Source of the DNA: Xanthostigma xanthostigma
Lineage: Eukaryota > Arthropoda > Insecta > Raphidioptera > Raphidiidae
Assembly (NCBI GenBank): GCA_963575645.1
Contig: OY754475.1
Span: forward strand, 19,506,509-19,570,508
Length of the DNA stretch: 64,000 nt
Direction: 5' to 3'
A model generated the notes under the pieces. It had not been told where the DNA came from and searched no databases. It worked only from the letters and a program-made list of their open reading frames with translations. The translations under genes were made by a program, and so were the position numbers. Below are positions 1-64,000 of the stretch, piece after piece; positions within the stretch are counted from its first letter, which is position 1; every line of letters begins with the position of its first letter.

Positions 1-2761
1 AGCAGTTCTTGCAGGCCGGTGCCATGCAGTACTGCCAAATCGACTCGGCAAGAATCGGTGGCGTCAACGAGATCCTGTCCGTTTATCTCATGGCACATAA
101 ACTGAACGGTAAAGTTTTACAATAACGCCAGGGTAGCCGTTTTTTGTCCGAAACTTTTCCCAGATTTCTGGGCGATTTTTTAGTTTTTCCCCCGACGTCG
201 CGCAGAATCGTTTAGAGAAGGTAGTAGCAAGGTGGGGGAATCTGCGCAGTAAAAAGCGATCAGTAGCGGAGCGATTTGTAATTTCAGGCGCCAATGGTTG
301 CGTCTCGACTAGCGACGAACAACTGAATAGCTATATTCATATGACCACCCCTTGTTAGTTAAACATAGACTCGTCCGCCCCGAAACTCGTTTGTGCGCAG
401 AAATGACGTTACTATCTTCTCTAAACGATACTACTCTACGTAACTAATTAAGTAGTGATGTGCCGGATTGTTAAAAATGTATATCCGCGAATACGGATCT
501 GAATACGGATATTTGGTTTCAAGATCCGCGGATACGGATACGGATCTTAACTTTCTTAGAGTACGCGGCGGTAAATATTGCACATAGACCTTTGCAAAGA
601 GACTATCTGTTATGGGAAAAAGTTATTGACCTCTTTAAGAGTTAACTCTCAGAACAGATTGTCTCTTTCCAAAGATCGATGTGCAATATCTCATTATAAA
701 GATAGTTTTTTAGTACCTTTGAGTTATGTACTATTGGTATGGTACTCACTACAATAAATGTTTGCAATATAAAGGTGCCAAATACGATTTTAAAAAATAA
801 AAAATAATCTGAATGGAATTTAACAGTTTTTCATTATTACCTAATCACCTATATATATAAAATTTCATCTATGAATTGCAAATTAATAAAGTGAATACGA
901 ATCTTTCTTCTCCCTCGGATATTCGCGGATACTGATATTCGGCACATCACTATAACTAACTACAAAATCGGTACTCCAGTGACCACCATCGTAACAATAA
1001 TCTTTGTTTGGATTTAGTTAAAGTTTGTCCGCACGCTGGGGGCGTAGGTCTGTGCGAGATGGTGCAACACCTGCAGATGTGGGACTACGCGAGTCTGTCG
1101 GGCACAATGGAAGGTCGAGTCATCGAATATGTCGATCAACAACATGAACAGTTCATCGATCCGACGATCGTTGAAAACGCTCGATATCAAGTGCCAACGG
1201 TAAGGTGTCATCGAATATACTAGTCGAACAAAAAGCGGTCACTGTGGTGACACAATAATTAAAAAATTGCAACTTTGATTCAAAATAAATTCACTAATTG
1301 GAACTTGTGTCAACTCAATTTCCAAAATATAACAATATACAAACTTGGCAGCATAAACGGAACTTATTTTTTTACGTAAACATTATGTATTTTATTGTTT
1401 CTATAGAATAGGGTATTTGACAACTATTGGAAAATAGTTTTGAATTATTTGTTATAACATAAAATGCAGAATACTTTAATATTTCCTGTAAATCTGTCGT
1501 CTTTATGGTAAAAATCAATGCTTAAGTCTGGATTAAAAAATACGCGCCAAAACGCAATTTTTGATAGATATTTTACAGCAGGCGAACAAGCGATTGAAAG
1601 CAAGTTTATATAATTATTGGAATTTGTTTCAAATACTATGGTTTACAAGTGGCAAGACTCCAGAAAAGCTATTTGTTCGCAAACATAGGATATAAAATAA
1701 ATGTAGTTAACATAACCTAGAACGACAGAGGTTTTTTTTTTTGTATGAGTAATTTCTATGAAGTTACTATAAACAAGTAATGCTTACTTACGCGGTTGAG
1801 TTCCGCCGCATGAAAATCTGGATTGTTTATAAAGAATTGTCCAATCATAAGTACAAATATTTTGGATAGGTTTTAACTGTCGGTTTACACAAAATTTCAC
1901 GTTAATTTGATAAACAGAACTATTATTATTACGTTATTTATATAAGGTAGAAGTGAAATATCAATAATTAACATTAAAATTGCTCGACAAACATCAGAAA
2001 ATCTAGAAAGTACGCACTAAGAAACTGTTAACATGACATTGATGTCACTTAAGTTGCAGCCAATCACCGAGTTTTCAAACACGTGGTTAAACCTCAAAAA
2101 AAAAAAATTATAAACGTTTTTTTTACAGGAAATAAACGTATTATATTATGAAATTCAATAAAACATTCATTTTACGCAATGTTTTATTAAGTTGCCAACA
2201 AATTTAAAATGCTGTCAAATACCCTATTACTGAAAATGTATTTTCAAAGAGATCGGTTTATTTATTGCACGGTATAATACTCGCCACGAATCTAAAAGGC
2301 TCGAAAGTTAGATGCGAATGCGGGCTTGCGCTTGTACAGTCTGTTGAAAAACTACAAACTCGCAACTCAACAAAACTAAAGTAACAATAACAACTTGACA
2401 ATAGCGTACTCGACTGTACTTTAAAGTAGGAAAGCGACAAGTGACAAAGGCAACGAGCGATCGCGGCCAATCACCGACGAGCGCACGTTCCGTGCAGGTA
2501 GCTGGGAGGTGGTGGGAGTATCAACGGCTCTAAAATGTGCCTTTGCGACGCTGATTGTGACTAACTTCCGAACGTTTAAGATCCGTGGCGCGTATTATAC
2601 TTAGTGGTGTTTTTTTTCAATTTCAGGCGCCTGGTTACAGTACAACGTTAAAACCCGACGCCATAGAGAAATACGAGTACCCAAACGGATCCGAGTGGAC
2701 ACGAATGTTCGAGGAAGGACTATTTAAAGATCCACGTTCTGCGACACAATCAACATTTTAA
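1..2761 (+). CDS. ENOSF1: ENOSF1-like enolase-superfamily dehydratase (L-fuconate dehydratase type), 3' part
   Basis: The last three exons are visible: 1-108 (open at the window edge), 1018-1199 and 2627-2761 (stop TAA 2759-2761). Both introns are GT-AG and all joins keep frame. The protein reads QFLQAGAMQYCQIDSARIGG, then a segment with VCPHAGGVGLCEMVQHL, then APGYSTTLKPDAIEKYEYP. In the mandelate-racemase/enolase superfamily the Asp of the CQIDSARIGG strand and the His of CPHAGG form the catalytic His-Asp dyad, and both are present. By homology it dehydrates L-fuconate or a related sugar acid, probably in mitochondria; the N-terminus needed to judge targeting is outside the window. Intron 2 is filled by two MITEs, one ending 27 bp before the last exon. 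I am confident of the family; the exact substrate is inferred. Confidence 0.9.
454..951. mobile_element. TIR element 'TAGTGATGTGCCGG' in ENOSF1 intron 1
   Basis: The element begins with GTGATGTGCCGGAT and ends with ATTCGGCACATCAC, and carries subterminal 'ccgcggatacggat' repeats next to both ends. A second copy, lacking the left end, is at 37313-37696; both share the block starting GAGACTATCTGTTATGGG. No convincing target duplication was found. A non-autonomous DNA transposon is the likely class. Confidence 0.65.
1411..2224. mobile_element. Mariner-like MITE with TA target duplication in ENOSF1 intron 2
   Basis: Terminal inverted repeats GGGTATTTGACA / TGTCAAATACCC are flanked on both sides by TA. 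The element is about 814 bp with an AT-rich interior and no coding capacity that I can see. Confidence 0.6.
2273..2599. mobile_element. MITE family 'TATAATACGCGCCACGG', copy in ENOSF1 intron 2
   Basis: Ends TATAATACTCGCCACGAATC and CCGTGGCGCGTATTATA are inverted repeats. Related copies are at 47548-47851 and 63867-64000, with fragments at 12822-12890 and 9511-9535. This copy ends 27 bp upstream of the last ENOSF1 exon, so the branch-point region of that intron must lie in or next to it. Confidence 0.75.
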
Positions 2762-2782
2762 TAATGTATAACGCCTTGTAAA

Positions 2783-2788
2783 AATAAA
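2783..2788 (+). terminator. ENOSF1 poly(A) signal
   Basis: AATAAA lies 22 bp after the ENOSF1 stop codon, within a short A-rich stretch. It is the first canonical signal downstream and is followed by a MITE-like repeat, so the 3' UTR is probably very short. Confidence 0.6.
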
Positions 2789-2849
2789 ATAAACATTTGA
2801 AAACAAACACCAAACTTACCACATAAAGAATGTTCATAAAAAAAATAAC

Positions 2850-3301
2850 TTTTATTCAACACGCGTGAGTAATATGTAATTTCGGGGCCCTGCTAAATTC
2901 GGGAGGAATAATAAATTACTTCATGTTGACGCGCAGAGTGCTAATAATGAGCCGAAACTGTACGATAATGAATTATTACTGCATAGTTTCTGGACCAATA
3001 GGAACGCGGTAGCGATTTGTATATATGAAAACAGCATCGCAATTCATCGAAAGTCAGGGTCATCTTGTGTGCATCAAGGGCGGTGGGTACGTCAATCAAT
3101 GAAGTGATTTATTATTTTTCCCTCTTTTATCAGGGCCCCGATTACATATTACTCGTGCTAGTTGAATAAAATATTATGTGCGACCATTGATTGAAGGAGA
3201 ATATTCCACTCGCGTGTTACCGCACTCGCTACGCTCGTGCGGCAAATTTCACGCTCATGGAATCTTCTCCTTCTCTCACTAGTCGCACAATATACTATTA
3301 T
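2850..3301. mobile_element. Inverted-repeat element between ENOSF1 and WDHD1 3' ends
   Basis: A left arm near 2850-2940 (ATTCAACACGCGTGAGTAAT, then GGGGCCCTGCTAAA) mirrors a right arm near 3125-3175 (TCAGGGCCCCGATTACATAT, then TAGTTGAATAAAA). A further palindromic block from 3176 to 3301 starts ATGTGCGACCATTGATTG and ends CTAGTCGCACAATATA. Copies are at 7491-9034 (interrupted by a LINE) and 57003-57475 (reverse). It has no coding content. Confidence 0.7.
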
Positions 3302-3564
3302 TCAACACGAATAAACCACAACCATTCCAATAATAAGCCTGATATAACATTAACATTACCAAACAAAACAATCGCTATTAAGATGTTCAAGGTCAACAAG
3401 GATAGGAACAAAAGATAGAATTCGGATTATAGACGGTCGACAACATTAACAAACAAAAACTTCCAAATATTTCACCATAAATAAATTCTGTTTTTATTTT
3501 ATACTTAAAACGGTAAAAAAATAAATAATAAACTTCAATTTTAAAACAACTCACATACAATGCT

Positions 3565-6500
3565 TCAATCTTTTCGACCCATAAAAGCGAAAGCGCTAAG
3601 CTTTGACTGTTTGCTTGTCGAAGGGGTGGCTTCTTCGCTGTCTGGCTGTTTGCGCTTCACCGAGGGAATGTTCTGTTTCGAGACGTTCTGTTTTTTGAAC
3701 GGGTTTTTAGATTTCTGAAAAAGAAACAAAACAAACGTCATCGAGCCGATGGATCAGTTTTCGAGATGCTTGTTCAGGAAAAATCTTGAAAACTACGTAA
3801 GATAAAATTCTGGAAACAATATTGTTCAGATCATTACGAAAAGCTTTTACAAACGATACCCCACGCGACTGATTAAATATTTTTTTGTTAAGCGTCAAAC
3901 TGTGGCACCTCCAAATTTTCAAAACAATTTTAGAATTTGTAAGTATTTCTTTTGGCGCGTTATGAAAAAATGATGTGAGTGGATTTTTACGATGTAACGT
4001 GAAAATTGACAGTATGAAGTTACTCGCTAAGCCATATGGCTTGGATTAGAAATTCAGCGATCCAAAATGCAAAATAGTAAATATGTTTCATTTCAAATTA
4101 TATATGATGTACTTATACATTATACAGGGTGAGTTTTAAGTTGATGCTTTATTTTTTACAGCGTGTAAAAATCAAATAGACGAGCAAATATTTCAAATAG
4201 TTTTTTTATCAAAACTCAAAAATATGAGAGAAACAGCCTTTCGAAGTTTAAATAAATTTTATTAAATTTTCTTTAATTTTGAGGTCGGTCCTGGGGTTAT
4301 ATTATGTCACTATGGAAATATGTTATTATTACACATGTCAGTTTCAAATAAGCACCAACATACTTGATAACAACAACTTATTTCCATAGTGACATAATAT
4401 AACCCCAGGACCGACCTCAAAATTAAAGAAAATTTAATAAAATTTATTTAAACTTCGAAAGGCTGTTTCTCTCTTATTTTTGAGTTTTGATAAAAAAACT
4501 ATTTGAAATATTTGCTCGTCTATTTGATTTTTACACGCTGTAAAAAATAAAGCATCAACTTAAAACTCACCCTGTATATACAGTATGTAAACACGTAAGG
4601 TGCACATAGGGAAATTAGCATTGGGAAAAAAATACTTAGATCAGAGTTAGCCATGACTGCACTAATTGTTATTTCTATTGAATTATCGTGGTAATCTTGA
4701 AGATTTCTATTTTGTTTTGATTTATTTTTATTTTACTTGGCTGTTTTAATAATAAAAAGCTCTTATAAATCATTATTTTAATTTTTTTGTACAAAAATAA
4801 AACAAAAAAACAACTCCATCTGTTTGGAAACAATTCATTCAAAAATTGTCTGACTGGTATGACGTATGCGCGTTGGTAAATCAGTGACCCAAATGTCTAG
4901 GTTCAATACGAATAGGCGGAGATATTTGATCTCGCACCATATTTAAGTATTTTTGGGAATTTAATTTCCCATTAATAAAAAAAGTCCGATTATGTTGTAA
5001 TCATTTGAATATTTTCTTCGGTAGTATACACATTCATTTTGCAAAAGAATATTATCTGTCAAATTGAAAAACAAGATTTCAAGGCTCACTCTGATCCAGT
5101 CATTTTTTCCCAATGTATAGAGTATCGATCGTATAGGTATTGTTGAATATTATTGAAAACATTTGTTGATTGTAAATATTAGTGAAGCGATTTGAACACA
5201 GTTAAAAAGTACCTTTTGAGCTTCGTTATTTTTCACAGCAAGATTCTCCTTGTTCTTTTTACTAATATCGTCAAAGATCTCGAGTGCGCTCCGTTTATCG
5301 TCCTCGTTGCCGTCTGTGTTCTTGCTGAACGGATTACGAACCCCACGTTTCGGTGTGTTTTCCAGCAACGACATTACAGTCGGACCAGGAGTGTCCAAAC
5401 CTCCTGCAGTTATATCGCTGAGTGAATCTGCAGTTTCGTTAAACAAGTCTTCATTTTCCTAGAAAAAAAAAAATTGTTTAGCGCCACGAGCTTACGAATT
5501 TATGTGTAAACGACTTTATGTCGACCGTTATAGTTAAAACAAGTCTAAAGTAATTTATAGTTCATAGTAATTATCGTAGATGGCAGCATTATCTGACATT
5601 GCTCTCTGACGTCAGCGGCTTGATATAAGATCTTAATAATGAAAAAAATGTATTTTTGCCCCTGGTCAAACGTCTCACTTGTAAGAACTTAAGATAGATT
5701 TTGACGGAGGCACGATAAGAGATGTTGCACTACCTCCTATAAAATAGCAGCCAATGCTAAAAACCCCAGTCAAATATGTTCAGTAAAGCGAATTCAATTT
5801 GATTTTCACCCGAGCGAAGCCGGGTCGTTCAGTTATTATAACCTATGTCCTAAAACACAGTATCACCTGTCGAACAGCCAGAAATGATTTGAAATCGGTT
5901 CATCAGTTTCTATGATTATCCCCAACAAACTTTTCCTCTTTATAATACTAGTATAGATAATATAGTACAGTGATTCCCAAAGTGGTCTATATCGACCCCC
6001 AGGGGTCGTCGACAACTTGCAAGGGGTCCATGTTAGCGGGAAAAAAATTGGGGCTCCATGAAATGAAAATGGGGGTCAACGATAGTGAATCTCCTAACAA
6101 AAAAAGAAACAAACTGGACATCGTTTACCGAAGAGATTTAAGATTAAATCTAACTAAATTGATGCCAAATGTTGAAAATTTATTATTAAAGCATCAGGTT
6201 CATTCCTCACACTAAAAGCATTTATTTTTTACTTAGTTATTTTATGTAACAGAAAGTAAATTTTAATTTGATTCGTTTAATTTGAATCTAATTAATAAAT
6301 GTATAAAACTAAACATTTCACACTACATTTCACTACCGTTATAAATTTAAATCGTTCAAAGTGAGTAGCACTATACCGGTTGTCAAAAATACATTTGAAA
6401 TTAATGAATTTGCAAAAAAACAATATCAGATAAGCAGGGGGTCTAATCAAAACTGAAAAACATGGCAAGTGGTCTACGAGACAAAAAAGTTTGGGAACCT

Positions 6501-9500
6501 CTGATATAGTAGAACATAAGTCTTGAATCTGTCGGAGCTAGTAGACTCATGTATTTTCAATTTCTCATTCATCCTTACTATTGGCAGTCATAAAAAAACC
6601 TTTATTAATTTGAGGTTAAACGCTGTACATCATATTTTTCAATTGCGAGAGAAGTAGAGACTAAAAACTTGAAAACAGATAAAAATAGATGGTGTTGAAA
6701 ATACATGAGTTCGACTGTATCCAGGCGGGAACCGTTAAAAGAATCAGGGCCGGATTTAAAGGTGTGGAGGCCCCTAATTATTTTCCAAACAAGTTAAACC
6801 ATTTTTTTCTTTTAAGTGTTCCAATAATTTATTGATAAAACAAATCAAATTCTTTTCAAAAACATACGTATAGATAATAGTAAAATGTAAAATACAATAA
6901 ATAAACCAAAAATTTTATCTAGAAATTTCTATTGTGGAGGCCCCACTCTTCCGGGGCTTCAGCCCCGGTTGCCCCTCCCTAAATTCGGCCCTGAAAAGAA
7001 TGTTTACCTTCGTTTCCGTAGTATCTACCGATTCAGCGACCTCGTCGACAAGCTCTTCAGACTGAGGAGTGAAAATGCTCGGAGATTCAGCGCGGTTCTT
7101 TCGCTCAACGGCGGACGAATTCTCTTCAACCGATGGCCGTCGAAGCTGTCGATTCCGTTTCATCGTCATCGCTTTTGGCGCGATGACGACCTGCGATTCT
7201 TGTGACGGTTTCTCTATGTAAATTTCTCGCGCCGGCGCCATTGCGTTTAACCGACCTCCGTGTATATCGGACACCTGTTAATCGTGAGAAGAGATGTTAT
7301 GAATGTCCCACATCGAAATATTTACTGGATTATACAGGAATCAGATTTAAAATGGCATATAATGTACTATTTCTGTTATCTTTCTACACATGTAAAATTC
7401 CAACTAAATAATATTTTGATATACCAATAACTTTGAACGAATTTTATAAAAAAACTAATTAGAAACTAAATATTAATTATTTTTTATATTGCTAAATTCG
7501 GGAGAAATAATAAATTACTTCATGTTGACGCGTAGAGTGCTAATAATGAGCCAAAACTGTACGATAATGTATTACTGCATAGTTTCTGGACCAATAGGAA
7601 CGCGGTAGCGAGCCGAAACTGTACGGTAATGAATTATTACTGCATAGTTTCTGGACCAATAGGAACGCGGTAGCGATTTGTATTTATATGAAAACAGCAT
7701 CGCAATTCAGCGAAAGTCAGGGCTATCTTGTGTGCATCGAGGGTGGTGGGTACGTCAATCAATGAAGTGATTTATTATTTTTCCCTCTTTTATCAGGGCC
7801 CCGATTACATATTAATATATGTCAAATAGACGTCAATGCGTAGAAGTAGAGAGCTATGAAAAAGGGAATATCACTCAGCATAGATCACGATACAAAGAAC
7901 TCGATAGAGGCGTTCCCCAGGGATCAATATTAGGACCCTTATTTTTTGTTCTATATACCAATGACCTTCCGGATATCATAAACGATTCCGTAACTATGTT
8001 CGCAGATGATACTTCCATTTTATTTCATGCAAACAATACAAATTTACTTTTTAAAAATATTAATAATTCTGTCACTTCACTTTTAGAATGGTATGAAAAT
8101 AACAGCCTTAAAATCAATATTGAAAAAACTCAAGCCATATGCTTTAATAATATTCCTATAAACTCAGTTCCTTTAGAAAACTCTAAATCTATAGTATTAC
8201 ATCCTCACACAAAATTCTTAGGCATTTACATTGATAAAAATTTAAATTGGAAGTGTCACGTTGAGTCAGTCACCAATAAAATTTCTAAATTTACATACGC
8301 TCTTAGAGTATTACGAAATAGTGTATCAATTGAAGTCCTCATAGAGGTTTTTAACGCATTTGTCCAATCTGTAATAAGGTTTGGTATAATTTTTTGGGGA
8401 CATGCTACATCCGTTTTAAATATTTTAAAAATACAAAAAAGATGTCTTCGTATCATCAATCGATCGAATTTAAGAGAACATTGTAGACCTTTGTTTAAAA
8501 AATTTAAAGTATTGACGGTATTTGATATTTATATATATGAATGTTCAGTGTTTGTGAAGAGTAATCCTGATATTTTCAGTCAATATTTACCGGAACATGG
8601 CCATAATACAAGACATAAAAGCAACTTAACACTAAATCAAACAAAAAAAAACCAAATATACAAAGGAGTTGTAAACAACTGTATAAAAATTTATAATCAT
8701 TTAGATGCTGACTTAAAAGCACTCCCAATCGCCATGTTTAAGAAAAAACTTAAATACAATTTGCAACAAAACTGCAGGTACTCAATCCAAGAATTTGTTG
8801 AAAATTTCTAATTTCTTATCTTATATACATGACGCATTCAATGTACTATGTACTGTACTGAATAAAGGCAAATTATTATTATTATTATTATTACTCGTGC
8901 TAGTTGAATAAAGTATTATGTGCGACCATTGATCGAAGGAGAATATTCCACTCGCGTGTTACCGCACTCGCTACGCTCGTGCGGCAAATTTAACGCTCAT
9001 GGGATCTTCTCCTTCTCTCACTAGTCGCACAATATACTATTTTTGTTATCTTTCTACACATGTAAAATTCCAATTAAATAATATTTTGATATATTAATAA
9101 CTTTGAACGAATTTTATAAAAAAACTAATTAGAAACTAAATATTAATTATTTTTTATATTTTTTTAGATCAGTTCTGAAGAAGGTCCAAATCCGGATCAA
9201 AACGTTAATGTATTAATTATATTAATATATTGTCTGAAAAATTAGTCAAAATTTTATTTATTAACACTTTGACGGACACTTAAAAATTCAGTTTTGTTCC
9301 AATTTTGACACTACAGTTTTTTTCATGTTTGAAATTGAATTACTAGTAGATATTTGTACGGCTATAAAACGTTCCGTAGTATACGACGGCTTCAGCCGTC
9401 GTGTCAAACTTTTGAAGTTTTGTTTATGACGGTCTAAGCTGGTTTGTCCGTCAAAGCGTTAAATAATAGTAGTCCTATAACTTTTTTGCACTACTCCCTA

Positions 9501-12500
9501 TGAAATATTAGATCCGTGGCGCGTATTATAATAATTGTATTACCACTCGCGTGGCTTAAAACTCGCCCGTTGTCGGGGAAACACCTTATACAAACAATCT
9601 ACTATTTTACTCCTTTATCTTTTACAAAACATAATCTGACTAATAACGGAACACGAGTACCTTGTCATTTCCTCATTAAAATACTCAGTTTTTTCAACTG
9701 ATTCTATTCAAAAATTGTGGATGAGTTGCCAATATTTTTTTTTCTTTTACGAGTACGGCAGCGGACATGACAGATTTAATTGCTGACGCTGTTATAAATA
9801 ATTGCATAAGATTTTGACAGCTTTAGTGCGTCCTTAGTGCGGCTTTATAAAGTTTAAGATCACATTCAGATTTCAGAATTTGGGATATTTTATTGTGATT
9901 TGGTCCTGTGCGAATGTTTCAAATCCGCATAATGGAAGAAATATCAGTAAATGGCTTCGACTTAAGTACGATGTGTCGACTGTGCTTATCAAGAAGCGAT
10001 GCGACGTTAGATGTATTCGCCTTTTCAACCAGGTTAATGAGTCAAGTAGCCGATGTAATTATGAAGTGTGCTCCGGTTCAGGTAAGTCGCATATAAAGAG
10101 TTTGCGATTTATAATGTTTACACATTTTTAGAAAATCATAATTTAGAAAATTAATGATACTTTGTTTCCGTACGTGAATAAATAGATTGTTAAGATCACT
10201 TAAAATGCGTGTTAATTGCCTACACTTTTGTACAACAAAACAGGGCAAATATTCTATAAATATATTTCCGATTCTCAGATAACGAGATGCGATGATATGC
10301 CGAATTTAATCTGCAATTCATGCAACACTCAACTGGAGAAAAGTCACCAGTTCCAGAAGCAAATCGTGCAGTCTGATCAGACACTGCGACGCTATCTACA
10401 GCAACTACGAACTTCGAACAAACAAATCAAGGGTGAATGTTCCAATCAGGGACCTTCTGATGATTCTTTCACTAATAAGGATATCAAAACGAAAAGCGAA
10501 TCTTTAGAACTTCGAGACGTGTCTGATAATGTCAACTTGAAAGAAGAGGTGCCATCAAATGATAATTCAGCATACGCAATTAGTGAGAAAATATTTATAA
10601 AAACGGAAATTAAAGAGGAACCGATAGATTATGAACCATTCATTTCAATAGAATGCACCGATAACTTAAAAGAAACTTTACCTAGAGAAGGCGGTAGTAA
10701 AGCCAGCTGTGAAATTAAAGAAGAACCGATAGATGATAATTCGTTAATTCTAATGGAATGTACTGATATCTTAATAGACACTTTATCCAAGGGTGACGAC
10801 CGTACGGCAATCGAAGAACAATCGGATAACATCCTGGGTCTTCCTAATGCTGATTTAACAGGACAGTTTGATAATCGTGAATATGGAAACGAAAATACTA
10901 CCGGAAGTTATAAGAAGCCCGAGGAATCAAATAAACATAAATATAAATGTGATCTGTGTAATAAAGATTTTGCTTTTCTGAGCAAATTTAATATTCACAA
11001 CCGTAGACATACAGGCGAGAGACCGTACCAGTGTGACGTTTGCAATAAGACTTTCACAGTAATAGATAATTTGAGAAGACACCGACTCGTACATACTGGT
11101 GAGAAACCATATCAGTGTGACGTTTGTAATAAGCGTTTCAGTCGTTTAAATACTTGGAGAGCACACCAACGTGTGCATACTGGTGATAAGCCGTATCAAT
11201 GTGACTTTTGTAATCAGTGTTTCAAAGAGTCGTCGAATTTGATAACACACCAGCTTAAACATACTAGTGAGCGGTCGTACCAGTGTGGCGTTTGCGATAA
11301 GTATTTCTGCGAAACAGGTGCTTTGATAAGACATCAACGCGTACATACTGGTGAGAAGCCATATCAGTGTGACGTTTGTAACAAACAATTTACTCAATCG
11401 GGCAGCTTAAGCAGCCACAAGCGTACACACTCGTCAGTCGTTTAAGGTTATGTTTAGTTTTGAAATCAAGTCACAATCTGGTAGTGGGCGATCTTACATG
11501 ACAGAATGTGTTTAGAGAAATATTTAAGGTAGTACGAGCACTAAGGCAATTTTAAATAAAAGGCTTGATTTTTTTTATATGAAGTTGGACTAAGTCTAAA
11601 TCAATTCTGAAAACTTTAGGGGGGGTTGCCCGATTATTTAAATAAATAAATGACTTCAAAAGTAGGCATATTTAACATTGGCTTTATGGTAAAACAGTAG
11701 ATGGATGATATGTTTTCATTGATTTCTCCAAAACTAGTCGGTGGAAATTAAAAAAAAAATTGTTAAAATCTTAATAAATTAACCTTAATAAAAAAAAACA
11801 AGAGCGCTATGGCTCAGTGGATAAGGCGTCAGACTAGTAGTGACAAGGTTCCGGGTTCGATTCCTGCCGCGCGACATAATTGAATTTTTCTACACTTTAA
11901 AGTTATTAAACAGTTGTGAGGAACTATACCGTAAGAATTTTACATATATTATTAAGAGGCCGTTTCAACTTTAAGGAACGTGGACTATCTTAATATAATA
12001 GAAAAACAGTCTATAACTTAAGATCTGTTTAATAAAAGAAACAATTTCATGTTTGATTCACCCAACACTCTCGCTTCTGTGAAGGTTCCTATCTAGCATT
12101 TCCTATTTAATAAAAAACAAAAACACACGAAACGGATTATTAACTTTCGATTAGTTCCACTAAGATGAGTGTATATGTTACGGCTAATACGAGAAACTAG
12201 TTTATTCGCGAATTAACCGGCGTCAAGGATAAATGCCGAATATGTCTTAGTTTCTCGCTTTTTCGCCTATTATCAAGTGCAAGCAGGTTAAAACGCGAAT
12301 TATCCAAAGGCAACCGTATAAAACGTTTATTGTCATTAGTTTTGATTCCTAAGTAGGTATTCTTATTTTTATGATAAATCTATTTGTTTTTTATCAGTGT
12401 TGTTTTATTTTATTTGGAGAACATTTGTTATTTTGTATTATTTTTATAAAAATTACAGCTCACTACTTATACGCACGTCTATGAATTTGAGGTTAATTGC

Positions 12501-15500
12501 TTACTTAACATATTATCCGGCTAATTCGCGAAAGAGCCAAGAGCTATTGGATATAACCGATCATATTGTCTAATTCGCGTTTTAACCAAATAATTTGCGA
12601 AAATTGTTAAATCATATTTCTTTCTTTGGTAATAACCGGCTGTACTGGTTAATTCGGGTATTAGCCGGTTAATTCGCGAATAAACTAGTTTCGCGTATTA
12701 ACCGTAACATATATACAGTCATAGATATAAGTATGTTCATTACCGCATATTATAAGACAGTACAGCAACGTCAAATTGTACTAAAACTTCTATTTCGGTA
12801 CAGTTTGTTGTATAAACACGTATTAGTACAAGCGCAAGGCTGCATTCGCATCTAACTTCCGAGCCTTTTAGATTCGTGGCGCGTATTGTACACTCAACAA
12901 AAAAACGTTTTTGCCACAGCCGTTGGACGGTAAAAGGAACAAAACTTTCTTCTTTTCTGTGTAACATTGTTTGAAGACATTCTATAATTTGAATTTAAAC
13001 AACGCATTAACATCCGTCCCGATTTTTTTCTAAATGAAGCCGATTAAAAAATGGTGTCCTGATTTTTTAATAAAAGTTTAAATTCAGTTTCTTTTTTTAT
13101 TTTTCTTCGGTTCACGTGTTGCAAACTAAAATAGCATCAAAGTATATCTGTCCTTGAATTATTCAAAGATTAAACCACTGATTACTGAACTGAAAATAAG
13201 TAAGTAAAACAGGGGTGCATTTGCGGGCGTTATGAATTTTCTGACAGTGCAGTGTTACCACTGTAAAGGTATAAAATTCGCGTAATGGAAGAAATATTGG
13301 TAAATGGTTTCGACATAAGTACAGCGTGTCGATTGTGCTTATCAAAAGGCGATGCGACTCTAAATATATTTGACTTTTCAACCAGGTTATTAGACCAAGT
13401 AGCCGATGTAATTATGAAGTGCGCTCCGGTTCAGGTAAGTCGCTTTTTAATTGGCGAAAGAAAATTTGTAAGGACCTTCATTGTCATACACTTAGGTATT
13501 ACAAAATAGAATAAATTATTATTTTGTAAATTTACAGATAACGAGATGCGATGAGATGCCGAATTTCATCTGCCAATCATGCAACACTCAACTGGAGAAC
13601 AGTCATCAGTTCCAGATGCAAGTAGTGCAGGCTGACCAAACACTGCGACGCTATCTACAGCGACTACGAACTACTAATAAACAAATCAAGGTTGAATGTT
13701 CCGACCAGGGAGCTTCTGAAGATTCTTTAAATCATAACACTGCTACAGATATCACGTTGAAATGTGAATCTTTAGAATTTCAAGACGTGTCTGATTTTAA
13801 TGTTGACTTGAAAGAAGAGGTGCCTTCAAATTGTACTTCATCTCATACATCTCACGACGAAATTTATTTAAAATCTGAAATTAAAAATGAACCGATTGAT
13901 GATAATTCATCAATTCCAACAAAATGTAATGATGACTTAGTAGACACTTTATCCGAGGTTAATGACGATGTCGAAATTAAGTTAAAAAACACAGAAATCC
14001 AAGAAACACCCTCTCCAGATTTAACAAAACATTTTGATAATCGTGAAGATGGACACAAAAATACTTCGGGATCTCATAAGAAGCACAAAAAATTAAATAA
14101 AATGAGATATAAGTGTGACGTTTGTAATAAACATTTCGCTTTTTTAAGTAAACTAAATATTCATAAGCGAGGGCATACTGGAGAGAAGCCGTATCAGTGT
14201 GACGTTTGTAAAAAGTGTTTTGGCGATTCCGGTATATTGTTAAAACATCAGCGCGTACATACTGGTGAGAAGCCATTCCAATGTGACATTTGTGATAAGT
14301 GTTTTAGCTTTTCGCACGATTTAAAAACCCACCAACGCGTACATACCGGGGAGAAACCATATCAGTGCGACGTTTGTAATAAGAGTTTCACCCAATCGGG
14401 TACTTTGAGGACACATCAGCGCATACATACTGGTGAAAAGTCATATAAGTGTGGCGTTTGTGATATTTGTAATAAACGTTTCAGCGACTCGCGTAATTTG
14501 GCAAAACATCGGCGCATTCATACTGGTGAGAAACCATATCAATGCGACGTTTGTAATAGGCGTTTCTGCTCTTCACAAAATTTGATAAGACACCAACGCG
14601 TACATACTGGTGAGAAGCCGTATCAGTGCGACGTTTGTAACAAAAGTTTCAGCCAATCAAGTACTTGGAAAGCACACCGGCGTGTACATACTAGTGAGAA
14701 GCCATATCAGTGTGACGTTTGTAATAAGTGTTTCAGAGAATCATGTAATTTGATAACACATCAGCTTAAACATACTGGTGAGCGGTCGTATCAGTGTGGC
14801 GTATGTGATAAGTATTTTAGCGAAACAGGTGCTTTGATAAGACATCAACGAGAGCATACTGGTTGAGAGCTAGTAAAAATCAATTTACTTAATCAGGCGG
14901 TTTAGAGAGATCCAAGGGTAAACACTCGTCAATTTAATTTTATGTTTGATTGTGAAAACAAATAATAAAATGTAAGTTAGAGATCTTCCATAAAAGAATG
15001 TGTGTTAAGAGAAATATTTAATAAAATAAAAAACTCGAAAACATACGAAACGAATTATTAACTGTCGACGATTTGCAATATTCCTCGAAAACAAAAATTA
15101 GTAAACAAAAAAAGATGCCAAAAAGAATGAAATTTAAAAACTGTGATGTATCAACATCATCAACCTTTCCAACAATCTTTCAAATTACAAATAATATCCA
15201 ATGCTGACAATTTGAAAACAAAAATCCTTTCACGGATAGTTTCACGTTACCCGTCCTTGTCGCACTCACTGTATTCGAACTAAAATTAACAGCTGCATGA
15301 AAATTAAATATTTCATACATCTAATTTGTATTTTTTTCATATAATTATTATTTATTATAATATATATCCTAATTTTATCTTCATAACAAACCAAGGGTTA
15401 ATTCATTTGACGTAAGTCTTGTCACAAAAAGATACCTAATTATTTATGATATACAGTGTGTCCCCGGATTGAGTTCACAATAGATGAGATTGACTAAAAA

Positions 15501-18500
15501 TTTTAGAACTGGAATTTCATATTTTGGGATTCCTCCCTGCTTGGTCTGAAACTTATTTTTAGTTCACTTTCGATTTTTTTTAAATCAAGTAGGCCTTTAC
15601 AGTTGAGCAAAATCTCTTTTCGTTTCAGGTAAAGTACCTTTTCCGTCCATAGTACGCAAAAGTGTCACTAAGAAAAATTGTTCGTAATGAAAAATTATGG
15701 CGTTATGCAAATTTTCGGAATGATCGGTCTAAAATTTTTGGTCAATCTCACCTATTGTGAACTCAATCCGGAGACACACTGTATATCCATTTTTGTCCGC
15801 GCAATAATTACATTGTGAATGTGTAAAATTCGCATTATGGAAGAAATATCGATAAACGGTTTCGATGTAAGTACAGTGTGTCGATTGTGCTTATCAAGAG
15901 ACGTTACTACATTAAATATATTTGCCTTTTCAACCAGACTTATGAATCAAGTAGCCGACGTAATTATGAAGTGTGCTCCGGTTCAGGTAAGTCGCTTTTT
16001 TGTTGGTGGAAAAAAAAAACATAGCTTTATAGGACTAGTTTAAAATATGTCTTCATTGCCGTACACTTAATAGCATAAATAAATATATTTCCGATTCTCA
16101 GATAACTAGTTGCGATGAGATGCCGAATTTAATCTGCAATTCATGTTCCACTCAACTGGAGAAAAGTTATCAGTTCCAAAAGCAAATAGTACAGTCTGAC
16201 CAAACACTGCGACGCTATCTACAGCAACTACGAACTTCTAACAAACAAATCAAGGTTGAATGTTCCAACCAGGGGCCTTCTGATGATTCTTTAATTCATA
16301 ATACGAATATCACAACGAAAAGCGAATCTTTAGAGCTTCAAGACGTGTCTGATAATAATGTCAACTTGAAAGAAGAGGTGCCGCCAAATTATACTTCAAC
16401 ATACGCAATTAGCGAGAAAATATTTATAAAATCGGAAATTAAAGAGGAACCGATAGATTATGAGTCATTCACTCCAACGGAATGCACCGATATCTTAATA
16501 GACTCTTTATCCAAGGGTGACGACCGTACGACAATCGAAGAACAATCGGATAACATCACGGGTCTTCCTCATGCTGATTTACCAAAACAATTTGATAATC
16601 GTGAAGGTGGAAACAAAAATAGTTCGGGAAGTCATAAGAAGAACGCAGAATCAGATAAAAGAATATATAAATGTGATCTTTGTAATAAATATTTTGCTTT
16701 TTTAAACCGATTTAATATTCATAAGCGTGAACATACTAGAGAGAAGCCGTATCAGAGTAGTGTTTGTGAAGAACGTTTCAGTGAACCAGGTACTTTGATA
16801 AAACACCAACGCGTGCATCCTAGTGAGAAGCCATATCAGTGTGACGTATGTAATAAGTGTTTCCGCAAATCCAGTAATTTGAAAATACATCAGCGTCTAC
16901 ATACTGGTGAGAAGCCATATCGGTGCGGCTTTTGTAATAAGAGTTTCAATCAACCAATACATTTGACAAAACACCAGCGCGTACATACTGGTGAGAAACC
17001 GTATCAGTGTGACGTTTGTAATAAGTGTTTCAGAGAATCATGTAATTTGATAACACATCAGCTTAAACATTTTGTTGAGCCGTCGTATCAGTGTCGCGTA
17101 TGTGATAAGTACTTCAGCGAAGCAGGTGCCTTGATAAGACATCAACGAGAGCATACTGGTTGACAGGTAGTAAAAATCAATTTACCCAATCAGGCGGTTT
17201 AAAGAGCTCCATCGTCAATTTAATGTTATGTTTGATTGTGAAAACAAATAATAAAATGTAATTTAGAGATTCCATAAAAGAATGTGTGTTAAGAGAAATA
17301 TTTAATAAAATAAAAACTTCGAAAATATACGACACGAATTATTATTAACTGTCGACGATTTGCAATATCCCTCGAAAACAAAAATTAGTAAACAAAAAAA
17401 GATGCCAACGAGAATGAAATTTAAAAACTGTGATGTATCAACATCATCAACCTTTCTACAATTTTCTGACAATTTGAAAACAAAAATCCTTTCACGGATG
17501 GTTTCACGTTACCCGTCCTTGTCGCACTCACTGTATGCGGACTCAAATTAACAGTTGCATGAAAATTAAATATTTCAGACATCTAATTTGTTTTTTTTTT
17601 CGTATAATTATTATTTATTATAATATATACCCTAATTTTACCTTCATAACAAACCAAGGGTTAATTCATTTGACGTAAATCCTTTTCATATGTAGCCCCA
17701 AAACTTTTAAATGACATGTCCCAATCACCTGACTTGGCAGATATAACAAGCAAAATTTTGAATCTGAAACCAGCCAAACTAAAAATACTAATAAAACAAT
17801 TTGTTTATAAAAGGCAACTCAATACCAACAATTTTCGTGCCTGTGTGTTAACCAACTAGATTTAATTTTTCTTCTTTTTGTAAATATGATTTTATAAAGT
17901 TTTATGTACAGGGGCAGGAGGAAGATCAAACTCTAGTTTGATCCTGTCCCTATTGCCTAAATTTGTACATTTAGAGCAATAAACATTTATTATTATTATT
18001 TTTGATATATATCCATTTTTTCAGTATAAAGTAGTGTTGATCCAATAGAATATTAAGATGAAGGAAGGTTTTGGTTGAAGATCATAAAATAAACTTTACC
18101 AGTGTTTCGCTAGTGGCAAACGTTTCGAAAAATTTATTTTCATCTTCAGGGCTTCAAGCTGGTCAAGTGGTGGTAAATTGTAAAGCTTATTTATGATCCT
18201 CAACCCAAAACCTTCCTTCATCTTAATATCCATTTTTGTTGGCGCAATATTTACATTGTGAATGTGTAAAATTCGCATAATGGAAGAAATATCGATAAAC
18301 GACTTCGATGTAAGTACAGTGTGTCGATTGTGCTTATCAAGAGACGTTACTACATTAAATATATTTGCCTTTTCAACTAGACTTATGAATCAAGTAGCCG
18401 ACGTAATTATGAAGTGTGCTCCGGTTCAGGTAAGTCGCTTTCTTGTTGGTGAAAAAAAAAACATAGCTTCATATCCATACACTTAGGTATTACAAAATAG

Positions 18501-21500
18501 CATAAATTATTTTATAAATATATTTCCGATTCTCAGATAACGAGTTGCGATGAGATGCCGAATTTGATCTGCCAGTCATGTTCCACTCAATTGGAGAAAA
18601 GTTATCAGTTCCAGAAGCAAATAGTGCAATCTGACCAAACACTGCGACGCTATCTACAGCAACTACGAACTTCTAACAAACAAATCAAGGTTGAATGTTC
18701 CAACCGGGGGCCTTCTGATGATTCTTTAATTCATAATACGAATATCACAACGAAAAGCGAATCTTTAGAACTTCAAGACGTGTCTGATAATAATGTCAAC
18801 TTGAAAGAAGAGGTGTCGTCAATTGATACTTCAGCATACACAATTAGCGAGAAAATATTTATAAAAACGGAAATTAAAGAGGAACCGATAGATTATGAGT
18901 CATTCATTTCAACAGAACGCACCGATAACTTAAAAGAAACTTTACCTAGAGAAGGCGGTAGTAAAGCCAGCTGTGAAATTAAAGAAGAACCGATAGATGA
19001 TAATTCGTCAATTCCAACGAAATGCACCGATATCTTAATAGACACTTTATCCAAGGGTGACGACCGTACGACAATCGAAGAACAATCGGATAACATCACG
19101 GGTCTTCATCATGCTGATTTACCAAAACAATTTGATAATCGCGAAGGTGGAAACAAAAATACTTCGGAAAATCATAAAAAGAACGCAGAATCAGATACAA
19201 GAATATATAAATGTGATCTTTGTAATAAATATTTTGCTTTTTTAAACCAATTTATTATTCACAAGCGTGAACATACTAGAGAGAAGCCGTATCAGTGTAG
19301 TGTTTGTGAAGAACGTTTCAGTGAACCAGGTACTTTGATAAAACACCAACGCGTGCATCCTAGTGAGAAACCATATCGATGTGACGTTTGTAATAAGTGT
19401 TTCGGCAAATCAAGTTATTTGAAAATACATCAGCGTCTGCATACTGGTGAGAAGCCATATCGGTGCGGCATTTGTAATAAGAGTTTCAGTCAATCGATAC
19501 ATTTGACACAACACCAGCGCGTACATACTGGTGAGAAACCGTATCAGTGTGACGTTTGTAATAAGTGTTTTAAAGAAACAGGTCATTTGAGAAAACACCA
19601 GCGCATACATACGGGTGAGAAATCGTATCGGTGTGACGTTTGTAATAAGTGCTTCAATCAATCTGCTCACTTGATAAGACATTATCGTGTACATACTGGT
19701 GAGATGCCATATTAGTGTGACGTTTGTAAAAAGTGTTTCAACAAATCACAGAAGTACATAGCAAAATGTGACCTCGAATAAGGAACCAACTCAATGTTTA
19801 TCTGGAACTATTGCTACATGTGATAATATGATTTTGTATTTTGAAATTTATCTTATAATAAATTTAACTTATAATTTTAAAATTAACACGTGAACGTAGC
19901 AAGTTAAAACAACAATAAAAAATTTAATTATTGATTCTCCTAACATTTTAAATAGAAAACATTCTTGAGCGATAAAAAACTAAATTGTAATTTAATATAA
20001 TTTATAATAAACTAGCGGCCCGTCCCGGTTTCACCCGGGTGCAAAACTGTTCTGGAAAAATCCCCATCTACACAGCAGAACTATCAAAGTACATTGTTTT
20101 GATGTATCTCTAAAAATTTGGCCAGCGTTAGCCACGTAAGCGTACAAAAACATTTTTTTTGACAAAACACCGTCATAGTTCAGTCAGCTTGTACAAAATA
20201 TTTACAAATTATAAACAGAAACCTTCCTTGTTTATCGCTCTTTCTGTTAGTGAAAACCGTATTTTTTGAGTTTATCGCATTCAGATAGGCAGATAGACAC
20301 GGCGGAGAGACTGTTTTATATAAATAAAAAGACCTGATTGATTTTTCAAAATTGCCATTTTTTTATGATTCTCGACTTTTCGAGTCGTAAATATTTCTGT
20401 CCTTGATTTATTGTAAAGAACAAACCACCGAATGAAAATCAGGATGTCAAACAATACATGGGGATGAAATCATAAACTTGTATGTGACGGATATGAATTT
20501 TTTGTCAGTAGTGTTGTCATTTGGGAAGGTGTTAAATTCGTATAATGGAAGACATATTCGTTAACGGCTTCGATTTAAATACGACGTGTCGATTGTGCTT
20601 ATCAAAAGGCGTTGCGGTGTTAAATATATTTGATTGTTCAACCGAATTAATGGATCCAAGAGCCGATCTAATTATGGAATGTGCTCCGGTTCAGGTAAGT
20701 CGCTTTTTCGTCGATAAAAAAATAGCTTGTTAAGATCACTTAAAACATCGTCTTACACTTATTGTTATTGCACAACAGCATACATTATTTTATAAATGTA
20801 TTCCCCATTCACAGATAAAGAGATGCGATGAGATGCCGAATTTCATCTGCCAATCATGCAACACTCAACTGGAGAACAGTCATCAGTTCCGGAAGCAAAT
20901 AGTGCAGTCCGACCAAACACTGCGACGCTATCTACAACAACTACGAACTTCTGACAAAGAAATCAAGGTTGAATGTTCCATTCAGGGCCCGTCTGAGGTT
21001 TCGTTCATTCATAACACTAGTACAGATATCACAATGAAATGCAAATCTCCAGAATTTCAAGACGATGTGTTTGACGTAAATGTTAACCTGAAAGAAGAGA
21101 TGCCTTCGAATGATACTTCAGCGTACACAATTAACGAGAAAATATTTATTAAATCTGAAATTAAAGAGGAGCCAATAGATGATGAATCAATCATTTCAAC
21201 GGAATCGACTGATAACTTAATAGAAACTTTATCTACAGAAGACGTTAATAAAACCAGCTGTAAATTTAAAGAAGAACCGATAGATGATAATTCTTCAATT
21301 CCAACGGAATGCACTGATATCTTAACCGACACCTTTTCTGAGGTTGATGACGGTATCAAAATAAAGTTAAAGAACTCACAAATCGAAGAAAAATCGGATA
21401 ACATCCTGAGTCTTCCTCATGTTGAACATTTTGATAATCGTGAAAACGGAAGCAATACTTCTGAAAGTTATAAGAACCTCGAAGAATCCAACAAAAGGAC

Positions 21501-24500
21501 ATATAAATGTGACCTTTGTAATGAATATTTTGCTTTGTTAAGTGAATTTAATATTCACAAGCGCGGACATACAGCAGAGAAGCCGTATCAGTGTGACGTT
21601 TGTAATAAGTGTTTCGGCAATTCAAGTTATTTGAAAATACACCAGCGTCTACATACCGGTGAGAAGCCGTATCAGTGCGACGTTTGTAACAAGAGTTTTA
21701 GCCAATCGATACATTTGAGAGCACACCAGCGTATACATACTGGTGAGAAGTCATATCACTGTGACGTATGCAATAAATGTTTCAGCAAGTCTGATATTTT
21801 GAGACAACATCAACGTGTACATTCTGGTGAAAAACCGTACCAGTGCGACATCTGTAATAAGTGTTTTAGCGAAGCAGGTACTTTGAGAAAACACCAGCGA
21901 GTACATACTGGTGAGAAGCCATATCAGTGTGACATTTGTAATAGGAGTTTCAGCACGTTAGACAATTTGAGAAGGCACCAACGCGTACATACCGGAGAGA
22001 AGCCATATCAGTGCGACGTTTGCAATAAGAGTTTCAGCCAATCGGGTACTTTGAGAACGCATCAGCAAATACATACTGGTGAGAAACCAGTGAAATGCTG
22101 CGTTTGTAACATTTGTAATAAACAGTTCAGCGATTCACGCAATTTGGCAAAACATCGGCGAGTGCATACTGGTGAGAAACCGCATCAATGTGACGTTTGT
22201 AATAAGGGTTTTACGTCTTCACAAAATTTGATAAGACACCAACGCGTACATACTGGTGAGAAACCATATCGATGTGACGTTTGTAACAAGAGTTTCAGCC
22301 AATCAAGTACTTGGAGAGCACATCAGCGCGTACATACTGGGGAGAAGCCGTATCAGTGTGACATTTGTAATAAGAATTTCAGTTCATTTGACCATTTGAA
22401 AAACCATAACCGTACACATACTGGTGAGAAACCATTTACATGTGACGTTTGTAATAAACAATATTCTCAGTTAGGCGGTTTGAGTAACCATAAACGTAAA
22501 CATTCGTCAGTTGTTTAATTTTTTTTTTGATTGTGAGAAACAAATTATAATGTGTAAATTAGAGATCTTCCATGACAAAATATGTGTTAAGAGAAATATT
22601 AAATAAAAAAAAACGAATGTGCTTTATACCACACGACTGAAGTAAAACTTCTTCCTGCCATAATTTGTTATTATTCACCCGAAAATTCACAAAATATGAA
22701 CTCTAAAATGATTTTACAATTTTATTCACTTTAAACGTAGAATATTTAATGTATTGAACAAAATACTAATTTATAAAATTGTTCAAGAACGAAATGAACA
22801 GTCTAATTGTAAGAAAAAAGAAATATAAACATAAAGATAATGAAAACAAAAGTAATACATTGCAATTACTTAGCTCTCGTTGGATGTTACGCGTAAATTT
22901 TTATGAAATATTATGCAACAGTGTAGAACAGCTCAGCACAGAGCAATGGCGCTCGGAGTGAGTCATTCACAAAAAAAGAACGACTCGCTCCGCTCCGAGA
23001 AATGAGTCGTTCATTATGAACGACTCGCTCAGGACTCAGGAGTGACATCACTAGTATGGGGGTGATGTGGCAAGCTTGTGTTTGTCTGTGATGTATATTC
23101 ATGTTTATCCGCGCAGTATAAATTTCGCATCATGGAAGAAATATTGGAAAACGGTTTTGACTTAAGTACAATGTGTCGATTGTGCTTATCCAAAGGCGTT
23201 ACGGCGTTAAATGTATTTGCCTTTTCAACCAGGTTAATGGACCAAGTAGCAGATGTAATTATGAAGTGTGCTCCGGTTCAGGTAAGTCGCTTTTAAATAT
23301 AACTTATCTACGTGTAAAAGAGCGTTATTAGCACAGCACAAACCATAAAAAATCTCTTCTAATTGTTCTTTCTTTTGTCAATATCTTTCATATGTAGAAA
23401 ATAAATGATGATGATCACACATTTTTGTATTACAAAATAGCATAAATTACTTTATAAATATATTCCCGGTTCACAGATAGAGAGATGCGATGAGTTGCCG
23501 AATTTCATCTGCGAATCATGTTACACTCAACTGGAGAAAAGCCACCAGTTCCAGAAGCAAATAGTGCAGTCTGACAAAACACTGCGACTCCATCTACAGC
23601 AACTACGTACTTCTAACAAACAATTTAAGGGTGAATGTTCCAATCAGGGGTCTTCTGAGGATCCTTTGATTCATAACACTAATACGGATATCACAATTAA
23701 AAGCGAATCTGCAGAATTACAAGACGTGTCTGATAATAATGTCAACTTGAAAGAAGAGGTGCCTTCAAGTTATACTTCAGCATACGCAATTAGCGAGAAA
23801 ATATTTATAAAAACGGAAATTAAAGAGGAACCTACAGATTATGAGTCATTCACTCCAACGGAATGCACCGATAAATTAATAGACTCTTTATCCGAGGGTG
23901 AAAAAAAGTTAAAACACTCGGAAATCGGAGAAGAATCAGACATCACAAGTCTTTTTCTGGCTGAATTAACTGAAAATTTTGATAATCGTGAAGATGGAAA
24001 CAAAAAAACTTCCGGAATTCGTAAGAAGCGTAAAAAATCAAATAAAACATATAAGTGTGAAGTTTGCAATAAACAGTTTATTTATTTACGCAATTTTACT
24101 GTTCACCAGCGTAAACATACTGAAGAGAAACCGGACACTTTAGCAGAACGTCAGGCCATGCATACCGATGAGAAGCAATATCAATGTGATGCATGTGATA
24201 AAATTTTCAGCAAGTCCGTTCTTTTGAGAAGACACTACCGTGTACATACTGGGGAGAAACCATATCAGTGCGACGTTTGTAATAAGAGTTTCACGCAATC
24301 GGGTACACTGAGAACACATAAGAAAATACATACTGGTGAGAAGTCAGTAAGAAGCGGCGTTTGTAACGTTTGTAATAAACAGTTCACTGATTCGCGTAAT
24401 TTGGCAAAACATCGTCGAGTACATACTGGTGAGAGACCGTATCAATGTGCCGTTTGTAATAAGGGGTTTACCTCTTCTCAAAATTTGAAAAGACACCGAC

Positions 24501-27500
24501 GCGTTCATACTGGCGAGAAACCATATCAGTGTGACCATTGTAATAAGTATTTTACGACAAATAGTGCTGTGGGAAGACATCTACGTCTACATACTGGTGA
24601 GAAGCCGTATCAGTGTGACATTTGTAACAAGAGTTTCAGCCAATTAAGCTATTTGAAAAAACACCGACGTCGACATACTGGTGAGATATTGCAATAAACA
24701 ATATTCTCATTTTGACGGTTTGAGTAGCCTCAAACGTAAACATTCGTCAATTGTTTAATTTTATGTTTGATTGTGAAAAAACAAATTATAATATGTAAGT
24801 TGGAGATCTTCCATGACAAAATGTGTTAAGAGAAATACTAAATAAAAAAAAAAAACTTAAATACACACGAAACGAATTTTTTTAACTAATAGGTCATATG
24901 CATGAGACTCCAAATTGGTTTAAATTTTTATTTGGAAATATATTTTAGTCTCTGATCATATCGTAATGGTTATTTTATTAATCTAATCACTCAAAAAATA
25001 CAAATAATAAAAAAGAAATGTAGAAAATACGCGCTATTTTCGAATTTTCAAAACGCAGCGTGACGTCAGAGTATATATCAATAACAGTTTCCATTGCGAC
25101 TGTGTCGTCTCACAATAAGATTATGTCAGTATTTAAAGAAAACAACAAATAAACTTCATTTAGAACATAGACAATTGACATCAAGGTTGACATGCATCAT
25201 ATATCATGACGTCACATAAGCCCGCCAACATGGCCGATTGTTTAAACTGTCTAGTTTTGAATGTGAAATTTAATATTTTTTTTCTTATGATATTACATTT
25301 TTAAATGATTATCAATTTTTTTCCCTATTATGGTTGACTAAATAATCTATTAAAAATATAAAAATTACACATGCATATGACCCATTGTGTCCTAGCCAAG
25401 CTTTCACCTATTATTTATTTATCAAGTGACTTATTCCAAAAATATTTAAACAAGAAAGTATCAAAAATATACTAAATTAAGTACTTAGAATTAAAAAAAG
25501 AAATGCAAAAAATATTTAAATTGCAGCAAAAATTATACTTTTCGTACTTTATTTGGTAATTCTGAAAATGCTATATTAACAAACGAAATCGCTACATGCT
25601 TCTCTACTTATTTCCACACCATCTCCGACCAATAACCGTGACCGGATTATGCATAAGTGATGGGATCTTAGTGATCAAGTAATATGAAGTCCATAAAACT
25701 GTAATGAATGTACCGATTTTTTCAAAAAGTGGGACCTTAATTAGGTATTTTTTCGATTTTTCATTCGCGAGTTGCGAATGCTATTTCTGTCCTTGATTTA
25801 TTTAAAAAATCGACCACTGAATGAAAAGTATGATTAAGGGGGTGATGTGATTGCAATTTTGCATCTGTGTGTGATGTATACGCTAGGAAAGTATCTTTTT
25901 ACAAGCGACATTTGCGCCCTCTCGTGTTTTTTTTTTTTTTTAATTCTGGTTCAGTCAAAACCTTAGTGTCATATGTTATACGTGCATTTTAATAAGGATT
26001 ATTTGTTGAATAAAATGGGTAAAAAGCTATCAAATCGGAAGTGCTGTGTTGTTGATTGTAAAGATACACCAACTAAACATCCAGAATTACAATTCCACCG
26101 TTTTCCTGGATTTTCTTATGAATTAGAGAGGAAAAAAATGGCTGGCAGCAGTACGTCGTCAAGGGTAATTAAATTTTATTTTACGTCTGCAATCATTATT
26201 AAATACATGAAAAATATCATAATTGTTATTTTGTTAACAAAAATAAGATTTAAAAATTTTTGAAATGAAAAAATGTGTATCATTTATGTAGTTTCTTTAC
26301 TGACATTGTGCGTAAATATTTTTTTATAATTAAGAATAACGCTGGTTTCCATGGGTTTGTAAGTTTTGAGTGAACCAGATTTTAAAAAATCAAACACGAA
26401 ATGGCGCAAAGATCGCATGTCAAAGATTATAGCGTATACATTTTTGCCTGCGCAGTGTTAACATTGTAAAGGTGTAAAATTTGCATAATGGAAGAAATAT
26501 TGGAAAATGGTTTTAACTTAAGCACAACGTGTCGATTGTGCTTGTCAAAAGGCGTTACGGCGTTAAATATATTTGCCTTTTCAACCAAGTTAATGGGCCA
26601 AGTAGCCGATGTAATTATGATGTGTGCTCCGGTTCAGGTAAACCGTTTTAAATAAAACTTATCTATGTGAAAAAAGAGCGTTCTTAGCACAGCACAAACC
26701 ATAAAAAATCTCTCCAAATTGTTTTTTCTTTTGTCAAAATGTTTCAAATTTAGAAAATAAACGATGCGTATCATTTTTATATTACAAAATAGCATAAATT
26801 ACTTTATAAATATATTCTCGATTCACAGATAACGAGATGCGATGAGATGCCGAATTTCATCTGCGAATCATGTTACACTCAACTGGAGAAAAGCCACCAG
26901 TTCCAGAAGCAAATAGTGCAGTCTGACAAAACACTACGACTCTATCTACAGCAACTACGAACTTCTAACAAACAAATCAAGGGTGAATGTTCCAATCAGG
27001 GGCCTTTTGAGGATCCTTTGATTCACAACACTAATACGGATATCACAACTAAAAGCGAATCTGTAGAATTACAAGACGTGTCTGATAATAATGTCAACTT
27101 GAAAGAAGAGATTCCGTCAAGTTATACTTCAGCATACGCAATTAGCGAGAAAATATTTATAAAAACGGAAATTAAAGAGGAACCGATAGATTATGAGTCA
27201 TTCACTCCGACGGAATGCACCGATAACTTAATAGACTCTTTATCCGAGGTTGACGATGGTATCGAAAAAAAGTTTATAATCCCAGAAATCGAAGATCAAT
27301 CGGGCAACATCACGAGTATTCCTCCAGCCGATTTAACAAAAAATTTTGATAATCGTGAAGATGGAAACAAAAATACTTCTGGATCTCATAAGAAACACAA
27401 AAAATCAAATAAAACGAAATATAAGTGTGACGTTTGTAATAAACAGTTTATTTATTTAAGCCAATTTACTATTCATCAACGTGGACATACTGGAGAGAAG

Positions 27501-30500
27501 CCGTACCAGTGTGACGTTTGCGATAAGCGTTTTAGCGAACCGGGCACTTTGATAGAACACCAGGCCGTGCATACTGGTGAGAAACCATATCAGTGTGACG
27601 CTTGTAATATGTGTTTTAGTTTTTCACACGATTTGATAACACACCAAAGCACGCATAACAGTGAGAAGCCACATCGGTGTGACGTTTGCAACAAGTGTTT
27701 CGGCGAATCGTGTGATTTGATAACACATCAACTTGAACATGCTGGTGAACGGTGTGGCGTTTGTGGTCAGTGTTTCAACGGAACAGGTACTCTAAGGAGA
27801 CATCAACGCGTACATACTGGTGAGAAACCGTATCAGTGTGACGTTTGTAATAAGCGTTTTAGCTTTTCACATAATTTGAGCAGGCACCAACGCGTACATA
27901 CTGGTGAGAAGCCATATCAGTGTGACGTTTGTAATAAGTGTTTCAACCAGTCGGGTGTTTTGAAAATACACCAACGTCTACATACTGGTGAGAATCCATA
28001 TCAGTGCGGCGTTTGCAATAAGAAGTTTGGCAAAATAGGTAAATTGAGAATACACGAACGCGTACATACTGGAGAGAAACCGTATAAATGCGACCGTTGT
28101 AATAAGTGTTTTACGACAAATAGTGCTTTGGGAAGACATCAACGTGTACATACTGGTGAGAAGCCGTATCAGTGTGACGTTTGTAATAAGTGCTTCGGCA
28201 ATTCGAGTTATTTGAAAATACACCGACGACTACATACTGGTGAGAAGCCGTATCAATGCGATGTTTGTAATAGACAATTTTCTCAGTCAGGCAGTTTAAA
28301 TAGCCACAAGTGTCAACACACAGTTGCTTAATTTCATGTTTGCTTGTAAAAAAACAAATTATAATATCGTCGGTCTAATTTTAAAACCTCGTAAGTCAAA
28401 ATTTTATGAAATTATGATTTTAGGCTATAGTGCTTTAGGATTTTAGTACCTACACTTCTGTAAAACCTCGTAAAAAATAACCAAAATTGACTTACGGGGT
28501 TTTAAAATTAGACCGACGATATCTATCTATCTATCTAATACAGTAGGTTCGTTCCAAGCAGCCAGCAAACGGTTCCGAAAATGTATCACCACTATTTTTG
28601 AATAAAATAAATAAATAAATATTGAGTAAAAAAAAACACTTACAATGCCTTGGTCGTCTTCATCATTCTCGTCGTCATCTGCGAGACGAGCGAGTTGATC
28701 CGATAGCAACATTCGACCGTATTTGGCTGCTAGTTTAATAGAGAGAGACAACAAATGCGGCGAATGTGAGTGGACCAATGAAATGAGTTCCAGCGCGCGT
28801 TTATCCTGATCGCTTCGACATGCCAACTGTAAAACAATACGTCGTAACGTTACTCTGTTGTTCCGATCGGTTTTCTAATAAATATAGTTTTAAAAAAAAA
28901 CTAAAAAACACGCTTTATATCGAACTAAAAAGTAAAAAATATTTTTTTTTAAAATAAGCTCAAAACCATAATGAATAAAAAATACAAGTATTATTGTGAA
29001 AAAAGCGTGGGGCGCTTTGTTCCACATTTTCGTACATCGAGCGCCCCACGCTTTTTTCACAATAATACTTGTATTTTTTATTCATTATTGTTTTAAGCTT
29101 ATTTTAAAAAAAATTATTTTTTACTTTTTAGTTCGATATAAAGCGTGTTTTTTAGTTTTTTTTAAACTATATTTATTTTCCACTTTTTAGTTCGATTTAT
29201 TGTCAAAAATTTGCCGAAAAAAAAAACAATTTTTTTTTTCGGCGTGGACGGGATTAGAACCCACGACCCGTGATTCCGAGAGTTGACGTCAGCGAAGACC
29301 TGTGCCTTAGACCGCACGGCTAGCCAGTGTACTTACAGAGCTGGCATATTATACCACTATATAAACCACTTGCTGTAGTTCAAATGAGTTTACAAACATA
29401 CATACTCACAAACTTACAAGTGAAACTAATATAAAGCGTGTAAAAATCACGGACGCTTATCGCTCAATATACCGTGTAAACTCTATATAGCGACACTCAA
29501 GGGACTGTGCACTTTGTGGCGTTATTGAGAGTTGTCGTTAAACGGAGAGAAGAAATTAATATTTTTTTATTGTTTGCAAGTTTGTGGACAACTGAGAATG
29601 TGATAACTTATCGATAAGCAGCTGAGCTAAACATATGAAAGATAAACCCAACAAACAAAAGAACGAATTTCTTAGAATCTTCGGTACGCCTGATGCCGAC
29701 AACAAAGCAACAAAATAACAAGCAAGTACTGTTTAATTGCTTAATGATGACGTATTGTTGTCGTTATTTAGAGTGGGTGTGTCGTCATTTAGAGTGTATC
29801 GTTGTATGAGCAACAAGGTAAACCAACCAGAGTTTAGTAATTTCGACGGTTTCAGTAGTTTGTCGTTATATCAAGTTTACACTGTACAAATTTTTAAAAA
29901 TGAGATCCCAAGCAGCGTTGTTATGGCCACACGCGACGGTAATCATTTTTGAGAACTCAATTGCGTTTGTGAATTGAAAGATAAGAATTTATACTCGAAA
30001 AGATGCGACTTACCGAAAACAATTTTACGGCGGATTCTTTGAACACGATGTCTGCAGTCGAACTTTCGGGCATCTGTCTCGTTTTAACGACGTCTAAGTG
30101 CGTAAATCTGAACAGTTGATCTTCGAGTTGGCTCTTATCGTTCTCGTCGATTCCGCATAACGGAAACTGAAACATGAAAAAAATTGACGGCCTGTCACGA
30201 TTGGCTTCGAAATAAACAATTCTGGTTTTTATTCTTAAATTAAAAAAAAAAAAAAAAAACAGGTAGCCTTGCGATCGCAGGAATATTAAAAAAATGATTG
30301 TCTGTAAAGTCGGTTTACGGACGATAGTTTTACGTGATAACGTATTCCGCTCGGTCAGGCGGAACGTGACACATTTCGGAACGTGACACTTTTTCGTGCA
30401 TGCAGCCGGTGTTTCATCAATTTATAAGACGTTATCACGTCAAAAGCATTCGAAAGATACTAAAGTAGCCCTTTGTCACTGTTAAAGGCCCAACAATAAA

Positions 30501-33500
30501 TTATGACAATTTAGCCAAGAAAACAAACAAAGAATCCAAAAATTTAACGTATAATTTGGAACTAGACTATCGCCTTTAAAGTTTGAAATCATTTGATATC
30601 AATATCAAGAGGGTTGTTACGAAACAGATAATTCGCCATCTTGGAGCGTCCGCCATGTTGGATTTAGAACGATGTTAGATATACTATATTGCATTGTTAC
30701 CGGACATACACACGTGTGTAAAATTTTAAAGCTCTAGTTTAATTCGAACCAGTCGAAATTTTGATCGCAAGATTTTACCCAAACTGACTGACTGACAATT
30801 CTGGTTATATTTACCTGTAACATAAGTTCCGTAGGATAATTGAAATTGGAAACCGCCGGATAATGGCTACCTTTGCATACGACTGCTCGCAGAACTTGTT
30901 CTTTCTCTAAAACTTGAATGACGAACAAGTCATCGGAAGCACCCTTGCGCTAGAAATAAAAACAAAACGCTATCAACCTGTTAACAATCGAATACGTTCA
31001 ACTGTTAATTAAACGTCAACTGTGTTTCGAAACAAAACAACTACAACTTAATGTTCATTTGTTTTGATATAAGCAAATTATAAAGATAAATGAATTAGTG
31101 AGTTTTTTCATTTACAATATTTCCGTCATGCGCAGTTTAATTTTGGTCTGTCATAATTTTGATGGAAATCTTTAAAAAGAAGAAACCAACAAACACACCC
31201 AGTGTCTGAAAATTATTGCAATACTAGTGTGGCCTGTGCGATTTATTCGCAATAAATAAGTATAATAATTATCATTTTACAAAATTATTTTTTAAATATG
31301 ATTGCAGGTATTCAATTCGTTTCTAATTTTGCACACTGCTTATAACGTTCTTCTTTTTGTTGTATTACAATATGAAGCTCAGATGACAGATCGAAGCAAT
31401 ATTTTACTAAAATTGTCATATAGACGCGCAAGTAGCAAAAGCGTTGAGCTAAGCCGTCGGATGGCATCATGCATCATTGCTGTGACATTGTTCAGCGTTG
31501 CTCGCTGTTTCAAAATTAAAGCCGTCAGATGGCAGTATGCAGTATTGTGTCTGTTGTATTACAATATGAAGGTCAGATGACAGATCGAAGTGTTGACGTT
31601 GTTTCAAAATTAAAGCCGTCAGATGGCAGACGTTGTTCAGCGTTGCTGTATTTTAATTAATTTACAAAAACAAAAGCAATAATAAATTTTTTAGTTGTCG
31701 ATGTCAGTAGAGCAAGAAATTATCTGTAAAATGATATATAATTTATGTGGTTTTTTTCTAAAAAGGGAGGCAAGCATCTTAACCTTAGCGTATTAATATA
31801 TATGATTAATTTCTTTGTTACACATAATAAAAACAAAGTTTTAACTAGCTTTGTGTTTAACAAACGAACGTCTCACTTACATGTACGGAATAATCAAACA
31901 ACGGCATCCACACAGCTGATTTCGGAACGAATACGCGGAGAATGCCAACCGAATCGTACGTAACGGGAGAACCCGATTCGGTCAGACCGAGCCAAGTGAG
32001 CGTAGCGCCATGTGAAAGAGGCACTTTCACTTCTGCATTTACCACACGAATACCTAAAAGATAAAAAACACCACTTTAAAAATGAGTCACAAATCATCTA
32101 TTCAAATCTTTGATTAACGTCTGATTAGAACAAATCATTTATACCAGGGGTCGACATCCTTTTGAGACGGAAGAGCCAAAAATTACAATTTACAAAATTT
32201 CCCAGTTTATAAAGAGCCGCTACACATTTTCGTTTCAGTATTATAGTATTTGCTTATATAGATATATATCCGAGGACGACACGTCGCGACGGGGGCGGTG
32301 CGGGTGAGACGCGAGTGGAAATAGCTGAGAGATAGGCATGGTGCTCAATCATGGATCGATTGGACGATTTTTAAGGGTTTATATAATAAAATAATTATTT
32401 TTTCGCATGGAACTGGAGAGCCGCAACTTTACATCAAAAGAGCCGCAGGTTGCCGACCCCTGATCTATACTAATAATATAAAGAGGTAAAGTTTGTAAGT
32501 TTGAATTTAGTAAGTAATCTCCGAAACTACTCGTCCGATTTCAAAATTTTTTTACCAATATTTAGAATGGACCTTTAGGATGGATATATTATCGCGTTAA
32601 AAGAAAAACGCTTGTCTTGGAGACCAATTTTGCAATGGAAGTCACCAAAAAAACGGTGGCAATCTACAAACTCTGGTCGCTAGTTAGATATAAAGAAGTT
32701 ATCTTTAATCAAAGGATTTAAATAAGACATAACCTCACTTTACGAACCTTGTATGTTTATAATCATCATCGATATATTTTGATCCTTGTTATATCCGGGA
32801 CCGCTGTGGTAAGCCACAAGTAAACAGGTGGAGCTCGACGCCAACGAAACTACTGGACCAGGAATGCAGATGACCTGTTGATGGATATCAAAAAAAAATT
32901 GAGCGAGTCTTACTAATGATGTCGGTTGTTGATCTACAATAGTGACGGGAGAATCGAATGATTTTCAGAATCGAATACTTTGTATTCGAATACTTTCAAG
33001 AATCGAATGATTATTCGAATACAAAAAACCGAATTATTTATATTTCGAATTCCTCTGAAATCAAAAGCGAAGGTGACTAATACCACAGTTTTGTTATGCG
33101 ATTTTATCACTCGTCTAAGTGCAAATTCCACGTACACCGCCACTTATTGTTTGTTTGTTTAAATTTCTACTCGGATCAGGTTCTTTGAACATTTATTGTA
33201 TTTAGGTTAGGTAATAAATCAAAAGAAACAATAGGTCATATGCATAAAACTCCAAATTGGTTAAAATTTTTATTTCGAAATATATTTTAGTTCTTGATCA
33301 TAACGTAATGGTTATTTTATTAATCTAATCGCTGAAAAAAATACAAATAATAAAAAAGAAATGTCGAAAATAAGCGCTATTTTCGAATTTTCAAAACGCA
33401 TCGTGACGTCAGAGTATATATCAACAACAGTTTTCATGACGACTGTGTCGTCTCACAGTAAGATTATGTCAGTATTTAGAGAAAACAACAAATAAACCTC

Positions 33501-36500
33501 ATTTAGAACATTGAAAATTTCACATCAAGGTTGGCATGCATCGTATATCATGACGTCACATAAGCCCGCGAACATGGCCGATTGTTTAAACTGTCTATTT
33601 TTGAATGTGAAATTTAATATTTTTTTCTTATGATAATATTACATTTTTAAATGATTATCAATTTTTTTCCGTATTATGGTTGACTAAATAATCTATTAAA
33701 AATATAAAAAAAAATCATGCATATGACCTATTTAAACAACATCATTTGTTTTTTAATGGCTTTTCTTTTAGGCCCGTAAGTTATCGAAAATCAACAACAA
33801 ACTACGCCACTGCCTTGATCGGCTATGGGCGTTACGGCATTTATATTATTTGTATGGCCTACCGACGCGCGACAGGTTACGGTGGCTAAATCGGAGAATC
33901 GAAATCGACGCGAATTCTGCTTAAGCATTGCATTCGATTCTACTGTAATATCTCGTACTCGCATCCTCACAGAAATCGGTCGGCAAGATACCGAGGCAGA
34001 ATTTCGATTTTTTAGTATTCGAATACTTCGTTAAGAATCGATGTTGAGAATCGAATGCATTCGAATACAAGCCAGAATCGAATACTTTTCTATTTTGAAT
34101 TCGAATAGTCCCTTCACTAATCTACAACCCTCTCCCTCTCTTAAATCCGCATAATAATGAGTTACGCACCTCACGCTGCGTTCCGTACACCGTAAACACG
34201 CGCAGCAAACGTTCGTTGGTCGCGACGGCTACCAAACGCTCCGATGCGGTGACACAAAGGACTTCTTCACCTTCGGGCAGTTCCGTGTCCCAGTCGCGCG
34301 CTCCTCCGCTGTCCAACGGTATGCATTTGATACGACTGAAAAGATAACGAATTGTAAAAAAAGTGTGCGTGTAACGTTTACGAACGGTTGAAGCAGAACA
34401 TGCAAACGATACATATATTGTTATACGGTATGTAAACACGTTTTGTGCACATAGGGAAATTAACATTGGGAAAAAATGACTGGATCGGAGTGAGCCTTGA
34501 AATCTTGTTTTTCAATTTGACAGATAATATTCTTTTGCAAAATGAATGTGTATACTACCGAAGAAAATATTCAAATGATTACAACATAATCGGACTTTTT
34601 TTATTAATGGGACATTAAATTCACAAAAATACTTAAATATGGTGCGAGATCAAATATCTCCGCCTTTTCGTGTTGAACCTAAAGACATTGGGTCACTGAT
34701 TTACCAACGCGCATACGTCATACCAGTCAGACAATTTTTGGATGATATGTTTCCAAACAGATGGAGTTGTTTTTTTTGTTTTATTTTTGTACAAAAAAAA
34801 TTAAAATAATGATTTATAAGAGCTCTTTTATTATTAAAAAAGCCAAGTAAAATAAAAATGAATCAAAATAAAATAGAAATCCTCAAGATTACCACGATAA
34901 TTCATAATGCAGTCATGGCTAACTCTGATCTAAGTATTTTTTCCGAATGCTAATTTCCCTATATGCATCTTACGCGTTTACATACTGTATGCTTAATAAG
35001 TAGCAAGTCTTTATACGCAAGTGCTCTAAGCGTTGAGCAACTGTTTTACAAAGTGCTTAAATCATTATTACAAGCACTCAGCACAGCCCAGCTCTGCTTA
35101 AAATACAGTTTTCCAAATTAAAACTCCCTACGACAAACCAACGATAAAACAATCGACTTTGGAACTCACCTCGGTTCTTCGCAAGCAAGGGCCAAAGCTT
35201 TTGTCGACAAACTGGCCATAGTAAAGCGATGATCATTCTTCATTTGCATCGAATTGTGGAACGTCTTGTCGTGAAAATCGACTTCGATGCAAGGTGCTCC
35301 CGGTTCGTCCCCGTCGAACGCACGAACGATGCCGACCTGATTCCACACCATGTAGCGCTGTGTCAAATGCACAGGCGTCGAACTCGGCTGGAACGGCGAC
35401 TGGAGAGTCGAGACAAATTTCGCGGCTACGTGTGTGGTGGTGCTGCTTTGACGCGAAACAGGGCGCGACTCACCTTCGAAAGATTTAATCAACTTTTAGA
35501 AAACTAGTTTCCCGGTTCGGATTCGCACGGGTAGGTTTTGATTTGGCAACTGAACAATCGATCGATTTCTCAAAAAAAAACATGCAAACACTAAACTTTA
35601 GTGTTTGCTGAAGATGAGAGCATAGCTCTCGAAATGTACATCCGCTAATAAAACTGGAGTGGTAAGAAGTAAATACAGTGTAACCTCTTTATAACGAATC
35701 TCAAGGGACCGAGCAATTTTTTCGTTATAAAGAGTTTTCGTTATATGGAGGGAAGAAAAAAAAAATAAATTTCATCTAATTAATTTATTCTAAACATATA
35801 ATATAGTCTGTTTACTTTGCCTGACGTTTTTTGCTATGCCAATATTTGTTTTGTATTTTATTAAGTATCTTATGCGTAGGTTGTGGTGGAATCATTTTCA
35901 TTAAACAATAGGAATTTTTCGATAAGTTTAGCGGCATCAAGTGCTTGTTGAATAGATGATGATGGTTCATAATCGTCCTCTTTACGTATGTAAATATTTG
36001 CTGACGCCTAAATATGAACATATTTCTTCGTAATAGAGAATGACTGTTGCGCTATAAAGAGGGTATTAATGTATGGATTTTAAGGTAAACCAACCAAATA
36101 GGTCATATACATGATTTTTTTTTTATATTTTTAATAGATTATTTAGTCAACCATAATACGGAAAAAAATTGATAATCATTTAAAATGTAATATTATCATA
36201 AGAAAAAAAATATTAATTTCCACATTCAAAAATAGACAGTTTAAACAATTAAAATTAAAATTATGTGACGTCATGATATACGATGCATGCCAACCTTGAT
36301 GTCAAATTGTCAATGTTCTAAATGAAGTTTATTTGTTGTTTTCTCTAAATACTGACATAATCTTACTGTGAGACGACACAGTCGTCATGAAAACTGTTGT
36401 TGATATATACTCTGACGTCACGATGCGTTTTGAAAATTCGAAAGTAGCGCTTATTTTCTACATTTCTTTTTTATTATTTGTATTTTTTTCAGTGATTAGA

Positions 36501-39500
36501 TTAATAAAAATAACCATTACGTTATGATCAAGAACTAAAATATATTTCGAAATAAAAATTTTAACCAATTTGGAGTTTTATGCATATGACCTATTGTAAA
36601 ACTTTCTACGTAATAGGGAGTTTTTCGTTATAACGAAGGACGTTATAAAGAGGTTACACTGTATTCTTTATTTTTTATTTTTGTTTCAACCACAGTGCTC
36701 TTAATATTTGTATCTTTGACTAACGTCTGATTAGAACAAATCTATACTAATAATATAAAGAGGTAAACTTTGTAAGTTTGAATGTACGAGGTAATCTCCG
36801 AAACTACTCGTCCGATTTCAATTTTATTTTACCAATATTTAGAATGGACCTTCAGGATGGACAGGCTATATATTATCGCGTTAAAAGAAAAACGCTTTTG
36901 TTGCAGACTCGGGCGGTCGTTCGATGTCAGTAAAATATTTCCTATGAAAATTTGTAGCACGTCAAGCAGTCGTTGCTTGAAGCTGTCCGTGTAAGGCCGG
37001 CCCTTAGTGGTTTGCGACGTAAACATAATTAGAAAAAAAAATTGCGTTTACTTACTTCCATCGATGTCGCCCAGGCCAACTCCCGAGACTTGAGCTTTGA
37101 TTTTATCCAGCGATATAACATTCTCTCCGTCTTCATCGTCGTTAGCGTCGTCGAAGTCAGCAATATCGAAATCGGCTACGCTAACCATATCAGAATCGAC
37201 GGGCTGACTGTCTAATTGAAGTTTATTGCATTCTAAAAACGTTCCTAATTGACCGGATTTATCGGTGTACGCCAGTTCTCCGTTTCCTGTAAAAAAATCA
37301 AATATTTGTAATTTGGAAAGAGACTATCTGTTATGGGAAAAAGTTATTGACCTCTTTAAGAGTTAACTCTCATAACAGATTGTCTCTTTCCAAAGATCGA
37401 TGTGCAATATCTCATTATAAAGATAGTTTTTTAGTACCTTTGAGCTATGTACTATTGGTATGGTACTCACTACGATAAATGTTTGCAATATAAAGGTGCC
37501 AAATACGATTTTAAAAAATAAAAAATAATCTGAATGGAATTTAACAGTTTTTCATTATTACCTAATCACCTATATATATATAAAATTTCATCTATGAATT
37601 GAAAATTAATAAGGTAAAAGATCCGCTAAAAACTAACGGATACGGATCTTTCTTCTCCCTCGAATATCCGCGGATACGGATATCCGGCACATCACTAATA
37701 CTGATATACAACTATAATATTGTGTGTCTAGATAATCTATACTAATATATAAAGCTGAAGAGTTTGTTTGTTTGTTTGAACGCGCTAATCTCAGGAACTA
37801 CTGGTTCGAATTAAAAAAATTTTTTTTGTTGGATAGGCCATTTATCGAGGAAGGCTTTGGCTATATAATATCACGCTACGACCAATAGGAGCGGAGCATC
37901 AATGAAAAATGTTGCAAAATATAACTCAAAATTTGTCCGTCCGACAAAAACTTTTGAACGGTAACTCCGATCATCATGAAATTTGGACACAACATTCATC
38001 TCGGTAAACGAAGATGAACGTGTGTACTCATGTCCATCCCCACCATTCGTTCTTTTGCACCCGGGTGAAACCGGGCGGGACCGCTAGCATATTTAATATA
38101 ATATTAATAACTTCAGCTGTAGGGCGTCTATAATCTAGATTCTAGTTACCTTGAGGATTCCACGCGAGCGAACACACCGTCTGTTTGTTCGGATGTGCCG
38201 CGGAGCCTACTACGACTTTGCTGGGGACGTGCCACACGCAGACGTAGCCTTTGACAGTGGCGGCGGCCAGGTACTGTCCGCACGGCGAATAAGCAGCGAT
38301 GCTAAAGGCGCCGTCGACGTCGTTGTTACGCAACGCAAACGCGAAACCCCAATTCATTGTGTCAACCACGACGATTTCGTCTCCGTGAGGATACGCGAAA
38401 TATTTCGCATTGACCGGCTCAAAACTCGGCTGACCTGCGACGAAACAAAAAAATAAACGAATTACAACAAAAACAAAAACATGTTATTGGAAGATTCAAG
38501 GATGAATCCTGGTGGCATAGGATCAATGAACTAAGCAAATACTGAAGGTTTTTTTATAATTTTAAAGTTACATTTGACACGTTTATACAATTTTCAGTAA
38601 AAATCAGTCGTTTTTTCAAGAAAAATAGTAATTTTAATACCCGTTGACGACATTTTTTATTTTCATTTACTTTTACATAACAACAATACTGAGAAAACAG
38701 ACAGCAGTGATTCTCCGAAGATGGCATAAAGTTTGCCGAAACGTCAGACAATAAAATGCATTAAAAAAACCTTCAGTATTTGCTTAGTTCATCGATCCTA
38801 TGCCACCAAGATTCTTTAGGCTAGGTTCACACGATACGGTTTTTTCTATTCGGTATTCTTATACGATTTTACCGTATACAGCAGAAACGTATTCAGTATT
38901 CACATTTAACGTTTTTCTTATACGGTAAAATCGTCAGGTTAAGCATAGGCTACGTTCACACCTTGCGGTTTACCGAAACGTTTTTTGTATGCGGTTTGTT
39001 TTGTGTTCAGTTTGCTGCAAAAAAATGGACGATGAAGACTTTGCGACTGTGCTCATTTATTGGCACTTATTTTGCAGAAAAAACAAAAAAAAAAAAAAAA
39101 ACAGAAGATTTTGTATCTAGGCGTTTAAATCTGGGTCACTTTTGGACACTCATGTTAGAATTGCGAAGTGATGAAACGAAATTCTTCAATTATTTTCGGA
39201 TGTCGATGTCAGCGTTTAATGAACTTCTAGGAAGATTGGAAGAAGATTTGAAAAAATTAATTTTATTATCCATAGCGGCACGTCTAAACACGACAATCGA
39301 ATGTAGCGACTGCCTCTACCGCACACTGCGCCGGTTAGGTACAAAGAAACCGTACTGTGAGACCGTTTCGTTTTTTTTGCCGTACGCGGCTCACGGTTTT
39401 CAGTGACAAGACACGGATGCAAAAATAAACGAAACTGTTTTTTTTACCGCATTCGGTTTTACCGTATAGTGTGAATACGTGTATATGTTTGCATTTGCTA

Positions 39501-42500
39501 CTGAAAACCGCATACGAAAAACGTTTCGGTAAACCGCAACGTGTGAACGTAGCCTTAATCTTCCAAGATTTAAACAGGATCATGATCACTCTAAATTATT
39601 AGAGTTATTTTTTAAAAACACGTTATATTTTTATGCGACGCTATCTTGTGGTTAAAATCGAAACTAATCAAGTCGAATTAACTGTCATTAAAACAATGCG
39701 GATAGCGGATAACCTCAGATTGCTGAACCGATTTGAAAAATTAAACATAGAACGCCATCCTATAAAAACATCGCATCGATTGCACGATTTTACTCCCAAC
39801 CAAACGCGCCATCAGATGTTTCACATCAAAAGTCCGCAACTGCCTCATATGTCTATTTTTAATAGGAAATCTACAAATCCGGGCAAAATCAAAACCGGGC
39901 TGCTAGTCTAACATAAAATCAAAGTAAGATTAAAATTTCACTTACTGTAAATACCTTATGATTAAACGTAATATTTCATAACTAGTGTGACCTGTGCGAA
40001 TTATTCGCACTAAATAAGTATAATAATTATCACTTTACAAAATTATTTTTTAAATATGATTGCAGGTATTCAATTCATTTCTAATTTTGCACACTGCTTA
40101 TAACGTTCTTCTTTTTGTTGTATTACAATATGAAGCTCAGATGACAGATCGAAGAAATATTTTACTAAAATTGTCATATAGAGGCGCAAGTAGCAAAAGC
40201 GTTGAGCTAAGCCAGATGGCATCATGCAGCATTGCTGTGACGTTGTTCAGCGTTGTTCGCTGTTTCAAAATTAAAACCGTCAGATGGCAGTATGCAGTAT
40301 TAATTACAATATGAAGGTCAGATGACAGATCGAAGTGTTGACGTTGTTTCAAAATTAAAGCCGTTAGATGGCAGACGTTGTTCAGCATTGCTGTATTTTA
40401 ATTAATTTACAAAAACAAAAGCAATAATAAATTTTTTAGTTGTCGATGTCAGTAGAGCAAGCAATTATCTGTAAAATGATATATAATTTATGTGGAGAAA
40501 TTGTGAGGTTTTTTCTAAAAAGGGAGGCAAACATCTTAAACCTTAGCGTATTAATATATATGATAATGTTGAAATTTTGAACCTGATGTAGTAAAAACAA
40601 ACGACGGCATTGGAAAATTTATAAAAGTTGAAATAACTCAAAATCAGTCTTTCTGCAGATCGGACCTTTTTTCTAACACGGCTACATATAAAACAAGAAA
40701 TAATAAAACGATAACTTACATAAAACCTGAGCATCGAAAAAATTGTTCACTTTCGGCACCACGTTGAAATCGTAAAGCGGCAGTTTAGTTTCAATGTTCC
40801 ACACTCGCAGTACGCCGTCGCCACTGCTCGCGGCTACCATTTTAGAGGAGGGACACAAAGCGACCCGTAGGCCGGGCCCTTTCATGCCGGAGAGGAGTGT
40901 TTCTTTTTCTACGCGGCCGTCGGACGTCAAATTCGCTACGCGGACGTTCATATCCTGGCCGGCCGCAGCTATTACCTGAAATCGACAAAAAATCGCACCG
41001 TATTTTAAAACAGTAACGGTAATACACACAAATTGGAACATTTTATTAAAGTGAAACTTTTATTCTATCGCCCCGAATTTTTCTAGCCGTCTGTTGCATG
41101 TCGCATTACAGGCGGCCGCGGAGTAGGGGTAAAGTGAAAGGCGCTCGAAGTAGGCGCTCGGTAGAGCAGCCAAGGCCAATATGGCGGCGCCCATAGTTAG
41201 CTGTCAGCTGACCGTGTAGTATGTATAACACATAGTCAGTCTGTCATGCGGGCAAGTGCTGTACAGTGTTTACATGTTTTTATTCGTGTATTCATGTGAA
41301 TATTGTTGTTTATAATTAATCGTGATGGATAAGTGTCTACAATCCAATGCCTACAATCCAATAAAAGTTTCACTTGCGTCGTGGTTTCTTAAAACCGCAC
41401 ATTTTAATTTTTTTGACGTCACGAATATTAACGGTGCGTTTTGTAGTCACGTATCTAATATTTTCTAATTTTTTAAAATCTTTTTTACTATTTTTTCAAT
41501 ATTCCATTAAAAAATCTTTCACGAATTTCATTAAAAATAAATAGAAACTAAATATTAATTACTTTTTATATTTTTAGATCAGTCTGAAGAAGATTCAAAT
41601 CCGGATCGAAACGTTACATATTGTATTTATTATATTTTTTTGTTAATATATACCTACTTTGTCTGAAAAATTGGTCGATAATTTTATTTATTGAACATTT
41701 TAATTAATATATTATTAAAATTCAACGTTTTTCTAGGACTTATTTAGGGTGTATAAAGTTAATGAGAATGGGCACTGCCGAACTTGACCATCTATATAAC
41801 CAACTGTTAAAAACGAGGGATAGCGAGTTTTAACAGCCACGTAAGTTATTAATTTAATAACATACCACTTTTATTTTATTATTTATTAACTTTGTACACC
41901 CTAGAAAAATTCATGTGACCCCCCCCCCCCCAGTGGCGGATTTATAGATTTGCCGCCTGTAGGCTATTCAATTTTTGCCGCCTCTGAATTTTGAAACCTT
42001 AGTCCACAATCATAACAATTACATTTTCTATCAATAAAATTCCAACTTTATGATTTGTGCTCCATCATCCTCGTTACATCAACTTTTCAGATCCTTGATT
42101 ATTTTAGTCAGTATTTTTTACGCAATACGCATAAAGAAATAATTTTCTCAAATTGAATTTGATAATTTGCTGCAGCAGTCATGATATCAAGATTGAATTG
42201 TGTAAGCAGATCTCATAACAATTAGGTACATGTAGAAAAAATTATAGTAATTATCAGTGAAGAAAATATGTAAAAATAACTAAATTCCGATTATAATATC
42301 AAATCGCTATTGCGATATTCTAAAAATGCATGATCAGTATATTTTACAAAACCTTTAGCAATTGTTCATGTAGAGATGTTGAAATATTAAGTATTTAGCA
42401 CTGTATATAGGACTATATTTCGATTTTTGTTAAATATTTTAATTTCTCTCCAATTTTCGAAATTCGTATTTTGTGGGTGTATATTTTTTTTTTAATTTTG

Positions 42501-45500
42501 TAAATAAAATAAAAAATTTATGAACTAAATCTGCAGCCCCTTAAAATTTGCCGCCCTAGGCTTCAGCCTGCTGGCAAATCCGCCACTGGACCCCCCCGTA
42601 ACTATATCTTTTTTAAAATATCATTCATGATAAAATATTAAAAAAAAAGAAATATTTATTTTATACAGGTGAGTTTTAAGTTGATGCTTTTGTTTTTACA
42701 GCGTGTAAAAATCAAATAGACGAGCAAATATTTCAAATAGTTTTTTTATCAAAACTCAAAAATAAGAGAGAAACAGCCTTTCGAAGTTTAAATAAATTTT
42801 ATTAAATTTTCTTTAATTTTGAGGTCGGTCCTGGGGTTATATTATGTCACTATGGAAATAAGTTGTTATTATCAAGTATGTTGGTGCTTATTTGAAACTG
42901 ACATGTGTATTGTTCTGTTTTTGAGAGATAATAACAACTTATTTCCATAGTGACATAATATAACCCCAGGACCGACCTCAAAATTAAAGAAAATTTAATA
43001 AAATTTATTTAAACTTCGAAAGGCTGTTTCTCTCTTATTTTTGAGTTTTGATAAAAAAACTATTTGAAATATTTGCTCGTCTATTTGATTTTTACACGCT
43101 GTAAAAACAAAAGCATCAACTTAAAACTCACTCTGTATTTTTCTTATTCAAAAAAAACCCAATTTATACATTCGCCGTTATAAACTATAAAAAAAACTAA
43201 CATTTATTGTTACCCTCAAAGCATGTTATTTACAAAAAGACGCTTATTGTAAGAAAAAAGACGACAGCCAAGGCCACTTCAACGGTACTGCGAGACAATC
43301 GCCTCAGTTTTTTGCAGACGTTTGACTTTTTCAATTATGATTTTTTTAACTTTTTGGGCGAGTTTGGTGTGGTTCTACCCATACCACTTGTTTCCCGTGA
43401 AGTCTCAAGCTGCCTGTCCGCGTCCTTTAGCTTGTTCATATATATACTTACGAGGGTCGACAAATCCACATACTGTGAGAGTCCTTTTTAAAATAAATTT
43501 TACAATTAATAACTTATCTACTTTTACAATTATTATTGTTTCATTACATCGTTCTATTAATTCACTTTCGGTTGGTAGACTAACATTTGAATTATTTTGA
43601 TTTTTTTTTAATTATTGCAAACTCACACGCAAAAATGTGCCGATTTTCCGATAAACAGTAGATTCAAACTTCAAATCTGGTTTGTTGAGGTCATTTTGCG
43701 TAATTTAAAGTAGGCACTATTTTATTTTGAGAATTCAAAAATGTTTTACTAGGACACTAACACAATTTTGAGCTCTTGTAGTTCCATAACTAAATTAAAA
43801 CACGACCTTGGTCATACAAGATGTCTTATTTCAAGACTGTCATCTCAACAATATTTCAGAGTGTCAAATGAATTGAGTTATTACTTTCAGACATAAGGAA
43901 ACAGACATTTTGAATTTCAATATCCTGTATTTTTTTGAAAGCATTTTAAGACACACACTCAAAGAACTTAGAAGTTTTTTTCTTTCTAAATCAGTATACA
44001 GTATAATAAGCGCGATTTCAATATGTTTTTGTTTAATTTTTTTTTAAAGTTTAATTTTTCGTGGAATGAAAATTTTGTATTTTGCATGGCGGAAGGAACG
44101 GGATACTTGTGGTGGAAGCAACGGGACAGTTAAGCAAAGAACACTTCATCGAAATATTTATGAAGACTATTATAGACGAATTTGACTGAATATGCCCATT
44201 AAATTGTACATATTAGTGTTTTTTGACGTGAAAATATTTATTAGCTCATTGAGTACAGTGTCGAACTCTCTTGTGTTACAAAACAGTCTTAAAGGCCGCT
44301 GCACACGAGGCTAAGAACGCTGCTAGATTTGCCTACTAGTTTTCTAGCGTTGGTTTCCTCGGTTGCTGTTATGTGCTCGCTTCACACGAGACGTCTTTTC
44401 AAGCTAGTTTTGTGACTAAATCTGGTCCGCGCGCAGTGACAGTTAAAATATAAACACACAGCAAAACGTGCCTGTTATCTGACTCTGAGCAGAATGACGC
44501 CATGTTGGTTTGTGGGCGTTTGTTCTAGTCGCCCACGTGACAAGATACTGCTTCCTGATTGGTTCTTGCTCATACCTAGCAGCGGACCTAGCAAGGAAAA
44601 TAGCCCCTTGTTCTAATTTTAAAACCCATCTTGTGAGCTAGCAGGCGAGCCTGCAGTGACGTAATTTCCAGCCTCGTACCCAGCCTACCAGTCAGCAGAA
44701 TTCTAAGCAGTGTTTCTATAGCCTCGTATGCAGCGGCCTTTAGATTTCAATCGCTAATAACTACGAGATTAATAATGCGTTTATCCAGTGCCGGATTTCA
44801 TTAGGCAGAGTAGGCAACTGCCTAGGGGCCCCGCATCGACTAGGGGCCCGTGCACGCACCAAGAAAAAAAAACTTTTCATTGAACGAAAATTTTATTTGA
44901 AAATTTGTATGAAATTTCCCAACAACAATATTATTTTCTTTCGTTGTTTACTGTAATAATTTTTTTTGCATTTAACAAGATAAAATTTAAAATAACTACG
45001 TCACGTCTCATTTCTCTTTCCTGACCCATCGAAAAACCTGGATCATCAATTATCTATAACCTATTCAATATTTATTAAGACCATTTCAATAAAGCTAACG
45101 AGTCAGGTAAGGCGATGCTGCAGCATCTAGTCAAAATAATCATGTTGTTACAATATATCACATAAGACATTGAAGTAACAGGATGCCTGGAGCCGATCAT
45201 CTGGAAGTTACTCACATCCCTTCATCAACTTGAAAAGACCTGATTGCATTGCCTAGGGGCCCGGACAGGGTTAATCCGGCCCTCCGTTTATCACAATTTA
45301 AATGAGAGACTCACCGGAAAAGCACATAATCATTAAAATCAAACCAAATTGGCTCCAGACGTAATGCTCAATAATTGATTACTCGAAAGTTACAAGTTTA
45401 GAAAAAATATTTGTGGTTGTTCACTTACCGAGCCTGTTTTGTTGATAGTGACGTGACTAGCAGGCGCCGTGAACCTCAATGTAATCCCGTCGGGCAGACC

Positions 45501-47127
45501 GTCCGGGAACGTGAATGCCGCAACACTGTTCATATCGGTGGCGACATATAACCGGCTTCTATCGGAGCCGCACGAACCGTGACACACGCCCAAAGCGAAA
45601 TCACCCGCTCCGATAGACGACGGATCATCGTCGTCGATGCCTTCCCAAACCCGGACTTCGCCACCCTTTCCGCATGTTAGTATATGTCTGCGATTTCACA
45701 ATACCAACCAATATACAATCTGCGTTTTAAGTGTCCCCCCTCCCACAAAGTGTCTATCTCCTCCATTTTAACTTTCGAACGAATCGAAAAGAGTTCGTAC
45801 AAAATTTAAGTGAATCTTATCACAAAAACTATAAATTTGTTTTAGGAAATTCAAAGATGACACCAGAAACAGTATGGATTTTTAGATAAAAGGGGTGGGG
45901 GGACTCATGCTGGCTGGCATTTCAGAGGCTCGTTTAAAAAAATTGTAAATTCAAATTGTCCGTTCTCTAGTTATGAATAGTTAAGAAAAAAATACGTAAA
46001 AACCTTTTTTAAGTTAATTGGATGTACTAAAAGCTAGAAAATAAGGACTTTGATCAGACTAAAATTAAATCGTGGGACGCATTTAGTAATATTAAGGCGT
46101 TCGAAAGCTAGACATGTTTTCCAATCTCAAACAAATGAAAGTTTTCTACTAAAAGCGCCCCACGCTTTTATTTTAGTCTGATCAAAGCCCCAGATTGGCG
46201 ACCCATAATTATTTTCTAGCTTTTAGTACATCATCGATTGTACAATAAAACCGTTTGATTCAAAAGAGGTGTTTTGTCTAATTTATTTTTAAGTTTTTAT
46301 TTGAAAGTGCGAATTGCATCCGGACGAAAGCCGGATCGATCAGTTAGTTACCATAATATTGTATCGTCATTGGAACTACTCAACCGATTAACGGGAAGTT
46401 GGTGAAAATTTAAAAGTGCGATTCGCACTCGGACGAAGCCGGGCCGGTCAGCCGTTTATCATAATACCTACTGTATTGTCTTCGGAACTACACATGTGCA
46501 AAATTTCATCTCAATCGGATAACGGAAAAGTCGTAAAATTTGAAACAAACAAATAAATAAAGGGAACGCCAAGTTAAATCAAAACCGTTCTGAGACAATC
46601 AAAACAATGCTTCTACGAGTTTTGTTACCCAAAAAAAAGAAGTATGAGCTGTTTTCTAGATGTTATTAGTCAAACCTTGCTTTTTTATTGTTGTCCAAAA
46701 CCAAAATGCTGATTTTTTTAACAACCTGCCCCGAAATTTGGTATACTGAACCTGGCAACACATAGTTTAAGTCTTAAGGTCCCAGAATTACAAAACTGTT
46801 TGCGATCCTACTTTCCAGACTGAAATAACCGTGCAGCTTGCGCTAAATTAAATATGAATTTATATGAAAAAAACACCTTAATTGTTTAGTTCTTACGATT
46901 TACAGAGAATTATATCAAATAGGTTTGTAAAAAACGTCAAATAAGCATTTAAAAGTCCAATGACAATACAGTTTATGATAATACTAAAGGTTAAATAAGT
47001 TCACTTTTAACAAAAAAAACTTGTTAATAAATGAATGTTGACTAACTTACTTCCCATCGTTTGAATAAGAAACATCTGTGTGACCCTCAAAATGCGAATA
47101 TCGTAAAGGGGTACGTTTTAAAGTCAT
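3565..47127 (-). CDS. WDHD1: WDHD1 / AND-1 / Ctf4 replisome adaptor, 15 exons
   Basis: Exons (minus): 47127-47051, 45687-45429, 40975-40720, 38434-38150, 37286-37056, 35473-35170, 34335-34170, 32874-32748, 32053-31881, 30949-30815, 30166-30014, 28826-28644, 7274-7008, 5458-5213 and 3714-3565. They sum to 3012 nt with every join in frame: 1003 aa. The start [19 protein letters not shown] opens the N-terminal WD40 propeller (about residues 1-300); the middle propeller (about 400-780) includes [15 protein letters not shown] and [13 protein letters not shown]; the tail is charged and disordered. The family trimerises and links GINS/CMG helicase to DNA polymerase alpha-primase in the nucleus. I see no C-terminal HMG box, which vertebrate AND-1 has; the end is a Lys-rich tail with QSKLSAFAF. 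Intron 12 (about 21 kb) holds the ZAD zinc-finger cluster in antisense. The exon 6 acceptor is weak but is the only one that keeps frame. Confidence 0.93.
4125..4574. repeat. Long inverted-repeat MITE (TA target site), copy 1
   Basis: The element starts CAGGGTGAGTTTTAAG and ends CTTAAAACTCACCCTG, flanked by TA. Its two arms of about 195 bp (4125-4320 and 4378-4574) are almost perfect reverse complements around a short centre. A second copy is at 42666-43135. A transcript across it would fold into a long hairpin. It lies in WDHD1 intron 14 and abuts the next element at 4581. Confidence 0.85.
4581..5120. mobile_element. Mariner-like non-autonomous element, copy A
   Basis: It begins CAGTATGTAAACACG and shares its length with copies at 34426-34987 and 52766-53799; the right TIR is cut off near TTTTTTCCCAATG. 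The interior, read on the minus strand, matches the transposase remnant described for the 52766 copy. It lies in WDHD1 intron 14, directly after the inverted-repeat MITE. Confidence 0.7.
5797..5957 (-). repeat. 'tatactaatataaag' family fragment
   Basis: Reverse orientation: it opens with CACCCGAGCGAAGCCGGGTC and closes with TTTATAATACTAGTATAGAT, the hallmark ends of the family also at 32463, 36741, 37736 and 55286. It is a non-coding dispersed retroelement-type repeat. Confidence 0.6.
5968..6503. mobile_element. hAT-type non-autonomous element with 8-bp target duplication
   Basis: Ends CAGTGATTCCCAAA / TTTGGGAACCTCTG are inverted repeats. Flanks 5960-5967 and 6504-6511 are both ATATAGTA, a perfect 8-bp duplication typical of hAT. 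A short open frame inside (about 80 codons) shows no recognisable transposase. Confidence 0.88.
6745..6993. mobile_element. hAT-type MITE beside the WDHD1 exon 13 splice donor
   Basis: Ends CAGGGCCGGATTTA / TAAATTCGGCCCTG are inverted repeats, and AAAAGAAT flanks both sides (6737-6744 and 6994-7001). On the gene strand the exon 13 donor GTAAAC (7007-7002) is followed at once by the target duplication, so the insertion is at intron position +7. Confidence 0.9.
7365..7490. repeat. 126-bp direct repeat, left copy
   Basis: It is nearly identical to 9035-9160 (TACTATTTCTGTTATCTTTC start, AATTATTTTTTATATT end; only a few substitutions). The pair brackets the repeat-plus-LINE composite at 7491-9034. 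It could be a terminal direct repeat of an unrecognised element or a local duplication. Confidence 0.75.
7491..9034. mobile_element. Inverted-repeat element, second copy, interrupted by a LINE
   Basis: It is the same family as 2850-3301. The part before the LINE (7491-7811) contains a roughly 62-bp internal tandem duplication (TGCATAGTTTCTGGACCAAT occurs twice, near 7566 and 7642). The part after it (8893-9034) resumes exactly at CTCGTGCTAGTTGAATAAA, which is continuous in the intact copy near 3153. Confidence 0.75.
7819..8811 (+). pseudogene. Non-LTR retrotransposon (LINE) reverse transcriptase, 5'-truncated
   Basis: This 330-codon open frame covers the C-terminal half of a LINE reverse transcriptase. 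It shows [13 protein letters not shown], the catalytic FADDTSILF box, [14 protein letters not shown] and [14 protein letters not shown], then the thumb and C-terminal region. The N-terminal palm, the endonuclease and any ORF1 are missing, so it is a dead-on-arrival copy even though the remaining frame is intact (a young insertion). After the stop comes TACTGAATAAAGGC and then a (ATT)n tail at about 8870-8892, the microsatellite end typical of CR1/Daphne-like LINEs. The clade is an inference. It lies inside the inverted-repeat element at 7491-9034. Confidence 0.88.
9035..9160. repeat. 126-bp direct repeat, right copy
   Basis: Partner of 7365-7490. Downstream it runs into TTTTTAGATCAGTTCTGAAG, which resembles the segment at 41545-41700, so the right copy may be part of a longer retroelement 3' end. 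Confidence 0.7.
9265..9458. mobile_element. piggyBac-like MITE with TTAA target sites
   Basis: TTAA is present at 9261-9264 and 9459-9462. Inside it the inverted ends are CACTTTGACGGACA / TGTCCGTCAAAGCG. The 194-bp body contains a palindrome (CGACGGCTTCAGCCGTCG) and is non-coding. TTAA duplication is the signature of piggyBac transposition. Confidence 0.75.
9932..11445 (+). CDS. Z1: ZAD-C2H2 zinc-finger protein, 6 fingers
   Basis: Two exons, 9932-10081 and 10279-11445, joined in frame (438 aa). Exon 1 ([20 protein letters not shown] to MKCAPVQ) and the start of exon 2 ([20 protein letters not shown]) form the ZAD, a zinc-binding dimerisation domain with two CxxC pairs. An acidic linker follows with two IKEEPID repeats. 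Then come six C2H2 fingers (about residues 288-435) with TGEKP-type linkers, the last ending KRTHSSVV. The start is the ATG conserved in all paralogues; an in-frame upstream ATG at 9914 is not. It is a presumed sequence-specific nuclear DNA-binding regulator with unknown targets. AATAAA is at 11555. It sits in WDHD1 intron 12 in antisense. Family calls are firm; function is inferred. Confidence 0.9.
11805..11873 (+). pseudogene. tRNA-like sequence (tRNA-Arg-like), probably a pseudogene or SINE head
   Basis: The A box (TGGCTCAGTGGATAAGGC) and B box (GGTTCGATTCC) match class I tRNA promoters, and the whole resembles tRNA-Arg. The acceptor ends (GAGCGCT and CGCGCGA) pair only in the middle and the anticodon stem does not give a clear 7-nt loop, so I do not call a functional tRNA. 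Confidence 0.5.
12172..12715. mobile_element. MITE with about 48-bp terminal inverted repeats
   Basis: It starts TATATGTTACGGCTAATACG and ends CGTATTAACCGTAACATATA. The inverted repeats continue through ACTAGTTTATTCGCGAATTA with few mismatches. The 540-bp body carries further GCGAATTA motifs and is non-coding. It lies between Z1 and Z2. Confidence 0.8.
12822..12890. mobile_element. Fragment of the 'TATAATACGCGCC' MITE
   Basis: Only the right end remains (TCTAACTTCCGAGCCTTTTA, then GGCGCGTATTGTA), matching 47780-47851. There is no left end nearby. Confidence 0.6.
13148..13284 (+). promoter_or_regulatory. Shared upstream block of the ZAD genes (Z2 copy)
   Basis: CTGTCCTTGAATTATTCAAA followed by ACCACTGA is found upstream of Z2, and in near-identical form upstream of Z5 (about 20398) and Z7 (about 25783). 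A second part just before the ATG (GCAGTGTTACCACTGTAAAG, then ATAAAATTCGCGTA) is shared in variable form by most copies. I infer a duplicated promoter/5' UTR; no start site can be fixed from sequence. Confidence 0.5.
13285..14866 (+). CDS. Z2: ZAD-C2H2 zinc-finger protein, 9 fingers, decayed C-terminal finger
   Basis: Exons 13285-13434 and 13538-14866 join in frame (492 aa). The ZAD is complete ([40 protein letters not shown]). The linker has one clear acidic repeat ([12 protein letters not shown]). Nine C2H2 fingers follow; the fifth has an extra CxxC step ([16 protein letters not shown]). The frame stops at HQREHTG because of one extra T (CATACTGGTTGAGAG against CATACTGGTGAGAAG in intact paralogues). 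Downstream to 14934 lies the wreck of one more finger with a KHSSI-like end. The last two intact fingers (RESCN, SETGA) recur in Z1 and Z3. The protein may still work with nine fingers. It lies antisense in WDHD1 intron 12. Confidence 0.88.
15454..15781. mobile_element. Mariner-type MITE inserted just upstream of Z3
   Basis: Inverted ends CAGTGTGTCCCCGGATTGAG / CTCAATCCGGAGACACACTG are flanked by TA on both sides. It ends 55 bp before the Z3 start codon, so it replaces or displaces the upstream promoter sequence seen in sister genes. Confidence 0.85.
15837..17163 (+). CDS. Z3: ZAD-C2H2 zinc-finger protein, 6 fingers (one degenerate)
   Basis: Exons 15837-15986 and 16102-17163 join in frame (403 aa). 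The ZAD is intact, reading [15 protein letters not shown] in exon 2 (Arg to Ser beside the Cys, shared with Z4). The linker has one IKEEPID repeat. Of six fingers, the second has lost its first Cys ([10 protein letters not shown], where Z4 has [10 protein letters not shown]). The frame ends at HQREHTG by the same extra T as Z2, followed by the same decayed terminal finger. About 450 bp of 3' flank is also shared with Z2, so the two arose by recent tandem duplication. Target genes are unknown. Confidence 0.88.
17697..18001 (+). mobile_element. LINE 3' fragment
   Basis: A short frame reads [20 protein letters not shown] and ends at ACCAACTAG, followed by a 3' UTR, GAGCAATAAAC and an (ATT)n tail. 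It is the extreme 3' end of a non-LTR retrotransposon, different from the copy at 7819. It lies between Z3 and Z4. Confidence 0.6.
18021..18228. mobile_element. Fold-back element upstream of Z4, flanked by an ATCCATTTTT duplication
   Basis: Arms GGAAGGTTTTGGTTGAAG and CTCAACCCAAAACCTTCC are inverted. ATCCATTTTT occurs on both sides (about 18011 and 18229), a target duplication of 10-12 bp. The minus strand carries CTGAAGATG, a small stem and CGAAACG, a motif repeated elsewhere in the window. The long irregular duplication and the fold-back ends suggest a Penelope-like or other TPRT-type element rather than a DNA transposon. It ends about 50 bp before the Z4 start. Confidence 0.6.
18280..19715 (+). 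CDS. Z4: ZAD-C2H2 zinc-finger protein, 7 fingers, truncated by a TAG
   Basis: Exons 18280-18429 and 18537-19715 join in frame (442 aa). The ZAD is complete. The linker holds two tandem acidic repeats ([15 protein letters not shown] and [13 protein letters not shown]), like Z1. Seven C2H2 fingers follow. The frame ends at HTGEMPY where CAG, conserved in the family, is TAG; the finger would continue [11 protein letters not shown] before decaying by 19780. It is therefore a nonsense-truncated but otherwise intact reading frame. The ZAD exon is nearly identical to that of Z3, showing a recent common origin. Regulator role inferred; target unknown. Confidence 0.87.
20011..20330 (-). repeat. 'tatactaatataaag' family fragment
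   Basis: It begins CTAGCGGCCCGTCCCGGTTT (reverse of the family's closing motif) and runs into a diverged body. It is a dispersed non-coding repeat between Z4 and Z5. Confidence 0.5.
20545..22518 (+). CDS. Z5: ZAD-C2H2 zinc-finger protein, 12 fingers (fullest copy)
   Basis: Exons 20545-20694 and 20815-22518 join in frame (617 aa), the longest member. The ZAD reads [40 protein letters not shown]. The linker has two acidic repeats ([13 protein letters not shown] and [12 protein letters not shown]). Twelve C2H2 fingers follow with near-perfect HTGEKP linkers; finger 8 has the extra CxxC step ([16 protein letters not shown]). The C-terminus KRKHSSVV is intact, matching Z1, so this copy and Z1 show the ancestral end of the protein. 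It is the best candidate for a fully functional member. The shared upstream promoter block is present at about 20398-20440. Function inferred: DNA-binding regulator dimerising through ZAD. Confidence 0.92.
23132..24697 (+). CDS. Z6: ZAD-C2H2 zinc-finger protein, 7 fingers plus one dead finger
   Basis: Exons 23132-23281 and 23477-24697 join in frame (456 aa). The ZAD is complete ([15 protein letters not shown]). One acidic repeat ([15 protein letters not shown]) is in the linker. After finger 1, a short [14 protein letters not shown] stretch is a finger that lost its cysteines by deletion. The CxxC-step finger ([18 protein letters not shown]) has lost the outer Cys but keeps the inner pair. 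The frame ends HTGEILQ; the following bases to 24759 are the remains of the terminal finger joined out of frame by a deletion. Fingers TTNSA and SSQN are shared with Z7 and Z5/Z2. An upstream in-frame ATG at 23078 is not conserved and is not used here. Confidence 0.87.
24888..25385. mobile_element. MITE family 'AATAGGTCATATGCAT', copy 1
   Basis: Ends AATAGGTCATATGCATGA / CATGCATATGACCCATT are inverted repeats. About 500 bp, non-coding. Sister copies are at 33230-33732, 36097-36595 (reverse) and 52838-53331, all closely similar, so the family was recently active. Confidence 0.85.
25874..26441. mobile_element. TIR element carrying a THAP-domain exon, inserted upstream of Z7
   Basis: The ends ATGTATACGCTA / TAGCGTATACAT are inverted, and an inner pair GCGACATTTGCGCC / TTTGCGCC (reverse complement) followed by TCGTGT continues the symmetry. 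In the sister gene Z6 the matching promoter reads GATGTATATTCATGTTTATC without the insert, which marks the insertion point, possibly with TATA duplicated. A THAP exon lies within. A P-element-type or other THAP-bearing transposon derivative is inferred. Confidence 0.55.
26015..26165 (+). pseudogene. Orphan THAP-domain first exon
   Basis: [19 protein letters not shown], then a stretch with FHRFPGF, follows the THAP zinc-finger start pattern (Cys-x4-Cys, then His/Phe-Pro). It ends at a possible donor AGG|GTAATT, but no second exon with the distal Cys and His ligands can be found before Z7. The domain is therefore only half encoded. THAP domains occur in P-element transposases and host factors. 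Here it sits inside an inverted-repeat insert, so I read it as a transposon remnant. Confidence 0.5.
26442..26487 (+). promoter_or_regulatory. Proximal upstream block shared by Z3, Z4 and Z7
   Basis: CATTTTTG, then GCGCAGTGTTAACATTGT and GGTGTAAAATTTGCATA precede the Z7 ATG. Close variants occur before Z3 (about 15782-15836) and Z4 (about 18229-18279). TEs end directly before it in all three genes. Conservation suggests a 5' UTR or core promoter; this is inferred. Confidence 0.45.
26488..28331 (+). CDS. Z7: ZAD-C2H2 zinc-finger protein, 11 fingers
   Basis: Exons 26488-26637 and 26829-28331 join in frame (550 aa). The ZAD exon reads [20 protein letters not shown] and ends MMCAPVQ (Lys to Met, not a ligand). 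The donor is GTAAAC, weaker than the GTAAGT of its sisters. One acidic repeat ([15 protein letters not shown]) lies in the linker. Eleven C2H2 fingers follow; the fourth-to-fifth junction lost its aromatic-x start ([12 protein letters not shown]). The end HKCQHTVA differs from Z1 and Z5. Fingers GNSSY, SEPGT, SFSHD and TTNSA reappear in different sisters. It is the last functional-looking member before the WDHD1 exon 12 on the other strand. Targets unknown. Confidence 0.9.
28364..28522. mobile_element. Short MITE 33 bp after the Z7 stop
   Basis: ATATCGTCGGTCTAATTTTA and TAAAATTAGACCGACGATAT are perfect inverted ends, and the symmetry continues into CCTCGTAAGTCAA / TTGACTTACGGGG. The total is 159 bp, followed by a (TCTA)n microsatellite. 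It probably lies within the Z7 3' UTR. Confidence 0.85.
28876..29447 (-). mobile_element. Hairpin element with tRNA-like segment, copy 1
   Basis: Arms of about 120 bp (28876-29010 against 29040-29180) are near-perfect inverted repeats meeting at GCGTGGGGCGC / GCGCCCCACGC. Next comes a segment with tRNA promoter boxes (29241-29329, minus). The distal end ATATAAAGCGTGT mirrors ACACGCTTTATAT of the arm. A second copy is at 50220-50790 in the other orientation. It is non-coding. Confidence 0.8.
29241..29329 (-). pseudogene. tRNA-Leu/Ser-like sequence inside the hairpin element
   Basis: On the minus strand it reads TAGCCGTGCGGTCTAAGGC (A box), a long variable-arm-like middle, and GGTTCTAATCCC (B box), about 89 nt as in class II tRNAs. 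The anticodon arm does not fold cleanly and no CCA-ready acceptor stem is seen. It is repeated in the 50 kb copy, so it is part of a mobile element and not a housekeeping tRNA. Confidence 0.6.
30285..30449. mobile_element. MITE family 'TGACGTGATAACGTCTTAT', internally deleted copy
   Basis: It carries GGACGATAGTTTTACGTGAT at one end and TTATAAGACGTTATCACGTC at the other, as in the fuller copies at 51965-52175 and 60908-61166. The middle is shortened. It is in WDHD1 intron 10. Confidence 0.7.
31205..31805. repeat. Dispersed repeat, copy 1 (partner at 39960-40565)
   Basis: Nearly 600 bp is shared with 39960-40565, from GTGCGATTTATTCGCA-like sequence through ATATGATTGCAGGTATTCAA to CCTTAGCGTATTAATATATA. 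Both contain internal direct repeats of a roughly 20-bp unit around GTCAGATGGCAG. Neither has clear inverted ends or a protein-coding frame. Class unknown. Confidence 0.6.
32145..32462. mobile_element. hAT-type MITE inserted at the edge of another repeat
   Basis: Ends CAGGGGTCGACATCC / GGTTGCCGACCCCTG are inverted. Flanks ATTTATAC and ATCTATAC are 8 bp with one mismatch. The related uninterrupted sequence near 36722 (AACAAATCTATACTAAT) shows the site without the element. Confidence 0.8.
32463..32735 (+). repeat. 'tatactaatataaag' family copy
   Basis: It starts ATCTATACTAATAATATAAA and continues AACTACTCGTCCGATTTCA, closely matching 36741-36985. 3'-truncated. WDHD1 intron 8. Confidence 0.65.
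32939..34121. mobile_element. Composite TIR element with 'TATTCGAAT' ends in WDHD1 intron 7
   Basis: The left end (AGTGACGGGAGAATCGAATG) and right end (GAATTCGAATAGTCCCTTCA) are inverted, each followed inward by repeated TTCGAATAC words. The interior is split by the AATAGGTCATATGCAT MITE at 33230-33732, showing a later nested insertion. No coding frame is recognised. Confidence 0.55.
33230..33732. mobile_element. MITE family 'AATAGGTCATATGCAT', copy 2
   Basis: Full-length copy with ends ATAGGTCATATGCATAAA and ATGCATATGACCTATT, nested in the element at 32939-34121. Confidence 0.85.
34426..34987. mobile_element. Mariner-like non-autonomous element, copy B
   Basis: Ends CGGTATGTAAACACG / CGCGTTTACATACTG with TA on both sides. 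The plus strand keeps a decayed piece of transposase ([18 protein letters not shown], then [18 protein letters not shown]). It lies in WDHD1 intron 6, reverse to copies A and C. Confidence 0.75.
35676..36661. mobile_element. Tigger/pogo-like transposon remnant with nested MITE
   Basis: Ends CAGTGTAACCTCTTTATAAC / GTTATAAAGAGGTTACACTG are perfect inverted repeats flanked by TA. The minus strand at about 35995-35870 keeps a transposase C-terminus ([20 protein letters not shown], stop at 35870), matching the Tigger-type tail. A separate MITE occupies 36097-36595. WDHD1 intron 5. Confidence 0.82.
36097..36595. mobile_element. MITE family 'AATAGGTCATATGCAT', copy 3 (reverse)
   Basis: Reverse-oriented copy with intact ends, nested in the Tigger-like element. 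Confidence 0.85.
36741..36985 (+). repeat. 'tatactaatataaag' family copy
   Basis: It starts ATCTATACTAATAATATAAA and shares AACTACTCGTCCGATTTCA and ATTATCGCGTTAAAAGAAAA with 32463-32735. 3'-truncated. It follows the Tigger-like element. Confidence 0.65.
37313..37696. mobile_element. Second copy of the 'GTGATGTGCCGG' element, left end lost
   Basis: It shares about 380 bp with 590-951 and ends CGGATATCCGGCACATCACT. It begins within the element body, so it is 5'-truncated. WDHD1 intron 4. Confidence 0.7.
37736..38090 (+). repeat. 'tatactaatataaag' family, near-complete copy
   Basis: From TCTATACTAATATATAAAGC through GGAGCGGAGCATCAATGAAA to GGGTGAAACCGGGCGGGACC. This copy shows both ends of the family and serves as the uninterrupted comparison for the copy at 55286-55895. 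Confidence 0.75.
38510..38808. mobile_element. Fold-back element with AAGATTC flanks in WDHD1 intron 3
   Basis: Arms TGGTGGCATAGGATCAATGA and CGATCCTATGCCACCA (through CTTCAGTATTTGCTTAGTTC) are inverted. AAGATTC lies near both ends (38491 and 38809). The interior has CCGAAGATGGC, a loop and GCCGAAACGTC, the same motif as in the fold-back element before Z4. Probably the same retroelement type. Confidence 0.6.
38819..39554. mobile_element. PIF/Harbinger-like element with transposase fragment
   Basis: Ends GGCTAGGTTCACACGATACG and TGTGAACGTAGCC are inverted and flanked by TTA, the Harbinger target. A second start (AGGCTACGTTCACACC at 38947) suggests two overlapping copies. The plus strand at about 39101-39250 reads [40 protein letters not shown], which matches the region before the DDE domain of Harbinger nucleases. 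No catalytic residues remain. WDHD1 intron 3. Confidence 0.75.
39960..40565. repeat. Dispersed repeat, copy 2 (partner at 31205-31805)
   Basis: The same order of blocks as copy 1 with several small deletions (for example 'ccgtcgg' missing after TTGAGCTAAGCC). It ends in TTAATATATATGATAATG-type sequence. It lies in WDHD1 intron 3, so both copies are in introns of the same gene. Confidence 0.6.
41049..41375. mobile_element. MITE with 'AAGTGAAACTTTTATT' ends
   Basis: Ends AAGTGAAACTTTTATT / AATAAAAGTTTCACTT are perfect 16-bp inverted repeats. The 327-bp body is relatively GC-rich in the centre and non-coding. WDHD1 intron 2. Confidence 0.75.
41545..41700. repeat. Retroelement 3' fragment related to 9120-9260
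   Basis: AATAGAAACTAAATATTAAT, then AGATCAGTCTGAAGAAGATT, CGGATCGAAACGTT and TTGTCTGAAAAATTGGTC occur here and near 9130-9255 in the same order. Confidence 0.55.
41931..42588. mobile_element. hAT-type element in a poly-C target
   Basis: Ends CAGTGGCGGATTTATAG / TTGCCAGCAGGC-CAAATCCGCCACTG. Flanks are GAC plus a C-run on the left and GACCCCCC on the right, consistent with an 8-bp duplication whose left copy grew by C slippage. 658 bp, non-coding. WDHD1 intron 2. Confidence 0.78.
42666..43135. repeat. Long inverted-repeat MITE, copy 2
   Basis: The same family as 4125-4574, with arms of about 205 bp in near-perfect symmetry (CAGGTGAGTTTTAAGTTGAT / ATCAACTTAAAACTCACTCT). The central spacer differs. 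TA flanks. WDHD1 intron 2. Confidence 0.85.
43136..44288. other. Intron stretch with no clear gene; one coding-like patch
   Basis: AT-rich WDHD1 intron 2 sequence. On the minus strand at about 43490-43335 an open frame reads [36 protein letters not shown] and ends [10 protein letters not shown] before TAA. It looks protein-like but I do not recognise it, and no splice partner is evident. It may be an old transposon or processed-gene remnant. Confidence 0.3.
44289..44741. mobile_element. MITE with 'AAAGGCCGCTGCACACGAGG' ends
   Basis: Ends AAAGGCCGCTGCACACGAGG / CCTCGTATGCAGCGGCCTTT are inverted. About 450 bp; the interior has repeated GCTAG words and no coding frame. Target duplication not certain. 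Confidence 0.75.
44786..45284. mobile_element. hAT-type element with perfect 8-bp target duplication
   Basis: Ends CAGTGCCGGATTTCA / TTAATCCGGCCCTC; CGTTTATC flanks both sides (44778-44785 and 45285-45292). Inner repeats of CCTAGGGGCCC sit near both ends. Non-coding. WDHD1 intron 2. Confidence 0.85.
46021..46232. mobile_element. MITE with 'GATGTACTAAAAGCTAG' ends in WDHD1 intron 1
   Basis: Ends GATGTACTAAAAGCTAGAAA / TTTCTAGCTTTTAGTACATC are inverted, with an inner pair ACTTTGATCAGACTAAAAT / ATTTTAGTCTGATCAAAG. 212 bp. The centre has GCGCCCCACGCTTTT, also found in the hairpin element at 28.9 and 50.6 kb. Confidence 0.8.
46310..46555 (-). repeat. Two tandem fragments of a 'cggacgaagccgg' repeat
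   Basis: CCGGACGAAAGCCGGATCG and CTCGGACGAAGCCGGGCCGG recur about 112 bp apart with shared flanks, resembling the reverse end of the 'tatactaatataaag' family. From 46556 to 47050 I see nothing further. Confidence 0.45.
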
Positions 47128-47547
47128 ATTTAAAATAATATTTAGTTAAAAACACTTAAAAACACATTCGACGAGGCACAATACTTTCGTCAACATGACA
47201 TTTTAAAAACGCGGGAAACTGCACCGCTGACAAGTGTTAAAGAGAGAAAGATATATGTAGAGTTTCGCAAAGTAGAAAGAGATGACTGCGATGAGCAAAG
47301 CGCAGCCTACTGCAAAATCGACGATTTAAATTCTATTGAGCTTGTAAATTTTAAAGATAGATAAATCATGATAAAGTAAAAGTTTGTTATTCTAGAAAAT
47401 TGTTAAAGATAAACGAAAACTAAAGAAAATCTTTTAGCGTATTTAATGAAAACTTTTTTTAAATTAGAAAACTAATTAAAAAAGAGACTGTTTTTTACAA
47501 TTTTACACTACACTGCAGTGAATTTCGTATAAAATTAAATTAATATA

Positions 47548-47851
47548 TATAATACGCGCAACGGATCTAAAAGGTTCGGAAGTCGCAAAAGCACATTTTA
47601 GAGCCGTTGAGGCTCCCACCACCTCCCAGCTACCTGCACGGAACGTGCGCTCGTCGCTAATTGGCCGCGATCGCTCGTTGCCTTTGTCGCTTTCCTGCTT
47701 TAAAGTACAGTCGAGTACGCTATTGTCAAGTTGTTATTGTTATTTTAGTTTTGTTGAGTTGCGAGTTTGTAGCTTTTCAACAGACTGTACAAGCGCAAGC
47801 CCGCATTCACATCTAACTTCCGAGCTTTTTAGATTCGTGGCGCGTATTATA
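47548..47851. mobile_element. MITE family 'TATAATACGCGCC', copy in the WDHD1-DDX23 spacer
   Basis: Full copy with both ends. It lies in the 1.1-kb space between the WDHD1 start (47127) and the DDX23 stop (48223), about 420 bp upstream of the WDHD1 ATG, and could affect that promoter. The rest of 47128-48222 shows no gene. Confidence 0.8.
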
Positions 47852-48222
47852 CGTGAGTTTTGTTGCCAATAAGTTTTATTTCAAAAATCTCGTCTAAGAA
47901 ATATTGACGTTTTTGTCAGGAAGTCAAAAACCGACTCCCCGACTGATCTGAAATTTTGTAGGATGAAGGTTTTTACATGGATTCATAGCCAGGTCATATC
48001 AAATACATTTTCATAGTTTCAATTAATGAAAAATAACTGAATATCGACTCGCAAGGATGGAAACATTTGGAGATCGGTGAACGATAGTGGTTTTATAGAT
48101 TTTTGCCACTCCTAGAAAAGATTGAAATGTCAATCCATGCCTTGAAATATGTTTATTAAAAAGTATTTCTTTCTAAAAACAGTTGACACATATACGCCAT
48201 TTCGATAAGCCAGTTGTTAAAT

Positions 48223-51200
48223 TTAAGCGAAAATCTTCTCGTCCCTGCGTTTCTTCGGTTGTGGCGGCGCAGCTCCGGGTCTGTGCTGAGCTTCCGGATG
48301 ATTGAGTAGTTCCGGCGGACACGTGGAGACAGGACTCGCTTGGAGCATCAGACGTAGATCGTAGAACAACATCGAATCGTCTTTGGTTACGAAACTGACG
48401 GCGATACCCGTTTTGCCCGCACGGCCCGTACGACCGATACGATGAGTGTAATCTGAAACAAAAACAAAACGGATCGCTTATAAAGTTCTGAGAGAAGAGA
48501 AAAGTATCGATGAATTGTTAATTTTACTCCAATACTGAGCTACAGAAAGCATTGTCAGAAAATCTGCTTAACAACACATATTTCTCCTTAAAAGAGCATT
48601 GTAGAAATTTAAATTGATCCCGGTCGAAACATAATTGATCGATAATAACTATATTTTAGAAGTTAAACATCTTTTGGGGCGTTATGAAAAAAAGACTGCT
48701 GGTTGAAACCTGACAAGGGGAAGCGTTACATTTTTCGTCTCATCCCCTCTAGCACGGCCTAAATGAGTTTCACTTCAAAAACTGTAATTATATTATCGTA
48801 TTTTAAGGTTATAATCAAATCAGATTTCCTGACAATGTGTTCTGCAACCCGACACGGGACGACTTTCAATCATAGATATATATATTAATAGATAGCGGAT
48901 GCCTATCCTTGAGCATTGTGCGGAATGGTTCCAATTAGAAGCCATATGGAAGCCATTTTGTACGTGGAAGCGCGCGGGATTCAAAGATTAAATATTCTAT
49001 AATATGATGTTGATGGAAAAACAATAGAACTCGCAATAAACAGTGATATTTCGCTCCAAAACCTATTTTTATACTGAAACGTTTCAAAAATTACAAAACT
49101 GAGCATAAATATAATATAAAATCTTAGAACATTTTACATTGTCAGATTGGCATCAGTGCTTGTCAACTTTGATGCCAAATTGACAATGTAAAATGTTCTA
49201 AGCTTTTACATTATATTTATGCTCAATTTTGTAATTTTTGAAACGTTTCAGTATAAAAATAGGTTTTGGAGCGAAATATCACTGTTTACTGTGAGTTTTG
49301 TCGTTTTTCTCAATAAAATCATATTATAAAATAATTAATATTTTTGAATCTCGCGCGCTTTTTAGGGCGTTTTCCACGTACAAAATGGCTTCTAAAAGGT
49401 ACACGAGGCGCTAGTGTATCCGCAATCTATTAAATATATATATCTATGCGTTCAATAAAATCGCGGACAAACACAAATTTCAAATAAGAAAACAATAAAC
49501 ATACCTTCGATAGTCTTCGCCATGTCATAATTTATGACCATGCTGACATCCTTGATATCGATACCACGGCCGGCAACATCGGTAGCTACCAGAATATCTT
49601 TACCGCCACTTTTCAGTGTTGCCAACGCGTACTCGCGCTGCTCCTGGCCTTTACCACCGTGAAGCGTGCAAGCGTTGTAACCGAGTTTTTCCAGCCCTTT
49701 AGCCAAGACGTCGGCGCCCTTCTTTTGGTTGACGAAAATGATAATCGGCGGTTCAACTCCTCTCGACAAGAGCTCCATCAATTTCTTACGTTTGTCGTTC
49801 TCGGTAACCATGTGTACAATTTGTTCGGTTCTTTCGGTCGGTTTACCGATAGAGCCGATATAAACGACGGCCGGTCGTCTCAGATAATTCCTCGCCAGCC
49901 TTTCGACAGCCGGAGGCATGGTCGCCGTAAACATGACGGTTTGTCGGAACTTCTTCTTCGTGTTGTAATTGGCCAGGAGGACGCTAGTATCTTCGGCTTC
50001 TTCGGTGTCGGGTTTTAAGTTCGTAACGGGCATATAATCCAAAATGCGTTGTACGTCCGGTTCGAAACCCATGTCTATCATACGATCAGCTTCGTCCAAT
50101 ACTATATAAGTACACTGATTTAAAACAAGGTAACGGTTCTCTAAGACGTCGATCAAACGTCCAGGCGTTGCTATTACAACCTGCGAACAAAAATACATTT
50201 TCGATAAAGATTTCACGATGATTTTTACACGCTTTATATTAGTTTCACTTGTAAGTTTGTATGTAAGTATGTTTGTTTGTAACCTAGTTTGAACTACAGC
50301 AAATGGTTTATTACTGTTAGTATGTTATGCCACTACTGTAAGAGCAATCGTTGAACGAGCGGTCTAAGGCGCTAGTCTTCGCTGACGTCAACTCTCGGAT
50401 TCACCGGTCGTGGGTTCTAATCCCGTCCACGCCGAAATAAAAATTTTTTTTTCGGCAAATTTTTGACAATAAATCGAACTAAAAAGTGGAAAATAAATAT
50501 AGTTTAAAAAAAAAAACTAAAAAACACTTTATATCGAACTAAAAAGTAAAAAATATTTTTTTTTAAATAAGCTTAAAACAATAATGAATAAAAAATACTA
50601 GTATTATTGTGAAAAAAGCGTGGGGCGCTCGATGTACGAAAATGTGGAACAAAGCGCCCCACGCTTTTTTCACAATAATACTACTATTTTTTATTCATTA
50701 TTGTTATAAGCTTATTTAAAAAAAAATATTTTTTACTTTTTAGTTCGATATAAAGCGTGTTTTTTTAGTTTTTTTAAACTATATTTATTTTTTTTAACAA
50801 AAATAGTTCCGCTGAAAATGTTTATACGATTATAAACTAGTATAGCTTGTGATCTTCGCGCGCCGCGATTTGCACGAGATATCCTTGTAAGATATTATAT
50901 TGATCGAATTGCTCGAGACATCGCAAGCAAATTCTTCGATAGATGAGGGAATCAATCTGGAGCTCGGAAAACCGGACGAAAATGGCTGCTTGCATGTAAA
51001 AAAAAGGTAATTTCAATTTTGTGTTCTCCTTTAGACAGTTTCGTTATATAATCAGAACGTAAGGGCTTTTAGCCTGTAGGGTAAAATCAATAAATAAATA
51101 AATATACAAACAGATAGCTGTAGTTGCTATTATATTGTTGCGTGCCCCCTTGATGGGACGACTATGGAAACTACTAGAAACAACAACAATGGAAAACAGG

Positions 51201-54200
51201 GAAAAAACACCCGACCTTTAGACTATCGCTTGGAGAGAACAATACATGTAAAGGACGAAATCTCGATTCGTGGAGAACATTCTAGAGCGTGGGCCGAAAC
51301 TATAAAAGGCGAGTAGAGTGGGCAAGCCAGTCAGTCAGTTATTCGAGCTGTTTGTGAGTTGTGTTGATACAGTGCTCTGGTATTACGACATAAATTATAC
51401 TGTGGAAATAAATTAACTTTAGTGAGAGCAATTTATATAAATCTGTTTAAATAACTTTTTGTAAATACAAGTGTGAATCAGCTACTGTACTAGATAAACT
51501 TGGTGTTGTGTTCCTGTGATGTAAATATTTTGTGTACATAATTTAGTGACTCTATATTCTCTGTTACTTAGTCTTTTATTTTATAATTTAGAACTATTAG
51601 TTATGTTTCTGTTAACGTTATTATTTCTTTTAAGTTAAAGAAGTACGCTTTTGTTTGTGTGTTTTACTGTTTTGTTAAACATTTATTATTGCAAATAAAT
51701 AATTTCCGCCACGGACTACAACAGTTTTGTAACAATATTATGAAACACTCATAGTTGACGTTACATTGTCGGGATTCAAATCCGAATCTTTCACTATCGC
51801 GGCAGCTGAATTATCATCTAAACAATACACTTTCTAAAGCATATTTGCAACAGTAGTGCACATCCTCGGAGAACTAATTTTAATATTGCAAATATGCTTT
51901 ATTATGGGAATGTCGATTGTTTAGATGTCTCACGGACATGTACGAACATTTAATGTCTTTTAAAAAAAATTGGTTGTCTGCAAAGTCGGTTTACGGACGA
52001 TAGTTTTACGTGATAACGTATTCCGTAATACATAACCTAAATTTTAGTAGCTGTCAAACTTGGGCCGAAGCATACTGCGCTCTCGCTTGCACGCACAGGG
52101 TCAGGCGGAACGTGACACTTTTTCGTGCGTGCAGCTGGTGTTTCATCAATTTATAAGACGTTATCACGTCAAAAAATGATATTACCTCACAACCCATCCG
52201 CAATCGAAAACCTTGTTCCTCTCTGCTGAGACCTCCGACAACGACGACCGTTCGAATACCGAGCGGTCCACCGAACTTATTAGTTTCGTCTTCGATCTGT
52301 TGCGCCAATTCACGCGTCGGCGCCATTATAAGGGCGTACGGTCCCTGATCGGCATCTTCGTTACGTTCCAGTTTCGGTAAACTTTGAATCCAAGTCAGTA
52401 AAGGAATGAGGAAAGCCAACGTTTTACCGGAACCAGTTTCGGCAACGCCGATAATGTCCCTGTTCTGTATACCGATCGGAATGGCCTGTCTCTGGATCGG
52501 CGTCGGCTCCTTGTAACCGACTTTCTCGATTATCTCGAGAATTTCTTTCTGCAGTCCTGATTCTTTCCAGTTACGTATCGGATCCGGTATACGGCCACCT
52601 GGATAACAAAACAAAAGAATATTATTGTAATAAATTAAAAAAAACATTTGACAGCTATGAAATAGCTTTGTAATTAATGAAACTGTGGCCAGTACAAAAA
52701 TTGCCGTTTCTCTGCTAATGTCTGTAGAAAATATTCATATACTTTAGCCAAGACTTATTTATATACAGTATGTAAACGCGTAAGGTGCACATAGAGAAAT
52801 TAGCATTGGGAAAAAATACTTGGATCAGAGTTAGCCATATTAGGTCATATGCATAAAACTCCAAATTGGTTAAAATTTTTATTTCGAAATATATTTTAGT
52901 TCTTGATCATAACGTAATGGTTATTTTATTAATCTAATCACTGAAAATAAAAAAGAAATGTAGAAAATAAGCGCTATTTTCGAATTCTCAAAACGCATCG
53001 TGACGTCAGAGTATATATCAACAACAGTTTCCATGACGACGATGTCGTCTCACAGTAAGATTGTCAGTATTTAGAGGAAACAACAAATAAACTTCATTTA
53101 GAACATTGACAATTTGACATCAAAGTTGTTGACATGCATCGCATATCATGACGTCACATAAGCCCGCGAACATGGCCGATTGTTTAAACTGTCTATTTTT
53201 GAATGTGGAATTTAATATTTTTTTTCTTATGATAATATTACATTTTTAAATGATTATCAATTTTTTTCCGTATTATGGTTGACTAAATAATCTATTAAAA
53301 ATATAAAAAAAAATCATGCATATGACCTATTGTTATTTCTATTGAATTATCGTGGTAATCTTGAGGATTTCTATTTTATTTTGATTTATTTTTATGTTAC
53401 TTGACTTTTTTAATAATAAAATGCTCTTATAAATCATTATTCTAATTTTTTTGTACAAAAATAAAACAAAAAAACAACTCCATCTGTTTGGAAACATTTC
53501 ATTCAAAAATTGTCTGACTGGTATGACGTATGCGCGTTGATAAATCGGTGACCCAATGTCTTTAGGTTCAACACGAATAGGCGGAGATATTTGATCTCGC
53601 ACCATATTTAAGTATTTTTGGGAATTTAATATCCCATTAATAAAAAAAGTCCGATTATGTTGTAATCATTTGAATATTTTCTTCGGTAGTATACACATTC
53701 ATTTTGCAAAAGAATATTATCTGTCAAATTGAAAAACAAGATTTCAAGGCTCACTCTTCCCAATGTTAATTTCCCTATGTATTACGTGTTTACATACTGT
53801 ATTTGAGTCCATTAATCTACCATTACGCTAATCGCTCGGTAAAATTGCAAAATCAAATTTTCGCGAACTCGTAACGACCATTACTGCATCTAAGACTATT
53901 TGTCAGTAAAATAATTAAAATACAATAGGATACGCTGGGGGCTAATGGTTCAGAATAATTTAAATACAATTACCTTTGATTGTTATATTATAATCTTCAC
54001 GGAAAATACGCCAATCGCGTTCTGTCATTTCTTCTTTTCGTTTTTCGCTCCAGTGTCTGTCATCCCATTGCTGTTTTTCTTCTTTGCGTCTCACCTTCTT
54101 TAACCTAACTTTTTCTTGTTCTTTCTCAGCTTCCGTTCTGCGTTTTTCTAACAGTTCTCCGTAAAACTTGGACTGGTCTCTTTTCTGTGCTTTTATATCG

Positions 54201-56914
54201 ATGCCGGCCAAATTGCCACGGCCGAAAAATTGAACCTGAAAAATAAAAACTGTTTAGAACCAACTGAATGAATAAAAAAAATTACAACAAAATATAGATT
54301 ATGTAATGAAAAACAAATGTCAGGTTATCATTGGCAATCAAATAGTTATTGGCGTAACTAGTAGTCTAAGTCATTCATGGCGTGTCATGACTTAGCCTAC
54401 AAGTTACGCCCATAATTTTATTCAACAGTTGCGCGTTATTCATGTTTTAATTATAATGAGATGTTGTAAATATCTATTTATTTCTTTATAAAAAAAACTG
54501 TCAATACTAACAGCACCAAACAGCACGATTCAATGTTTTGGTTTGAGGTTAGCCGGTTATGAATAAACTCCATGTCGAAAACATTCGGCCTCTCAATTTT
54601 AGTCTCAATGGGTAACAACGGAGTTGTTGTTACCTACTATTTCGTTACGACTCAGAAAATAGTTACGTTTATTTTCATTACTCCACAATGGCCGAGCTAG
54701 TAGGAATCTTCATCGAGTTATGACAAGTAATAATTGTCACCAGTCGGTAAATGGCTATTTAGGGTTCGGTTTTTAGGCATGATAAAACATGAATAACGCG
54801 CATGAGTTGAATAAAAACAAATACTGAACAGTAAGCAAAACAAAAGAAGTGCATGTGTCCACAAAGGTCCCAACATTATGATTGCGGCGGTAACCACCGG
54901 CATAAAAATTACGAGTATTGAATGGTAGGCAACAATAATAATAAAAACAAAGCAACGCGATTTAAAGTAATTTCATACCTGATGCCTTTCTTTATATAGA
55001 GAATTATAATCGACGCTCGTGTCTTCTCCGGCGTCCCAATCGAACACAAATTTACGATCGTTCAACCTGCGTACCCTGCGTTTCTTCTTTATGATACCCA
55101 AATATCGTTCTTTGATTGCTTCGGCTTCTTTTTCTTTATCCTTGTCTTTATATTTATCCTGTTGGTCATCCCTGTCACGTGGCCGCCTTTAACAAAAAAT
55201 AAACGTTTAAATGTTCATATTTTTGGTAATAACAAGTGAATCAAACGTGCAATGTTTCCTATTTGTTTATCTATATCTAATAATATCTATACTAATATAT
55301 AAAGCTGAAGAGTTTGTTTGCTTGAACGCGCTAATCTCAGGAAATACTGGTTCAAATTGAAAAAAATTTTTTTGTTGGATAGCCCATTTATTGAGGAAGG
55401 CTATAGGCTATATAAAATCAGGCTACGACCATTAGGAGCGGAGCATTAATGAAAAATGCTGTAAAATGTATCTCAAAAATAAGCTTCTATTCAGGTGAAA
55501 TGCACTAACTAAATATACTCATATTAGCGTTGCCAGAATACAACACCGGCTAGCTCAATCGGTAGAGCACACAACTGTCAATATCCGAGGGTCGTGGGTT
55601 CGAGCCCTATGTTGGGCGAATACATTTTTATTTTTTTTTTCTACAGTGCTTTCTTCTAAGGCTTACATTTAAATTTATTTTAATTTTATCTAATTAATTA
55701 AAAAAAAAATATTAGTTAAAAAAAAGTATAAATACTACTTTTTATCAACAAAAACTTTTGAACGGTAACTCCGATCATCATGAAATTTGGACACAACATT
55801 CATCTCGGTAAACTAAGATAAATGCGTGTACTCATGTTCCTCCCTTCCCCATTCGTTCTTTTGCACCCGGGTGAAACCGGACGGAACCGCTAGTTTATTA
55901 TATTTTTAATCTGTTTGGCATGTAATAACAAGCGCCAATCATGAAGAGTGACATTATAGTTTCTAAATTAACTATTTTTCTTGCGTATTTTGTACGCGTT
56001 ATTGTGTTTTGAGACATTCGTTTACAGATTTCTCAAGAATGATTCGACAAATTTAAAAAATAGTATACGAGAACATGGAATATGACTCACTTGAATTCTC
56101 GATCATCGTATTTTCTTAGATCATCGTTCTTTGCGAAAAAGTTCTTCCGGTCCTCCGATTGTTGTCTACGTAAATTATCGACTTGCTCTTGTCGTCTTTT
56201 CAACGCTTCGGCAGCTCTCTGTTCTTTTGTTAAGAACAACGGCTGAAAAACAAAATTATTTTAATCGGGTTTCTAAAATCTACCAACATCTATCAGATTT
56301 TATCTACAATATTATTCCAATAAACTTACTTTGCTTCTAGCTTCCTCATCGGCTTTCTTCTTAGCTAAAATTTCTTCCAGCGATAAAGGTTCCTTTTTAA
56401 GCGACTTCGGATCCAGCTTCTTCTTATCTTCCTCTTCTTCTTCGGTCTTCGTATCGTTGTTTTTCTTGCCGTCGGAATCTTTATACTTCCTATCCTTTTC
56501 CGAATCGTGATGTCTGTCTCTGTCCTTATCGTATCTTTCTTTGTCGTACTTATCTCGATCTTTGTCTTTATCGTACTTTGAATCGTTCCTTTCCTTGTCT
56601 CTTTTATCGTATTTGTTATCACGATCTCTCGACCTGGACCTTTTCGCGCGATGCGACTGTCGTTCCTTGGAACGCGATCGTGACCTTTTCGATCGATGAT
56701 CTCTATCTAACCTATCTCTGTTATCGCGATCTTTATCGGCGCGATCTCTGACGTCACGATCTTTATCGGCGCGATCCCTGTTTTCGCGGTCCTTTTCTGC
56801 TCGGTCTCTGTTATCCAACCGATCGCGTTCTTTTTCTAAACGATCTCTGATTTCTCGATCTTTCTCGGCTTTATCTCTCGAACGCGATCGACGCCGCTTT
56901 GTAACGCTCGCCAT
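48223..56914 (-). CDS. DDX23: DDX23 / Prp28 spliceosomal DEAD-box RNA helicase, 7 exons
   Basis: Exons (minus): 56914-56330, 56242-56091, 55186-54979, 54235-53974, 52598-52186, 50180-49505, 48452-48223; 2526 nt, all joins in frame, 841 aa (human about 820). Residues 1-195 are an Arg/Asp/Ser-rich RD/RS-like domain. The helicase core runs from about 400 to 770: [10 protein letters not shown] (Q motif), AETGSGKT (motif I, about 455), [19 protein letters not shown] (about 569), TATMP (motif III), [19 protein letters not shown] and [10 protein letters not shown]. The tail ends [10 protein letters not shown]. In this family it displaces U1 from the 5' splice site as part of the U5/tri-snRNP in the nucleus. 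Introns contain a solo LTR, the hairpin element and MITEs; the MITE at 51965-52175 reaches the exon 5 donor. Confidence 0.96.
48872..49447. repeat. Long inverted repeat element in DDX23 intron 6
   Basis: Arms of about 250 bp mirror each other (ATAGATATATATATTAATAG and GATATATATATCTATG outer; TAGAACATTTTACATTGTCA / TGACAATGTAAAATGTTCTA inner). The centre is near 49155. About 575 bp, non-coding. Confidence 0.8.
50220..50790 (+). mobile_element. Hairpin element with tRNA-like segment, copy 2
   Basis: It starts TTTTTACACGCTTTATATTA, holds the tRNA-like part at about 50348-50433 (GCGGTCTAAGGC; GGTTCTAATCCC), then the hairpin arms meeting at GCGTGGGGCGC / GCGCCCCACGC. It has the same organisation as 28876-29447 and near-identical arms. 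DDX23 intron 5. Confidence 0.8.
51136..51734. mobile_element. Solo LTR of a Gypsy-type retrotransposon
   Basis: 599 bp with TGTTGCGTG start and TTTTGTAACA end (TG...CA), flanked by ATAT on both sides (51132-51135 and 51735-51738). A TATA box (TATAAAAG, about 51301) is followed by an initiator-like CAGTCAGTC region, and AATAAA lies near the end. No internal region remains. The 4-bp duplication fits Ty3/Gypsy; the superfamily is inferred. DDX23 intron 5. Confidence 0.75.
51965..52175. mobile_element. MITE 'TGACGTGATAACGTCTTAT' touching the DDX23 exon 5 donor
   Basis: It shares its full length with 60908-61166 in reverse. Its end (TTTTTTGACGTGATAACG on the gene strand) begins about 6-10 bases after the donor GAG|GTAATA (52185). 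Confidence 0.78.
52766..53799. mobile_element. Mariner-like element copy C with transposase remnant and nested MITE
   Basis: Ends CAGTATGTAAACGCG / CGTGTTTACATACTG, flanked by TA. On the minus strand near 53605-53470 a remnant reads [18 protein letters not shown], then [17 protein letters not shown], the classic stretch before the third catalytic acid in mariner transposases, but most of the gene is deleted. The AATAGGTCATATGCAT MITE (52838-53331) interrupts it; copy A near 4655 shows the uninterrupted sequence. DDX23 intron 4. Confidence 0.8.
52838..53331. mobile_element. MITE family 'AATAGGTCATATGCAT', copy 4
   Basis: Full-length with a short internal deletion near 52946. Nested in mariner-like copy C. 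Confidence 0.85.
54310..54960. repeat. Repeat related to the 494-bp tandem unit, reverse copy, in DDX23 intron 3
   Basis: It shares GTCACCAGTCGGTAAATGGC, ACTCCACAATGGCCGAGCTA and AACATTGAATCGTG-type blocks (reverse complement) with 62557-63578. Both ends carry GCGCGTTATTCATGTTTTA. An interspersed element of unknown class, about 600 bp. Confidence 0.6.
55286..55895 (+). repeat. 'tatactaatataaag' family copy interrupted by a tRNA-like insert
   Basis: Matches 37736-38090 on both sides of a roughly 245-bp insert (about 55490-55735). It opens ATCTATACTAATATATAAAG and closes GGTGAAACCGGACGGAACCG. DDX23 intron 2. Confidence 0.7.
55544..55618 (+). pseudogene. tRNA-Lys-like sequence (SINE head or pseudogene)
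   Basis: CCGGCTAGCTCAATCGGTAG and GGGTCGTGGGTTCGAGCCC closely match insect tRNA-Lys, and GTTGGGCG gives the 3' acceptor. The first two acceptor pairs fail, and the loop CTGTCAA would give anticodon GTC on a non-pairing stem. It is followed by a T-rich tract and is inserted within a dispersed repeat, so a SINE is more likely than a working tRNA. Confidence 0.6.
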
Positions 56915-57002
56915 TTCATGTAGTCAGCTAAAAGTTCTATAAAAACAATAGAATTACTCCACTGTATTTGGATTTTTCTTGTAAGAACGCTACAAAAGAA
57001 TA

Positions 57003-57475
57003 GTATATTGTGCGACTAGTGAGAGAAGGAGAAGATTCCATGAGCGTAAAACGCACGCGAGTGGAATATTCTCCTTCGATCAATGGTCGCACATAATACT
57101 TTATTCAACTAGCAGGAGTAATATGTAATCGGGACCCTGATAAAAGAGGGAAAAATAATAAATCACTTCATTGATTGACGTACCCACCGTCAGTGTATGC
57201 ACACATGATTGCCATGACTTTCACTGAATTGGGATGCTGTTTTCATATATACAATACCGCCTACCACGTTCCTATTGGTCCAGAAGCTGCGTGCAGTTTT
57301 TTTTTCATTATTTTACGCTTGGGCTTGCTACTGAGTTTCTATTGGTCCAAAAAATTCATTATCACACTGTACGGCTTATTATTAGCACTCTACGCGTCAA
57401 CATGAAGTAATTTATTATTTCTCCCGAGTTTAGCAGGGCCCCGAAATTACATATTACTCACGCGTGTTGAATAAA
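57003..57475. mobile_element. Inverted-repeat element, reverse copy, near the DDX23 start
   Basis: It is the reverse of 2850-3301 (TAGTATATTGTGCGACTAGT to CACGCGTGTTGAATAAAA). It starts about 90 bp upstream of the DDX23 ATG, so it lies in or next to that promoter. From 57476 to 57896 I see nothing definite. Confidence 0.7.
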
Positions 57476-57896
57476 ATTACTTTACTATGACTAAATAACA
57501 ACAAAAAAAGAAAGTGTTTATAAATAAGAAAAGAAAATGTTTCCCCATGTATTTTATTAGAAATTATTTAGATAATATAATTAAAAAAATGACGAATGTA
57601 CAAAAATCTACATTTTGATAATATATAGGTTTTTAGTAGCGCGGCGTTACTTTTATATTTAAAAATTTTTTTTAGCTACTTAGTAAACCGTTGGTATTTT
57701 GGGTTTCTCGGTGATTACATTCTTAACAATATTTTTATAAGTGTATGACAACTGTTTCTAATAACAAAACAACATCTCAAATATGACATGACGGTCCACT
57801 AATATCACAGCTTAACCAGCTAAGTGTCACTCGAATTGTAAAAACTCAACCGCGCATACATGCTGCGCAAGCTATCGCCATGTTGTTAGTAAGCAT

Positions 57897-58408
57897 CATG
57901 GTTGCCAGTTGACGGATTTTTTTCTCGTACCAGTGTTGCTAAATATCTCGTACTTTCAACAGTTAATCTCGCGCGTACAAGTATAAATTTAAAGTATAGG
58001 TATATCGAATAAAATTTGTAATTTATGCTATTTACTGTACTATTTAACTTTGAGTAGTCGTATTCTTTGCGCTTTTAGCTGTCAATTCAAATAAAACAAT
58101 TAGAACTGATAGTGATTAACATTAGTGTAACAAGGACAACAAATAAATACATTAAACGGGGATTCCCCACTCAAGTTGTCTAGTTTCATATAGTGATGAG
58201 GTAGTGCATTTAGTGATGCGCCCAGTCGATCGTTTTGTGGTGTGTGAAGTAGGTAAATATGCAAATTCATACACTTTTTGACTGATACCTAGCAGTCATT
58301 GTTAAAATCTCGTACAAAATTGTACGAGAATTTTGTTATTCTTGTATCTCGTACAAAAACTGTAAATCTCGTAATGGTACGAGATTTCCCGTACGTCTGG
58401 CAACCCTG
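57897..58408. mobile_element. hAT-type element with perfect 8-bp target duplication
   Basis: Ends CATGGTTGCCAGTTGACGG / CGTACGTCTGGCAACCCTG are inverted. GTAAGCAT flanks both sides (57889-57896 and 58409-58416). Repeated TCTCGTAC words fill both subterminal regions. Non-coding. It lies between DDX23 and MOCS3. Confidence 0.85.
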
Positions 58409-58556
58409 GTAAGCATCAGTTCTGACTGAAAATGTCACAAGTCATGTAGTAAAATTAGGGACAAAGTTCGCGCGCGCTTAGCACAGCTGTGTTCTAGGCC
58501 ATTAATATCAAAGTACAGACAGTCGAGTGACCAGGCAGCGGTTTTTAGATGCCGTG

Positions 58557-59912
58557 CTAATATAGTGGAAATTCTGAATCAATAAACTCATTCCAAGCAT
58601 AAAGTCCTCCTGTAACATCTTTAATATCGACATCTTCAGACTTCAAAACATCTTTCAAGTGTTTCAGAGCTATCTGTGAATCGTTTCCACATCGACATAA
58701 AGTGTACACTGGAACTTGATCCGATTTTACAACAGCCTTGATTTTGTCGATTTCGTTTATGAAGTCAGTCAACGAATCTTTATTATTAACGGCGTTTTTA
58801 ATCGTCGGTAGTTCAAGGTTGTACGAGTTTGGTAATCGGCACATTTCGAATTCCCATCGAGGTCTCACGTCGACCAACAAATAACTGCCGGTTTCTTTGA
58901 CGTTCAATTCTTTAACAGAAATCCGCTCGTCTTCTTTCACATGTTGAACAGGCGGATACTGCGGTCCGGGTTCGCGGCACGGGGCAGAACACCACAATTC
59001 ATAATCGGGTAACGAACTCACATCGAAATCAGGATCCGCTTTACAAACGGGACAATCGGCCTTCGGTTTTCTGTTTTCGAAATGTTTAAAAACGCCGTTC
59101 TTCCCATCGAACATGGTTAATTTAAATTTGAATTCGCCACCGTCTTTAAGCCATTTAGCGACTTTCATCGCTTCCAGGGCTTGCATAACTCCGATAACTC
59201 CGACGACCGGACCTATGACCCCGTCTTCGTTGCAAGATTGGACGCAAGCGAAATGGGGCGGTTCCGGATAAAGACATCGGTAGCAAGCTGTCATTCCGCA
59301 AATATGGACGCTTAACGATCCGTTAAACCTGATCGCGTTGCCGGCAATCAGTGGTTTCTTCAACAGCATGCAGACATCGTTAACTAAATATCGTGTCGGA
59401 ACGTTATCGCTACAGTCGAGAACGATATCGAAATCTCCGATTATACTCGCGGCGTTGTCGCGCGTTAAACGCGTTTTGTATGTTTTATAGTTCACCGAAC
59501 TGTTTAACTTTTTGAGTTTAGCACAAGCTGCTGCCACTTTAGCAACACCGACGTCTGATTCGTTAAAAAGAACTTGGCGTTGCAAATTCGATATTGCGAC
59601 TTCATCGTCGTCGACTAATCCTATCGTGCCGGCACCGGCTGCGCAGAGATACTGCGCAGCTGGACATCCCAAACCACCGGCGCCTACTATGAGAAATTTT
59701 GAGGTTATCAGAGCCTCTTGTCCTATTGGTCCATAGTCGTTCAATATTATGTGACGACTGTATCGCTGAGTTTGAACGCTCGAAAATATGTCTGAATATT
59801 TGCCTTTACGGAGAGCCTCTTTATGTTTTGCGGTGTAGATTTTATCTTCGATTTCTGATAGTTCAGCGCATAGTTTTTTACGTTTTAATTCTAAAATCTC
59901 CAAGTTATCCAT
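58557..59912 (-). CDS. MOCS3: MOCS3 / UBA4 adenylyltransferase and sulfurtransferase
   Basis: Single-exon 451-aa frame starting MDNLEILELKRKKL (human about 460 aa). It activates the sulfur carriers URM1 and MOCS2A by C-terminal adenylation and then forms the thiocarboxylate, serving tRNA wobble thiolation and molybdopterin synthesis in the cytosol. Seen: nucleotide-binding GAGGLGCPAAQY (about 77-88), acidic DDDE, zinc ligands CYRC (210/213) and CPVC (287/290), the E1-like Cys in SCNEDGVIGP (about 227), and a C-terminal rhodanese domain with the active loop CRCGNDSQ (Cys about 406). The frame stays open upstream to 59972 (20 more codons), but GTTTTATAG|GTGTGTG there looks like an acceptor, so the MDN start fits best, perhaps with an upstream noncoding exon. 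All catalytic residues are present. Confidence 0.95.
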   Translation of the reverse strand: MDNLEILELKRKKLCAELSEIEDKIYTAKHKEALRKGKYSDIFSSVQTQRYSRHIILNDYGPIGQEALITSKFLIVGAGGLGCPAAQYLCAAGAGTIGLVDDDEVAISNLQRQVLFNESDVGVAKVAAACAKLKKLNSSVNYKTYKTRLTRDNAASIIGDFDIVLDCSDNVPTRYLVNDVCMLLKKPLIAGNAIRFNGSLSVHICGMTACYRCLYPEPPHFACVQSCNEDGVIGPVVGVIGVMQALEAMKVAKWLKDGGEFKFKLTMFDGKNGVFKHFENRKPKADCPVCKADPDFDVSSLPDYELWCSAPCREPGPQYPPVQHVKEDERISVKELNVKETGSYLLVDVRPRWEFEMCRLPNSYNLELPTIKNAVNNKDSLTDFINEIDKIKAVVKSDQVPVYTLCRCGNDSQIALKHLKDVLKSEDVDIKDVTGGLYAWNEFIDSEFPLY

Positions 59913-59972
59913 AATTGGATAAATGGTTTGCAAAAATAATGGAATTGTCACTATCCACAGTTGCTCACACAC

Positions 59973-60710
59973 CTATAAAACATAAAAAAAATCTATTCGC
60001 GTTTTCATATGTTACATTGACCACGGGAGAAGACTTCATACTAAAAATTCTCAACTAAAAAGCCCAGTTTGTCACACAACAAAAGACAACCTTATGAATA
60101 CATAGAAAAATAACTAGTAATTAAAATACTCACGATTAATTGAAAGATGATAACACAAGTATTAAGAACTAACAATATCTTAAATCTTGACGTTATGATA
60201 ATTGTAGGTTAGAACTGTTTTTGTATTATATACATAATATATTTGATTATATATAACTGTTTATGTCTGACCGGTAGTCGTATGTATAAATTTTATTCCG
60301 TTAACTTCATAGAATGGTCGTACGATTGTACTTTAACCGAGAAGTAAAAAATTTAAATGTTTTTCACTGCCGATTTTTCCGCACTACGAAATACGTCGTT
60401 TAACGTTTTCGTTTTTGTAAAGTTTCCACCACTGACAGTAATCATGTGTGTTCAGATCAGTGCTTCTAAACTTTTTAACGACGAGCACATTGGACATCAA
60501 CGAGGTACGTTCAAAATTTGCCATAATCGAAAGCGACGAATAAGTAAAATTTTACCTAATTTTCAAGCGGACATTTGCACAAATTGTCCTACTACCAGTG
60601 TATTACTTTAATCAATGCTACTACACAATTAAACAAAATAGGTCAATGGTAAATTATTTAAATAACCATTTTTACATGAATTTTAGTACGAGAAAGTGCT
60701 AAAATTTAAA
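59973..60710. other. Spacer upstream of MOCS3, no gene seen
   Basis: AT-rich sequence between the MOCS3 5' end and the ZAD pseudogene. It should include the MOCS3 promoter. Open frames here are short and show no family features. Confidence 0.4.
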
Positions 60711-61510
60711 ATGAAAGAAATATCAGTAAACGCTTATAGTTTAAGTACAATGTGTCGACTGTGCTTAGCAAACGCACAATGATAGACTTATTTGACTTTT
60801 CACCCAAAATGAGAGAACAGCCAGCTTATATTATGAAATGTGCTCCTATACAGGTAAATTCACTTATGAGATAGAGGGGAATTTTAAGACTACCCGTTAA
60901 AGTGTTCTTTTTTGACGTGATAACGTCTTATAAATTAATGTAACACCAGCTGCACGCACGAAAAAGTGTAACGCCGTAACGTTCCGCCTGACCCTGTGCG
61001 TGCAAGCGAGAGCGCAGTATAAGCGATAGAGAAGCACGATCGGCCAAAGTTTGACAGCTACTAAAATTTAGGTTATGTATTATTAAATATGATATTCGAG
61101 CGGAATACGTTATCACGTAAAACTATCGTCCATAAACCTACTTTACAGACAACCAATTTTTTATGACGTGAAAAAGAATTTTTTATAAGTACACGGCATA
61201 TTCTATTTCACTTTATTATATACTAACTGCTACCGGCTCTGCAAGCGATTGAGATGAAACCACGACAAGGAGCCATCGGCTCCACCGTATTGTAATGATT
61301 AAATGAATATTATCTCGGCTCTTAGATAACGAGACGCGATGGGATGCCACATTTCATCTGTCAATTTGCTACGCGGTATCAGATAAATCGGCACACTTAT
61401 ACATACCGGTGAGAAACCGTATCAATGTGGCGTATGCAGGAAGTGCTGCCGTTTAAGTGAGAACAAACGTACACATACACGCGAGAAACCTGACTTAAAC
61501 AAAAACCAGT
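60711..61510 (+). pseudogene. Decayed ZAD-C2H2 zinc-finger gene (eighth paralogue)
   Basis: The exon 1 remnant (60711-60853) reads [20 protein letters not shown], then loses frame (143 nt against 150 in sisters, with TGA). The second half DLFDFSPKM and YIMKCAPIQ resumes in another frame and the donor GTAAAT is kept. The exon 2 remnant starts after TTAG at 61326 (ITRRDGMPHFICQ; the first Cys became Arg) and soon breaks. A single finger core ([20 protein letters not shown]) survives near 61400-61500. The linker and nearly all fingers are gone, and a MITE sits in the intron. It is the only family member outside WDHD1 intron 12, about 33 kb from Z7. Confidence 0.8.
60908..61166. mobile_element. 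MITE 'TGACGTGATAACGTCTTAT', full copy in the ZAD pseudogene intron
   Basis: From TTTTTTGACGTGATAACG to GGACGATAG-type sequence and CAGACAACCAATTTTTT, the fullest member of the family (others at 30285 and 51965). ACGTGATAACGT recurs at both ends in inverted order. Confidence 0.75.
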
Positions 61511-62311
61511 TGCTTCTGTCAATTACTGCTTTAAAATTCACATATAAATAGTAGGTTATGTTTCGAGTGCGTGATGACAATAATATATTATAGCGAATGC
61601 GACATTATTTCAAAAACGAGAACAGCGAGTTTTAACAACATGAGCTATATTATTATACTGTTTTTTTGCACACGCCCCCTTTAAAATAGTTGATTTTCAC
61701 ATAATTTGACAGTTCAATATAGACCAAGTTCACTTCCAATTATTATTAAAGGCTGCGTTTGATTTCCATACTTTTACTATGGAAATGGTTTCGCATTTCT
61801 TTTCTTTTTTCTTTACACACTAGTGCGAAATGCGTCATATTACACCCGCTGTGCAGACATGAAAAGCAACTAATTTATAGGGGGTCGCGCAAAAAATACA
61901 TTATATTGATGCAAAAATTGTAAATATAAGAGATACGATTTTAAAACTTGACACAGTTTTTTTATTCCATCTGTCTACCTGACTGAAAAAAAAACATTTT
62001 TTGAGAAAGACTGGACCTATTTTGACGAAACTCAGTATAAGTACTGCATCATCTTACGGCATTTGCACTTTTTTACTCCCATCCAAACGCGCCAGTAGAT
62101 GTTTCACGAAAAAAATCGTAGTTACTGAAAATTGATTTGTAGGTACTTAATTTTATTAAAAACGCCAAGCTCATATTTTAAATATAGTTTTTCCACTCTT
62201 CAAATCAAGCCACACTTTGTATACAAACCGAAAATTATATACACTGTTAGTTTTATAAATAAAAATTATATTTTACAATATATTCAAACATCAAAATTGT
62301 AAACACCGGTT
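61511..62311. other. Spacer with no clear gene
   Basis: AT-rich. A segment near 62050-62110 (TTTTACTCCCATCCAAACGC, then GATGTTTCAC) also occurs near 39785-39830, so at least one dispersed repeat is present. Nothing else recognised. Confidence 0.4.
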
Positions 62312-62494
62312 TCATCTTCCCGGAGACGACTCAGCACTGCACGATCTAGGCTTAGTTGTCGATTCCGATTCGGCTTTCATTTGACTCGTCGTGGTATTTG
62401 AAAGACCGGCATCTGACCCTGCGCCTCCACCTGAAGACGTTGCTTCGCTGTCTGATGAATTTGTACTTCCAGATCTTGTTCTTGTCGGAGACAT
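62312..62494 (-). CDS. Possible last exon: Ser/Thr/Gly-rich protein tail, unknown
   Basis: A 60-codon open frame on the minus strand (MSPTRTRSGSTNSSDSEATS, then SGGGAGSDAGLSN, ending SCSAESSPGR) has higher GC and clear low-complexity composition unlike its surroundings. TTATTAAAG|C just before the ATG could be a splice acceptor, which would make this the terminal exon of a gene starting beyond 64000. No domain is recognisable. It could equally be spurious. Confidence 0.4.
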   Translation of the reverse strand: MSPTRTRSGSTNSSDSEATSSGGGAGSDAGLSNTTTSQMKAESESTTKPRSCSAESSPGR

Positions 62495-62590
62495 GCTTTA
62501 ATAAAATAAAACGTAAGATTATACATTTTAATAATAGCTATTTATTCAACTCACGCGCGTTATTCATGTTTTATCATGCCTAAAAACCGA

Positions 62591-63084
62591 AGCCTAAATA
62601 GCCATTTACCGACTGGTGACAATTACTTGTCATAACTCAATGAAGATTCCTACTAGCTCGGCCATTGTGGAGTAATGAAAATAAACGTAACTATTTTCTG
62701 AGTCGTAACGAAATAGTAGGTAACAACAACTCCGTTGTTACCCATTGAGACTAAAATTGAGAGGCCGAATGTTTTCGGCATGGAGTTTATTCATAACCGG
62801 CTAACCTCAAACCAAAACATTGAATCGTGCTATTTGGTGCTGTTAGTATTGACAGTTTTTTTTATAAAGAAATAAATAGATATTTACAACATCTCATTAA
62901 TAACAATAAATAAAACATGAATAACGCGCAATTGTTGAATAAAATTATGGGCGCAACTTGTAGGCTAAGTCATGACCTGTCAGCGCGATGAATGACTTAG
63001 ACTACTAGTTTCGCCAATAACTATTATGCTACAAGTGTGCAAAGTGACTTATTTGGCACGGGGTATTTTTTCAGAACAAGCCGA
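62591..63084. repeat. 494-bp tandem unit, first copy
   Basis: Matches 63085-63578 base for base as far as I can read, apart from the first few bases (GAAGCCTAAATAGCC against GAACCCTAAATAGCC). The end of each unit is CAGAACAAGCCGA. The unit contains blocks also present in reverse at 54310-54960. Confidence 0.85.
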
Positions 63085-63578
63085 ACCCTAAATAGCCATT
63101 TACCGACTGGTGACAATTACTTGTCATAACTCAATGAAGATTCCTACTAGCTCGGCCATTGTGGAGTAATGAAAATAAACGTAACTATTTTCTGAGTCGT
63201 AACGAAATAGTAGGTAACAACAACTCCGTTGTTACCCATTGAGACTAAAATTGAGAGGCCGAATGTTTTCGGCATGGAGTTTATTCATAACCGGCTAACC
63301 TCAAACCAAAACATTGAATCGTGCTATTTGGTGCTGTTAGTATTGACAGTTTTTTTTATAAAGAAATAAATAGATATTTACAACATCTCATTAATAACAA
63401 TAAATAAAACATGAATAACGCGCAATTGTTGAATAAAATTATGGGCGCAACTTGTAGGCTAAGTCATGACCTGTCAGCGCGATGAATGACTTAGACTACT
63501 AGTTTCGCCAATAACTATTATGCTACAAGTGTGCAAAGTGACTTATTTGGCACGGGGTATTTTTTCAGAACAAGCCGA
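63085..63578. repeat. 494-bp tandem unit, second copy
   Basis: Direct continuation of the first copy with the same phase. The near identity means a very recent duplication or an assembly duplication. Confidence 0.85.
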
Positions 63579-63866
63579 TAGTGTAGTGTCTAGGGTTGCC
63601 ACCTCTCTGGGCCTCGCCCGGAGCCTCCGGTCCTTGAAGACAATCTCCGGGGTTTTGCAGATATTTTTAAAATTATTTTAAGAGAATTAAAAGCGGTGTG
63701 TTCCGTTCGAAAAATTGTCGACTTCAGTCAATTCCAGCTTTCAATTACACCTGTGAAAGAATAACTTTTAAGTTCATTTATTCCAATTGGAATTTTTTGT
63801 GTTATCAATGTATGAAATGTTAAAAATTCCGTATATTTTAAAATTACATACTTTAAACACTTCGGT

Positions 63867-64000
63867 TATAATACGCGCCACGGATCTAACAAGTTCGGAA
63901 GTTAGTCACAAACAGCGTCGCAAAAGCACATTTTAGAGCCGTTGCGACCCCCACCACCGCCCAGCTACCTGCACGAAACGTGCGCTCGTCGGTGATTGGC
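63867..64000. mobile_element. MITE family 'TATAATACGCGCC', left part, cut by the window end
   Basis: It begins TATAATACGCGCCACGGATC and matches 47548-47690. The right end is outside the window. Confidence 0.7.

Follow-up and report, generated by a model that had tools for sequence, protein, structure and literature searches.

The WDHD1 host gene

The window, by which we mean the whole 64-kb stretch of DNA analysed, contains no N and carries on its minus strand a WDHD1 (And-1/Ctf4) gene, modelled as 15 coding exons running from 47,127 to 3,565. The model encodes 1,019 amino acids with no internal stops and with consistent phases throughout; non-consensus splice sites occur at the exon 6 acceptor and the exon 8 donor. 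The Pfam analysis of the protein gave WD40_WDHD1_1st (325.7 bits), Mcl1_mid (266.7 bits) and Ctf4_C (31.4 bits), all above cut-off, and the N-terminal WD40, middle Mcl1_mid and Ctf4_C regions that define WDHD1/And-1/Ctf4 are thus all present. The PDB matches were 8b9d, 5ogs, 5gva and 5gvb, the top match being 'WD repeat and HMG-box DNA-binding protein 1' (E 8.7e-127). The parts of the gene considered below are as follows:

3565..47127, minus strand: WDHD1 (And-1/Ctf4) host gene (gene model, Pfam, PDB)
28644..28874, minus strand: WDHD1 exon 12, carrying the end of the Ctf4_C match (model, Pfam)
7275..28643, minus strand: WDHD1 intron 12, 21,369 nt, GT..AG (model)
7008..7274, minus strand: WDHD1 exon 13 (model)
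5213..5458, minus strand: WDHD1 exon 14 (model)
3565..3714, minus strand: WDHD1 exon 15, C-terminus and stop (model)

The Ctf4_C match stops at amino acid 789, and the last amino acid of exon 12 is 799. Exons 13–15 were assigned to WDHD1 by strand, order, phase and the C-terminal KLSAFAF motif; the final exon closes with SKLSAFAF, and the motif resembles that of human WDHD1. The splice sites and phase at the exon 12/exon 13 junction are predicted to be compatible. Two PDB searches with the tail encoded by exons 13–15 gave no relative: one returned two chance-level matches, neither of them WDHD1, and the other returned nothing. The HMG family was absent among the best 25 Pfam families (weakest E 0.052), and a tail exon may have been missed; an HMG box in the tail is the vertebrate form of WDHD1 and may not define the insect form.

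Seven ZAD-C2H2 genes in intron 12

The distance of about 21 kb between exons 12 and 13, given in a sequence-only reading of this DNA, agrees with the GT..AG intron of 21,369 nt found here; the remaining 13 WDHD1 introns span 648–4,453 nt. That reading had also filled the intron with seven two-exon ZAD-C2H2 genes on the opposite strand. At the level of predicted gene structures, we confirmed that seven such genes, 7/7 on the plus strand against the minus strand of WDHD1, are nested antisense in intron 12:

9932..11445, plus strand: ZAD gene 1, 438 aa, 6 fingers; exon 1 9932-10081, exon 2 10279-11445
13285..14866, plus strand: ZAD gene 2, 492 aa, 9 fingers; exon 1 13285-13434, exon 2 13538-14866
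15837..17163, plus strand: ZAD gene 3, hybrid, 403 aa, 5 canonical fingers; exon 1 15837-15986, exon 2 16102-17163
18280..19715, plus strand: ZAD gene 4, 442 aa, 6 fingers; exon 1 18280-18429, exon 2 18537-19715
20545..22518, plus strand: ZAD gene 5, 617 aa, 12 fingers; exon 1 20545-20694, exon 2 20815-22518
23132..24697, plus strand: ZAD gene 6, 456 aa, 7 fingers; exon 1 23132-23281, exon 2 23477-24697
26488..28331, plus strand: ZAD gene 7, 550 aa, 11 fingers; exon 1 26488-26637, exon 2 26829-28331

The genes are intact and arranged head to tail, and the whole coding sequence of each lies within 7275-28643. From the first ATG to the last stop the array covers 18,400 nt, or 86% of intron 12; about 1.8 kb of the remainder (7,361-9,160) consists of repeats and a reverse-transcriptase fragment. 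The reading frames are open over 403–617 aa and spliced in phase 0 in all seven genes. The 150-nt ZAD exon with a single splice phase, as described earlier, was found in part: the ATG-to-donor length is 150 nt in 7/7 genes, but these are just the coding nucleotides of exon 1, and they supply no more than the first half of the ZAD. The zf-AD match extends across exons 1 and 2 (in gene 1, aa 14-88). The Pfam scan for zf-AD (PF07776) covered genes 1 and 7, which scored 50.8 and 48.0 bits (cut-off 28), while genes 2–6 were judged by their gap-free alignment through the ZAD. The grauzone ZAD (1pzw) was the best of three PDB matches (E 2.9e-05). The zinc-binding cysteines, CRLC and CxSC, stand in the CxxC...CxxC arrangement in all seven translations. 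The C-terminal arrays hold 56 canonical C2H2 fingers in total, 5–12 in each protein; one finger of gene 3 lacks a cysteine, which was counted against our main model.

One further copy was found outside WDHD1:

60711..61491, plus strand: decayed ZAD-C2H2 relic, frame broken, one finger remaining

Its splice sites were set by eye (donor 60854, acceptor before 61326). The tRNA scan and the Rfam scan (gathering threshold) of the window found nothing. The similarity of the paralogues weakly favours a lineage-specific array.

Constraint on the ZAD and variation of the fingers

As judged from the aligned coding sequences, the ZAD is under purifying selection: its dN/dS was 0.09–0.55 in 21/21 gene pairs, and synonymous divergence among the copies reaches 0.49. 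The linkers gave dN/dS values of 0.36–1.41, and this weak constraint speaks against the main model. Each linker contains 4–5 psi-K-x-E (SUMO-type) sites versus 0.27–0.54 expected by shuffling, the seven counts not being independent because the genes are relatives.

The DNA-contact residues rank with the most variable sites of the finger, with an entropy of 2.8–3.4 bits versus 0–1.2 bits at 10 of 17 other positions. Four non-contact positions were also highly variable (2.6–2.9 bits), again to the disadvantage of the main model. Positive selection on the contacts was rejected: among 35 close pairs of fingers taken from different genes, pN/pS was 0.61 at the contacts versus 0.20 elsewhere, and in a 15-pair set it was 0.47 versus 0.18. 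The contact values are below 1 in both sets, which also counts against the main model.

A hybrid gene within the array

Gene 3 has a 5' part like gene 4 and a 3' part like gene 2, and the change falls in its finger array:

17001..17031, plus strand: switch from gene-4-like to gene-2-like sequence within the gene 3 finger array (informative sites)

Left of the switch 187/194 informative sites were gene-4-like, and right of it 3/34; the permutation p of 0.001 was the smallest possible. Gene 3 diverges by roughly 5% on either side of the switch (3.4–8.2% on the gene-4 side, 5.1–5.9% on the gene-2 side), and genes 2 and 4 differ by 21.6%. These sequence patterns fit one unequal crossing-over, which would account for gene 3 and would have lengthened the WDHD1 intron by ~2.4 kb. 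As the hybrid indicates that the array has grown inside the intron, changes in the array would alter the length of the WDHD1 pre-mRNA, and the earlier proposal to this effect is upheld. It should be noted that part of the middle of the spacer next to gene 3 lacks a counterpart, and the two small insertions do not account for it; this we counted against the main model. The gene conversion test on ZAD plus linker passed correction in 1/21 pairs, genes 2 and 5 (0.031); the linker block in which genes 4 and 7 are nearly identical did not pass (0.199).

Leaders and AATAAA signals

The 70 nt preceding the ATG aligned among the genes with a mean score of 13.3 versus −4.5 for shuffled controls, and farther upstream the alignment was not above the shuffled controls. 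The conserved leader is incomplete in genes 1 and 6 in the alignment, a further point against the main model. The first AATAAA follows the stop by 84–270 nt in 7/7 ZAD genes and by no more than 144 nt in 6/7. In seven other WDHD1 introns, an AATAAA lies within 144 nt of 28% of positions and within 270 nt of 46%, and given this background the signals were set aside as proof of separate genes, being weak alone. Downstream of gene 7, AATAAA occurs at 28601, 28606, 28610 and 28614, adjoining the exon 12 donor. Selection acting on AATAAA in the host sense was likewise rejected: across the noncoding sequence of intron 12 this polyadenylation signal is not depleted (22 observed, 25.5 ± 4.4 expected). 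Meanwhile, ZAD-sense AATAAA was modestly enriched there (41 versus 27.7 ± 5.4). The other WDHD1 introns gave 52 versus 38.2 ± 6.2 in the host sense and 46 versus 37.6 ± 6.5 on the opposite strand.

Known systems

The ingredients of the array have known precedents. Mammalian KRAB zinc-finger clusters also grow in tandem with changing finger sets; they differ in having the KRAB domain and the TRIM28 pathway and are not known to be nested in one intron. The earlier description of the arrangement as unusual was overstated, since an antisense paralogue cluster in one insect intron has been published: the GMC oxidoreductase cluster within an intron of Flo-2 (flotillin-2) in four insect species (PMC1891103). 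There too, tandem paralogues fill one large intron and are transcribed opposite to the host (almost all of them, in the GMC case); unlike the ZAD array, they encode enzymes, are described in four species and occupy a Drosophila intron of >83 kb (PMC1891103). The TipE paralogue cluster is nested in the last intron of CG18675 across insects, but with stable membership and with the nesting escaped in a beetle and a moth (PMC3240667). The gene 2mit lies antisense in intron 11 of tim2, likewise a chromosome-stability gene, but is a single gene (PMC3786989).

The Drosophila ZAD-ZNF tandem clusters, for instance Odj-Nnk (PMC7655104) and those of the Cucoid clade (PMC9810180), resemble our array in combining the ZAD with C2H2 fingers, in tandem duplication, in shared intron positions and in copy turnover; the available portions of both accounts contain no case of an entire cluster inside an unrelated host gene. 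The nearest cases are a ZAD gene within a ZAD gene, Hil_5 inside an intron of Hil_4 (PMC9810180), and a nested dcp-1/pita pair known from a cited title. A literature search by title, with subscription papers largely outside its coverage, found no ZAD array in a WDHD1 intron among the titles listed.

Interpretation

We consider it probable (roughly 0.82) that a tandem ZAD-C2H2 family lies antisense in WDHD1 intron 12 and that unequal crossing-over has enlarged it there at least once, together with the following wider account. Its foundation is the gene structures, their intactness, the ZAD constraint and the hybrid gene 3, all established from the DNA itself. Each ZAD gene would be transcribed independently, and the proteins would pair through their ZADs, each addressing a separate DNA site given by its 5–12 fingers. 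Through their psi-K-x-E-rich linkers they may act as chromatin regulators that depend on SUMO, probably as repressors. The location of the array would most likely be an accident of the founder's landing place. We propose that two things make the nesting tolerable: the intron separates the folded core of WDHD1 from a low-complexity tail, and the splicing of WDHD1 withstands lengthening.

It is unlikely, though the best of the alternatives, that common regulation keeps the nesting, with the open chromatin of WDHD1 in proliferating or germline cells driving or timing ZAD expression. All seven inside copies are intact and the outside copy in the window is decayed, but this contrast depends on that single copy. 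The GMC cluster illustrates that a nested cluster can stay conserved across insects (PMC1891103), while the expression of nested TipE genes and their host was poorly correlated (PMC3240667), and the ZAD genes have, on average, a common leader of their own.

Much less probable is an antagonistic coupling that would repress the ZAD genes through interference or double-stranded RNA, arising from transcription of WDHD1 across the array or from its antisense intron RNA. The geometry of seven antisense coding regions is what favours it; no positive sequence sign was seen, and host-sense AATAAA, whose bearing is indirect, stood at expectation (22 versus 25.5 ± 4.4). Slightly more doubtful still is a family-wide antisense switch, whereby S-phase transcription of WDHD1 would yield RNA complementary to the seven ZAD messages and silence the regulators in proliferating cells; array growth would then tune both WDHD1 timing and ZAD dosage.

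We give equally little credence to exons 13–15 being foreign to WDHD1, through another gene or an assembly error, and the array not truly nested: their encoded tail has no PDB relative, yet strand, order and splice phase all agree with WDHD1, the SKLSAFAF end resembles the human C-terminus, and the window has no N. Least probable of all are young pseudogenes, suggested by the relic outside WDHD1 and the weak linker constraint, since all seven frames are open over 403–617 aa despite ZAD synonymous divergence of up to 0.49 and ZAD dN/dS stays below 0.6 in 21/21 pairs.

Read as a tandem family that has grown within intron 12, the locus would be a compact case of regulator family growth in which one step is legible, with its parents, the hybrid and a 30-nt crossover interval. 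Any change in array size would inevitably make the transcript of a replication gene longer or shorter, and the locus may offer a natural way to ask whether a host gene pays a price when a nested array lengthens its intron.

WDHD1 and its intron 12

The host gene WDHD1 (And-1/Ctf4) was modelled on the minus strand as 15 coding exons running from 47,127 to 3,565; the phase is consistent across the GT..AG junctions, and the joined frame of 1,019 aa contains no internal stops. The Pfam families WD40_WDHD1_1st, Mcl1_mid and Ctf4_C were each matched over cut-off, and the top PDB matches were chains of the WD repeat and HMG-box DNA-binding protein 1. Certainty is lowest for two junctions, the acceptor of exon 6 and the donor of exon 8, and a small exon upstream of exon 6 may be absent from the model. 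The sequence-only reading had placed seven ZAD zinc-finger genes antisense within a WDHD1 intron spanning 7,275-28,643, which is exactly intron 12 (21,369 nt); the 13 remaining introns sum to 19,134 nt, and the longest of them measures 4,453 nt.

Intron 12 lies 10 residues past the end of the Ctf4_C match and splits the folded core from a low-complexity tail (exons 13-15). A comparison of this tail with solved structures returned neither WDHD1 nor any other convincing relative. We provisionally assign it to WDHD1 because strand, exon order and splice phase fit and because it ends in KLSAFAF, as does human WDHD1. Vertebrate WDHD1 carries an HMG box, whereas no HMG-box family stood among the best 25 Pfam families listed for the model obtained here. 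An absence from the tail (3,565-7,274) would reflect either a true loss or a missed exon.

Structure of the ZAD array

Seven two-exon ZAD-C2H2 genes within WDHD1 intron 12
ZAD gene 1, ATG at 9,932, plus strand, 6 canonical fingers
ZAD gene 2, ATG at 13,285, plus strand, 9 canonical fingers
ZAD gene 3, ATG at 15,837, plus strand, 5 canonical fingers
ZAD gene 4, ATG at 18,280, plus strand, 6 canonical fingers
ZAD gene 5, ATG at 20,545, plus strand, 12 canonical fingers
ZAD gene 6, ATG at 23,132, plus strand, 7 canonical fingers
ZAD gene 7, ATG at 26,488, plus strand, 11 canonical fingers

Together, the seven proteins (403-617 aa) carry 56 canonical fingers. The noted length of 150 nt and common splice phase held for every gene, with 150 nt as the coding part of exon 1 from ATG to donor and a phase of 0, and all donors start with GTAA, followed by a small intron of 103-197 nt. 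The two proteins scanned, those of genes 1 and 7, both matched zf-AD over cut-off, and the ZAD of gene 1 had three matches in PDB (grauzone, LD15650p and CG2712). As the zf-AD match spans both exons and exon 1 codes only for the first half of the ZAD, the earlier term "ZAD exon" is a loose one.

Gene 3 as a hybrid of genes 4 and 2

The best feature of the array is a well-preserved crossover in gene 3. In 60-nt windows over 15,837-16,977, gene 3 was closer to the gene 4 unit than to the gene 2 unit in 19 of 20 cases, with one tie, while all 11 windows over 17,037-17,637 were closer to gene 2 and the following two resembled neither. The N-terminal coding part shares 93-98% identity with gene 4 and 71-88% with gene 2. 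Among 228 informative sites (16,560-17,160), 187/194 were gene-4-like to the left of the switch and 3/34 to the right, but the register used for gene 2 was that of its tail, biasing the left side towards gene 4, and therefore the windows and the N-terminal identity are the fairer evidence there. The switch interval is 17,001-17,031 (permutation p 0.001, the minimum possible). Gene 3 diverges from gene 4 by 3.4% in the leader and exon 1, 8.2% in the intron and 5.3% in the fingers, and from gene 2 by 5.9% in the fingers and 5.1% in the 3' flank, compared with 21.6% between genes 2 and 4. Judged from these alignments, gene 3 is a hybrid with a 5' part from gene 4 and a 3' part from gene 2.

The spacer ends on either side of gene 3 are homologous (14,868-15,418 with 17,165-17,681; 15,783-15,835 with 18,226-18,278). 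Together with the order gene 2-hybrid-gene 4, they are the expected outcome of a single misaligned exchange of gene 2 with gene 4. The present repeat step from gene 3 to gene 4 is 2,443 nt, ATG to ATG, and the exchange would have lengthened intron 12 by about this amount. Short conversion tracts between other ZAD genes were not significant, with one exception.

Two MITE-like elements with terminal inverted repeats (15,448-15,787 and 18,050-18,229), each confined to a single spacer, look like insertions made after the exchange. The spacer between genes 3 and 4 also contains about 370 nt (17,682-18,049) that are unmatched in the spacer between genes 2 and 3, and the two small insertions do not account for them.

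Intactness and constraint

All seven frames are open despite a ZAD synonymous divergence of up to 0.49, and the ZAD dN/dS was 0.09-0.55 over 21 pairs. The linkers are less constrained (0.36-1.41, the maximum being for genes 3 and 4). Finger entropy was 0-1.2 bits at 10 of the 17 non-contact positions and 2.8-3.4 bits at the four DNA-contact positions; as four non-contact positions reached 2.6-2.9 bits, the contacts rank with the most variable positions but are not alone in this. In close finger pairs between genes, pN/pS was 0.61 at contacts and 0.20 elsewhere, so the contacts are diversified with a pN/pS not above 1.

Alignment of the 70-nt leader upstream of the ATG beat shuffled controls on average, while sequence farther upstream did no better; in the alignment, this block is incomplete in genes 1 and 6. 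An AATAAA occurs 84-270 nt 3' of the stop in all seven genes and within 144 nt in six, although by chance an AATAAA follows within 144 nt at 28% of positions in seven other WDHD1 introns, and the ZAD genes, as relatives, are not independent. The gene 7 AATAAA cluster (28,601-28,619) is separated from the donor of WDHD1 exon 12 by 24-42 nt. Taken together, intactness, constraint, leader and AATAAA would fit seven separately transcribed genes.

Outside copy and neighbouring elements

Outside the gene models, the seven proteins matched only 60,711-61,491 within the window, 32 kb from the array and upstream of the MOCS3-like gene (identified by eye). This copy has a ZAD-gene-like start, a donor at 60,854 and an acceptor before 61,326, but its frame is broken and one finger is left. 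The family was therefore not restricted to intron 12; seven intact genes inside versus one decayed outside is suggestive, on the basis of a single outside copy.

Near the upstream end of the array, a retroelement reverse-transcriptase fragment (7,816-8,811; RVT_1, 50.8 bits) is bracketed by 130-bp direct repeats (7,361-7,490 and 9,031-9,160, 96% alike). A short ORF between genes 6 and 7 (26,015-26,263) has a partial THAP domain (18.1 bits, under the 23.9 cut-off) and is possibly a transposase remnant. A third MITE-like element with long terminal inverted repeats (28,364-28,522) lies beside the exon 12 donor. Four copies of a repeat of ~500 bp were found (24,888-25,386, 33,230-33,732, 36,097-36,595 and 52,838-53,333; 89-92% alike to the first). 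By our own reading, with no database match, some ORFs in the window look like pieces of mariner-type transposase. The interval 11,800-11,880 resembles the head of a tRNA-derived SINE by eye, with no call there from ARAGORN or Rfam. Two further minus-strand genes were recognized by eye from ORFs: a DDX23-like DEAD-box helicase with an RS-like N-terminus (48,200-57,000) and a MOCS3/Uba4-like gene (58,557-59,972).

Function, precedents and relation to the host

ZADs are protein-pairing domains. Each linker contains 4-5 psi-K-x-E sites against 0.27-0.54 by shuffling, including IKEEP or IKNEP in all seven proteins; as motifs, these read as putative SUMO sites of a putative repressor. Dipteran zinc-finger numbers do not track transposon numbers (PMC10547256), which counts against a simple transposon-silencing role.

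No sequence signs of coupling between the ZAD genes and WDHD1 were found in the window. In noncoding intron 12 sequence, host-sense AATAAA is about as frequent as expected (22 against 25.5 +/- 4.4), with 52 against an expected 38.2 +/- 6.2 in the remaining WDHD1 introns.

Earlier papers describe GMC paralogues antisense within one Flo-2 intron in four species (PMC1891103), related TipE genes sharing one host intron (PMC3240667) and 2mit, antisense in tim2, with ~6% of Drosophila genes nested (PMC3786989). They also describe Drosophila ZAD-ZNF genes, 37/91 of them in 13 clusters, with shared-intron clusters known (PMC7655104), and a ZAD gene within an intron of another (PMC9810180); the title of a cited reference names a dcp-1/pita nested pair. 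As nested clusters and ZAD-ZNF clusters are already in print, and no ZAD array in WDHD1 was among the titles listed in the literature searches, the array is a further case of a known arrangement, for which neutral nesting in WDHD1 would be the plainest account.
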